In this document: piece by piece, positions 1 to 37,816 of the stretch
Layout of the letters: every line of letters begins with the position of its first letter
Numbering within the stretch: the first letter of the stretch is position 1
Origin: a virus
DNA length: 37,816 nucleotides
Direction: 5' to 3' (one strand)
IMG/VR virus record: IMGVR_UViG_3300030109_002799
Span: 1 to 37,816 of that record
The notes under the pieces: generated by a model
The model's input: only the letters and a program-made list of their open reading frames with translations
What the model was told of the DNA's origin: nothing
Database searches by the model: none
Program-made: the position numbers and the translations under genes

Positions 1-2174
1 ATAATAATGCTATTATTGGTACATATAGTAATCACCCAATGTCGTTTTTCACTGATAGCGGAGAAACTTTAACATTGAATACTGACCACTCAGCAACTTT
101 TGCAGGCACTATAGCCTCTAAGACTATAACTATTACACCTGCTGGTGAAATGTCACAAAGATGGAATTATTATACATCTGGCGGTAATGACTTTAGTTTA
201 GAACATCATACTGGTGGTCAGTATTGGTATAATAGAACAACAAGTACAGCTTTATTTAGCTGGTCAAATGGAGGTTATTTTGGTATTGGAACAGATGTAA
301 CACCATCATTAGCTCTTGATGTAAAAGGCACAACTAACCTAGCTTCTAGGTTTATGTTTACAAAAGATTTATCTACTGATAAAGTATTATTTGGTGGTGC
401 TGACCACGATACTTTTGGCGCTCCATTTATTGGTTCCTCAAGTAATCACTCATTTACTATAACTCAAAACGGAGCAGCCGCTATAACAATAGATACGTCT
501 AAACACGCAACTTTTGCAGGAGATGTAAGTTTAGGTAGTAATGCTTTAACTGCTAAAAGAGTTAATATAACTTCATTTACATCTGCTGCTGGTTTAGTGA
601 TGGACTACGGAAATGCAGCAGGTACAGTAGAATTTATTTCTTTAAAATCTAACGGTGTTACAGCGCCAATTAAGTTAGTGATGAGACAATCTCCTAATCA
701 ATCTGATTTAGTTTTAGCAGGTTCAAGTGGTAGTGGTCTGACGTTAGATAGTTCATCAGATGCAACTTTTGCAGGTAATGTCACAATGTCGCAAAGCGAT
801 TCTTCCTCTTCTGACTTTATAAATCAAAACACACACGGCACTGGTACATCAAGAATTATAGCACAATCAAACACGACTGCGCAAAATGCACAGTTAGTTG
901 CAGATGATAATAACGCTTACTCTTGGGTAGGTACTAGTACTGGTGGAACAAATCATATTGCTTTTAGAGATAATACAAACGCTTATTATAATGGTGGTAA
1001 TTTTGGAGTTGGAACATCAGCGCCAGGTGCAAAATTAAATGTATTTACAGGTGGTAATAGCATTGCAGCAGCAATGGTGTTACAACACGATACTTTTGCT
1101 ACAGATAGAAAAGTTGGTTTAGGCTTTGAATTAGGTGATACTCAAATTAAAGGTGCTGTAGGTTTTATCTCAGACGCCTCAAGCCCAGGAACACATGGTA
1201 GAGGAAATTTAATATTCTGTGTAGATAGTAATGATGATGCTGCACCTGTTGGACATGCAGATGAAAAAATGCGTATCACACACGCAGGAGCTGTAGGAAT
1301 AGGAACAAGCTCACCTGGTGTAAAATTACAAGTAGTTGAAAGCACAGCTAGTTGGACAGGTGATTTTAAGAATTACACAACAAACGGCTATGGTTTAAGG
1401 GTAGATATGAGTGGGGCAAGCTCATCTAATGGTTATGTTTTTGGCGCTTATAGCCCCGCTGGAGTTGGATTATTTCTAAATGGTGCCGGTAATGTGGGAG
1501 TTGGAATTACGGCCCCATCAGAAAAACTTCACGTGGTAGGTAATGGTCTTTTTACAGGCTCTGTATCTATAACCGCTGATGGTCAACCAGCTTTATCAGT
1601 TACTGGTGGTATTAGTTGTGGTTTAAATTTAGTAATTGCTCAAAACCAACAATTACAAGCTAGTAGAAATACAACTACAGATAGTGTTGCAGCAGCAGCA
1701 GCTAGTTTTATAGATCATAATACTGGGTCTGGTAATAGAGCTACTATAGCGATGGAGGCTAACTCATATCAAGGAGCTAAGCATATAGAATTTTACCAAG
1801 GTAGTACAGTTAATGGTTCTATATCCGCTGGGTACAACGCAACTGGATTTAACACATCATCAGATTATAGATTAAAAGAAAACATTAATGATTTACCTGA
1901 CGCTCTAACAAAAGTAGATTTATTATCACCAAAGACATTTACTTGGAAAGGCGGTAATGATACAGTTGTTCAAGGATTTTTAGCGCATGAAGCTCAAGAG
2001 GTAGTGCCTCAAGCTGTTACAGGCGTGAAAGATGAAAAAGACGGGAGCGGAAAAGGTATATTCCAAAGTATTGACCAATCTAAATTAGTCCCACTACTAA
2101 CAGCTGCTATAAAAGAACTCAAAGCTCAAAACGAAGATTTACTCGCTAGAGTAAAAGCGTTAGAAAGCAAGTAA
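1..2174 (+). CDS. Tail fibre/spike with C-terminal peptidase S74 domain (5' partial)
   Basis: The frame is open from base 3, upstream of the first ATG at 39, so the gene enters the window already in progress and its true start is outside. At least 724 codons are present. The body is a repetitive Gly/Thr/Asn-rich beta structure with two motif types: ATFAG (three copies) and a GIGT-x-x-P-x-x-KL-x-V type (near 279, 1002, 1293 and 1494). The last roughly 105 residues, from about 1857, form a peptidase S74 intramolecular chaperone domain: SSDYRLKEN, then GFLAHEAQEVVPQAV, then a C-terminal helix LVPLLTAAIKELKAQ. In that family the Ser and Lys of the SD-x-RLKE motif make an autocleaving dyad that releases the chaperone after the fibre trimerises. 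The likely role is host receptor binding. The family call is firm; receptor and upstream domains are unknown. Confidence 0.9.
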   Translation, partial: NNAIIGTYSNHPMSFFTDSGETLTLNTDHSATFAGTIASKTITITPAGEMSQRWNYYTSGGNDFSLEHHTGGQYWYNRTTSTALFSWSNGGYFGIGTDVTPSLALDVKGTTNLASRFMFTKDLSTDKVLFGGADHDTFGAPFIGSSSNHSFTITQNGAAAITIDTSKHATFAGDVSLGSNALTAKRVNITSFTSAAGLVMDYGNAAGTVEFISLKSNGVTAPIKLVMRQSPNQSDLVLAGSSGSGLTLDSSSDATFAGNVTMSQSDSSSSDFINQNTHGTGTSRIIAQSNTTAQNAQLVADDNNAYSWVGTSTGGTNHIAFRDNTNAYYNGGNFGVGTSAPGAKLNVFTGGNSIAAAMVLQHDTFATDRKVGLGFELGDTQIKGAVGFISDASSPGTHGRGNLIFCVDSNDDAAPVGHADEKMRITHAGAVGIGTSSPGVKLQVVESTASWTGDFKNYTTNGYGLRVDMSGASSSNGYVFGAYSPAGVGLFLNGAGNVGVGITAPSEKLHVVGNGLFTGSVSITADGQPALSVTGGISCGLNLVIAQNQQLQASRNTTTDSVAAAAASFIDHNTGSGNRATIAMEANSYQGAKHIEFYQGSTVNGSISAGYNATGFNTSSDYRLKENINDLPDALTKVDLLSPKTFTWKGGNDTVVQGFLAHEAQEVVPQAVTGVKDEKDGSGKGIFQSIDQSKLVPLLTAAIKELKAQNEDLLARVKALESK
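93..775 (+). repeat. Three dispersed exact 14-bp copies encoding ATFAG
   Basis: The 14-mer GCAACTTTTGCAGG occurs exactly at 93, 507 and 762 inside the fibre gene. Each copy is preceded by a similar peptide context (LTLNTDHS, ITIDTSKH, LTLDSSSD) and followed by a V/I strand. This is consistent with duplicated structural modules of the fibre shaft. DNA identity, not just protein similarity, suggests recent duplication or ongoing homologous exchange. Confidence 0.85.
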
Positions 2175-2182
2175 TAAGATAT

Positions 2183-2207
2183 TTAGCTGGCAACAGCTAA
2201 TTTGTTT
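2183..2207 (+). terminator. Rho-independent terminator with GCAA tetraloop after the fibre gene
   Basis: A perfect 7-bp stem, TTAGCTG (2183-2189) with CAGCTAA (2194-2200), closes a GCAA loop (a GNRA tetraloop), followed by TTTGTTT. It lies 9 bases after the fibre stop codon and 20 bases before the next gene. The U tract is short and interrupted, so termination may be partial. Confidence 0.65.
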
Positions 2208-2226
2208 AACCTTTAAATTTAAAAAC

Positions 2227-2598
2227 ATGGCATTAAAAGGATCATATGATTACAAAGGCATCACAGTAGCGGATGCGTATGTAAAAATATCAAGCGTAAA
2301 TTGGAGTTGTAATAGCAATTCTGAGAATTACGTAAAGACTGCAGCTGTGTACAATTCTGATGGTACAATTAAAACCCCTGAAGTGAAAGCTGACAGGTGG
2401 ACACAAACTACAATTGGAAATTGGCACGCAAATGTTTATAAAGATAAAGCAGCTAGAGATGCAAATCCTAACAATCATATCTGCTCAGTAAGTGGATCAT
2501 TTGATATGGACTTAAAAGATAGCGCTAAAAATCCTGTAAAACAGGCTTACGTTGCCGCAAAAGCAATGGATCTTTATAAAGGTATGGCAGACGCTTAA
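2227..2598 (+). CDS. Small phage protein of unknown function, next to fibre gene
   Basis: 123 aa, start MALKGSYDYKGI after an A/T-only leader (TTTAAATTTAAAAAC). No signal peptide or membrane segment. The N-terminal half alternates hydrophobic and polar residues (VADAYVKISSVNW) like a beta sandwich, and the C-terminus ends in a short helix (AYVAAKAMDLYKGM). I recall similar MALKG-x-Y starts in small proteins next to tail fibres in marine phages, but no function is attached. The position straight after the fibre terminator suggests a minor structural or fibre-associated protein; this is inference only. An A/T-only hairpin (2620-2629 with 2639-2648, one G-U pair) follows the gene and may be a weak terminator. 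Confidence 0.7.
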   Translation: MALKGSYDYKGITVADAYVKISSVNWSCNSNSENYVKTAAVYNSDGTIKTPEVKADRWTQTTIGNWHANVYKDKAARDANPNNHICSVSGSFDMDLKDSAKNPVKQAYVAAKAMDLYKGMADA

Positions 2599-2682
2599 TA
2601 GCGGTGACAATAGCTATTTAATATTGTTATATTATATGTAATAATATTAATGTAAATTTTTAACAATTTAATTTAATTAATT

Positions 2683-2967
2683 ATGAATAAAGAAGTAGAT
2701 AACACAATAATGGAAAAAATATCTGAAGAGCATTTAAAAGAGCTTCAGGGACACGTAGGTAAAATCAATCAAGCACAATTACAACTTGGTGGATTAGAAT
2801 CTCAAAAACACAGTTTATTACATGCTGTAGTGGGTATGCAAACTGAGTTAACTGAGTTTCAAACTAAATTAGAAGAGGAGTACGGAAAAGTAAGTATTAA
2901 CATACAAGACGGATCTATCGCACCACTTCCTGAAAACGTGGAAGATGAAGCTGATACGAAAAATTAG
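2683..2967 (+). CDS. Small coiled-coil protein of unknown function
   Basis: 94 aa, start ATG after TTTAATTTAATTAATT. The centre (about residues 12-70) is predicted coiled coil: EEHLKELQGHVGKINQAQ, then LQLGGLESQKHSLLH, then QTELTEFQTKLEEEYGKV. The end is acidic (PENVEDEADTKN). It is soluble, with no cysteines and no membrane segment. Its 3' end overlaps the next gene by 23 bases, so the two are probably translationally coupled. Small coiled coils with a QGHV-x-x-INQAQ core occur near terminase genes in marine phages as I remember them, without a known role. A scaffold or chaperone-like function is possible but unsupported. Confidence 0.75.
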   Translation: MNKEVDNTIMEKISEEHLKELQGHVGKINQAQLQLGGLESQKHSLLHAVVGMQTELTEFQTKLEEEYGKVSINIQDGSIAPLPENVEDEADTKN

Positions 2968-3163
2968 TATCGGTAAAGATTATAAAAATGACGCAATGCA
3001 TTACGCTGTAGGCCAAGAGGTTTACGGCGGGCACGTCATTTGTGATATAATTGAAGAGACAGACAAGTTTAGTGTTTATATCAAAAAGGATAATAATGTT
3101 ATACCTTGGAAAGATTTTAACAAAAACATGGCTGTATCTGTAGAGTATAATCTAGAATACTAA
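2945..3163 (+). CDS. Small conserved phage protein of unknown function (RKISIG-x-DYK type)
   Basis: 72 aa. It starts inside the preceding gene and its stop overlaps the next ATG (TAATG at 3161-3165), so it sits in a translationally coupled string. The motifs RKISIGKDYKNDAMHYAVGQ near the N-terminus and NKNMAVSVEYNLEY at the C-terminus resemble a small-protein family I recall from phages of Bacteroidetes and other marine hosts. Because the RKISIG region looks conserved, the ATG at 2945 is preferred over the internal ATG at 2996. Alternating charged and hydrophobic strands suggest a small beta barrel. No catalytic motif or membrane segment is visible. Confidence 0.75.
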   Translation: MKLIRKISIGKDYKNDAMHYAVGQEVYGGHVICDIIEETDKFSVYIKKDNNVIPWKDFNKNMAVSVEYNLEY

Positions 3164-3756
3164 TGCAAAGTTTATATGACTTTATAATAAAACCAATAGG
3201 TAAAAGATATAACAATACTAAAAAAATTGGTGATAAAGAATTAATTCTTAATACAGAAGTTTTTAATCACCATTATATAAATAGAGAAGCAAAAGTAATA
3301 TCAATACCAAATTTGGTTAAAACAAATATTAAACCAGGCGATACTGTTATTGTGCATCATAATGTTTTTAGACGTTGGCATGATATGAAGGGCGTTGAAC
3401 GTAACAGCAGGAGTTATATTAATGAAAATATGTATGCTGTAAGGCAAGATCAAATATTTTTATTTAAAAGAGATAACGTTTGGCAAGCGCCTAGTGAATA
3501 TTGTTTTATAAAGCCTATAAAATCTTATGATAATTTTAACGTTAAAAAAGAACAACCATTAGTTGGTATTTTAAAGTACAGTAATAAACACTTACCACCT
3601 GTTGGTAGTTTAGTAGGTTTTACGCCAATGACACCATATGAGTTTGTTATAGGTGAAGAAAGATTATATAGGATGTTAACACAATTTATTACAATTGAAT
3701 ATGAATACCAAGGACAAGAAGAAGAATATAATCCAAGCTGGGTACAGAGCAGTTGA
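3163..3756 (+). CDS. Putative GroES-like (co-chaperonin fold) protein
   Basis: 197 aa. The central part (about residues 50-120) reads like a co-chaperonin barrel: ISIPNLVKTNIKPGDTVIVH, then a charged loop HHNVFRRWHDMKG, a mobile-loop-like NSRSYINENM, then YAVRQDQIFLFKRDNVW. GroES and T4 gp31 share the pattern 'x-V-x-x-GD-x-V-I-h ... x-D-I-h-h', and phages use such proteins to help fold the capsid protein with host GroEL. It lies just upstream of the terminase and head genes, which fits. The extra C-terminal segment (about residues 130-197, with repeated P-x-G and GFTPMTPYEF) is not part of GroES. Sequence similarity is weak, so this is a hypothesis; otherwise hypothetical protein. The gene overlaps the start of the next by 56 bases. 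Confidence 0.4.
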   Translation: MQSLYDFIIKPIGKRYNNTKKIGDKELILNTEVFNHHYINREAKVISIPNLVKTNIKPGDTVIVHHNVFRRWHDMKGVERNSRSYINENMYAVRQDQIFLFKRDNVWQAPSEYCFIKPIKSYDNFNVKKEQPLVGILKYSNKHLPPVGSLVGFTPMTPYEFVIGEERLYRMLTQFITIEYEYQGQEEEYNPSWVQSS

Positions 3757-3976
3757 CGAGTTAATAAAAGTAGCAAAAGAAAAAATTGTTGATAGCGACG
3801 ATGATGTATCAGCTGATAGGCTTAAAAATGCAGCAGCAACAAAAAAATTAGCTATATTTGATGCGTTTGAAATACTAAATCGTATTGATGAAGAAAAAGC
3901 TATGCTAGATGGTAAGGTAAAAGAAGAAACCAAACCAAAAGCGTTTAGTGGTTTTGCGGAGAAAAGATCTAAATAA
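3701..3976 (+). CDS. Putative terminase small subunit
   Basis: 91 aa from the ATG at 3701 (a TTG six bases earlier is also in frame but less likely). It is all-helical, charged and lysine-rich, with a heptad-like stretch KEKIVDSDDDVSADRLKNAA, then KKLAIFDAFEILNRIDEEKA. The basic N-terminus (NTKDKKKNI) could bind DNA. The call rests mainly on position: its stop codon TAA overlaps the TerL start by one base (AATAATG), and its size fits small terminase oligomerisation/DNA-binding subunits. No clear helix-turn-helix is visible, so another small packaging or helper protein is possible. Confidence 0.45.
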   Translation: MNTKDKKKNIIQAGYRAVDELIKVAKEKIVDSDDDVSADRLKNAAATKKLAIFDAFEILNRIDEEKAMLDGKVKEETKPKAFSGFAEKRSK

Positions 3977-6189
3977 TGTACGAACAAACATTATACAAAA
4001 TTGTTGAGCCAGTTAGAATAAATACGATTAAAAGGCTTAATAAAAGTAAAAAGTGGAAATACGGCTACAATAAAGAAAATGATATTGTAGTTATAAGTAA
4101 GACAGGACAAATAGGTGATATTATTGAAATACAAAATTTAAAAATAGCATTACCAAAGCAACCTGTAAAAATAAAGAAATTTAAAAGTGATAAGTGGGAA
4201 GTATCTCCTTATCCAAAAGAACTCAATAGAATAAAAACAATATTTGACTGGAGAGATTATCCTGATGAGTTTAAAAATAAATACATTGATTACATAGAAG
4301 ATGAATTTACAAGAAGAGATGAGGGGTTTTGGTATTACAATAAGGACGTGCCTACTTATATTACTGGTACTCATTACATGTACCTCCAATGGTCAAAGAT
4401 TGATGTTGGACACCCTGATTTTAGAGAAGCAAATAGATTATTCTTTATATTCTGGGAAGCTTGTAAAGCAGATATTAGATCGTACGGCATGTGCTACCTT
4501 AAAAACAGACGATCTGGTTTTTCATTTATGGCCTCAGGTGAAATCGTTAACCTTGCCACAATATCATCAGATGCGAGATTCGGTATATTATCTAAGTCTG
4601 GTGCCGATGCTAAAAAGATGTTCACAGATAAAGTTGTACCAATATCAGTCAACTATCCTTTCTTTTTCAAACCTATACAGGATGGAATGGACAGACCAAA
4701 GACAGAATTGGCATACAGAGTGCCTGCGTCTAAGCTTACAAGAAGAAAGCTTACCACCGCTGCCAGTGATCAACCAGAAGAACTTACCGGTCTTGATACG
4801 ACTATCGATTGGAAAAACACCGGTGATAATTCATATGACGGTGAGAAATTAAAACTTCTTGCTCATGATGAATCAGGTAAGTGGGAAAGACCAGATAATA
4901 TATTAAATAACTGGAGGGTAACTAAAACAACTCTAAGGTTAGGTAGTAGAATTATAGGTAAATGCATGATGGGATCAACGTGTAATGCACTAGACAAAGG
5001 AGGTGATAATTTTAAAAAACTATATTATAATTCAGATGTTACCAAACGAAACAGAAATGGTCAAACTAATTCGGGTCTTTACTCTTTTTTTATACCAATG
5101 GAGTGGAATTATGAGGGTTTCATTGATGAATATGGAGTACCTGTCTTTGAAACTCCAGAAAAAGAAGCAATTGGTCCACATGGCGATGTCATTGACACAG
5201 GCGTTATTGAGCACTGGCAAAACGAAGCTGAAGGGCTCAAAAATGACCAGGATAGCTTAAACGAGTTTTACCGTCAGTTTCCTAGATCTGAAGAACACGC
5301 ATTTAGAGATGAAACTAAAAATAGCATATTTAACCTGGTAAAAATATACGAGCAAATAGATTACAACGAAGAAACAAACCAAGGTATATCTATTGGTAAT
5401 TTTCAATGGATAAATGGAATTAAAGATACTGGTGTAATATTCTATCCTGATCCTAAAGGAAGATTTAGAGTATCATGGATACCACCAGTTAACTTACAAA
5501 ATAATATACTTGTAAAAAACGGTATAAAATATCCTGGTAATAAACACATGGGTGCTTTTGGGTGTGACAGTTATGATATATCAGGCACAGTTGATGGTAA
5601 AGGCTCTAAAGGCGCTTTACACGGCTTAACAAAATTTAGCATGGAAGATGCACCACCTAGTCAATTTTTCTTAGAATATGTAGCTAGACCGCAAACAGCA
5701 GAAATATTCTTTGAAGATGTTTTAATGGCGTTGATATTTTACGGCATGCCAATGCTTGCAGAGAATAATAAACCTAGATTATTATATCATTTACGAAGAC
5801 GCGGTTATAGAGGTTATTCAATGAACAGGCCTGATAAAATTTGGAATAAATTATCTGTAACAGAAAGAGAAATAGGTGGCATACCAAATACTAGTGAAGA
5901 TATTAAACAAGCACATGCTGCTGCTATCGAAATGTATATACAAGGGCATGTAGGTTTGAAAGCAGATAATGCATATGGTAATATGTATTTTAATAGAACA
6001 TTAAATGACTGGTCTAAGTTTGATATAAATAAAAGAACAAAATTTGATGCTACTATTAGTTCTGGTTTAGCAATAATGGCATGCAATAGAAATTTATACA
6101 AACCAAACGCAACTATTGAAAAACAAAAAGTAAATATAAGTTTTGCTAAGTACGCAAATACTGGCAATAGATCACAAATAATAGAATAA
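3976..6189 (+). CDS. terL: Terminase large subunit (DNA-packaging ATPase/nuclease)
   Basis: 737 aa. The N-terminal ATPase carries a deviant Walker A, KNRRSGFSF (from K176), a Walker B LKLLAHDES with D298/E299, and a coupling motif MMGSTCNA around S334/T335. The C-terminal RNase-H-like nuclease starts at GAFGCDSYDISG with D531 as the likely first metal ligand, followed by FFEDVLMALIFYGMPMLAEN with the conserved acidic residues. TerL docks on the portal, hydrolyses ATP to pump phage DNA into the prohead and cuts the concatemer. The gene lies between the putative small subunit and the portal, the standard order. The length is at the high end for TerL, because of an N-terminal region of about 130 residues before the ATPase core. 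Packaging mode (cos, pac or terminal repeats) cannot be read from the sequence. Confidence 0.9.
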   Translation: MYEQTLYKIVEPVRINTIKRLNKSKKWKYGYNKENDIVVISKTGQIGDIIEIQNLKIALPKQPVKIKKFKSDKWEVSPYPKELNRIKTIFDWRDYPDEFKNKYIDYIEDEFTRRDEGFWYYNKDVPTYITGTHYMYLQWSKIDVGHPDFREANRLFFIFWEACKADIRSYGMCYLKNRRSGFSFMASGEIVNLATISSDARFGILSKSGADAKKMFTDKVVPISVNYPFFFKPIQDGMDRPKTELAYRVPASKLTRRKLTTAASDQPEELTGLDTTIDWKNTGDNSYDGEKLKLLAHDESGKWERPDNILNNWRVTKTTLRLGSRIIGKCMMGSTCNALDKGGDNFKKLYYNSDVTKRNRNGQTNSGLYSFFIPMEWNYEGFIDEYGVPVFETPEKEAIGPHGDVIDTGVIEHWQNEAEGLKNDQDSLNEFYRQFPRSEEHAFRDETKNSIFNLVKIYEQIDYNEETNQGISIGNFQWINGIKDTGVIFYPDPKGRFRVSWIPPVNLQNNILVKNGIKYPGNKHMGAFGCDSYDISGTVDGKGSKGALHGLTKFSMEDAPPSQFFLEYVARPQTAEIFFEDVLMALIFYGMPMLAENNKPRLLYHLRRRGYRGYSMNRPDKIWNKLSVTEREIGGIPNTSEDIKQAHAAAIEMYIQGHVGLKADNAYGNMYFNRTLNDWSKFDINKRTKFDATISSGLAIMACNRNLYKPNATIEKQKVNISFAKYANTGNRSQIIE

Positions 6190-6190
6190 T

Positions 6191-8608
6191 ATGGCAAAAG
6201 GAACAAAAGGTTATTTTCCAAGTCAAGTAGTAAGTGATGCTGAGAAAGCTAGCTATGATTATGGTTTAAAGGTAGCTAGAGCAATAGAGCACGACTGGGT
6301 TGATACCTCTGGGTCAACCATGAATAAATTAAATTCCATAAGAAACGACTTTCATAATCTAAGATTATACGCAAGAGGCGAGCAATCAATACAAAAATAC
6401 AAAGATGAATTATCTATTAATGGTGATTTATCTTATCTTAATTTAGACTGGAAACCAGTTCCTATAATTCCTAAATTTGTTGACATAGTAGTAAACGGTA
6501 TTGCTGAAAGAACATATGATATAAAGGCATATTCTCAAGATCCATACGGCGTTGCTAAAAGAACTGCATATATGGAGTCTGTATTAAAAGATATGGCCAC
6601 ACAGGATATAGGTGATTTTGCGCAACAAGCTTTTGGCATTAATATATATGAAAATAATAAAGAAACTTTACCTGAGTCAGAAGAAGAATTAGCGATTCAC
6701 ATGCAACTAAACTATAAGCAAAATATAGAACTTGCAGAAGAACAAGCAATTAATACTTTATTAACAGGTAATGACTATGAGTTAATAACAAAAAGATTTT
6801 TCTATGACTTAACTGTATTAGGCATTGGTGCTGTTAAACATAATTTCACAGAAGCTGAAGGTGTTACTGTAGATTATGTTGATCCCGCTAATTTAGTTTG
6901 GTCATATACTGAATCGCCATACTTTGATGATATATATTACTGTGGTGAGGTAAAAAATATACCAATAAACGAATTAAAAAAAGAATTTTCACATTTAACA
7001 AACGAAGACTTATTAGAAATATCTCAACAAGCTTCAGTTAAAGACATAAACCAAAGTTATTCTTCATACTCAGAGGAGCTTGATAATAACATAGTTCAAG
7101 TTTTATATTTTAATTATAAAACATATATGAACGATGTTTATAAAGTAAAGCAAACTGCTACAGGTGCTACAAAAATAATTCAAAAAGATGATAGCTTCGA
7201 TCCACCACAAGGTGATGAAAGATTTAAAAAACTATCAAAGTCTATAGAGGTTTTATATGAAGGAGCTTTAGTTTTAGGTACAGAAAAATTATTAAAGTGG
7301 AATTTAGCTAAAAACATGATAAGGCCTAAAAGTGATTACACTAAGGTTAAAATGAATTATAGTATTGTTGCTCCACGTATGTACAAAGGTAGAATAGAAT
7401 CTTTAGTAAAAAGAATTACGGGTTTTGCTGACATGATCCAGTTAACACATTTAAAATTACAACAGGTGATGTCACGTATGGTACCTGACGGTGTTTATTT
7501 AGATGCTGATGGTTTAGCTGAAGTTGATTTAGGCAATGGCACAAACTATAATCCACAAGAAGCCTTAAATATGTTTTTCCAAACTGGTAGTATAATTGGT
7601 AGATCATTAACATCAGAAGGTGATATGAACCCTGGTAAAGTACCTATACAAGAAATAACAAGTGGATCAGGTGGTAATAAAATTAACGCATTAATAGGTA
7701 ATTATAATTACTACTTACAAATGATTAGAGATGTGACTGGTTTAAATGAAGCTAGAGACGGTAGTATGCCAGATAAAAACGCGCTCGTAGGAGTCCAGAA
7801 ACTAGCCGCTGCTAACTCTAATACTGCTACAAGGCATATACTACAAAGTGGGTTATTCTTGACGTCTCAGGTTGCAGAAGGACTGTCTCTGAGAATATCT
7901 GATATACTAGAGTATTCACCAACAAAAGAAGCATTTATTCAAGCTATTGGAGCACATAATGTTGGTACATTAGAAGAGATGTCTGAGTTACATATGTATG
8001 ACTTTGGTATATTTATTGAACTAGCGCCAGATGAAGAAGAAAAACAATTGCTAGAAAATAATATACAGCAAGCATTAGCACAGCAAGGTATAGAACTTGA
8101 AGACGCTATTGATGTTAGAGAAATTAAAAACATACGTTTAGCAAATCAGTTGTTAAAAATAAGACGTAAAAAGAAATTAGAGCGTGACCAGCAAGTTGCG
8201 CAACAAAATATACAAGCACAAGCGCAAGCTAATGCGCAAGCGCAACAAGTAGCAGCTCAAGCTGAAGTTCAAAAGCAGCAAGCGTTAACACAAAGTAAAG
8301 CACAGCTTGAACAAGTTGAAGCACAGTTAGGATTACAAAAATTACAAGCTGAAGCAGCACTTAAAAAAGAATTAATGAATCATGAGTTTCAAATTAACAT
8401 GAAGTTAAGAGAAATGGAGCTTGAATCATTAAAACAAAAAGAAACTAATAAGGAAGATAGAAAAGATGAACGTACTAGAATACAAGCATCGCAACAGTCT
8501 GAATTAATAGATCAAAGAAAAACTGGCAAACCACCTAAAAAATTTGAGTCAACAAGTAATGATATACTTAGCGGGGATTTTGACTTAGGTATGTTTGATC
8601 CTAGTTAA
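6191..8608 (+). CDS. Portal protein
   Basis: 805 aa, starting one base after the TerL stop codon. It is assigned from position, size and the typical portal layout: a mixed alpha/beta body, a wing/clip region with repeated aromatic strands, and a long helical C-terminal barrel from about residue 620. The barrel is extremely Gln/Ala-rich (AQAQANAQAQQVAAQAEVQK and onward), then highly charged (KLREMELESLKQKETNKEDR). Twelve copies form the ring through which DNA is packaged and ejected, and to which TerL and the connectors bind. The motif LNEARDGSMPDKNALVGVQK in the stem region is characteristic of portals of this type as I remember them. The Gln/Ala tract is low-complexity, so similarity searches should mask it. 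Confidence 0.8.
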   Translation: MAKGTKGYFPSQVVSDAEKASYDYGLKVARAIEHDWVDTSGSTMNKLNSIRNDFHNLRLYARGEQSIQKYKDELSINGDLSYLNLDWKPVPIIPKFVDIVVNGIAERTYDIKAYSQDPYGVAKRTAYMESVLKDMATQDIGDFAQQAFGINIYENNKETLPESEEELAIHMQLNYKQNIELAEEQAINTLLTGNDYELITKRFFYDLTVLGIGAVKHNFTEAEGVTVDYVDPANLVWSYTESPYFDDIYYCGEVKNIPINELKKEFSHLTNEDLLEISQQASVKDINQSYSSYSEELDNNIVQVLYFNYKTYMNDVYKVKQTATGATKIIQKDDSFDPPQGDERFKKLSKSIEVLYEGALVLGTEKLLKWNLAKNMIRPKSDYTKVKMNYSIVAPRMYKGRIESLVKRITGFADMIQLTHLKLQQVMSRMVPDGVYLDADGLAEVDLGNGTNYNPQEALNMFFQTGSIIGRSLTSEGDMNPGKVPIQEITSGSGGNKINALIGNYNYYLQMIRDVTGLNEARDGSMPDKNALVGVQKLAAANSNTATRHILQSGLFLTSQVAEGLSLRISDILEYSPTKEAFIQAIGAHNVGTLEEMSELHMYDFGIFIELAPDEEEKQLLENNIQQALAQQGIELEDAIDVREIKNIRLANQLLKIRRKKKLERDQQVAQQNIQAQAQANAQAQQVAAQAEVQKQQALTQSKAQLEQVEAQLGLQKLQAEAALKKELMNHEFQINMKLREMELESLKQKETNKEDRKDERTRIQASQQSELIDQRKTGKPPKKFESTSNDILSGDFDLGMFDPS

Positions 8609-8633
8609 TTGTTTAATTTTATAATATTATATT

Positions 8634-9836
8634 ATGGCTAAAACCAAAGAAGCAAAAGTAGCTGAAAAGACTACTGACAATAAAGTTGAAGGCTTAAAAA
8701 TAAAAGAAAAGCCAACAACTATGAAAAAACTTGGTAATCAAGAGAATACTATTAAAGTAGACTTAAACCAAGAAGAGAAACCTGTAGAAGAAACGCAGGT
8801 TGAAGAGCAACCAAAAGAAGAAAACAATAATGTTGTTGAAGAAGTTAAAGAAGAGGTTGAAGAGAAAGAGGTTGAAACAAAAGAAGAAAATAACGAAACA
8901 CCTGTTTTGGAAGAGGTTACCGAAGAAGCAACTGATGAGGTTGTTGAAGATAAAGTTGAAGAAGTTAAAGAAACAGTTGAAGAAGCTGTAGCTAAAGCTA
9001 AAGAAACAGGAAAGAAATTACCAGAAAATATTCAAAAGGTTGTAGACTTTATGGAAGAAACTGGTGGTGATCTTGAAGATTACGTAAAGTTAAATCAGGA
9101 TTACACAAAGCTTGATGATACGTCTATGTTACACGAGTATTATAGACAAACTAAACCACATTTAACGCAAGACGAAAGAAACTTTCTTGTACAAGATAGT
9201 TTTTCTTACGACGCTGAAGTTGATGAGGAGTTAGACATTAAGAGAAAGAAATTGGCTTTTAAGGAGCAAGTTGCCGCCGCAAGAAGTCATATGGATTCAA
9301 TTAAATCCACGTATTATAAAGAAATCAAAAGTGGTGTTAAGTTAACATCCGAGCAACAAAAAGCAGTTGATTTTTTTAGTAGATACAACAAAGAGACTGA
9401 AGAGTCTAAAAAAATAGCTGACAAGCAATCATCTACATTTTTAAATAAAACTAACCAAGTATTTAATGATTCTTTTAAAGGGTTTGAATATAAAGTTGGT
9501 GATAAAAAATATAGGTTTAATATAAACGACGTAAATAAAACAAAAGAAACTCAAAGCGACATTAATAATTTTGTTGGCAAATTTCTTGACAAGAAAACAC
9601 AACTAATGTCAGACGCTAACGGTTATCACAAGTCATTATTTACTGCTATGAATGCTGATGCTATTGCCGATCACTTTTATCAACAAGGTAAAGCTGACGC
9701 TATAAAAGATACTATGGCAAAAGCTAAAAACGTTGATATGTCATCAAGAGAAACAGGTTCTGTTGAAGTTGGTGGTACTAAATTTAAAGTGCTTGGTGAT
9801 AACGCTCAAGGTCTCAAATTTAAAATTAACAAATAA
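8634..9836 (+). CDS. Putative capsid scaffolding protein
   Basis: 400 aa between portal and major capsid, the usual scaffold position. Residues about 45-130 are a strongly acidic low-complexity region dominated by E and V (for example EEVKEEVEEKEVETKEENNE), which also looks like a long helix. The middle (about 170-260) is helical and charged, and the C-terminal part ends VEVGGTKFKVLGDNAQGLKF. Scaffolds assemble inside the prohead and leave or are degraded before packaging; acidic helical proteins with a short basic C-terminus that binds capsid protein are typical. The C-terminus here ends KFKINK. No protease motif is visible, so cleavage would need another enzyme. Assignment is by position and composition only. 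Confidence 0.65.
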   Translation: MAKTKEAKVAEKTTDNKVEGLKIKEKPTTMKKLGNQENTIKVDLNQEEKPVEETQVEEQPKEENNNVVEEVKEEVEEKEVETKEENNETPVLEEVTEEATDEVVEDKVEEVKETVEEAVAKAKETGKKLPENIQKVVDFMEETGGDLEDYVKLNQDYTKLDDTSMLHEYYRQTKPHLTQDERNFLVQDSFSYDAEVDEELDIKRKKLAFKEQVAAARSHMDSIKSTYYKEIKSGVKLTSEQQKAVDFFSRYNKETEESKKIADKQSSTFLNKTNQVFNDSFKGFEYKVGDKKYRFNINDVNKTKETQSDINNFVGKFLDKKTQLMSDANGYHKSLFTAMNADAIADHFYQQGKADAIKDTMAKAKNVDMSSRETGSVEVGGTKFKVLGDNAQGLKFKINK

Positions 9837-9855
9837 CAATTAAAATTTAAAAATT

Positions 9856-11304
9856 ATGGCAATGACTCAAGGTTTGTTTGGTGGTAGCGTAGGTAACTTA
9901 AATAGCGTACCGGCTCCAATTAAACAAACATTATCAACTAACTACATTGATTTCAGAGCATCTGGAACAGCAGGTTGGGCTCAACAGTATTTACCAGATT
10001 TAATGGAAGCTGAAGCAGAAGTTTTTGGAAACAGAACTATCTCAGGTTTCTTATCTCAAGTAGGTGCTGAAGAAGCTATGACTTCTGACCAGGTTGTTTG
10101 GTCTGAACAAGGTAGATTACACTTAAGGTACTCAGGTACTTTAAAAGGAACGTCTGGAAATATAATTGAAGGACTTCCATCTGGTCACGGAATTAGAGTA
10201 GGTGATTCAGTAATTGTAGCAAACTCTACAGCGAACACAACTGTAAAAGGTTATGTAACACACGTTGACGGATACGAAGGAGCTTCACAAATTGGTGGCG
10301 CTCAAGCAGTGGCAGCAACTGAAATAGTTGTTCAAGCGTACAAAACTGGAGCTAATCCATTTGGAACTAGTGATAGTAATGCGCTAGAAATCTTTGTTTA
10401 CGGTTCAGAGTTTGCAAAAGGGAAAAATGGTAGAGATGAGGTTATTAAACCTGAATTCAAATCTTTTTCTAACAAACCAGTAATCTTAAAAGAGAAGTAC
10501 GAAATCTCAGGATCTGACGCATCACAAATTGGATGGGTTGAAGTTTCTGGTGAAGACGGACAAAGTGGATACATGTGGTATTTAAAAGCACAAGGAGACA
10601 CTACATCAAGATTCGCTGACAACTGTGAAATGACGTTAGTAGAAGCTGAAAAAGCAACTAACACTACATTAACAGGAGCTAATATTGAAGGTACTGAAGG
10701 TTTATTAGCTGCTATTACAGACAGAGGTCTTGTAAATAGAGCTGCTTTAGACAAAGATGAGTTCGACACAATCTTAGGAGAATTTGATGGTCAAGGAGCT
10801 ATCGAAGAAAACATGTTATACCTAGACAGAACAGAATCATTAGTAATTGATGATATGTTAGCATCTCAAAACGGTGGAAACTCTGGTGCGGGTGCTGCTT
10901 ACGGTCTATTTAACAACTCTGAGGATATGGCACTTAACTTAGGTTTCACTGGATTTAGAAGAGGTTCTTATGACTTCTATAAGTCTGACTGGAAATATTT
11001 AAATGACTTCTCAACTAGAGGTCTTAAAAATATCCCTGCAGCTAACACTTCAAGGGTAAGAGGTGTTATCGTTCCTGCTGGTGTTTCATCTGTATATGAT
11101 GAAGGCATGGGTAGAAACATGAGGAGACCATTCTTACACGTAAGATACAGAGCTTCTCAGGCTGATGATAGAAAAATGAAAACTTGGGTAACAGGTTCAG
11201 TTGGTGGAAACATCACTTCTGATCTTGATGCAATGGAAGTACATTACCTATCAGAAAAATGTTTAGTAGTACAAGGAGCAAATAACTTCTGTTTATTAGA
11301 CTAA
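9856..11304 (+). CDS. Major capsid protein
   Basis: 482 aa, start MAMTQGLFGG after a TTTAAAAATT leader. It is placed directly after the putative scaffold and followed by a strong terminator, as expected for the most highly expressed structural gene. Codon use looks different from its neighbours: more C-ending codons (AAC, TTC, TAC) than the surrounding genes, consistent with high expression. Motifs such as VFGNRTISGFLSQVGAEEAM and DQVVWSEQGRLHLRYSGT are, as I recall, characteristic of capsid proteins of marine Bacteroidetes-type podoviruses. The fold is presumably HK97-like. A central insertion of about 100 residues (GYVTHVDGYEGASQIGGAQA onward) could be a surface domain. No prohead protease or obvious cleavage site is seen. 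Confidence 0.82.
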   Translation: MAMTQGLFGGSVGNLNSVPAPIKQTLSTNYIDFRASGTAGWAQQYLPDLMEAEAEVFGNRTISGFLSQVGAEEAMTSDQVVWSEQGRLHLRYSGTLKGTSGNIIEGLPSGHGIRVGDSVIVANSTANTTVKGYVTHVDGYEGASQIGGAQAVAATEIVVQAYKTGANPFGTSDSNALEIFVYGSEFAKGKNGRDEVIKPEFKSFSNKPVILKEKYEISGSDASQIGWVEVSGEDGQSGYMWYLKAQGDTTSRFADNCEMTLVEAEKATNTTLTGANIEGTEGLLAAITDRGLVNRAALDKDEFDTILGEFDGQGAIEENMLYLDRTESLVIDDMLASQNGGNSGAGAAYGLFNNSEDMALNLGFTGFRRGSYDFYKSDWKYLNDFSTRGLKNIPAANTSRVRGVIVPAGVSSVYDEGMGRNMRRPFLHVRYRASQADDRKMKTWVTGSVGGNITSDLDAMEVHYLSEKCLVVQGANNFCLLD

Positions 11305-11320
11305 TACTATTATTTAAAGA

Positions 11321-11352
11321 GTTAGGCGCTTAGGCGCCTAGCCCTTTATTTT
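11321..11352 (+). terminator. Strong rho-independent terminator after the capsid gene
   Basis: A perfect 7-bp GC-rich stem, TAGGCGC (11323-11329) with GCGCCTA (11334-11340), can be extended by a G-U and a G-C pair (11321-11322 with 11341-11342), with a TTAG loop. It is followed by CCTTTATTTTT. The hairpin is the most GC-rich short element in the area and sits 16 bases after the stop codon. Confidence 0.85.
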
Positions 11353-11376
11353 TAACTTATTTAATTATATTATATC

Positions 11377-12138
11377 ATGAAAAAAACAAAAGAAAAAGTA
11401 GCAATAGCTACAACCCCACAGTGGGAAATAAAAGATAGGAGATACCTTTTGAAAGATGGTTTATCACCTTTATCTTTTATGATGAAATCAAAAGGATTAT
11501 TTTATTTTGATGAAGAAAAAGGCTACGAAAGAGAGGTAGCTTACGCTGAAAATCAAAAGACGCCGTTTGTAGATGAGTTTAAAGGTCAAGCTAGATTAGC
11601 TCATATTATATTTAGAGATGGTGAGTTAGTAGTCCCTAAAAACAAAGTGACACTTCAAAGGTTTTTATCTATATATCATCCAGAAAAAGATACAACTTAC
11701 GAAGAGTTTAATCCAGTTAAAGAAGCTACTGAAGATTTAGTAGATATTGAAATGGAAATTAAAGCTTTAAATGCCGCAAAAGATTTAGATATAGATCACG
11801 CGGAAGCTATATTAAGAGTTGAGATTGGTAGTGAAGTAGCTAATATGTCTTCAAAAGAAATAAAAAGAGACATACTTATTATGGCAAAAAGTAATCCAGT
11901 ATTATTCTTAGAACTTGTCGCTGATGACAATGTTGAATTAAGAAACTTTGGTATTAAAGCTGTTGAAGCAAACATAATTAGTCTATCAAGCGATAACAGA
12001 AACTTTTTATGGGCTTCAAATCAAAGAAAGATTATGACTGTTCCTTATGATGAACATCCATATTCTGCTCTAGCAGCCTTTTTCAAAACTGATGAAGGTT
12101 TAGAGATTTATAAAAACATAGAAAAAAGATTAAAATAA
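11377..12138 (+). CDS. Structural-region protein of unknown function
   Basis: 253 aa, following the capsid terminator after an A/T-rich leader (TTTAATTATATTATATC). The N-terminus is basic (KKTKEKVAIA), then a compact beta-rich segment (TPQWEIKDRRYLLKDG, LSFMMKSKGLFYFDEEKGYE). The second half is helical (VDIEMEIKALNAAKDLDIDH, EIKRDILIMAKSNPVLFLEL). No membrane segment, catalytic motif or signal peptide. In head modules this slot often holds a head-completion or auxiliary capsid protein, but the length and composition do not point to a known family I can name. A hairpin without a U tract (12155-12178) lies between this gene and the next. Confidence 0.6.
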   Translation: MKKTKEKVAIATTPQWEIKDRRYLLKDGLSPLSFMMKSKGLFYFDEEKGYEREVAYAENQKTPFVDEFKGQARLAHIIFRDGELVVPKNKVTLQRFLSIYHPEKDTTYEEFNPVKEATEDLVDIEMEIKALNAAKDLDIDHAEAILRVEIGSEVANMSSKEIKRDILIMAKSNPVLFLELVADDNVELRNFGIKAVEANIISLSSDNRNFLWASNQRKIMTVPYDEHPYSALAAFFKTDEGLEIYKNIEKRLK

Positions 12139-12154
12139 TTAATCACTTTATAGA

Positions 12155-12178
12155 GTAGTCACTCTATTGGGTGACTAC
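12155..12178 (+). promoter_or_regulatory. Perfect 8-bp hairpin in the leader of the next gene
   Basis: GTAGTCAC (12155-12162) pairs with GTGACTAC (12171-12178) around an 8-base loop. No U tract follows (the sequence continues ACTATATAAAAAAG), so on the + strand it is not a classical terminator. It lies 20 bases upstream of the ATG at 12198 and could be an RNA processing or stability element, or a protein-binding operator. Confidence 0.45.
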
Positions 12179-12197
12179 ACTATATAAAAAAGAAATT

Positions 12198-12899
12198 ATG
12201 GCAGTAAATGTAGATACAGTATATCAAAGGGTATTATCAATAGCTAATAAAGAGCAAAGAGGTTACATAACACCTCAAGAGTTTAATCTATTAGCAAATC
12301 AAGCTCAACTAGAAATATTTGAGCAATATTTTTATGATTTAAATCAGTTTAGTAGATTACCAGGTAATGATACTAGACATGCTGATATGGTTACTACATT
12401 AGAAGAAAAAATTAGTTTGTTTGAAAAAACTGCAGATATAGTTGGCACAAGCACTATGACTTTACCAACTGATTTATACAAACTATCAACAATACTATAT
12501 AAAGGTGTTGAGGCAGAAAAAGTAACACAAAAAGATTTGTTGTATATTAAAAAATCACCTTTAACCCACCCAACAGCAGATCGTCCTATATTCATTAGAG
12601 ACAATGATTCAATTGAAGTTTATTATGATGGTACGTTTACAAAAACATCAACAACAGCTGACGTTGATGTTCATTATATTAAAAAACCAGTAACAGCTGA
12701 GTGGACTTATATATTAGGTACAAATAATGAAGCGTTATTTTTAGCGGACACCAAGGTAGATTTTGATTTACATGTATCAGAAGAAACTAACTTAGTTATT
12801 AAAATATTAGAATTAGCTGGTGTTGTAATAAAGCAACCTGATCTATATCAAATAGCTGATAAAGAAGAAATAGAAACTATACAACAAGAAAAACAATAA
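12198..12899 (+). CDS. Putative head-tail connector/adaptor protein
   Basis: 233 aa from the ATG at 12198. An in-frame GTG at 12171 lies inside the hairpin stem and is less likely, since the ATG at 12198 has the A/T-rich leader and ATGGC start seen elsewhere here. The N-terminal third is helical (NVDTVYQRVLSIANKEQRGY, PQEFNLLANQAQLEIFEQYF), a pattern common in adaptor proteins bound under the portal. The rest is beta-rich (SIEVYYDGTFTKTSTTADVD) with a terminal helix (DKEEIETIQQEKQ). It sits between the head genes and the tail nozzle and is followed after 4 bases by the next gene. The role is inferred from position and fold pattern, not from a matched family. Confidence 0.5.
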   Translation: MAVNVDTVYQRVLSIANKEQRGYITPQEFNLLANQAQLEIFEQYFYDLNQFSRLPGNDTRHADMVTTLEEKISLFEKTADIVGTSTMTLPTDLYKLSTILYKGVEAEKVTQKDLLYIKKSPLTHPTADRPIFIRDNDSIEVYYDGTFTKTSTTADVDVHYIKKPVTAEWTYILGTNNEALFLADTKVDFDLHVSEETNLVIKILELAGVVIKQPDLYQIADKEEIETIQQEKQ

Positions 12900-12903
12900 A
12901 TAG

Positions 12904-13992
12904 ATGGCTTTACAAAAATTAAATAACGAAGGGTATTATAAAGCAACGCAAACGTTTTTAGGCAATGGCAGTGTAGCCACATTTACACTGTTAACATCAA
13001 ACTTTGATCCATTACCGACAGAGGAAGGTCAATTCAATATTTATATTAACAATATTCTACAAGCTGCTTCTACATATAGTTATAACGCATCAACTGGCGT
13101 TATAACATTTACATCAGCACCAACATCAGGTGCTACAATAAGCGTTGAATTAAATGATTACGATAGAGCATACGGCACGTATCAAAATATTAAGCTTGAT
13201 GATATTATTAATAATTTTATAATATCATACGTTGGTGAAGATAAAATCATATCAAAAGCTAAAAGAACAGATGTTGCTTTTCACGCGCAAAGAGCTGTAC
13301 AAGAATTAAATTATGATACGCTAAGATCTGAAAAATCACAAGAAATAGAGGTTCCGCCTAACTTAACAATGGTTTTACCACACGATTACGTTAATTATAC
13401 TAAGGTATGCTGGATAGATACTAATGGAACAGAAAGAATAATGTATCCAATACAAGAGCTTAGTAATCCGACGGCTATACTGCAAGATAGTGATTATAAA
13501 TATATATTTGATTCAAGTAGCGAGTTAACAGAAGCTGAAAATTCTGAAACATGGAATAGATACAAAGATAAAGCGGATGATACTGATAATGATGATTCAA
13601 AAGATACTACAGTAGAGAGAGTAGCTACTGGTCAAAGATTTGGTTTAGATCCTGCTAAAACAAACATTAATGGTGGATTTTTTATTGATAACGATAGAGG
13701 TTTAATATATTTTTCATCAAACGTATCAACAGATGTTGTTACTTTACACTATATAAGTGATGGTGTAAGCACAAGTGATATTAAGATACACAAGTTTGCT
13801 GAAGAAGCTGTATATAAATATATAGCACACGCTATGTTAGCAACAAGGTCAAATACACCAGAATATTTAGTTGCAAGATTTAAAAAAGAAAGATTTGCAG
13901 AAATAAGAAAAGCTAAATTAAGATTAACTAATTTAAAATCTCAAGAGTTAGCTCAAGTAATGAGAGGTAAGTCAAAAGTTATTAAACACTAA
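12904..13992 (+). CDS. Putative tail/connector structural protein
   Basis: 362 aa, start MALQKLNNEGYY, 4 bases after the preceding stop. The N-terminal about 90 residues form a small beta domain typical of phage structural proteins (FLGNGSVATFTLLTSNFDPL, then YIN-NILQ and SATISVELN-like strands), similar in style to decoration or fibre-base domains. The middle holds a helical segment (RTDVAFHAQRAVQELNYDTL) followed by beta strands and a C-terminal helix rich in K/R (RFKKERFAEIRKAKLRLTNL). The RTDVAFHAQRAVQEL stretch is what I would expect in head-tail adaptors. No enzymatic motif. Position right before the nozzle gene favours a connector ring or tail-tube component. Confidence 0.5.
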   Translation: MALQKLNNEGYYKATQTFLGNGSVATFTLLTSNFDPLPTEEGQFNIYINNILQAASTYSYNASTGVITFTSAPTSGATISVELNDYDRAYGTYQNIKLDDIINNFIISYVGEDKIISKAKRTDVAFHAQRAVQELNYDTLRSEKSQEIEVPPNLTMVLPHDYVNYTKVCWIDTNGTERIMYPIQELSNPTAILQDSDYKYIFDSSSELTEAENSETWNRYKDKADDTDNDDSKDTTVERVATGQRFGLDPAKTNINGGFFIDNDRGLIYFSSNVSTDVVTLHYISDGVSTSDIKIHKFAEEAVYKYIAHAMLATRSNTPEYLVARFKKERFAEIRKAKLRLTNLKSQELAQVMRGKSKVIKH

Positions 13993-13997
13993 TACGT

Positions 13998-16900
13998 ATG
14001 CCAGAAATTAAAAGAGTATTTACGTCAGGTCGTATGAATAAAGACCTTGATGAAAGGTTGGTGCCTAACGGTGAATATAGAGATGCTTTAAATGTACAGC
14101 TAGCAACATCTGAAGGTTCAAACGTGGGTACACTGCAAAATGTCTTAGGTAATGAAAAAATTTCAAATATAAAAAGCGTATTAATATCTGGTATATCTGG
14201 AATAACAAGTTCTACAGAAATAAAAACAGTAGGTTCCGCTGTTGATGAAACAAACAATAAAGTATATTTTTTTATAACAGCTAATGATAGTGATAATTAT
14301 AGCGCTATTATAGAGTATGATCAAGATAATAATAGTGTATTACCTGTTATTGTAGACGTTGATTTAGAGGTATTAAACTTTAATAATGAGGCTTTTATTA
14401 CAGGTATAAATGTTTTTGACAGGTTTATATATTATACAGATAATGTAAAAGAGCCAAAACAAGTTGATATTGATAAATTTAAAAATGGAGCTAACACTAG
14501 CAACCCATATACTACCACAACACAGTATGACGGTAGAGATTTTAAAGAAGAAGATATAACTGTAATTAAAAAATCACCATTTAAAGCACCTCATATTACG
14601 CTACAAAGATCACTAAGAGATGGCCAAGTTGTAACAACGCACTACGATACAACACAAAAATTTAAACAAGCAAGTGAAGTGGATTTATCTTCCACAACGC
14701 AATTAGTGCCAGGCGATAAAGTTAGTATTAAATTTAACGGTAGACCAGATTACAGCGGTAATGATATTATTAAATTAACAGCAGGTGAACAAGATGAGCA
14801 CGTTATAAGAGTAAGGTTATTTAATGTATCTGCGCAAGCTGTTGATCATATCACTTTCAATACCAAAATAGTATCGATAACCGATGATATACTGGGTGAT
14901 TCTAACGGCATAACATGGCAGTGTATTTTAGAAGAGCCTGAGCCACTGTATGAGTTTAAATTTCCAAGATTTGCTTACAGGTGGAAATACGATAATAATC
15001 AATTTTCAGCATTATCACCATTTACAGACGTAGCATTTTTACCTGATGAAGTTGATGGTTTTAAATATGATTCTATAAAAGGTCATAACAAAGCAATGAC
15101 TAACAACGCTAGAAAAATAAAAATTAATAGCTTATTAACACCACCAAGTGATGTTGAAGAAGTTCAAATATTATATAAAGAGTCAAATAGTACTAATATA
15201 TATATACTATCAAAATTAACTAATGATGAAACATCTTTTGAAGTTACATCAGAACAAATACAAGGTTTATTAGATTCAAATCAAATTCTTAGAATATACG
15301 ACAACGTGCCGTTAAAAGCAAAGTCACAAGATGTGGTTGGTAATAGATTAGTTTACGGTAACTACACACAAAATTTTAATGTTCCACAAACTATAACAAT
15401 TGATTCTAATGTTTTTTCTAAAGAAATAAAAAGTCCTACACCGGCTCAATCATTAAAGTCACAAAGAAAGTATCAACTTGGTATTGTGTATGTAGATGAA
15501 TACGGAAGACAAACACCTGTGTTTACTAGCGATTCATCAAGTAAAGGTGACACGGTGGAGACATCAGAGGTAAAAGTTGATATATTTGGAGCTGAAACAG
15601 CAAATCAACTGCAAGTAAAAATTAATTCAACTCATCCTAGCTGGGCTAAGTATTTTAAATATTATGTTAAAGAAAATTCAAACGAATATTATAATTTAGC
15701 ATTAGACAGATATTATTATGGGGAAGATAACTTTTTATGGTTATCGTTTAACTCACCTGAAAGAAACAAAATAGAGATAGGTGATTATATTACATTAAAA
15801 AAAGCGCATGGTAAAGATATAGCGGCGGCAACTTTAGGTTTAGAGCCTGAAACACTAAAATATAAAATACTAGATATACAAACAATACCACCCACGTTTG
15901 TTAAAACAGAAAAGCAACTCTTTGGTTCTATAGAACATGTTATGTTTTCTACTGATGCTGATGGTTCATACGTGCCTGCTGAAGACATAAAGGTGTTTAG
16001 AATAGGTGGAGCTCATATACACCAAACAGCAAACATAGGTAATCTAAAAGATTTAGCAGGCGGTACTCAAGACGGTTTATATGTTAGAATATTTAATGAC
16101 AAGACTAGAGTCAGCACGAGAACATATGAAGTAGATAAAATAACGCTTATTGACAACATTGGTGGAAGTGGCGATGGAGCTTATGACAATGCTAACGATA
16201 GGTATGAGTTTTCATTAAAAGAACCTTTTGGTACTGACGCTAATTTTATTCCTTATTTAGCAACAGGATCATACTCTGCATTTGCAAGTGGTAATATTAC
16301 TGTTGAATTTTATCAATCAGTTGAAAAAGAAGAAAGGGATTTTGCTGGTAAGTTTTTTGTTAAAGTACAAAAAAATTCTAATTTAGAGTTTTCAAAGAAA
16401 ACAAACATTTCACAAAAAGATTTTGTTCAAGTTGCTCAAAAAAAATTAGTATTAATTGATGGTAGCGATTACTTAGCTGGCCGATCAAGTTGGGTTGTTA
16501 ACCAAGCTCAACGTAAAGCTAATTTTGGCTTAGATATTGGTGGTTTTAGATGGACAAAAAATGGCGGTACTGCTTTTATACAAACAAACGACTATACAAG
16601 CTTAAAGGGAAAAAGCGTTATATATATTAGACACTTTGATAGTCCTGATTTTTATCCAATAGCTGGTAGCGCTGGGGTTGCGTCCGCTAGAAGTGGTAAA
16701 TTATTACACGATAAACTAACTAGCTCTATAACAAAGTACCTACAGTTTAGCGACAACGATGATACAACGAGTGATGACACTGCGGCTGTTTACGAAATAA
16801 AAACAGTAAAGCACTTTGAAATATATAACTACTCAGGTGAAAACAAATATCGTAAGTTTTCTTCTAATAGAGGTTACATGTATGAGATTACACTTAAACA

Positions 16901-19900
16901 ACCTATAACTTGGGATCCAGTAACAGATGGTAGCATGGGTGTCAATAGCGCTGCTGGTGTTAGAATGCCAATAATATCTGATAGGTGGAACGACAACCAA
17001 ATATATTTAAATATACTAGAAGAAGATACATCTAACGAAGGTGAAAATGAAATTAATCCAGCAATATTTGAAACTGAACCAAAAGCACAAGACGTTGATT
17101 TAAACATATGGTATGAAGCAAGTTCAGCTTACCCTGTAACAGGTATACAAAATTATATACATGTTAATGACATTATAACGGGCTTTAGTTCCGTGCCCGC
17201 TGCCCAGAGAACCGTTACAGCTATAGGTATAGATGGTAATAACAATAGAATACAAGTTAGCGGTGCTTTTTCGGCAAGCGCGGATGATGTATTAACATTT
17301 ACAAATCCACAAAGTGGTGCAGCGGTAACAGCTACCGTAGCAAGTGTTGAAGCTGGAAACAAAGTAACATTAAATACAATTTTATCTAACCACAATCAAA
17401 CGCAAACGTTATCGTGGTTTAACTGCTTTGCTTTTGGTAACGGTGTTGAGTCTAATAGAATAAGAGATGATTTTAATGCTGTTGTGATAGATAAAGGAGC
17501 TAAAGTAAGTGCAGTATTATCAACGCCTTACGGCGAAGAAACATTAAAAAATGGTTTAATATATTCTGGTATATATAATTCTAATGCAAGTGTAAACGAG
17601 TTAAATCAATTCAACGCTGGTATAAAAATAACAAAAGATTTAAATCCAGAGTATGGATCTATACAAAAGCTACATACAAGAAACACAGACTTAATTGCCT
17701 TTTGTGAAGATAAAGTTATTAAAATATTAGCTAATAAAGATGCTTTATTTAACGCAGATGGTAATATAAATTTAACATCAACTAACAATGTTTTAGGTCA
17801 ATCAATACCTTTTGTTGGTGAATATGGTATTAGTAAAAATCCTGAAAGTTTTGCTAACCATGGTTATAGAGTTTATTTTGCAGATAAAAAACGTGGTGCT
17901 GTATTAAGGTTATCAATGGACGGTATAACAGAAATATCTGAAAAAGGTATGAGAGATTACTTTTTAGATAATACTAAAGCTGCGTCTTCTATAATAGGTA
18001 GTTACGATATAAGCACAGATTCATACAATATTACGCTAAATAATGATACTGTTAGTTTTACAGAACTTGTAAATGGCTGGGTTAGTAGAAAATCATTTAT
18101 ACCTGAAAGTGGTGTATCGTTAAATAATACTTATTACACATTTTATAATGGTGAAATATGGTCGCATACAAATGCATTAAGAAATAAATTTTACGATACC
18201 ACAAATAAATCTAGCGTTAACTTGATATTTAATGATGCACCATCATCAATAAAAAACTTTAAAACACTAAATTATGAGGGTAGTAAAGACTGGAAAGCAA
18301 CTGAAGTTACAACAGATCAACAATCAGGCAAAGTAACATATTTTAAAGATAAAGAAAATAAGTGGTTTAATTATATTAGAGGCACATCTACTAGCAAAGT
18401 AACAATTAACTTTGTAGATAACAATAATAGTAATTTTGAGGATGTTGAAGGTGTAGTGCTAAATAAAGCTGTAGATTCTACTGTTAATGACTCTGTAACT
18501 TTTACTGTTAAGCCAAAAAATGGTTTTAAAGTTATTGACACTTCTATTGCTTCAACCTTTGTATATCAAGGACCGGTAAGTAAAGTTACTAGCGTTACTA
18601 ACGTTACTAAAGTTAATGGTAATATACAATTTACAGTAAACTTAAGTGGTTTTACTATGCCATCGTCAGATGTCACTATAAACGTACCGTTTAATACTAG
18701 CAACACGCTTGTAGCTAAAACGTACAGTGTAAATGTAAATCGAGTAAACGTATTAACTAACGCCACGGGTTCTGTTAGTGGTGCGCTTACAACAAGTGGA
18801 TCTTATGGCACTACTGCTACGTTATTCACCAATACAATAACCCCTACTGCTAACAACACATTTTCAGTCCCACCAAGGGTTGATAGATCAGGCTTAGAAA
18901 GCCCTAGTAATTACGATATAACCAGAACAGGGCCAGACGGTAATGGTGCTTATGCTTTTGTTGTTAAATATAAATTTCCAAACAAAAATGTTTCTGGTGA
19001 TGTATTAACTTTTAATGCTACAGCAGGAAGTAGTATAATACAGACAACAAACAAAATATACAACGCTGTTATATTAAGTGACGGGGTTGAAGATGAATCA
19101 ACGCTTAACGCTGCTGGCGAAACTAGAACTGTAAGAATATACGGTGATGATGGCGCTCAAGTGTCTGTAAATGCATATAACAACGCTTCTTCTAGTACAA
19201 GTTTAATAGGTGGTGCTACTACTAAAACAATACAATCAGAAGGTTATGTTGACGTTAATATAGATTTTCCAGCTATTACGAATACAGCAAGAACATATTC
19301 AATTAAGTTACAAGAAATAAACTCTGGTGATTTTATCAACGAGTTTGATGCTTCACAAACAGGTGGTGATGGTATTGTTATATTTACATTAGATCAATAT
19401 GTAGATACAGTCGTAACTTTTGGTATTCATAATCCACCTGCGAACATGACCATAATAACAAGTGCGGATCCTTATTTTAGCACTTTTACATCTACTGGTC
19501 CTGGTAATACAGAAATAGATATACCATTAGATATATTGCTATCATTTAAGGTAACAGCAACGCAAGACATATCGTTAAAAGAATTTAATCCTTATTACCA
19601 ACACTTTACAAGAAAAGCAAATACAACAGCAACTACCACTGGTGGTTCTGTGACTAACACAACTTTCACTATAGCTAGTGCTAATGCTAACGTTTTACCA
19701 GGTATGGTTGTGACTGGAACTGGTATATCTGGTTATGTGTATGTGGAGTCAATATCAGGAACAACATTAGTATTATCAAAGTCAGTAACATTAAATAATG
19801 CAACTTTAACATTTAGTGGTGTTGATACAACAAAGCAGCAATTGGTATTAGAGGGTGGTAGCATTGTAAAATTTGGTAGATCTACTGTAACTATAGATAA

Positions 19901-20372
19901 TAGCGGTGGTACTAAATCAGCTATATTTACAATACCAGCTTATGTTGTAAAGTATGGCACAAGTAATGTAACTACTAATTTAGACTTAAACACAGTGTTT
20001 AACGTAGGTAGTGCTGTGACGACAAGAACTGTTACAGTTGCAGCAAGTTCAGCAGCTAACAATTTAATTAGCTCTATATCACTAAACTCAGGTAATACTG
20101 TTAATGTGGGCACGTCGGCTGGAACTGTTGTAACAGGAACTGGTACAATGACTGGTAATTTTAATGGCTTAACATCTAGTCAAATAGAATTAAGTTATGA
20201 TACTTTAGTAGGCTTTAATGACTCAACTAGTAGTAGTATTACCCCAACTTACTCTGGTAGTGGCTCATCATCCCAATCAGCTACATTTAACTGGTCAATG
20301 AGATTATCAAGTAACGTCGGAACTTCGACAAACTTGTCGTTTAAAGTACATGCAACCGATTCACCTGAATAA
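13998..20372 (+). CDS. Giant tail nozzle/stabilisation-type protein with adhesin-like C-terminus
   Basis: 2124 aa. The first 60 residues (PEIKRVFTSGRMNKDLDERL, then VPNGEYRDALNVQ and VGTLQNVLGN) are a signature I associate with P22 gp10-like tail nozzle proteins of marine podoviruses. Around residues 1220-1320 are propeller-like strands (LHTRNTDLIAFCEDKVIKIL, NHGYRVYFADKKRGAVLRLS). From about 1470 the composition changes to S/T/N/G-rich: an InlB/Ig-like segment with FTMPSSDVTINV near 1551, then a GMVVTGTGI-x-GYVYVESISG module near 1890 that is common in phage fibre shafts. The likely role is the tail tip channel fused to surface-exposed adhesin modules. The fusion makes it far longer than P22 gp10. 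No peptidase or glycosidase motif was seen. The nozzle call is moderately firm; the adhesin role is inferred. Confidence 0.65.
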   Translation: MPEIKRVFTSGRMNKDLDERLVPNGEYRDALNVQLATSEGSNVGTLQNVLGNEKISNIKSVLISGISGITSSTEIKTVGSAVDETNNKVYFFITANDSDNYSAIIEYDQDNNSVLPVIVDVDLEVLNFNNEAFITGINVFDRFIYYTDNVKEPKQVDIDKFKNGANTSNPYTTTTQYDGRDFKEEDITVIKKSPFKAPHITLQRSLRDGQVVTTHYDTTQKFKQASEVDLSSTTQLVPGDKVSIKFNGRPDYSGNDIIKLTAGEQDEHVIRVRLFNVSAQAVDHITFNTKIVSITDDILGDSNGITWQCILEEPEPLYEFKFPRFAYRWKYDNNQFSALSPFTDVAFLPDEVDGFKYDSIKGHNKAMTNNARKIKINSLLTPPSDVEEVQILYKESNSTNIYILSKLTNDETSFEVTSEQIQGLLDSNQILRIYDNVPLKAKSQDVVGNRLVYGNYTQNFNVPQTITIDSNVFSKEIKSPTPAQSLKSQRKYQLGIVYVDEYGRQTPVFTSDSSSKGDTVETSEVKVDIFGAETANQLQVKINSTHPSWAKYFKYYVKENSNEYYNLALDRYYYGEDNFLWLSFNSPERNKIEIGDYITLKKAHGKDIAAATLGLEPETLKYKILDIQTIPPTFVKTEKQLFGSIEHVMFSTDADGSYVPAEDIKVFRIGGAHIHQTANIGNLKDLAGGTQDGLYVRIFNDKTRVSTRTYEVDKITLIDNIGGSGDGAYDNANDRYEFSLKEPFGTDANFIPYLATGSYSAFASGNITVEFYQSVEKEERDFAGKFFVKVQKNSNLEFSKKTNISQKDFVQVAQKKLVLIDGSDYLAGRSSWVVNQAQRKANFGLDIGGFRWTKNGGTAFIQTNDYTSLKGKSVIYIRHFDSPDFYPIAGSAGVASARSGKLLHDKLTSSITKYLQFSDNDDTTSDDTAAVYEIKTVKHFEIYNYSGENKYRKFSSNRGYMYEITLKQPITWDPVTDGSMGVNSAAGVRMPIISDRWNDNQIYLNILEEDTSNEGENEINPAIFETEPKAQDVDLNIWYEASSAYPVTGIQNYIHVNDIITGFSSVPAAQRTVTAIGIDGNNNRIQVSGAFSASADDVLTFTNPQSGAAVTATVASVEAGNKVTLNTILSNHNQTQTLSWFNCFAFGNGVESNRIRDDFNAVVIDKGAKVSAVLSTPYGEETLKNGLIYSGIYNSNASVNELNQFNAGIKITKDLNPEYGSIQKLHTRNTDLIAFCEDKVIKILANKDALFNADGNINLTSTNNVLGQSIPFVGEYGISKNPESFANHGYRVYFADKKRGAVLRLSMDGITEISEKGMRDYFLDNTKAASSIIGSYDISTDSYNITLNNDTVSFTELVNGWVSRKSFIPESGVSLNNTYYTFYNGEIWSHTNALRNKFYDTTNKSSVNLIFNDAPSSIKNFKTLNYEGSKDWKATEVTTDQQSGKVTYFKDKENKWFNYIRGTSTSKVTINFVDNNNSNFEDVEGVVLNKAVDSTVNDSVTFTVKPKNGFKVIDTSIASTFVYQGPVSKVTSVTNVTKVNGNIQFTVNLSGFTMPSSDVTINVPFNTSNTLVAKTYSVNVNRVNVLTNATGSVSGALTTSGSYGTTATLFTNTITPTANNTFSVPPRVDRSGLESPSNYDITRTGPDGNGAYAFVVKYKFPNKNVSGDVLTFNATAGSSIIQTTNKIYNAVILSDGVEDESTLNAAGETRTVRIYGDDGAQVSVNAYNNASSSTSLIGGATTKTIQSEGYVDVNIDFPAITNTARTYSIKLQEINSGDFINEFDASQTGGDGIVIFTLDQYVDTVVTFGIHNPPANMTIITSADPYFSTFTSTGPGNTEIDIPLDILLSFKVTATQDISLKEFNPYYQHFTRKANTTATTTGGSVTNTTFTIASANANVLPGMVVTGTGISGYVYVESISGTTLVLSKSVTLNNATLTFSGVDTTKQQLVLEGGSIVKFGRSTVTIDNSGGTKSAIFTIPAYVVKYGTSNVTTNLDLNTVFNVGSAVTTRTVTVAASSAANNLISSISLNSGNTVNVGTSAGTVVTGTGTMTGNFNGLTSSQIELSYDTLVGFNDSTSSSITPTYSGSGSSSQSATFNWSMRLSSNVGTSTNLSFKVHATDSPE

Positions 20373-20382
20373 ATAAAATAAT

Positions 20383-20865
20383 ATGGCAACATTAACATTA
20401 GCATTTGACGTAGACATAAACACTTCATTAACAGCAAAAGCTGCTAATAAATCTGCGCATGATATTGTATATTTTACAACGTTAACTAACGATAATCCAC
20501 CTAAAGTACAAACAATACGCGAATTAGGTAAGTGTATAGCAAAAAATACTACAAACAAAACTATAGATGTTGAGGTAGCTGTTACTGGTGGAGGCGCAGC
20601 TATAGTTAACTCTATAACTAATTTTGACGCAAAAGAAATATTAACACAAGGTATTGGAAAAATAAAATCAGGTGGTGTTACTAATTCAAGTAGTATTAGT
20701 GGTAGCATACCATCTGCTGCTGATTATGTGTTTTTTCAAAAAAATAAAGAAATAGGTACTTCAGGTGTAATAGGTTATTACGCTGAAGTTAAAATGGAAC
20801 ACAACTCAACTAGTGAAGTTGAATTATTTGCTGTTAGTTCTGAAATATTTGAATCTAGCAAATAA
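20383..20865 (+). CDS. Small beta-rich structural-type protein of unknown function
   Basis: 160 aa, start MATLTLAFDVDINTSLTAKA, 10 bases after the nozzle stop. Sequence alternates short beta strands and Ser/Thr/Gly loops (KSGGVTNSSSISGSIPSA), with a final strand EVELFAVSSEIFESSK. No signal peptide, membrane segment or cysteine pair; one Cys only (GKCIAKNT). Compositionally it matches the C-terminal half of the nozzle protein upstream. A minor virion protein, for example a nozzle plug, fibre adaptor or chaperone, would fit. I do not recognise the family. Confidence 0.6.
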   Translation: MATLTLAFDVDINTSLTAKAANKSAHDIVYFTTLTNDNPPKVQTIRELGKCIAKNTTNKTIDVEVAVTGGGAAIVNSITNFDAKEILTQGIGKIKSGGVTNSSSISGSIPSAADYVFFQKNKEIGTSGVIGYYAEVKMEHNSTSEVELFAVSSEIFESSK

Positions 20866-20904
20866 CGTGTGATTATATATGTATAAAAATTAAATTAATA
20901 AAAT

Positions 20905-21843
20905 ATGGCATTACCTTTATTAGGAGCAAATTTAGCAATGCAAGCAGGAAGCCAAATACTACAGGGTATTGGTGGTATAGTTAGTGGTATTGCAGGTAGT
21001 AGACAAAGAAGACGTGAGCAAGCTGACGCAGCAAGATCATACACTGACGCTATGGCTAGATTTGAGAATATAGACACATCTAATCCGTATGCAAATATTA
21101 CAAACCCATACGCAAATCTTACGGTAAATCAACAACAAGCAGATTTCATGGCACAACAAACGCAGCAAGCATCAGCTAACACGATGTCACAATTAAGTGC
21201 TGCTGCTGGTGGTTCTGGTATAGCTTCTTTAGCACAAGCAATGGCTAATCAACAAACAAGAAATTTACAACAAGCTTCTGCTACTATAGGAGCTCAAGAG
21301 GCTGCTAATCAAAGGTTAACAGCTCAAGGCGACATGCAAACACAAATGGCTAGAGCACAAGGTGATTATTTATCACAAAGGATGCAAGCTAATCAAGCTA
21401 CAACACAACTTGCTATGGCACAAAGAAGAAAAGCAGCTGCTGATCAAGCTAGACAGCAAGCGACTGGTGCTTTAGTAGGTGGTATAGGTAAAATAGCAGG
21501 AGGTGTTATGTCTGGATTTACAGCTGATAAAGCATTAAAAGGTATAGGTATGGATGGTTTATTTGGTGGAGCTAACAGCGGAACAAACCAAACTACTAAC
21601 CCAGCTGGCACTATGGCAAACAACGCTGAAGCGGCACCAGTTGTTACATCTAATTTTAACCCTCAAGTAACAGGTAGTCAAAGTTACATAGATAATGTAA
21701 ATGCTTTTATGGAAGGCTATCAAACACCATCTGAGGCAGCTGGATTTAACGTAAATGTATTCCAAGACAAAACGTTTGTTCAAAACGCTAATGGTACTTT
21801 CAAATGGAATCAAGTAACGCAAACATACGAAAAAATAGACTAA
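20905..21843 (+). CDS. Putative internal virion/ejection protein (T7 gp14-like size and character)
   Basis: 312 aa. The N-terminus is a hydrophobic Gly-rich helix (GANLAMQAGSQILQGIGGIV, SGIAGSRQRRRE) of the type seen in short ejection proteins that insert in the outer membrane. The middle (about 70-190) is a long Ala/Gln-rich amphipathic helix region (QQADFMAQQTQQASANTMSQ; ANQQTRNLQQASATIGAQEA; RAQGDYLSQRMQANQATTQL). A second Gly-rich hydrophobic stretch (GALVGGIGKIAGGVMSGF) follows. It is the first of three consecutive genes of increasing size, echoing the T7 gp14-gp15-gp16 order. The role would be forming a channel for DNA entry. Assignment rests on composition and order, not detectable homology. 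Confidence 0.6.
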   Translation: MALPLLGANLAMQAGSQILQGIGGIVSGIAGSRQRRREQADAARSYTDAMARFENIDTSNPYANITNPYANLTVNQQQADFMAQQTQQASANTMSQLSAAAGGSGIASLAQAMANQQTRNLQQASATIGAQEAANQRLTAQGDMQTQMARAQGDYLSQRMQANQATTQLAMAQRRKAAADQARQQATGALVGGIGKIAGGVMSGFTADKALKGIGMDGLFGGANSGTNQTTNPAGTMANNAEAAPVVTSNFNPQVTGSQSYIDNVNAFMEGYQTPSEAAGFNVNVFQDKTFVQNANGTFKWNQVTQTYEKID

Positions 21844-21847
21844 GATT

Positions 21848-24034
21848 ATGGCAACAAAAAGAAATACACCAAGACAAAATTACGGTAATCCATTTTCAGC
21901 TGGCTCATCAGTAGCACAAGGCGCAGCGTTAACAGCACCTGGTTTTGTTGATTATTCAAAGTTTTTTGATACATCAGCTACACCTGGTTTACAAGCAGCA
22001 CAACAAGGTTTATTTACGCAGATAGCTATTGCTAATGAGACACACGCTAAGAATATGGAAAATATTTTACCAGCTGACTTTGATGAAACTCAATTAGCAC
22101 CTGGTTCTGTTGATGGTACATACGCAATGTTACGTGGTTTAAAAGATCAGGCTTTTAATCTTAGTAGGCAAGCAGCTAATTTAAGAGGTACAAAAGAAGG
22201 TGATATGGCTCAAATGGAGCTAAACAAAATTAAATCACAAATGTCAAAGCATTATGGTAATAACGTTGAGTACAACTCAATGATGATAGATCATAATAAA
22301 AACAAAGATTTTTATTCTACTTCATATAATTTTATGCCTGGTAAAGCAGAAAAATATCAAAAGTATGTAAAGTTTGTCGATCCATCCGCTAAAATATCAT
22401 ATGATGGTAAAACAATGATGATCGAATCAAAGGATGGTGATAAAATATCTTTTGAAGAGTTGAAAAAATTAGAACCAGCAATGAAACAAACTGAGTTAAA
22501 CTTAGGCGTTGAAACTTTAGGCGTAGATGTTATTAGTAAATCACTTAATGGCACAACGGTTACTGATGGTGAAATAGATTTAAAACTAAATGCTTTAATA
22601 ACAAAAGCTAACCTGGACAATGGTAATATACAAGATGGTATATTATCACTTGCCACTGATTTAACGTTTAAACATGGTAATGATGAGTTTAATTTCTATA
22701 GTTATTTAAATAGTAATCCGGAATTAAAAAGTAAGTATTTAACTGAAGACGGTAAATTTAAAACATTTGAAGATCCAACGCAAAGAGATACATATTATAA
22801 AGAGCTTGAGAAAGACGTAAAAAATTATTTTAGAAACTCAATGACTGCAGCTAGAGATGAGAATATAGCAGCGTTTGAAGATAAACAAGCTAAAGCTCTT
22901 TCTGACAAACTAAATGCTGAAAAAGAGTTGGTTACATTTAAGAGTAATGAGCAAATAAGGGTTAGAAACGCAACATTTAATCCTCAAGGAGGTGTAGGTC
23001 TTCAAGAATCAGAGGATCAGTTAATCGCGCGTATGAAGTATATCAACGATGCTGTTGATAGAGGTGATTTAAGTGTATTTCAAGCTTATGGTTTAGATGG
23101 TAAAAATGCTCTTGATATTAGTCAAGACGAAAATGGTATTGTTGATATTAATATGTACGGAACAGATCCAAGTGTATCTGGAACGTATGGCTTAGATAAT
23201 AGCAGCTCTATTTTTACAGGGCAAGCTCAAACGCCAGAAGATAAAACAAAACTAAAGCAGGCATTGTTCAATACAATAATAGGTAAAAAATGGACAAACT
23301 TAAGCGAAAAGGCAGGTGTTGATTTAAACACACCATCGCCAACACCCGCAGGAGGTGATGGGGGTACGGGGCTAGGTTTTGATCCATTACAATTATCTTC
23401 ATTACAAAATATTGACAATATGAACTCTAAAGAGTTAGGTACTCTTATAGATAAAATAGATAACCAAAATCAAGATACGCAATCATTCGGTGAGGGTGGT
23501 GCAACGTTTACTATAGATGGACAAACATTAACAGAAACTGATAAGACAAATTTATTAAATAGTTTAAATAAAATACAAGACGAAAAAATCGGCCTTGAAA
23601 ACGAAGATGATGATGTTAAAGATGCGTTGCAACTAGTTACAGATCTTCAGTGGCGTAATTTTAGATATAGAGGAATTAATGAATCTGACGGTTCAGTAAA
23701 TTACAAAGACGGCAACATTAAAGCGCACAAAGCCTACACTGTACTAAAGGAGCTTGATGAGATGTTAAACACAAGAAAATTAAGTCCAAATGCTGAGGCT
23801 CAAATTAGAGACGCTATTGAATATTTAAAAAACTTAAGCGAAGGAAAAATTACAGACGTGTCTCAGTTAAAATATTACGGTGGAGATATGATTAATAAAA
23901 TTATGAAAAGCAGAAACACATCATCCACAGGAAGCACCAAAAAGGTAGAAGAAAATCCTTTTGAAAGTGGACAAGGACCAAGTGTATTCGCTGCTAACAC
24001 CACAACAACTAACGAATTTCCCTTATTAGGTTAA
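21848..24034 (+). CDS. Putative internal virion/ejection protein (gp15-like position)
   Basis: 728 aa, starting 4 bases after the preceding stop. It is soluble and helical overall: a Gln/Ala-rich N-terminal helix region (TPGLQAAQQGLFTQIAIANE), conserved-looking LRGLKDQAFNLSRQAANLRG, then alternating helical segments. A Pro/Gly linker (PSPTPAGGDGGTG) near residue 500 separates two parts. The linker has a local G+C-rich stretch (about 23330-23375) unlike the rest of the gene. The C-terminus is Ser/Thr/Asn-rich (SGQGPSVFAANTTTTNEF). No catalytic motif or membrane helix. Its place between the 312-aa and 2287-aa proteins suggests the middle component of the ejectosome, extending the channel through the periplasm. 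Confidence 0.55.
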   Translation: MATKRNTPRQNYGNPFSAGSSVAQGAALTAPGFVDYSKFFDTSATPGLQAAQQGLFTQIAIANETHAKNMENILPADFDETQLAPGSVDGTYAMLRGLKDQAFNLSRQAANLRGTKEGDMAQMELNKIKSQMSKHYGNNVEYNSMMIDHNKNKDFYSTSYNFMPGKAEKYQKYVKFVDPSAKISYDGKTMMIESKDGDKISFEELKKLEPAMKQTELNLGVETLGVDVISKSLNGTTVTDGEIDLKLNALITKANLDNGNIQDGILSLATDLTFKHGNDEFNFYSYLNSNPELKSKYLTEDGKFKTFEDPTQRDTYYKELEKDVKNYFRNSMTAARDENIAAFEDKQAKALSDKLNAEKELVTFKSNEQIRVRNATFNPQGGVGLQESEDQLIARMKYINDAVDRGDLSVFQAYGLDGKNALDISQDENGIVDINMYGTDPSVSGTYGLDNSSSIFTGQAQTPEDKTKLKQALFNTIIGKKWTNLSEKAGVDLNTPSPTPAGGDGGTGLGFDPLQLSSLQNIDNMNSKELGTLIDKIDNQNQDTQSFGEGGATFTIDGQTLTETDKTNLLNSLNKIQDEKIGLENEDDDVKDALQLVTDLQWRNFRYRGINESDGSVNYKDGNIKAHKAYTVLKELDEMLNTRKLSPNAEAQIRDAIEYLKNLSEGKITDVSQLKYYGGDMINKIMKSRNTSSTGSTKKVEENPFESGQGPSVFAANTTTTNEFPLLG

Positions 24035-24040
24035 CATACT

Positions 24041-27000
24041 ATGGAACCAAATAATAAAAAATATAATATAGAGGATTTGTTTAATCCTAACTTTACTGTA
24101 AATGATCCTAACGCCGGTGAATCTGCATGGGAGAGAGAGTTACGTGAGACTGGGATAAACTTTTCCAATGCACTTAGCAATATACTACCTGATTTAAATA
24201 AAGCTTGGCAAGCAACAACAGCAACTAGTGTTGACATGCTTAAGAGCGTAGGCGGTGAAGACTTTGCTGATTTTTTAGTTGGTGATTACGATGAGTTCAT
24301 GGAGCGTAAGTATAAAAAAATACAAGAGCTTGACTTAGCTAGAAAAGAAACTGGTGGTATAGTAAAAGGTATACGAGCAGGTGGTGATTTTTCAGATATT
24401 GCAGGTGGTATGTTTAACGCTGTCACAAGTTTAGTTACTACAATGGCACCAGCTGTATTAACAAGAGGGTTATCATTAGTTCCTCAAATAGCAGCTCCTA
24501 TGGTTGTTGATTATAACACCACAAAAGCAAAAACAAAATATAAAGACTCTGACGATCCAATAAGAGATTTAATAGAAGATGATGAGGTAGACTTTGCTGT
24601 TCCAGCAACACTCGGTTTGTTTGCAGCAAGCATGGAGCGTATAGGTATAAAAGGTATTACAAGTTATATAGCCAAACAATCATTTAAAGGCAAAGGCGCG
24701 GTTATGTTGTTAAACACCGCTTCAAGAGAAGGTTTAACAGAATCAGGACAATTTTTCACAGAACAACTTAATACAAATTTAGCACAAGGCATGAAGTCTG
24801 ATGAGGCTGCATGGAAAGCTTTTCAATCAATATCAAGTGATGAGGGTATTGAAAGTTTCCTACAAGGTTTCGTAGGTGGTGCTGCGGTTGGAGGTGTTAG
24901 TAGAAAGGTATCAAGAGCTTTGCGTAATGACGACCAAGGTTCTAAAATGGTAATGAATAGCATTAGATCGTTAGCCGCGTTAAATGATAAAAAGAAAAAT
25001 GAAAAAAGCACTGCAGGTAGAAAAATACTAGATGATGATATAGCTAAAATAGAAGCTGGAATAAAAAACTACATGAATGATAATCAAAAAGTAGCTGAGT
25101 TGCTTGGAGAAGATCAGAAGCAGCGTTTAGAGAAGTTAATAGATGATAAGGATGCTTTACGCTCAAGAGTAAAAGAATTACAACAGGAGTTGCAAGATGG
25201 CAAAATAACACAACAAGCTTATAACGGTTATTTATCTAGTGAAAGTAAAAAGTACACAAAAATAAATGAAGCTATAGCAGCAGTTAAAAACGAAGTTGAT
25301 ATAAATATAGCAGGAACACAAAGAAAAGCTGTAGAAGAAGCTGCTGAAATAGCAGGTAACGAAGTTAAGGATATAGACAAAAATCAAAAAGAAGAATTAT
25401 TAAAGAAAAATGGCTTTACAGGGCAAAAGCTAAAAGACGCTAAAGATACAGTGGCTGGTGTTTATAATCCTAATGATGGTATTTTATATTTAGACATGGA
25501 AACAGCATTAGACGTTGGTGAGATAAATGTTGCTGGCCATGAATTACTACACCCTATATTTAACAAGTTGATAGGTGATCCTGCTAAGCAGGGTAAAATA
25601 GTTGAAGATTTTAAAAAGCAACTAACGCAAGCAGAGCTTGATACAATGGAGCAGGAGATGTTAGAAAGAGGTTATACACTTGAAAATGGTAAATACAACA
25701 CTGAGTATGTAAACGTATTTTCTGATGGTATAACTAAAGGCTTTGTAGGTTTTAATGATAGTGTGTTTAGTAAAGTTGGTGATGTTATTACAGGTTTATT
25801 TAAAAACGTTGGTTTTAAAAACATATCATTTGATTCTGGTAGAGGCGTTTATAACTTTTTAAAAGCATATCACGAAGGTTTAGATACTGGTAAGTTTAAT
25901 CAAGATGTATTAACGTTTATTGAAAAAACAAAAGACATAAAAGATCCATTAAGTACAGTGCAGGAGTCTCAAGCGCCTAACCCATATAATGAGTTTACAG
26001 CTGAAGAATTAATTGAAATTAAAAAATCGCCACAAACAACAGAGAGTCAAATGAGATTAGCTGACGATGCTTTACTAAATCAATTTGATTTACTAGCATT
26101 AAAAGCATTAAAGTATGATACAAGAAAAGGTGACTTTAAAAGGGAAGATGTTTTATCTGCAGCTAGAGCAGAACTACCAGGTATCGTAGATAGATTTGAT
26201 CCTGCTACAGCCAAGTTTTCTACGTTTGTAACAAACACAATGGCACCTAAGCAGCAGCAAATTTATGAAGAAGTAAAATCACTACAGAGACCAGGTGAAA
26301 GTCTAGATGCTCCAGAAGCAAGGCAAGTAGCTGTAGAAGAAACTACACAAGAAGAAACAACAACTAAACCAATAACGAAGTTAAGTCCATTAAGTTTTCA
26401 AAAGGTTATAGATAAAGATTTTGAAGGTGACGTTAATATTAAGCAGGAGCAATTACCTACAATTTCACATAAAGAAGTTGCTGAACAGTTTGGTGGTAAA
26501 GTTTCATCAAAAATATTTAATATACCAGAAGCTAAAATAACAGATCCAAAGAAAAACTTAACTTACGCTAAAAAAATAACAGACGGTATACCTGAAAACT
26601 CTGAAGCAGGTAACATACAACAGTTCTACGATATATCAAATAACTTAGAACAATTAATAAAAATACTACCACCAGAAAATGTTAGTTCACAGTCAGCTAA
26701 TATAAATAAACAAGGTGAAATTATTGAAGTGTCAAGAGAAGTATATGGTAGATCATTAGGCGTAAGTAATAGAGTATTAAATTATTTTTATGAAAACGTA
26801 CCTGGTAAACGATCTAAAGGTTTATCATCACAAGTACAATTAAAAAAATTAAAAGAAAAGTTTATCAACCCAACAGCTGAAGTTATTGCTGAAGCTAAAA
26901 AAGAATTAGGCATAACACCTAAAGGTCAATTAAATAAATATAATAGAACAATAGGTCAAATGTTAAAAGGCTTAGCTAAATTACAAGGTGAATTAACAGC

Positions 27001-30000
27001 TAACACTATTGCTAGAGAACAAATATCAAAAATAGAAACTAAAACTGTAAAGCCTAAAGCACAAATATTAGCTGATGTTAAAGCTGGAGCAGCAGACATA
27101 CAATTAAGTGAAAGTGTAAAAGGCTTTAGCGCAACAGATATTCAGCAGTTAGGTTTAATAGCTAGAAGTGCAACAGATTTAGGTGTAGCAAAAGAGCTTG
27201 AAATAAACAAGATAACAGTAAATGCTGATAACATAGGTGCGGTACAACTTAATTTAATTAACTTTGTAAAACAAGGTAAAATACCATCGTGGGTTATTAA
27301 ATTAAGTCAACTTGCTAATTTTGGTGCTAAGTATAGAAAAGACAAAAATGGTAAAAAATATTATCTTTTAAAAAATGGAAAAGAGGTATTAAAAGATTCA
27401 CCCGCCTACAAAAAAGCTTTAGTTAACGGTGATTTGTTGCCAGAAAAAGGTAGTTTGTTTTATAGCAGTGTGTATGATCCAAATTATTTAAGGTTAGTAG
27501 AAGTAGCAAAAGAAAATGATAAAATTAACCCTAAGCCAAAAAGAGTTACTTTGCCAAAAGGTGGTAAAATAAACAAGCAATTTATTAACGCTAATAAAGC
27601 ACAAAATAAAATTAACATGGATGCTTTACAGTCTTTTGCTGAAATACTCGAAACTGCTGTTCACAAACATGGGATGCCAATAGAGTATGCATATGCGCTT
27701 ATATCAAACGCTTACTCATCAACGCGTGGGTTGATAAAAATAGCTGCTCCTTTTAAGTATATATCACAAGATATATCACAGGGTTACACGGAAGAGCATA
27801 ACCCACCAGCCTCTACAATAGGTGGTGCCATTGCTTTTATGATTAAAAACAAAAAAGTAAAACAAGGTTTTCCATTTGTAAGAAGTAATTATTATCAAAC
27901 GGTAATAGCTGATAAAGATGACACCACTTTAAACGCTACGCACAAACAAACATCACCTGTACCCATATTGGTTGAGTCAGCTACTAGGTTTACCGACGCT
28001 GGAATTGACATTAATACTATAATAAACGCTGAAACTGGCAAGTCTTTAGCTGAAGAATTAAGCGTAAACGTTCCTAGCGGTACAAAAATGACACCAGAGC
28101 TTATTCAACAGACAAAAAATCATTTAATAAAAAAATTAAATAAAGAGATATCAAACAAAGAAATTAAACAAGAAATAAAAGCTGAGTTAAAAATAAACGA
28201 TAATATACTACAAGCAAGTCAAGTTAATAGAGATAGTTTTAATTTCTTAACAGAAAACATGACGGTTAAAGAGCAGTTAGATATGATGAAAACATATGAT
28301 AAAGCTCTTGATGTAGCTAGAGACCTTAACGCGCCTGAAAAAGGTATAAGTGTTTTTGATTTTGATGAAACATTAGCTACAACTAAAAGTAATGTTATAG
28401 TTAAGTTTACAGACGGTACGGAGCAAACAATTAATGCAGCGGAGTTTGCAGAACAAGCAGCAGAATTAGAGCAACAAGGTGCTACTTTTGATTTTAGTGA
28501 ATTTAACCAAGTTATTGACGGTAAAAAAGGACCATTGTTTGATCTTGCTATGAGAAGACAAGACAAATTTACTAGTAAAGATATTTTTATATTAACAGCT
28601 AGACCACAGGAAGCGGCTGTTGCTATATCAGCATTTTTAAAAGGCATGGGTTTAAATATACCTGTAGATAATATAGTTGGCTTAGCTGATGGTAGACCGG
28701 AAGCAAAAGCAAACTGGATAGTTGGTAAAGCAGCTGAAGGTTATAATAACTTTTATTTTGCAGATGATGCTTATAAAAATGTAAAAGTAGTTCAAGACGT
28801 TTTAAACGTTATTGATGTTAAAGGTAAAGTACAACAAGCTAAACTACAATTTAGCAAAAGTGTTGATAAACAATTTAATACGATATTGCAAGAAAAAACA
28901 GGGGTAAAACAAGAAGCTAAGTTTTCTGACGCCGCAGCAAAGTCAAGAGGTATGAAATCTTTACCTTGGTACAAAAGATGGTTTATACCACCATCAGCTG
29001 AAGATTTTGTAGGTTTACTATATCACTTTACGCCAAAAGGTAAAAAAGGAGAGCAAGCTATGGAGTTTTTTAAGAAAACATTAATTGATCCATTTGCTAG
29101 AGGTTTTAAAAATATAAATGCCGCTAAGCAGGTTTTAGCTAATGACTTTGACGCTTTACAAAAAGCATATCCTAATATAAAAAAATTATACAACAAAGAT
29201 ACTGGTTATAATAATTTTACAAATGAGCAGGCTATAAGAGTATACTTGTGGGATAAAAATGGTATTGAAATACCAGGTATATCAAAAAGAGATTTAAAAG
29301 CATTAGCAAAAATAGTAGAAGATAATAAAGATATGAAGGCTTTTGCTAGCAAGCTAGGTGAGATATCTAAAATGCCTGATGGTTATATTAAACCTACAGA
29401 AAGTTGGACAGCTGGTACCATAGGATCTGACATTGTAAGTATAAGTACAAGAGAAAATAGAGCTACACATTTAAAAGAATTTTTAGACAACAAAGAAGTT
29501 ATATTTTCTAAAGACAACTTAAATAAAATTGAAGCAATATACGGTACTGATTTTAGATCTTCACTAGAAGATATGTTATGGAGGATGGAAAATGGTAGCA
29601 ATAGAAGAACTGGTCAAAGTAAATTAGTCAACGGATGGTTTGATTGGGTTAACAACTCTGTTGGTGCTATAATGTTCTTTAACTTTAGATCAGCTGTGCT
29701 ACAGACTATATCAGCCGTTAACTTTGTTAACTGGAGTGATAACAACCCATTAAAAGCAGGTGCGGCTTTAGCTAACATACCACAATATACAAAAGACTTT
29801 GCTTATATATTTAATTCAGACATGTTAAAACAAAGAAGAGCAGGATTACAAACTGATGTTAACGCATCAGAACTTGCTGATTCTATAGCAAATAAAAAAG
29901 ACAAGGTAAATGCAACAATAGCATTTTTACTTAAAAAAGGATTTTTACCTACGCAGATGGCTGATAGTTTTGCAATTGCTTCAGGTGGTGCGACGTTTTA

Positions 30001-30904
30001 TAGAAACAGAATTAACACATATAAAAAACAAGGTTTTACAGGTAAAGAAGCTGAATCAAAAGCGTTTAAAGATTTTCAAGAAATATCTGAAGTATCACAG
30101 CAGTCAAGTAGACCAGATCTTATATCAGAACAACAAGCTGGACCATTAGGTAGATTAATATTAGCTTTTCAAAATACACCTATGCAGTACACAAGGTTAA
30201 TGAAAAAAGCAGCGGTAGATTTAAAAAATGGTAGAGGTGATACTAAAACCAACATATCTAAGATAATATACTACGGTGCTGTACAAAATATAATATTTAC
30301 AGCAATGCAAAATGCTATGTTTGGTTTATTATTTGAAGATGAAGAAGAGAAAAATGATGATAGATATGATAAGAAAAAAGCTAGGATGTTGAATAGCATG
30401 TCTGATACTATATTAAGAGGTATCGGTGTTTATGGTGCTGCTATATCCACAATAAAAAACGTCGCGTTAAAATTTATACAAGAAGAAGGCGATGGTAGAC
30501 CTAATCACACTTATACTCTTATAGAAGCAATTAATTTATCACCACCTATTGGTAGTAAAGCTAGAAAAATATATACAGCAACGCAAACTTACACATTTAA
30601 TAAAGATGAAATAAAAGAAAAAGGTTTTGCTCTAGATAGTCCAGCATATGGCGCTGTTGGTAATGTTATATCAGCTGGTACTAACATACCGACAGACAGG
30701 GTGTATAATATAGTTAACAATGCACAAGCTGCTCTTGATAAAAACAATAAAGCGTGGCAGAGAATAGCTGTTGCCTTAGGTTGGAATACATGGGATGTTG
30801 GCATAGAACGTAAAAAGTTTGAAAAGGATAAAAAAGAAATAACTAAATCACAAATCATACGACAAAGGAGACTAAATAGACTAAATAATAAAAAAAATAA
30901 GTAA
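24041..30904 (+). CDS. Giant polyvalent virion protein with HExxH, sigma-like and HAD phosphatase segments
   Basis: 2287 aa, following 6 bases after the previous stop; third and largest of the ejection-type genes. Order of parts: a helical N-terminus with a hydrophobic stretch around 120-155 (SLVTTMAPAVLTRGLSLVPQ); coiled-coil about 330-440; HELLH at 500-504 in NVAGHELLHPIFNKL, matching an HExxH zinc-peptidase motif; a segment 674-745 resembling sigma-70 region 2, with IVDRFDPATAKFSTFV and a following GESLDAPEARQ; a complete HAD motif set, DFDET (D1440, D1442), LTARP (T1519) and FADD (D1575, D1576); then long helical regions with a hydrophobic stretch IIYYGAVQNIIFTAMQNAMF near the C-terminus. 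The pattern matches the polyvalent-protein concept: multi-domain proteins injected with phage DNA. The HAD call is firm. Peptidase activity and sigma relation are inferences, and no second zinc ligand was confirmed. Confidence 0.72.
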   Translation: MEPNNKKYNIEDLFNPNFTVNDPNAGESAWERELRETGINFSNALSNILPDLNKAWQATTATSVDMLKSVGGEDFADFLVGDYDEFMERKYKKIQELDLARKETGGIVKGIRAGGDFSDIAGGMFNAVTSLVTTMAPAVLTRGLSLVPQIAAPMVVDYNTTKAKTKYKDSDDPIRDLIEDDEVDFAVPATLGLFAASMERIGIKGITSYIAKQSFKGKGAVMLLNTASREGLTESGQFFTEQLNTNLAQGMKSDEAAWKAFQSISSDEGIESFLQGFVGGAAVGGVSRKVSRALRNDDQGSKMVMNSIRSLAALNDKKKNEKSTAGRKILDDDIAKIEAGIKNYMNDNQKVAELLGEDQKQRLEKLIDDKDALRSRVKELQQELQDGKITQQAYNGYLSSESKKYTKINEAIAAVKNEVDINIAGTQRKAVEEAAEIAGNEVKDIDKNQKEELLKKNGFTGQKLKDAKDTVAGVYNPNDGILYLDMETALDVGEINVAGHELLHPIFNKLIGDPAKQGKIVEDFKKQLTQAELDTMEQEMLERGYTLENGKYNTEYVNVFSDGITKGFVGFNDSVFSKVGDVITGLFKNVGFKNISFDSGRGVYNFLKAYHEGLDTGKFNQDVLTFIEKTKDIKDPLSTVQESQAPNPYNEFTAEELIEIKKSPQTTESQMRLADDALLNQFDLLALKALKYDTRKGDFKREDVLSAARAELPGIVDRFDPATAKFSTFVTNTMAPKQQQIYEEVKSLQRPGESLDAPEARQVAVEETTQEETTTKPITKLSPLSFQKVIDKDFEGDVNIKQEQLPTISHKEVAEQFGGKVSSKIFNIPEAKITDPKKNLTYAKKITDGIPENSEAGNIQQFYDISNNLEQLIKILPPENVSSQSANINKQGEIIEVSREVYGRSLGVSNRVLNYFYENVPGKRSKGLSSQVQLKKLKEKFINPTAEVIAEAKKELGITPKGQLNKYNRTIGQMLKGLAKLQGELTANTIAREQISKIETKTVKPKAQILADVKAGAADIQLSESVKGFSATDIQQLGLIARSATDLGVAKELEINKITVNADNIGAVQLNLINFVKQGKIPSWVIKLSQLANFGAKYRKDKNGKKYYLLKNGKEVLKDSPAYKKALVNGDLLPEKGSLFYSSVYDPNYLRLVEVAKENDKINPKPKRVTLPKGGKINKQFINANKAQNKINMDALQSFAEILETAVHKHGMPIEYAYALISNAYSSTRGLIKIAAPFKYISQDISQGYTEEHNPPASTIGGAIAFMIKNKKVKQGFPFVRSNYYQTVIADKDDTTLNATHKQTSPVPILVESATRFTDAGIDINTIINAETGKSLAEELSVNVPSGTKMTPELIQQTKNHLIKKLNKEISNKEIKQEIKAELKINDNILQASQVNRDSFNFLTENMTVKEQLDMMKTYDKALDVARDLNAPEKGISVFDFDETLATTKSNVIVKFTDGTEQTINAAEFAEQAAELEQQGATFDFSEFNQVIDGKKGPLFDLAMRRQDKFTSKDIFILTARPQEAAVAISAFLKGMGLNIPVDNIVGLADGRPEAKANWIVGKAAEGYNNFYFADDAYKNVKVVQDVLNVIDVKGKVQQAKLQFSKSVDKQFNTILQEKTGVKQEAKFSDAAAKSRGMKSLPWYKRWFIPPSAEDFVGLLYHFTPKGKKGEQAMEFFKKTLIDPFARGFKNINAAKQVLANDFDALQKAYPNIKKLYNKDTGYNNFTNEQAIRVYLWDKNGIEIPGISKRDLKALAKIVEDNKDMKAFASKLGEISKMPDGYIKPTESWTAGTIGSDIVSISTRENRATHLKEFLDNKEVIFSKDNLNKIEAIYGTDFRSSLEDMLWRMENGSNRRTGQSKLVNGWFDWVNNSVGAIMFFNFRSAVLQTISAVNFVNWSDNNPLKAGAALANIPQYTKDFAYIFNSDMLKQRRAGLQTDVNASELADSIANKKDKVNATIAFLLKKGFLPTQMADSFAIASGGATFYRNRINTYKKQGFTGKEAESKAFKDFQEISEVSQQSSRPDLISEQQAGPLGRLILAFQNTPMQYTRLMKKAAVDLKNGRGDTKTNISKIIYYGAVQNIIFTAMQNAMFGLLFEDEEEKNDDRYDKKKARMLNSMSDTILRGIGVYGAAISTIKNVALKFIQEEGDGRPNHTYTLIEAINLSPPIGSKARKIYTATQTYTFNKDEIKEKGFALDSPAYGAVGNVISAGTNIPTDRVYNIVNNAQAALDKNNKAWQRIAVALGWNTWDVGIERKKFEKDKKEITKSQIIRQRRLNRLNNKKNK

Positions 30905-30913
30905 TAATTAACT

Positions 30914-31216
30914 ATGGCTATTAACAAGAATCAGACAACCAAAGAGATTTTAAAGTTAGTTGAATATCAAATAGAGCAGATATTTACTGAATTACAAACT
31001 CTAAAAGAAGATAATCAAGTTGCACATGAAGACGTAAAAGATGATTTGCGCTTTATAAAAAACAACCTCTTTGATCCAAAAGAAGGTGTCTGGGCAGAAG
31101 TTAAACAAAATTCAAATTTTAGAAACGACACTGTTAAGTGGAGAAATGCTTTAGGTTTAGGATTTTTTGGCTTAATAGGTAAACACATATATGACTTTTT
31201 TAAATCACTCTCATAA
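30914..31216 (+). CDS. Small coiled-coil protein with C-terminal membrane segment
   Basis: 100 aa. The N-terminal 60 residues are a helical coiled coil (LKLVEYQIEQIFTELQTLKE), and the C-terminus carries one hydrophobic segment (NALGLGFFGLIGKHIYDFF) with a KSLS end. This is the topology of XhlA-like phage accessory proteins found beside holins, but no family is assigned. The stop codon overlaps the next ATG by one base (TAATG). It opens a run of three similar small membrane coiled-coil genes between the ejection and lysis genes. Confidence 0.65.
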   Translation: MAINKNQTTKEILKLVEYQIEQIFTELQTLKEDNQVAHEDVKDDLRFIKNNLFDPKEGVWAEVKQNSNFRNDTVKWRNALGLGFFGLIGKHIYDFFKSLS

Positions 31217-31518
31217 TGAAACAAATAGAAGAATTAGGCGATAAAACAATTGGTATAGATATAGACGGCGATAAAAAACCAGACTTTAAGGTCGATGTAA
31301 AAAGTATTGCGATTGTCATAGGATTTATTATATCTGGCACCATGGGTTATAATAATCTCAAGCAAGAGATAGAGCTAGCTAAAGAGCTACCTACTTATGA
31401 GGTAAAAGAAACATCTGATGGTTTATTGTTAAAACAAAAGGTTGAATACTTGGAAAAGGAAATAGAAAAACTTGAAGATAAAGTTAGTGACCTAGAAAAC
31501 ACAGTATATAAAAGATAA
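31216..31518 (+). CDS. Small membrane coiled-coil protein (paralogue A)
   Basis: 100 aa. A short soluble N-terminus (IGIDIDGDKKPDFKVDV) leads into one membrane segment (SIAIVIGFIISGTMGY), then a long coiled coil ending KEIEKLEDKVSDLENTVYKR. It looks homologous to the next gene: VDVKSIAIVIGFIISG against LDLKTIGLLVGGVISL at the membrane segment, and a shared VYKR end. Coupled to the upstream gene by a one-base overlap. The N-terminal DIDGDKKPD motif resembles an acidic metal-binding loop. A spanin or holin partner role is conceivable but not shown. Confidence 0.65.
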   Translation: MKQIEELGDKTIGIDIDGDKKPDFKVDVKSIAIVIGFIISGTMGYNNLKQEIELAKELPTYEVKETSDGLLLKQKVEYLEKEIEKLEDKVSDLENTVYKR

Positions 31519-31531
31519 TTAACATAAAACT

Positions 31532-31837
31532 ATGGCAAAAATTAGCGAAGATACAGAAGTAAAATTAGATCTTAAAACAATTGGTTTATTAGTTGGTGGT
31601 GTAATATCACTTGCTAGTATGTGGTTTACATTGCAAGGTGATATACAAGAAATGAACAGCAAGATAGAAAACATTGGTAGCGAAGAGTTTGTTCAAAAAA
31701 TGGAGTTTCAATTAAAAGATGAGCTTGTAAGATCAACTATTATACAAATAGAAAAGTCAACTGACGTGCTAAAAGAAGATATACTAGACAATAAAGAGTC
31801 TATAAAAGAACTAGAAGATAAAGTTTATAAAAGATGA
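31532..31837 (+). CDS. Small membrane coiled-coil protein (paralogue B)
   Basis: 101 aa. One membrane segment (KTIGLLVGGVISLASMWFTL) near the N-terminus, then a coiled coil (GDIQEMNSKIENIGSEEF; LRSTI-like helices) ending ELEDKVYKR. The membrane-proximal motif and the VYKR end match the preceding gene, indicating tandem duplication. Its last four bases overlap the next gene (ATGA). With a cytoplasmic N-terminus the coiled coil would lie in the periplasm, like an inner-membrane spanin subunit, but without a linked outer-membrane partner gene here. Function unknown. Confidence 0.65.
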   Translation: MAKISEDTEVKLDLKTIGLLVGGVISLASMWFTLQGDIQEMNSKIENIGSEEFVQKMEFQLKDELVRSTIIQIEKSTDVLKEDILDNKESIKELEDKVYKR

Positions 31838-32160
31838 AAAATTTAATAACAATATTATTTGTATTATTTGGGTTTTTTGCTCACGGTCAGAGTGGAGTTA
31901 AAGTAATTCACTTTAATTACAAGTGGAACGACAAAAATAACTATAACATCAGAGGGCTTAAAAACGCAACGCTTCAATACGCGTGGTTAGAAGAGCAACC
32001 TGAGAGTGTTAAACAAAGTATAACAGCCGTTCCTGTTATTGTGGTTATAGGAAAAGATGGTAAAGTAAAAGGACAGTTTTCCGCTGACTTATCATTTGAA
32101 ATCAAAGCCACAAGGGAAGAAATACAAGCACTTATAAATAAAGTTTCAGAAAATAATTAA
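31834..32160 (+). CDS. Secreted thioredoxin-fold protein lacking cysteines
   Basis: 108 aa. A signal peptide of flavobacterial style, MKNLITILFVLFGFFAHGQ, with probable cleavage near HGQ-S, so the product is exported. The rest follows a thioredoxin pattern: strand VKVIHFNYKWNDKN, helix LQYAWLEEQPESVKQSI, then a cis-Pro-like AVPVIVVIGKDGKVKGQF and a terminal helix. There is no cysteine at all, so it cannot be a disulphide reductase; the fold may serve binding. It is translationally coupled to the upstream coiled-coil gene by ATGA and precedes the endolysin, so a role in lysis or envelope modification is plausible. The fold is inferred from motif pattern. Confidence 0.55.
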   Translation: MKNLITILFVLFGFFAHGQSGVKVIHFNYKWNDKNNYNIRGLKNATLQYAWLEEQPESVKQSITAVPVIVVIGKDGKVKGQFSADLSFEIKATREEIQALINKVSENN

Positions 32161-32171
32161 ACAATTATAAG

Positions 32172-32633
32172 ATGATAAGTAAACATATTAGTATGCGCGA
32201 AGGTGTGTATAGCATAACCGCTACACGACTTGGCTTAGAAAACAAACCTACTGAAGAACATCTTAATAACATGAAGTTATTAGCTGTTAAGGTTTTTGAA
32301 CCTTTAAGAGAGTGGGTAGGTGGTCCTATAAGAATTAACTCATTTTACCGTGGACCAGAATTAAACAAAGCAATTGGTGGTAGTAGTAAATCACAACATT
32401 GTCACGGGCAAGCTATGGATATTGATGATGTGTATGGGCACAAAACAAACGCTGAGATGTTTAATTACATAAGAAGTAATGTAGAGTTTGATCAAATGAT
32501 ATGGGAGTTCGGTGATCACAAAAATCCTGACTGGGTGCATGTAAGCTACGTGAATCCAGGAGAAAATAGAAATAGATGTCTAGTAGCTTATAAAGAAGAT
32601 GGAAGAACTAAATATAGCTTATACGGAGCATAA
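32172..32633 (+). CDS. M15-family peptidoglycan peptidase (endolysin)
   Basis: 153 aa. The zinc motif S-x-H-x-x-G-x-A-x-D is complete: SQHCHGQAMDID with H76, D83 (S74, G79, A81), and the third ligand in DWVHVSY with H123. RINSFYRGPELN before it is a typical M15 strand and loop. Family M15 enzymes (D-Ala-D-Ala carboxypeptidases and phage L-Ala-D-Glu or D-Ala-D-Asp endopeptidases) cleave peptidoglycan cross-links, and in phages they act as lysins. There is no signal peptide, so it needs a holin or another export route. Its end overlaps the next mini-gene by 35 bases. Length matches single-domain M15_3 lysins. Specific bond cleaved is unknown. Confidence 0.9.
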   Translation: MISKHISMREGVYSITATRLGLENKPTEEHLNNMKLLAVKVFEPLREWVGGPIRINSFYRGPELNKAIGGSSKSQHCHGQAMDIDDVYGHKTNAEMFNYIRSNVEFDQMIWEFGDHKNPDWVHVSYVNPGENRNRCLVAYKEDGRTKYSLYGA

Positions 32634-32730
32634 CACAATACCAATAATTGTATTTGGGATCTTGGCTTATGTAACAAGGGTTCTAGTTAAAGACATTGAA
32701 AATGAAGATAATACGGAATACAAAGAATAA
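32599..32730 (+). CDS. 43-aa single-pass membrane mini-protein
   Basis: The ATG lies inside the 3' end of the M15 gene in another frame. The product MEELNIAYTEHNTI starts soluble, then a membrane segment PIIVFGILAYVTRVLV, then an acidic tail ending NTEYKE. The tight overlap and membrane helix fit a lysis accessory (small holin or antiholin), but size alone cannot prove it. The open frame is intact with a single stop at 32728-32730 and 10 bases to the next start. Confidence 0.55.
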   Translation: MEELNIAYTEHNTIPIIVFGILAYVTRVLVKDIENEDNTEYKE

Positions 32731-32740
32731 GTGGAATAAA

Positions 32741-32842
32741 ATGAGACCTGATAGTCAGGTTGTTGTTGTGCTTGGTGTATTATATATAATTATATTTATA
32801 GGAATTTTAACATTAGGATTATACGTAAAAATTTGGAATTAA
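32741..32842 (+). CDS. 33-aa membrane mini-protein
   Basis: Product MRPDSQVVVVLGVLYIIIFI then GILTLGLYVKIWN: nearly all one hydrophobic helix, residues about 7-28. Its last base overlaps the next ATG (TAATG, 32840-32844), showing translational coupling to the lipoprotein gene. Together with the 43-aa protein it fills the 200-base space between the M15 and lipoprotein genes. A mini-holin or toxin-like membrane peptide is possible. Confidence 0.5.
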   Translation: MRPDSQVVVVLGVLYIIIFIGILTLGLYVKIWN

Positions 32843-33333
32843 TGACAGAAAAACAAAGAAACTTAGGTAGATTAATAACAATAGGAGCGCTTGTAGGTAT
32901 TTTATTAGCAGGTGCACTATCAAGCTGTTCAAGCTTATTATACCCGTCAAACCAGATAATGGTTACACATGTACTTGCTTTAACGGAAATGGGTGATACA
33001 GTAAAGATAAGGATAGATCAAATACGACCTCAACAAATGTATAATGTCGTTGGTTATGACTTTGTTAGATGGCAAGATAATAGATATTACAACCCATATA
33101 ATGATTATAGATACGATTACAGGTATCATGATAGTAGATGGAGATATCATGGTAAAGCAAATGGTACATATGGTCATATAACACCAAACCCAAACAATAA
33201 CAATAACGCGCCTATAACAGTAGGTAGTGCTGGTGGATCACAAAGTTACGGTGGTAACACAACAGGTGGAGGTGGTAATCCAGTTGCTGTAAATCCAGTA
33301 ACATCAACAGGTGGTGGTAAAAAAAATAATTAA
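32842..33333 (+). CDS. Lipoprotein with low-complexity tail (possible lysis or envelope role)
   Basis: 163 aa from the ATG at 32842; an in-frame TTG at 32833 is less likely because the ATG is coupled to the previous stop. Residues 10-28 are a signal peptide with a lipobox, ALSSC, giving lipidated Cys29 and an Ser at +2, hence probable outer-membrane location. After it comes a region rich in aromatic and charged residues (DFVRWQDNRYYNPYNDYRYD, YRYHDSRWRYHGKANG) and a Asn/Gly/Thr-rich tail (PNPNNNNNAPITVGSAGG). In lysis cassettes an outer-membrane lipoprotein often pairs with an inner-membrane spanin, but this protein is longer than Rz1-type spanins, and the pairing is not shown. Could also block superinfection. 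Confidence 0.65.
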   Translation: MTEKQRNLGRLITIGALVGILLAGALSSCSSLLYPSNQIMVTHVLALTEMGDTVKIRIDQIRPQQMYNVVGYDFVRWQDNRYYNPYNDYRYDYRYHDSRWRYHGKANGTYGHITPNPNNNNNAPITVGSAGGSQSYGGNTTGGGGNPVAVNPVTSTGGGKKNN

Positions 33334-33582
33334 ATGGCAATAAGAAAAACTACAAAGGGAAAAGGGCGTAACTTTAGATCAACTAAAGAAGGAGCCGGCA
33401 TGACTAAAAAAGGAGTTGCTGCTTACAAACGTAAAAATCCTGGTAGTAAATTAAAAACAGCTGTAACAGGTAAAGTTAAAAAGGGTAGTAAAGCTGCTAA
33501 ACGTAGAAAATCATTTTGTGCTAGATCAAAAGGTTGGACGGGTGAAAGAGGTAGAGCTGCTAGAAAAAGATGGAGGTGTTAA
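33334..33582 (+). CDS. Basic small protein, first of the microprotein cassette
   Basis: 82 aa, starting directly after the lipoprotein stop. It is extremely Lys/Arg/Gly-rich, with GAGMTKKGVAAYKRKNPGSK, then LKTAVTGKVKKGSKAAKRRK and SFCARSKGWTGERGRAA, ending RKRWRC. Two cysteines remain (C at SFCARS and the last residue). I recall this GMTKKGVAAYRRKNPGSKL pattern in many cyanophage and marine-phage proteins, described only as hypothetical. Charge and size suggest nucleic-acid binding, for example DNA condensation in the virion, but this is not shown. The next gene starts one base after the stop. Confidence 0.75.
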   Translation: MAIRKTTKGKGRNFRSTKEGAGMTKKGVAAYKRKNPGSKLKTAVTGKVKKGSKAAKRRKSFCARSKGWTGERGRAARKRWRC

Positions 33583-33583
33583 T

Positions 33584-33760
33584 ATGAAATCAAGAGGATT
33601 AGGAGATAGTATACATAAATTTACAAAAGCAACAGGTATAAAATCAGTGGTTGATAAAGTATCACAAGGCCTTAATATACCTTGCGGCTGTGAAGCTAGG
33701 CAAGAAGCGTTAAATCGCATGGTGCCATATAACAAGAGTTTTAAAATGAAAAATAAATAA
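33584..33760 (+). CDS. 58-aa microprotein with CGC motif
   Basis: ATG at 33584 (upstream in-frame starts run inside the previous gene and are rejected). Sequence MKSRGLGDSIHKFTKATGIK then SVVDKVSQGLNIPCGCEARQ and EALNRMVPYNKSFKMKNK. The pattern 'KFTKATGIK-x-VVDKVS ... CGC-x-x-RQ-x-x-LN' is one I recall from many phage-encoded small proteins of unknown role; the Cys-Gly-Cys could bind metal. It is amphipathic and moderately basic. It lies one base after the preceding stop and 2 bases before the next start, as expected for a coupled cassette. Confidence 0.65.
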   Translation: MKSRGLGDSIHKFTKATGIKSVVDKVSQGLNIPCGCEARQEALNRMVPYNKSFKMKNK

Positions 33761-33762
33761 TC

Positions 33763-33888
33763 ATGCCAGGTAAACATAAAAAATTAACAGCTAATCAAAA
33801 AAAGATAGCAAGGATGGCTCCGCCCTTTAATAAAATAACAGGAGCAGATTTTAAAATGATGAAAAAAAAGAAGTATGGGAAAAATTAG
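33763..33888 (+). CDS. 41-aa Lys-rich microprotein
   Basis: MPGKHKKLTANQKKIARMAP then PFNKITGADFKMMKKKKYGK and N before TAG. Short helices plus a Lys-rich end, with the phrase KITGADF that I have seen in similar phage micro-ORFs. Its 3' end overlaps the next gene by 14 bases in another frame, so two compact genes share sequence here. Basic charge suggests nucleic-acid or membrane-surface binding; no function known. Confidence 0.55.
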   Translation: MPGKHKKLTANQKKIARMAPPFNKITGADFKMMKKKKYGKN

Positions 33889-34018
33889 TTCAGCGTGTAA
33901 ATCAGCTGCGAAAAGAAAATTTAAAGTATGGCCTAGTGCTTACGCTTCAGGTTGGGGTGTAAGATGCACTAAAGCTGGTGGCCCAAGTAAATTTGGTGGA
34001 GGTAAAAAGAAGAAGTAA
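33875..34018 (+). CDS. 47-aa Cys/Lys microprotein (KVWPSAYAS motif)
   Basis: MGKISSACKSAAKRKFKVWP then SAYASGWGVRCTKAGGPSKF and GGGKKKK. The KFKVWPSAYASGW core is a motif I recall in numerous phage and giant-virus small proteins of unknown role. Two cysteines (CKSAAK, RCTKAG) could pair. The TAA stop overlaps the next ATG by one base (TAATG at 34016-34020), coupling it to the holin-like gene. Ends in a Gly-Lys tail like several of its neighbours. Confidence 0.65.
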   Translation: MGKISSACKSAAKRKFKVWPSAYASGWGVRCTKAGGPSKFGGGKKKK

Positions 34019-34233
34019 TGTGGGCACTATTTAAAGATAAGAACGAAATTAACGAAAAAAACCTTGTTGGTTTTATATCATTTATAGTTATGGTGTGTTT
34101 TGCTGTAGCTGATCTTATAACTAGTTTAGTTGCAGATAAAGATCTTATTATAAATGAAGTAGTTTATAACTCATTTGTATGGGTTACACTAGGTTGTTTT
34201 GGTATTAGTTCGTTTGAGAAAATTAAAAAATAA
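34018..34233 (+). CDS. Holin-like two-TM membrane protein
   Basis: 71 aa. Short charged N-terminus (MWALFKDKNEINEKN), first membrane segment LVGFISFIVMVCFAVADLI, a hydrophilic turn with ADKDLIINEV, second segment YNSFVWVTLGCFGISSF, and a basic end EKIKK. Size, two membrane helices and basic C-terminus match small class II-like holins, which make the pore that lets the endolysin reach the cell wall. It sits about 1.4 kb after the M15 gene inside the microprotein cassette, so a holin role is plausible but not shown; any small membrane protein would look the same. Confidence 0.55.
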   Translation: MWALFKDKNEINEKNLVGFISFIVMVCFAVADLITSLVADKDLIINEVVYNSFVWVTLGCFGISSFEKIKK

Positions 34234-34238
34234 ATATT

Positions 34239-34361
34239 ATGGGTTATAAAAGTGCAGCTCAACGTAAAGCGGTTTGGGCAAGTAAAAAAGACGGCGGTAA
34301 AGGTAATCCTAACCGTAAGAAAAAAACTAAATCAAAAGCTAAAAGAAAAAAGAAAAGGTAA
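34239..34361 (+). CDS. 40-aa Lys-rich microprotein (AQRKAVWAS motif)
   Basis: MGYKSAAQRKAVWASKKDGG then KGNPNRKKKTKSKAKRKKKR. The SAAQRKAVWAS phrase recurs in small basic phage proteins I remember; the rest is nearly pure Lys/Arg. It follows the holin-like gene after 5 bases, and its stop overlaps the next ATG (TAATG). Probably nucleic-acid binding by charge; unassigned. Confidence 0.6.
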   Translation: MGYKSAAQRKAVWASKKDGGKGNPNRKKKTKSKAKRKKKR

Positions 34362-34462
34362 TGAAAAAGAAAAAAGGTAGATGCTGGCCAGGTTATGCTC
34401 CTGTTAAAGGCAAAAAACCATTTTCACCTGGTAGCTGTAAGAAAATTAAAAAGAAAAAGTAA
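34361..34462 (+). CDS. 33-aa Cys/Lys microprotein
   Basis: MKKKKGRCWPGYAPVKGKKP then FSPGSCKKIKKKK. Two cysteines about 19 residues apart within a Pro/Gly core and a Lys-rich frame at both ends. Start and stop each overlap a neighbour by one base (TAATG). The intact frame, coupling and similarity in style to its neighbours support a real gene despite the size. Confidence 0.55.
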   Translation: MKKKKGRCWPGYAPVKGKKPFSPGSCKKIKKKK

Positions 34463-34593
34463 TGAATATAAAGCAAATGAGAACGGTCGTCAAAGAACTA
34501 AAGAACGCTTCAAGGATGCATGCTCAGCAGGCTAAAAAAATTGAAGGCATGATAATTAGGATGAACAAGAAAAAGTCTAATGGCAAAAAGTAA
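34462..34593 (+). CDS. 43-aa helical basic microprotein
   Basis: MNIKQMRTVVKELKNASRMH then AQQAKKIEGMIIRMNKKKSN and GKK. It reads as one amphipathic helix (KQMRTVVKELKNASRMHAQQ) with a Lys end. The next gene starts 14 bases inside it, and its start overlaps the previous stop. The 'QMRTVVKELK-x-AS-x-MH' phrase is familiar from similar phage micro-ORFs. Function unknown. Confidence 0.55.
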   Translation: MNIKQMRTVVKELKNASRMHAQQAKKIEGMIIRMNKKKSNGKK

Positions 34594-34834
34594 AATTAAA
34601 GGTGGTGGCACCAAAAAAGTATGTTTACCTTACGCTAAATATAGAAGTATGAGTAAAGCTGAAAAGCAAAAAGTTATACGCGCTAAACGTACAGCTGCTG
34701 CTCAAGGTAAATATCGAAGATCTAGTAAATCAAATGTGAAAGGTGCTCGTAAGAAAGGAGCTACATTAAGAGACTGGTTTAAAAAAGAAAAGTGGGTTAA
34801 CATCGCTACAGGTAAACCTTGCGGTGCTAAATAA
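34580..34834 (+). CDS. 84-aa basic protein closing the cassette (WVNI-x-x-GKPCG motif)
   Basis: MAKSKIKGGGTKKVCLPYAK, then YRSMSKAEKQKVIRAKRTAA and a Lys/Arg-rich linker, ending RDWFKKEKWVNIATGKPCGA K. The C-terminal pattern 'W-x-x-x-x-W-V-x-I-x-x-GKPCG' resembles a short module I recall in small proteins of marine phages and nucleocytoplasmic large DNA viruses, with no known activity. One Cys is in KVCLPY and one in KPCG. The gene is the last of the + strand run, just before the convergent terminator. Confidence 0.7.
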   Translation: MAKSKIKGGGTKKVCLPYAKYRSMSKAEKQKVIRAKRTAAAQGKYRRSSKSNVKGARKKGATLRDWFKKEKWVNIATGKPCGAK

Positions 34835-34838
34835 AAAA

Positions 34839-34864
34839 AAAGGGGATGCGATAACACCCCCTTT
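34839..34864 (-). terminator. Terminator of the nrd operon between converging genes
   Basis: Stem AAAGGGG (34839-34845) with CCCCTTT (34858-34864) and a 12-base loop. Read on the minus strand it is followed by a long T run (the A run at 34833-34841), giving a canonical rho-independent terminator for nrdA. For + strand transcripts, the stem is flanked upstream by A's but followed only by GTGAAC after a short T run, so it may act weakly in that direction as well. Confidence 0.8.
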
Positions 34865-34872
34865 GTGAACAA

Positions 34873-36597
34873 CTAACCATCACAACTCAAACAATCTTCA
34901 TTCATAGCGGCAGCTGCAATATCACCACGCAGCACTGATTCTGTCCGCATATAATACAAAGTTTTTATTCCACCCTTCCAAGCTTCTAAGTGTACCTTGT
35001 TAAGGAACTTAGGATCAACTTCAGAAGGAAAAGCTAGATTTAAACTAACTGATTGATCAACGTATTGTTGTCTTATACCAGCTTGTTTTACTAAATCTAA
35101 CTGATTTATTTCTTTAAAAGTTTTAAACACCTCTTTAGCTGGAACACTATCCTGTGGACCAAGCATAACTTTATCTAATTCTTTTATACCTTGTACGGAT
35201 CCTCCGTCTTCAAGTATCTTATTCCAAATCTTATCATTATCAAGTTTATGTTCTTTTAACAAAGCTACTAGCGTGGGGTTTTTTCTTATAAAAGTACCCT
35301 TAGCACTTTGTTCCGTAAATACGTTAGCAGCCCAAGGCTCAATTCCAGGGCTGATATTGCCAGCAAGTTTACTGTTAGAAACAGTAGGAGCAATAGCGCG
35401 AAGGTGAGTATTCCTAAACCCAGTGCCAACACACCACAGCGGTTCGCCAAACTCCTCAGCAAGCGCCATACTTGCTCTTTCGCTCTCAATTTTGATTTGA
35501 CTAAATATTCTTCTTGTTTCATATTGTGCTAATAATCCTTCGAAAGGTAAACCTTTCTGTTGTAAATATGTATGCCAGCCTAAAACTCCTAAGCCTAAAG
35601 CTCTGCCTTTTTCAGCGGATCTTACAGCATTAGAAAAGCCCTGCATACCTTTTGATTTTTGTATAAATTCTTCTAATACACCATCTAAAAATAATATACT
35701 ATCATAAATTAAGTTGGAGTTTTTCCACTCTCTATATTTAGCTAGATTTAAACTAGATAAACAACAAACAAAACTATGATTTTCATCTGTGTGTAGTACT
35801 ATCTCGCTACATATGTTAGTCATAAAAACTTTTAAAGCATTGTCTTTATAAGCCGCAGGATTATTTTTATTTACATTACCCTTAAACATTATATAAGGCT
35901 CTCCTGTTGCTTTACGTTTCTGAAGTAATTTACCCCATTTACGTCTTGCAACTTTATCACCGTCTCTAAGTTTACGCATAAACTTATCACCAATTATAGT
36001 ACATTGATGTAAGTTTAATGACTGTCTATTGACATCACCTTTAGGTTCTCTTATTTCTAACCAGTCTTCAAAGTCTTCATGATCAATATTTAAATTAACC
36101 GATGCAGCGCCTCTTCTTACAGCACCTTGGTTTGTAGCTAGTATAGTTGAGTCATATATCTTACAAAAAGGTACAACACCATCTGATGTGCCGTTTTGGG
36201 ATATAGTAGCTCCAGCTGGTCTAACTTGATTTAAACCTATACCAACACCTCCACCGTGTTTAGCCAATAACATCATTTCTAGGTTTTTCTTACCTATATC
36301 ATAAATGCTATCAGCAACATCAATACCAAAACAACTTATTGGTAATCCACGATCTGTACCTGTGTTAGATAAAACTGGAGAGGCTAGACAAAGCCAGCCC
36401 TTCCAGATATAGTCAAAGAATTTATCAGCCATTTCAGGCTTATTTAATCTTCTAGCAACCGCAGCCGCCACTCGTTTATACGCATCTTTAGGCGTCTCAC
36501 CAGGTAGTAAATAACCACCAGTGATAGTTTTTTTATATACGTCAGCGTCCGCCCACTCTGGGTAGTCCTGACCTTTTATCCATCTATTGCTCCACAT
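34873..36597 (-). CDS. nrdA: Class I ribonucleotide reductase large (alpha) subunit, no ATP cone
   Basis: 574 aa. It reduces ribonucleoside diphosphates to deoxy forms using a radical supplied by NrdB. Visible catalytic set: C89 (LPISCFGI, partner of the active-site disulphide), N261/C263/E265 in NICSEI, C278 in VCCLSSLNL, Y548-Y549 in KTLYYMRT (radical relay), and a C-terminal shuttle pair C569/C572 (CLSC) instead of the more spaced pair of E. coli. The protein begins just before the catalytic barrel and has no N-terminal ATP-cone, so classical dATP inhibition through that domain is absent; E. coli NrdA has about 760 residues. It starts 5 bases after the nrdB stop, so both form one operon. 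Assignment is firm. Confidence 0.95.
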   Translation of the reverse strand: MWSNRWIKGQDYPEWADADVYKKTITGGYLLPGETPKDAYKRVAAAVARRLNKPEMADKFFDYIWKGWLCLASPVLSNTGTDRGLPISCFGIDVADSIYDIGKKNLEMMLLAKHGGGVGIGLNQVRPAGATISQNGTSDGVVPFCKIYDSTILATNQGAVRRGAASVNLNIDHEDFEDWLEIREPKGDVNRQSLNLHQCTIIGDKFMRKLRDGDKVARRKWGKLLQKRKATGEPYIMFKGNVNKNNPAAYKDNALKVFMTNICSEIVLHTDENHSFVCCLSSLNLAKYREWKNSNLIYDSILFLDGVLEEFIQKSKGMQGFSNAVRSAEKGRALGLGVLGWHTYLQQKGLPFEGLLAQYETRRIFSQIKIESERASMALAEEFGEPLWCVGTGFRNTHLRAIAPTVSNSKLAGNISPGIEPWAANVFTEQSAKGTFIRKNPTLVALLKEHKLDNDKIWNKILEDGGSVQGIKELDKVMLGPQDSVPAKEVFKTFKEINQLDLVKQAGIRQQYVDQSVSLNLAFPSEVDPKFLNKVHLEAWKGGIKTLYYMRTESVLRGDIAAAAMNEDCLSCDG

Positions 36598-36602
36598 ATT
36601 AT

Positions 36603-37562
36603 TTACCAGATATTTTCGAAATCTTCTCCCTCATTTGCTTTACTGTAGTCGGTCGGCCGAATAGCAAAAAAATCGGTATGAGTATGACCCCCAGTAAGAT
36701 GATAGAACCAATCGAGGTTCTTAGCTTTTTCTTCGTCATATTTGAAGATTCCGGTGTATCCGAGTTCCACCAGTTTTTCATTCGCTCTTTTTCTAATAAA
36801 TTGTTTAAGATCATCTGCCTTTAAGTTTTCAAGGTCTCCCATCTCAAACATCTTGTCTATATATTTCTCTTCTAATTCAATCATAACCTCTGCGGCTTCT
36901 AAGATGTGTGGTTTACATGCTTTACGTAGCATATCTTTTTCTTCGCACATATGATTAAATAATCTGCAACCCATCTTGCTATGTAGTGATTCATCACGTA
37001 CTGACCATTTCATTTGTTGGCCAACACCTTTTAATAAGTTTCTCATTTGGAAACTATATAATACTGCAAAAGCAGAATATAATGAAACACCCTCAGCAAA
37101 TGCGCTAAATACCGCTAATGATTTAGCGATACCAACAGGATCGGTACCATCATAACTAACTAAGTTATCAAATCTATCAGCTGTAGCTGGCTCATGTAAA
37201 AACGCTTCAAAGTCTTCAAGACCTAACGTTTCATTTAAGTAACTATATGCTACCGCATGTATAGTTTCTTGTGAACCAAACATCATTGCCATTTGTTGTA
37301 TTTCGTGTTTAGGAAACCATCCTACAACTTTTTGTGTCCAGTAATCACTTACTGCACATTCAGTCTGAGCAAAGCCTAGTAGTATATTACCTACTAAATT
37401 TTTTTCTGACTTTGTTAATTTTTCATTCCAGTCTTTCACATCACCAGACATTGGTATTTCTGTGTGTAACCAGAAAGCTTGAGCTTGTTTTAACCAACCC
37501 TCAGTATAATACTCAGGGTACTCAAAAGGTTTGTATGCTATTCTATTGTCAAATAATCCCAT
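36603..37562 (-). CDS. nrdB: Class I ribonucleotide reductase small (beta) subunit
   Basis: 319 aa from the ATG at 37562 (MGLFDNRIAYKPFEYPE). An in-frame extension to 37589 overlaps the upstream mini-gene and is rejected. It holds the metal site and radical: E68 (AQTECAV), E99 and H102 (QETIH), Y106 as the radical tyrosine position, E157 (FAEGV), E191 and H194 (RDESLH). The first ligand is Glu rather than the Asp found in E. coli NrdB. With Tyr present, this is a tyrosyl-radical type enzyme rather than the Phe-containing class Ic. C-terminus NEGEDFENIW provides the tail that docks into NrdA. Upstream gene ends 2 bases before the start. Confidence 0.95.
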   Translation of the reverse strand: MGLFDNRIAYKPFEYPEYYTEGWLKQAQAFWLHTEIPMSGDVKDWNEKLTKSEKNLVGNILLGFAQTECAVSDYWTQKVVGWFPKHEIQQMAMMFGSQETIHAVAYSYLNETLGLEDFEAFLHEPATADRFDNLVSYDGTDPVGIAKSLAVFSAFAEGVSLYSAFAVLYSFQMRNLLKGVGQQMKWSVRDESLHSKMGCRLFNHMCEEKDMLRKACKPHILEAAEVMIELEEKYIDKMFEMGDLENLKADDLKQFIRKRANEKLVELGYTGIFKYDEEKAKNLDWFYHLTGGHTHTDFFAIRPTDYSKANEGEDFENIW

Positions 37563-37564
37563 AT

Positions 37565-37714
37565 TTATTCGTAGTATAAAGATAAACAAATATCAAATAA
37601 AAATATATATAACACGTGGTCTATTTTGTTTTCTTGTTGGTCTATATATTGTCTATAACCAAAAATAATTCCAGTGAACAAACCAAAGCTTAATTCCCAT
37701 TTTATTAATTTCAT
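37565..37714 (-). CDS. 49-aa membrane mini-protein at the head of nrdB
   Basis: ATG at 37714 on the minus strand overlaps the stop of the preceding gene (ATGA), and its stop lies 2 bases before the nrdB start, so it is tightly embedded in the operon. Product MKLIKWELSFGLFTGIIFGY then RQYIDQQENKIDHVLYIFLF and DICLSLYYE: two hydrophobic segments (about 8-20 and 34-46) with a charged middle. No known family. It resembles the small membrane peptides of the lysis region only in style. Confidence 0.55.
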   Translation of the reverse strand: MKLIKWELSFGLFTGIIFGYRQYIDQQENKIDHVLYIFLFDICLSLYYE

Positions 37715-37816
37715 CTTCCTTGTCCTCTATATTTAGGGCCAGAATAATACTTGCCATTTATTTGATTTGTATTCCTATTTTTAGAGTGGACACCAGGTCT
37801 TTTCTTTTTAGGTTTA
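37711..37816 (-). CDS. Small basic phage protein, N-terminus outside the window
   Basis: Minus-strand frame open to the window edge, ending TGA at 37711-37713. The visible 34 residues read KPKKKRPGVHSKNRNTNQIN then GKYYSGPKYRGQGR. The 'KRKGVHSK-x-... Y-x-G-x-x-YRGQGR' pattern matches small basic proteins I recall from many phages, function unknown. Its stop overlaps the start of the 49-aa gene (ATGA), so it is the first visible gene of the nrd operon. It is similar in character to the microprotein cassette on the other strand. Confidence 0.6.
   Translation of the reverse strand, partial: KPKKKRPGVHSKNRNTNQINGKYYSGPKYRGQGR

Follow-up and report, generated by a model that had tools for sequence, protein, structure and literature searches.

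Polyvalent proteins combine enzymatic domains of several unrelated kinds in a single polypeptide that the virion delivers, with a zincin-like metallopeptidase as the hub. Zincins are the domain found most often in them; the proposed roles are processing of the polypeptide, whether before or after injection, and an effector function (PMC5512222). In phicrAss001, the muzzle gene is followed by genes for the cargo proteins gp45-gp50; these are stored in the tail as well as the capsid and, as has been proposed, leave ahead of the DNA, and the giant proteins that crassviruses store in the virion and eject include a virion RNA polymerase (PMC10172136). Three further giant genes directly follow genes for a small and a middle ejection protein: gp101 of Cellulophaga phage phi40:1 (Pervagoviridae), elemoF gp18 (Flavobacterium phage) and Gundel1_74 (Tenacibaculum phage Gundel_1, Pachyviridae).

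The window (i.e. the whole stretch of DNA analyzed, 37,816 bases) is the IMG/VR virus fragment IMGVR_UViG_3300030109_002799. Its giant gene is an intact open reading frame (24041-30904, plus strand, ATG start, 2287 residues) with the same layout as the genes described above; in contrast to the crassvirus giants, its product carries zincin, sigma-2-like and HAD domains. The structural and ejection genes were assigned as follows.

3976..6189, plus strand: large terminase subunit (TerL; phrog_6681, E 7.8e-170)
6191..8608, plus strand: portal protein (phrog_6547, E 2.9e-156)
13998..20372, plus strand: muzzle (tail tip) protein (Pfam crAss_MUZ_C, 7.4e-11; phrog_14478, 2.5e-133)
20905..21843, plus strand: small ejection protein, 312 aa, Ala/Gln-rich (71 loci; profile match to phi40:1 gp099)
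21848..24034, plus strand: proposed middle ejection protein, 728 aa (gene order as in phi40:1 gp099-gp100-gp101)
24041..30904, plus strand: giant virion/ejection protein (open reading frame; 72 non-redundant homologues)

The crassvirus-type muzzle, which was present in 30 of 30 related records, stands together with TerL and the portal in one structural module, and the giant gene is the last of a conserved three-gene ejection set behind it; in Elemovirus and phi40:1, the giant gene likewise closes the structural module. Members of the 312-aa protein's family occur in 71 loci, most often 1.5-3.1 kb upstream of the giant gene, and profile matches to phi40:1 gp099 and Gundel1_72 were obtained. For the 728-aa protein, no sequence relatives were detected. 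The closest annotated TerL is that of the uncultured podovirus MW202828 (64%), followed by Elemovirus (46%), and matches to Cellulophaga, Tenacibaculum and Maribacter phages were also obtained. The phage is probably a crassvirus-related marine phage with a Bacteroidota host. Host assignment by way of metagenome-assembled genomes was rejected as unreliable: the related contigs L097-L105 had been binned with Woesearchaeota, Aliivibrio, Ilumatobacteraceae, Maricaulis and Bacteroidetes, a span that suggests mis-binning. Elsewhere in the window, a protein matching a phage GroES-like PHROG is encoded just before the terminase (3163-3756), as in Elemovirus and Callevirus, and ordinary ribonucleotide reductase genes are located at 34873-37589 on the minus strand. 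A frameshift suspected in nrdA was rejected, as the two adjacent open reading frames, which lie in different frames, are nrdB and nrdA.

Homologues of the giant protein were collected by a search of IMG/VR with the HAD domain and the C-terminal part as the query. At least 541 related stretches were found; 80 were retained, and these yielded 72 non-redundant long homologues. An HExxH motif was present in 71 of the 72 (shuffling the sequences left one in only 1.25% of the copies), and in 70 of the 72 it preceded a DFD[DE]T motif by 810-1179 residues, with order and spacing preserved; the motif is thus not a chance occurrence, and the domain order holds in other phages. One homologue (L072) has HDAFH near the expected place instead of HExxH, and another (L042) has DFDGT instead of DFD[DE]T. 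Single-sequence searches of Pfam, PHROGs and the PDB with the whole protein returned nothing significant, and a PDB search with the middle region gave only noise (designed Lys/Glu-rich proteins). Two structural models were used: model 1 was calculated with AlphaFold2 from 68 homologues for residues 440-800 (mean pLDDT 81.7), and model 2 covered residues 776-1640 (mean pLDDT 80.6). The original prediction had placed HELLH at residues 500-504, a sigma-like segment and a set of HAD motifs in this reading frame, and all three were located where it had put them. The layout of the protein, with domain identities assigned at the level of fold and motif, is given below.

24041..25360, plus strand: N-terminal region, residues 1-440, unconserved among relatives and very variable in length
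25442..25906, plus strand: zincin-like metallopeptidase domain, residues 468-622 (HExxH and E555 conservation; model)
25538..25552, plus strand: HELLH, residues 500-504 (H/E/H invariant in 68 of 68)
25703..25705, plus strand: Glu555, proposed third zinc ligand (at least 90% conserved)
25988..26278, plus strand: sigma-70 domain-2-like helical domain, residues 650-746 (VIA-align; hhalign; position of HMM matches)
26426..27085, plus strand: confidently modelled domain, residues 796-1015 (model 2, pLDDT mostly >85)
27098..27535, plus strand: low-confidence stretch, residues 1020-1165 (pLDDT mostly <60)
27563..28225, plus strand: domain with His1253 in an EHxxP motif, residues 1175-1395 (model 2, confident)
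28334..28855, plus strand: HAD phosphatase domain of the Pnkp 3'-phosphatase type, residues 1432-1605 (motifs, VIA-align, phrog_415)
28916..30901, plus strand: C-terminal part, residues 1626-2287, the most conserved region (ca. 660 residues)

Several of these regions bear no assignment. In the N-terminal regions of nine long relatives, no Pfam domain was found except LPD14 at E 0.0087, which is below the cut-off; this single weak LPD match in the family is a point of difference from the polyvalent proteins. Residues 796-1015 matched no recognized family, and the low-confidence stretch that follows is, judging from the model, probably a flexible linker. For residues 1175-1395, no known family was found, and His1253 (27797-27799) was invariant in 65 of 65 relatives; the domain may be catalytic. 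Part of residues 1626-2287 was matched by Gundel1_74, annotated as a 'structural protein' (E 1.8e-12), and this C-terminal part is proposed to serve in virion incorporation or ejection.

The sigma-like segment was compared to known structures using model 1. Among the matches listed by VIA-align, 50 of 50 were sigma factors, with Z-scores of 6.5-8.3 over ca. 95 residues; because such scores can be middling for helical bundles, independent tests were made. The best match (Z 8.3, rmsd 3.4, 95 aligned residues) placed residues 650-746 on sigma domain 2, and Foldseek also ranked sigma factors first, with weak E-values (0.06-1). When sliding windows of the family alignment were compared to five E. 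coli sigma factors in hhalign, a peak was obtained only at the sigma-like segment (22.2, and 21.2 for an overlapping window; all others were at or below 13.4). With phage sigma factors added, the sigma-like segment scored 30.7 (P 2.2e-5), and non-overlapping windows did not exceed 14.2. Matches to a sigma HMM, each of them weak, clustered at one offset from HExxH, with the eight best all at +173 to +328; the clustering was absent from reversed controls. Pfam Sigma70_r2 matched the homologue L030 at an equal offset, weakly (E 0.007).

Family searches with single members did not reliably recover the segment. With a longer segment as the query, Sigma70_r2 did not appear for any of the 68 members among the families listed at E 0.1; with a short segment it appeared for one of 60 (E 0.12). 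The sigma block by itself, searched against the PDB, gave only noise. A lone PHROG sigma match (9.4e-6), whose member and region of origin were untraced, was left out of the assignment. Given the near-empty Sigma70_r2 searches, the assignment draws on structure, on profile-profile comparison and on agreement in position. These give good grounds, at the level of the model, for regarding residues 650-746 as a sigma-70 domain 2 fold and not an unrelated helical one. The region-2-like stretch originally proposed at 674-745 therefore stands as to its fold, with better limits at 650-746; its proposed action on transcription does not follow from the fold.

In the aligned register, the sigma-70 stretch corresponds to DVLSAARAELPGIVDRFDPATA-KFSTFVTNT of the giant protein, with the core pattern kept. 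The core-binding residues of region 2.2 (Q406 and E407 of sigma-70) are absent; S706 and A707 occupy these places and are unconserved in the family. The aromatic residues that melt the -10 element (W433 and W434) are absent also, with N732 and T733 at the aligned positions; ECF sigma factors likewise are without aromatics of the W433/W434 type. Neither region 3 nor the helix-turn-helix of region 4 was found in the giant protein. Thus, the segment shares fold and register with domain 2 of the sigma-70 family and differs from it in lacking these key residues, in showing no recognizable region 4 and in being fused into a virion protein. Since the core-binding and promoter-melting residues are missing and no region 4 was found, an effect on transcription is unproven, and the case for sigma function is weak. 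A serious competitor, to which we would give a little less than an even chance, is that the domain is a retained fold with a purely structural or DNA-packing role that never touches RNA polymerase. The missing residues and the failure to find regions 3 and 4 suit such a role, as does the presence in the related phages of a complete, separate sigma factor (ca. 252 aa, Sigma70_r2 above the Pfam cut-off), which was encoded in 12 of 12 long related records (L106-L111 and six more). Against it, the segment stays at a constant place even where the homologues diverge, and it has its own conserved residues (YDP...L..YIN..L..R); there are also small phage sigma factors, T4 gp55 among them, whose relation to the family is mainly through domain 2. 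No match to an Rpb1-type polymerase (Rpb1_2) was obtained in the 12 long records; crassvirus polymerases are very divergent and may escape this test, so absence is not proven. With their own sigma factor and no recognizable Rpb1-type polymerase, the related phages presumably use the host polymerase.

The HAD domain was assigned from motifs and from model 2. Motifs I-IV (DxDxT, T, K, DD) are complete, as had been predicted for residues 1440-1576: D1440, D1442 and T1444 are at least 90% conserved, and T1519, K1556, D1575 and D1576 are invariant in 42 members. With the HAD fold and all of its motifs present, an alternative assignment of DFDxT to the DxDxD motif of RNA polymerases was rejected. 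The best VIA-align matches of the modelled domain were HAD phosphatases, with Z up to 13.3, and the top four were all Pnkp (5uj0, Z 13.3, 2.5 A over 127 residues; 4xru, 12.6; 1ltq, 12.5; 2ia5, 12.0). Family members also matched phrog_415, polynucleotide kinase (27 of 42 members, best 1.4e-7), and TIGR01664, DNA 3'-phosphatase; the sequence scores for this assignment were moderate. The domain thus shares the HAD fold, the motif set and the best structural match with T4 and bacterial Pnkp (5uj0, 4xru, 1ltq), which is a stand-alone repair enzyme, whereas here it is one domain of a giant virion protein, with the kinase, if any, inside the HAD domain. No P-loop 5'-kinase domain is present in the giant protein under study. 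Five relatives (L021, L052, L069, L101 and L102) are further Pnkp-like in having an insertion of ca. 170 residues, a P-loop kinase, between motifs I and II of the HAD domain. A single-sequence PDB search with this insert gave 4gp7/4jst as the best match (E 0.0017); these entries carry the title 'Metallophosphoesterase', and we take them to be the kinase domain of Clostridium thermocellum Pnkp. T4 polynucleotide kinase was matched at E 0.039. In L021 and L069, the P-loop reads GKG instead of GK[ST], and L103 carries a second, different insertion of ca. 150 residues near the end of the HAD domain (residues ca. 1302-1449).

As the domain is of the Pnkp 3'-phosphatase type, its substrate is likely nucleic-acid 3' ends and not small molecules, and the link to small-molecule metabolism drawn in the original prediction is corrected accordingly to nucleic-acid end repair. 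That the HAD domain has instead a small phosphorylated substrate, either a nucleotide signal or a metabolite, and that the insert in some relatives is zeta-toxin-like and not polynucleotide-kinase-like, appears rather unlikely. Matches of family members to DUF2608 (best 8.2e-6), the class C acid phosphatases that Foldseek ranked first with weak E-values, and a four-sequence profile of the insert, which was less specific and preferred other P-loop kinases, all lean that way, and zeta-toxin-like kinases are present in polyvalent proteins (PMC5512222); four pointers to Pnkp, namely TIGR01664, phrog_415, the first four VIA-align ranks and the single-sequence kinase search, oppose it.

The protease-like HELLH was borne out as part of a zincin-type domain. 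H500, E501 and H504 were invariant in 68 of 68 aligned members, and E555, which is located 51 residues C-terminal of the second HExxH histidine, was at least 90% conserved. In model 1, strands precede the HExxH helix and Glu555 lies in a later helix (model helix 114-127), as expected for a zincin that takes its third ligand from such a position. The domain is common to the giant proteins elemoF gp18 (E 1.6e-9) and ctfjg026 (E 1.2e-6). The solved zincins 1c7k and 3c37 were matched by profile only weakly (E 0.5-0.9), and among the matches listed for the model of residues 440-800, the places were taken up by sigma factors. Nothing points to envelope substrates, contrary to the proposed action on the host envelope, and such zincins are thought mainly to be self-processing (PMC5512222). 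We regard as doubtful the view that the zincin is an effector on host proteins (e.g. one of the envelope or of a defence system), whether or not it also processes its own polypeptide: host targeting is among the possibilities raised for such domains (PMC5512222), and sequence varies much between relatives around the zinc-binding residues, but no substrate evidence was found, and self-processing suits at least equally well a protein that has several modules and an extended flexible stretch.

The giant protein is very probably a podovirus-type, ejected protein, and it apparently resides inside the virus particle in a family of abundant marine phages, an arrangement that could bring its functions into the host ahead of phage gene expression. 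Delivery with the DNA was inferred from gene order and from the positional counterpart phi40:1 gp101, with which there is no detectable sequence similarity and which has been detected in virions; gp097, gp098, gp099, gp100 and gp101 of phi40:1 are all annotated 'experimental MS/MS proteomics'. Crassvirus-type gene order, the three-gene ejection set and this counterpart agree with the podovirus-like ejection protein first proposed. Of the positional counterparts, elemoF gp18 shares the zincin and Gundel1_74 the C-terminal part; none of the three has a HAD domain. It is improbable that the protein is a structural component of tail or core whose modules are active only in assembly and that it is not delivered, for while MS/MS of the phi40:1 counterpart attests to virion presence and not to ejection, the giant gene follows a small, Ala/Gln-rich ejection-type protein and occupies the position of the phicrAss001 cargo genes, behind the muzzle (PMC10172136).

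Taken as a whole, the data are best explained by an ejected and processed giant protein that brings in a sigma-2-like module and a phosphatase for end healing, a reading that we hold with moderate confidence and favor because phicrAss001 cargo proteins are stored and ejected and zincins process polyvalent proteins. Of the three ejection proteins of this crassvirus-related marine phage, it would be the largest; it would be packed in the capsid, perhaps by way of its conserved C-terminal part, and would pass through the muzzle into the cytoplasm, either before the DNA or together with it. By analogy with injected polyvalent proteins, the zincin would cut the polypeptide, possibly in the stretch 1020-1165, freeing the working modules. 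The Pnkp-type HAD domain would remove 3'-phosphates from damaged DNA or RNA ends and could in this way mend the incoming genome, or host RNA that defence nucleases have cut; those relatives that have the HAD-inserted P-loop kinase would gain from it a further phospho-transfer activity. The sigma-2-like domain, for its part, may touch either promoter DNA or the host's RNA polymerase, and such contact would favor transcription of the entering genome or compete with host sigma. A bolder version, which we consider a long shot, has the injected sigma-2 domain dock on host RNA polymerase ahead of any phage gene expression and steer it to the entering genome; a Pnkp-type end-healing enzyme would be injected along with it, and the zincin would release the modules. 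This would be a polymerase-free counterpart of the virion RNA polymerases that N4 and the crassviruses use.

The polyvalent-protein concept is supported here, with the zincin, sigma-2-like and HAD segments all confirmed as domains (PMC5512222). The class of polyvalent, injected proteins is known, as are zincins in injected proteins; in the open-access literature, no injected sigma domain and no description of a sigma-2 and Pnkp-type combination were found, and a sigma domain, a phosphatase and a polynucleotide kinase go unmentioned in the main text of the polyvalent survey (PMC5512222). The combination, originally called unusual, thus appears to be new.

Many phages must begin transcription and survive nucleases before making any protein. 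If the proposed reading is true, one injected polypeptide would serve both needs in a large group of uncultured marine phages, with a sigma-like module for the host polymerase and a phosphatase that heals broken DNA or RNA ends, and two functions would be added to those in the main text of the polyvalent survey. The domain limits given here make the modules separately testable. The same reading could explain how infection starts in crassvirus-related phages that are without a recognizable virion polymerase.

Follow-up and report, generated by a model that had tools for sequence, protein, structure and literature searches.

A probable diverged sigma-70 region 2 homologue embedded in a giant polyvalent-type protein of an uncultured phage lineage

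The virion-delivered takeover devices known so far are either polymerases, as in phage N4, the crAss phages and P23-45, or modifiers of the host polymerase, as in T4. The T4 modifier Alt is a delivered enzyme that acts on the host polymerase (PMC5512222). In the Thermus phage P23-45, an RNA polymerase is fused to the tail tape, such that a transcription domain resides within a giant virion protein (PMC10770324), and in crAss001 the giant gp47, gp49 and gp50, encoded beside the muzzle gene, constitute the virion RNA polymerase cargo (PMC10172136). A further class, the polyvalent proteins of phages and conjugative elements, comprises very large, multidomain proteins thought to be delivered with the DNA, to jump-start transcription or to counter host defence (Iyer et al. 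2017, PMC5512222).

Here, we analyse a 37,816-base virus record (hereafter, the window) with a 2287-aa protein that resembles the polyvalent proteins in its size, its multidomain organisation and, judged by motif, a putative zincin, and that probably contains a diverged version of sigma-70 region 2 (PF04542). The likeness to region 2 lies in a predicted three-helix fold, an FDP-x-x-x-KFST-aromatic string in register and a homologue scoring above the curated cut-off; the window copy differs in being embedded in a giant protein, in having no detected region 4 and in the loss of the clamp glutamine. Likewise, the parallel with P23-45 is one of fusion to a giant protein, with a catalytic polymerase there and a sigma-2-like domain here. 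We found no description of this domain in the literature, and the word ‘sigma’ is absent from the body text of PMC5512222, PMC10172136 and PMC7886860; a sigma-2 domain would extend the polyvalent repertoire as laid out in the first of these.

The giant protein, its gene cassette and its relatives

The window bears a podovirus-like structural cassette in the order terminase, portal, several virion proteins, a muzzle-related protein of 2124 aa, genes for proteins of 160, 312 and 728 aa and, finally, the 2287-aa ORF. The terminase matches phrog_6681 and the portal phrog_6547, both of which we take to be of crAss origin. A gene for a GroES-like co-chaperonin (phrog_13932; 3163-3756, + strand) stands directly before the terminase, and genes for the large and small subunits of ribonucleotide reductase (34873-37589, - strand) lie on the strand opposite to the cassette. 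The features on which the following sections draw are:

13998..20372, + strand: muzzle-related virion protein, 2124 aa (PF25729, 7.4e-11; phrog_14478, 2.5e-133), in the same cassette, upstream of the giant ORF
24041..30904, + strand: giant multidomain protein of polyvalent type, 2287 aa; final large gene in the structural cassette, with collinear relatives
25538..25552, + strand: HELLH (HExxH) motif of a putative zincin metallopeptidase, assigned by motif, in a protein with no Pfam peptidase-family match
26009..26332, + strand: sigma region 2-like domain, residues 657-764 with a helical core at 668-749 (profile, model, fold search and tiling)
28352..28372, + strand: VFDFDET motif, residues 1438-1444, of a putative HAD-type phosphatase, assigned by motif
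28718..30811, + strand: conserved C-terminal region, residues 1560-2257; query for gathering the giant-protein family

No family in Pfam or PHROG matches the giant protein with a convincing score. The HAD-phosphatase-like motifs VFDFDET and TARP (28352-28606, + strand) were spotted by eye and have no Pfam match.

The muzzle-related protein is matched by crAss001 gp44 (blastp E 1.5e-5). The same muzzle homology is common to the window, Gundel, phi18:3 and Elemovirus, and hence the muzzle, portal and terminase do not place the window phage inside Crassvirales. The position of the giant gene, which closes the cassette after a muzzle homologue, is paralleled by that of gp123 of the Cellulophaga phage phi18:3, which closes its own cassette and is annotated as a virion protein from MS/MS, and by that of crAss001 gp47 (2341 aa), which holds the same place in the gene order and was detected in virions by mass spectrometry (PMC10172136). 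From this shared position, we infer that the giant protein, which belongs to a marine crAss-related phage, is probably carried in the virus particle. Gundel gp074 has a match to the window protein over 1877-2143; phi18:3 gp123 and crAss001 gp47 have no detectable homology to it. More generally, crAss001 differs in that its gp45-gp50 have no detectable homology to the giant family, and the six proteins searched among its gp44-gp50 gave no sigma-2 match.

A search with the C-terminal region yielded 557 relatives that were confirmed; the 80 best of these, the window and 13 sequences collected before make up a set of 94 giant proteins, in which L013 and L168 are one contig. The segment itself had been located in 5, then 16, then 17 IMG/VR loci in successive searches, many of them on the same contigs. 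An HMM iterated at E 1e-3 finds the domain in 49/94 giants (the first sub-family), and a second seed group, typified by L124, gives 37 matches, 22 of them new, for a total of 71/94; the two sub-families match each other with an hhalign P of 1.2e-13. The remaining 23 giants have no domain match, several of them being interrupted by contig ends, and in some of the 23 (L127, L160, L185 and L177) similar strings are visible by eye only. The nearest full-length relative of the window protein (L123, 54.9%) has no recognised copy: around its residues 650-800 both flanks are conserved, and the place of the domain is taken by unrelated or highly diverged sequence, possibly through a domain swap. The domain was likewise not found in named phages (a single chance match at E 8), had no detectable copy in five isolate giants, including Gundel gp074 and phi18:3 gp123, and was confirmed in 0/19 pattern matches from bacterial genomes. 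In all 49 first-group members examined, the domain is preceded by an HExxH motif at a distance of 157-360 residues. Since 85/94 giants overall have it, this motif is a feature of the architecture and not of the domain.

Relationship of the segment to sigma-70 region 2

The three-helix domain occupies residues ~657-749 of the giant ORF. The original prediction had likened residues 674-745 to sigma region 2 within positions 26060-26330, which correspond to residues 674-764 of the ORF at 24041-30904 (+ strand), and all three strings that it quoted occur in that ORF: LLNQFDLLALKALKYDTRKG at residues 678-697, IVDRFDPATAKFSTFV, and GESLDAPEARQ at residues 752-762. The parts of the domain are:

26042..26107, + strand: helix 1, residues 668-689, in the place of sigma region 1.2/2.1 (AlphaFold2 model)
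26114..26134, + strand: YDTRKGD loop, invariant in an 11-sequence close-family alignment
26141..26194, + strand: helix 2, residues 701-718, in two pieces in the model, in the place of sigma region 2.2; clamp-contact glutamine lost
26183..26230, + strand: IVDRFDPATAKFSTFV, residues 715-730, in the place of regions 2.2-2.3
26216..26287, + strand: helix 3, residues 726-749, in the place of regions 2.3-2.4 (AlphaFold2 model)
26294..26329, + strand: GESLDAPEARQV tail with a D..xA..V motif, 3' of the domain, disordered in the model

Residues 677-744 form an island of conservation, with 87% identity to L001 and 68-76% to L012, L013 and L031, as against 37-41% for the whole protein; the more distant L188 shows no clear island (40% in the segment versus 36% over the whole protein).

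Comparison with the Sigma70_r2 profile, which the original prediction had named as its check, gave a divided answer. The window segment matches 0 Pfam families at E 10, and a PF04542 search of the window record likewise returns nothing at E 10; in contrast, the homologous segment of L126 passes the PF04542 cut-off (27.7 versus 24 bits, E 2.4e-6, profile positions 1-67 of 71), and does so again, with 28.8 bits, in a 2406-aa frame. A single blastp HSP (192-2256 to 343-2386, 37.7%) shows L126 to be collinear with the window protein, and the alignment takes in the segment together with the adjoining EAR-x-VA-x-EET flank. PF04542 is the commonest family among the 47 first-group members scanned (4/47 at E 10), and two further giant frames match it weakly (G050 with 12.7 bits and G085 with 13.5 bits). 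In the second sub-family, none of the 21 members scanned, out of the 22 new ones, matches it. The VG15 family (PF25310) appears below threshold in the segments of L015, L016 and L017, that is, in 3/47 members, with a best value of 2.1e-4, and in single proteins of another scan.

For profile-profile comparison, 36 sigma-2 sequences were assembled into a reference alignment, six of them E. coli sigmas and the other 30 loci of four genomes. Against it, hhalign gives P 3.4e-4 (probability 38%) for the first group, in the register of regions 2.2-2.3, P 1.6e-4 (probability 50%) for the second and, with no sharper match, P 3.4e-4 for the merged sub-families, values that refer to one pre-named family and would not be significant by themselves over all of Pfam. 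The phages' own sigma, as a positive control, gives P 2.4e-10. When the window protein is cut into 40 tiles, the two that cover the domain take the top two places (P 2.2e-4 and 9.9e-4), and the next stands at 0.021. A sigma-2 HMM scores a non-significant 2.1 bits at the place of the domain in the window. None of the PDB sequence searches, with the window segment, L124, L126 or the A2, A3, A6 and A7 profiles, is significant: phmmer with the single window segment has the sigma factor 8x6g_H as its sole hit (E 0.043); A6 places the sigma 8b3z_A first of three (E 0.15); a sigma comes second of three with A2, second of four with L124 (0.62) and ninth of ten with A3, behind Kelch proteins at the top; the four hits of A7 and the one hit of L126 are not sigmas.

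An AlphaFold2 model from four sequences had a mean pLDDT of 53; with 47 sequences the mean pLDDT is 78.5 and the pTM 0.66, with 91/145 residues at pLDDT >=90. In the latter model, the main helices fall at window residues 668-689, 701-709, 712-718 and 726-749, and model residues 109-145 (window 753-789) form a disordered tail with pLDDT <50. The original prediction would have fallen had there been neither a Sigma70_r2 match nor a helix bundle of the region 2 type; a homologue scores above the PF04542 cut-off, and the window segment as modelled matches sigma domain 2. In a Foldseek search of the PDB, 48 of the 50 matches listed are RNA polymerase or sigma entries, judged by their titles, and the other two are 3les, with the best match at E 0.063 and none at E 0.001; isolated sigma-2 domains such as 8b3z_C reach a target-normalised TM-score of 0.63. 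With VIA-align, all 50 matches listed are RNA polymerase or sigma entries, the best with Z 7.8 and 8x6g_H with Z 7.7 (89 aligned residues, 3.2 A, 20% identity). Because Z values below 13 can be common among helical bundles, what gives this result its weight is that the rows are so uniformly of one kind and that they agree with the sequence comparisons. A fold search among viral models has many named sigma factors near the top, mixed with other proteins.

Could these similarities be a coincidence, with an unrelated three-helix bundle happening to carry an FDP-x-KFST string? The failure of the window segment by itself in Pfam, the weak and mixed PDB profile hits and the competition from VG15 in three members would fit such a reading, which we nevertheless judge very improbable in the face of L126 above the curated cut-off, the tiling control and the sigma-dominated fold search. 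Thus, the predicted likeness is borne out by phmmer, hhalign, tiling, the Pfam match of L126 and the fold search: we class the window segment, itself below the family threshold, as a diverged sigma-2 homologue rather than as a sigma factor.

The same cannot be said of the SLD-x-P tail, which had also been read as a sigma feature: it falls in the part of the model with pLDDT <50, and its motif is moderately conserved (D756 in 17/36, A760 in 18/36 and V763 in 19/36, the remainder being different or gaps). Its assignment as a sigma finger was set aside as unproven: the VIA-align rows that reach E. coli sigma70 residue ~510 do cover the tail, but this part of the model has low confidence.

Residues retained and lost, and the likely role of the domain

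In sigma70, D403, Q406 and E407 of region 2.2 contact the beta-prime clamp, and Y430 is an aromatic residue of region 2.3. Among 36 non-redundant first-group members, the Y430 place is always aromatic (F16 Y11 W9), residue 719 is aromatic in 32/36, P721 is kept in 26/36 and residue 737 is basic in 34/36; the window itself keeps F719, F726, S727, T728 and an aromatic 729. The Q406 place, however, has a glutamine in 0/36 (S12 E9 D7 A6 G1 P1) and the D403 place an aspartate in 10/36, as against 31/36 and 34/36 in 36 real sigmas, where Y430 is aromatic in 36/36; the window has D, S and A at the D403, Q406 and E407 places. In other words, the hydrophobic core and region 2.3 persist and the usual beta-prime contact does not, which argues against ordinary sigma binding. 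A complete sigma factor in the giant protein was rejected too, since no region 4 tile was convincing (best P 0.003, probability 10%, compared with P 1.4e-6 for the phage sigma control).

A scan with PF00623 found a cellular-type RNA polymerase subunit in 0/24 related records, with 14/14 controls positive, though diverged crAss-type polymerases could escape it; a PF00940 scan, also 0/24, was uninformative since its controls were likewise unmatched. As there are many free-standing sigmas in these phages and no cellular-type subunit in the 24 records, they seem to depend on the host enzyme for transcription. The crAss-type RNA polymerases are extremely divergent (PMC7886860).

These observations bear on a reading in which the ejected domain binds the host beta-prime clamp as a sigma would and diverts transcription to the phage's early promoters. 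The sigma-2 fold and the retained F719, F726, S727, T728 and aromatic 729 would suit it, as would host-dependent transcription with abundant sigmas; yet the glutamine and aspartate that make the clamp contact are largely gone in comparison with real sigmas, the giant protein has no convincing sigma-4 match, and a divergent crAss-type polymerase outside the reach of PF00623 would allow for a phage polymerase instead. We therefore regard clamp binding as unlikely. The original prediction, that a virion protein brings a sigma-like domain into the host and redirects its RNA polymerase, accordingly finds partial support, with a sigma-2 domain present and virion carriage read from synteny; redirection is possible but goes beyond the evidence, with the loss of the clamp contacts speaking against it.

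A different alternative holds that the sigma-2 fold is kept purely for structure, as a spacer or an element of self-assembly in the giant protein, with neither a nucleic acid nor a polymerase as partner. Conservation falls mostly on core-like positions (aromatic 719, hydrophobic 726, aromatic 729 and hydrophobic 730) with drifting partner-contact residues, and the isolate relatives Gundel gp074 and phi18:3 gp123 dispense with a detectable copy, both as would be expected of a spacer. The strong conservation in the close family, the invariant and charged YDTRKGD loop and the basic residue 737 in 34/36 members instead suggest a role for the surface, and we hold the spacer reading to be somewhat doubtful, if less so than sigma-like clamp binding.

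Hence, we favour, with reasonable though incomplete confidence, a repurposed docking module: a diverged sigma-70 region 2 homologue in a giant polyvalent-type protein that is probably packaged and ejected with the DNA, the module acting at entry. This role appears the likeliest because the core and the region 2.3 aromatic are kept and the beta-prime-clamp residues of region 2.2 are lost. Under this proposal, the giant protein would probably be packaged and ejected together with the phage DNA, its HExxH domain may cut the giant polypeptide, and the sigma-2 domain would dock the protein or DNA onto the host on entry, most likely as a nucleic acid- or RNA polymerase-docking piece rather than as a complete promoter-selecting sigma; the free-standing sigma of the related phages would presumably serve later transcription. 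A bolder version, which we offer as a long shot, is that a marine crAss-related lineage injects its sigma-2 module within a self-processing giant protein and thereby, at the very outset of infection and before its own free-standing sigma is made, seizes the RNA polymerase of the host or the melted promoter DNA of the phage, in effect a virion-borne appropriator of the sigma role.

The presence of such a segment in a protein probably carried by the particle suggests, short of proof, delivery of a transcription-related module at infection. A sigma-2 homologue in 71/94 giants of an uncultured lineage would add a sigma-like domain to the polyvalent proteins and would be a candidate for early transcription start in phages with no recognised virion polymerase. 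Should the domain bind no polymerase, it would be a clear case of the sigma-2 fold being reused for another job.

Free-standing sigma factors of the related phages

An ordinary free-standing sigma of about 255 aa is encoded at a minimum of 80 loci (>=80) in related records, and in three scans it exceeds the PF04542 cut-off in 13/50, 4/33 and 1/12 records; none was detected in the window record, which is a fragment. This protein, too, is a sigma-2 homologue. It differs from the embedded domain in retaining the D/Q motif, with the clamp glutamine kept in 78/80, and region 4, and it is not a detectable source of the domain: derivation of the latter from the phages' own sigma was rejected, with an hhalign probability of 0.4% and no significant hit of the phage-sigma HMM in the giants. 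One related record of 129,537 bases (IMGVR_UViG_3300047157_000162) has two free-standing sigmas, at 20865-21095 and 83144-83374, which are 80% identical and ~62 kb apart, either through a duplication or because the assembly merged two related genomes.
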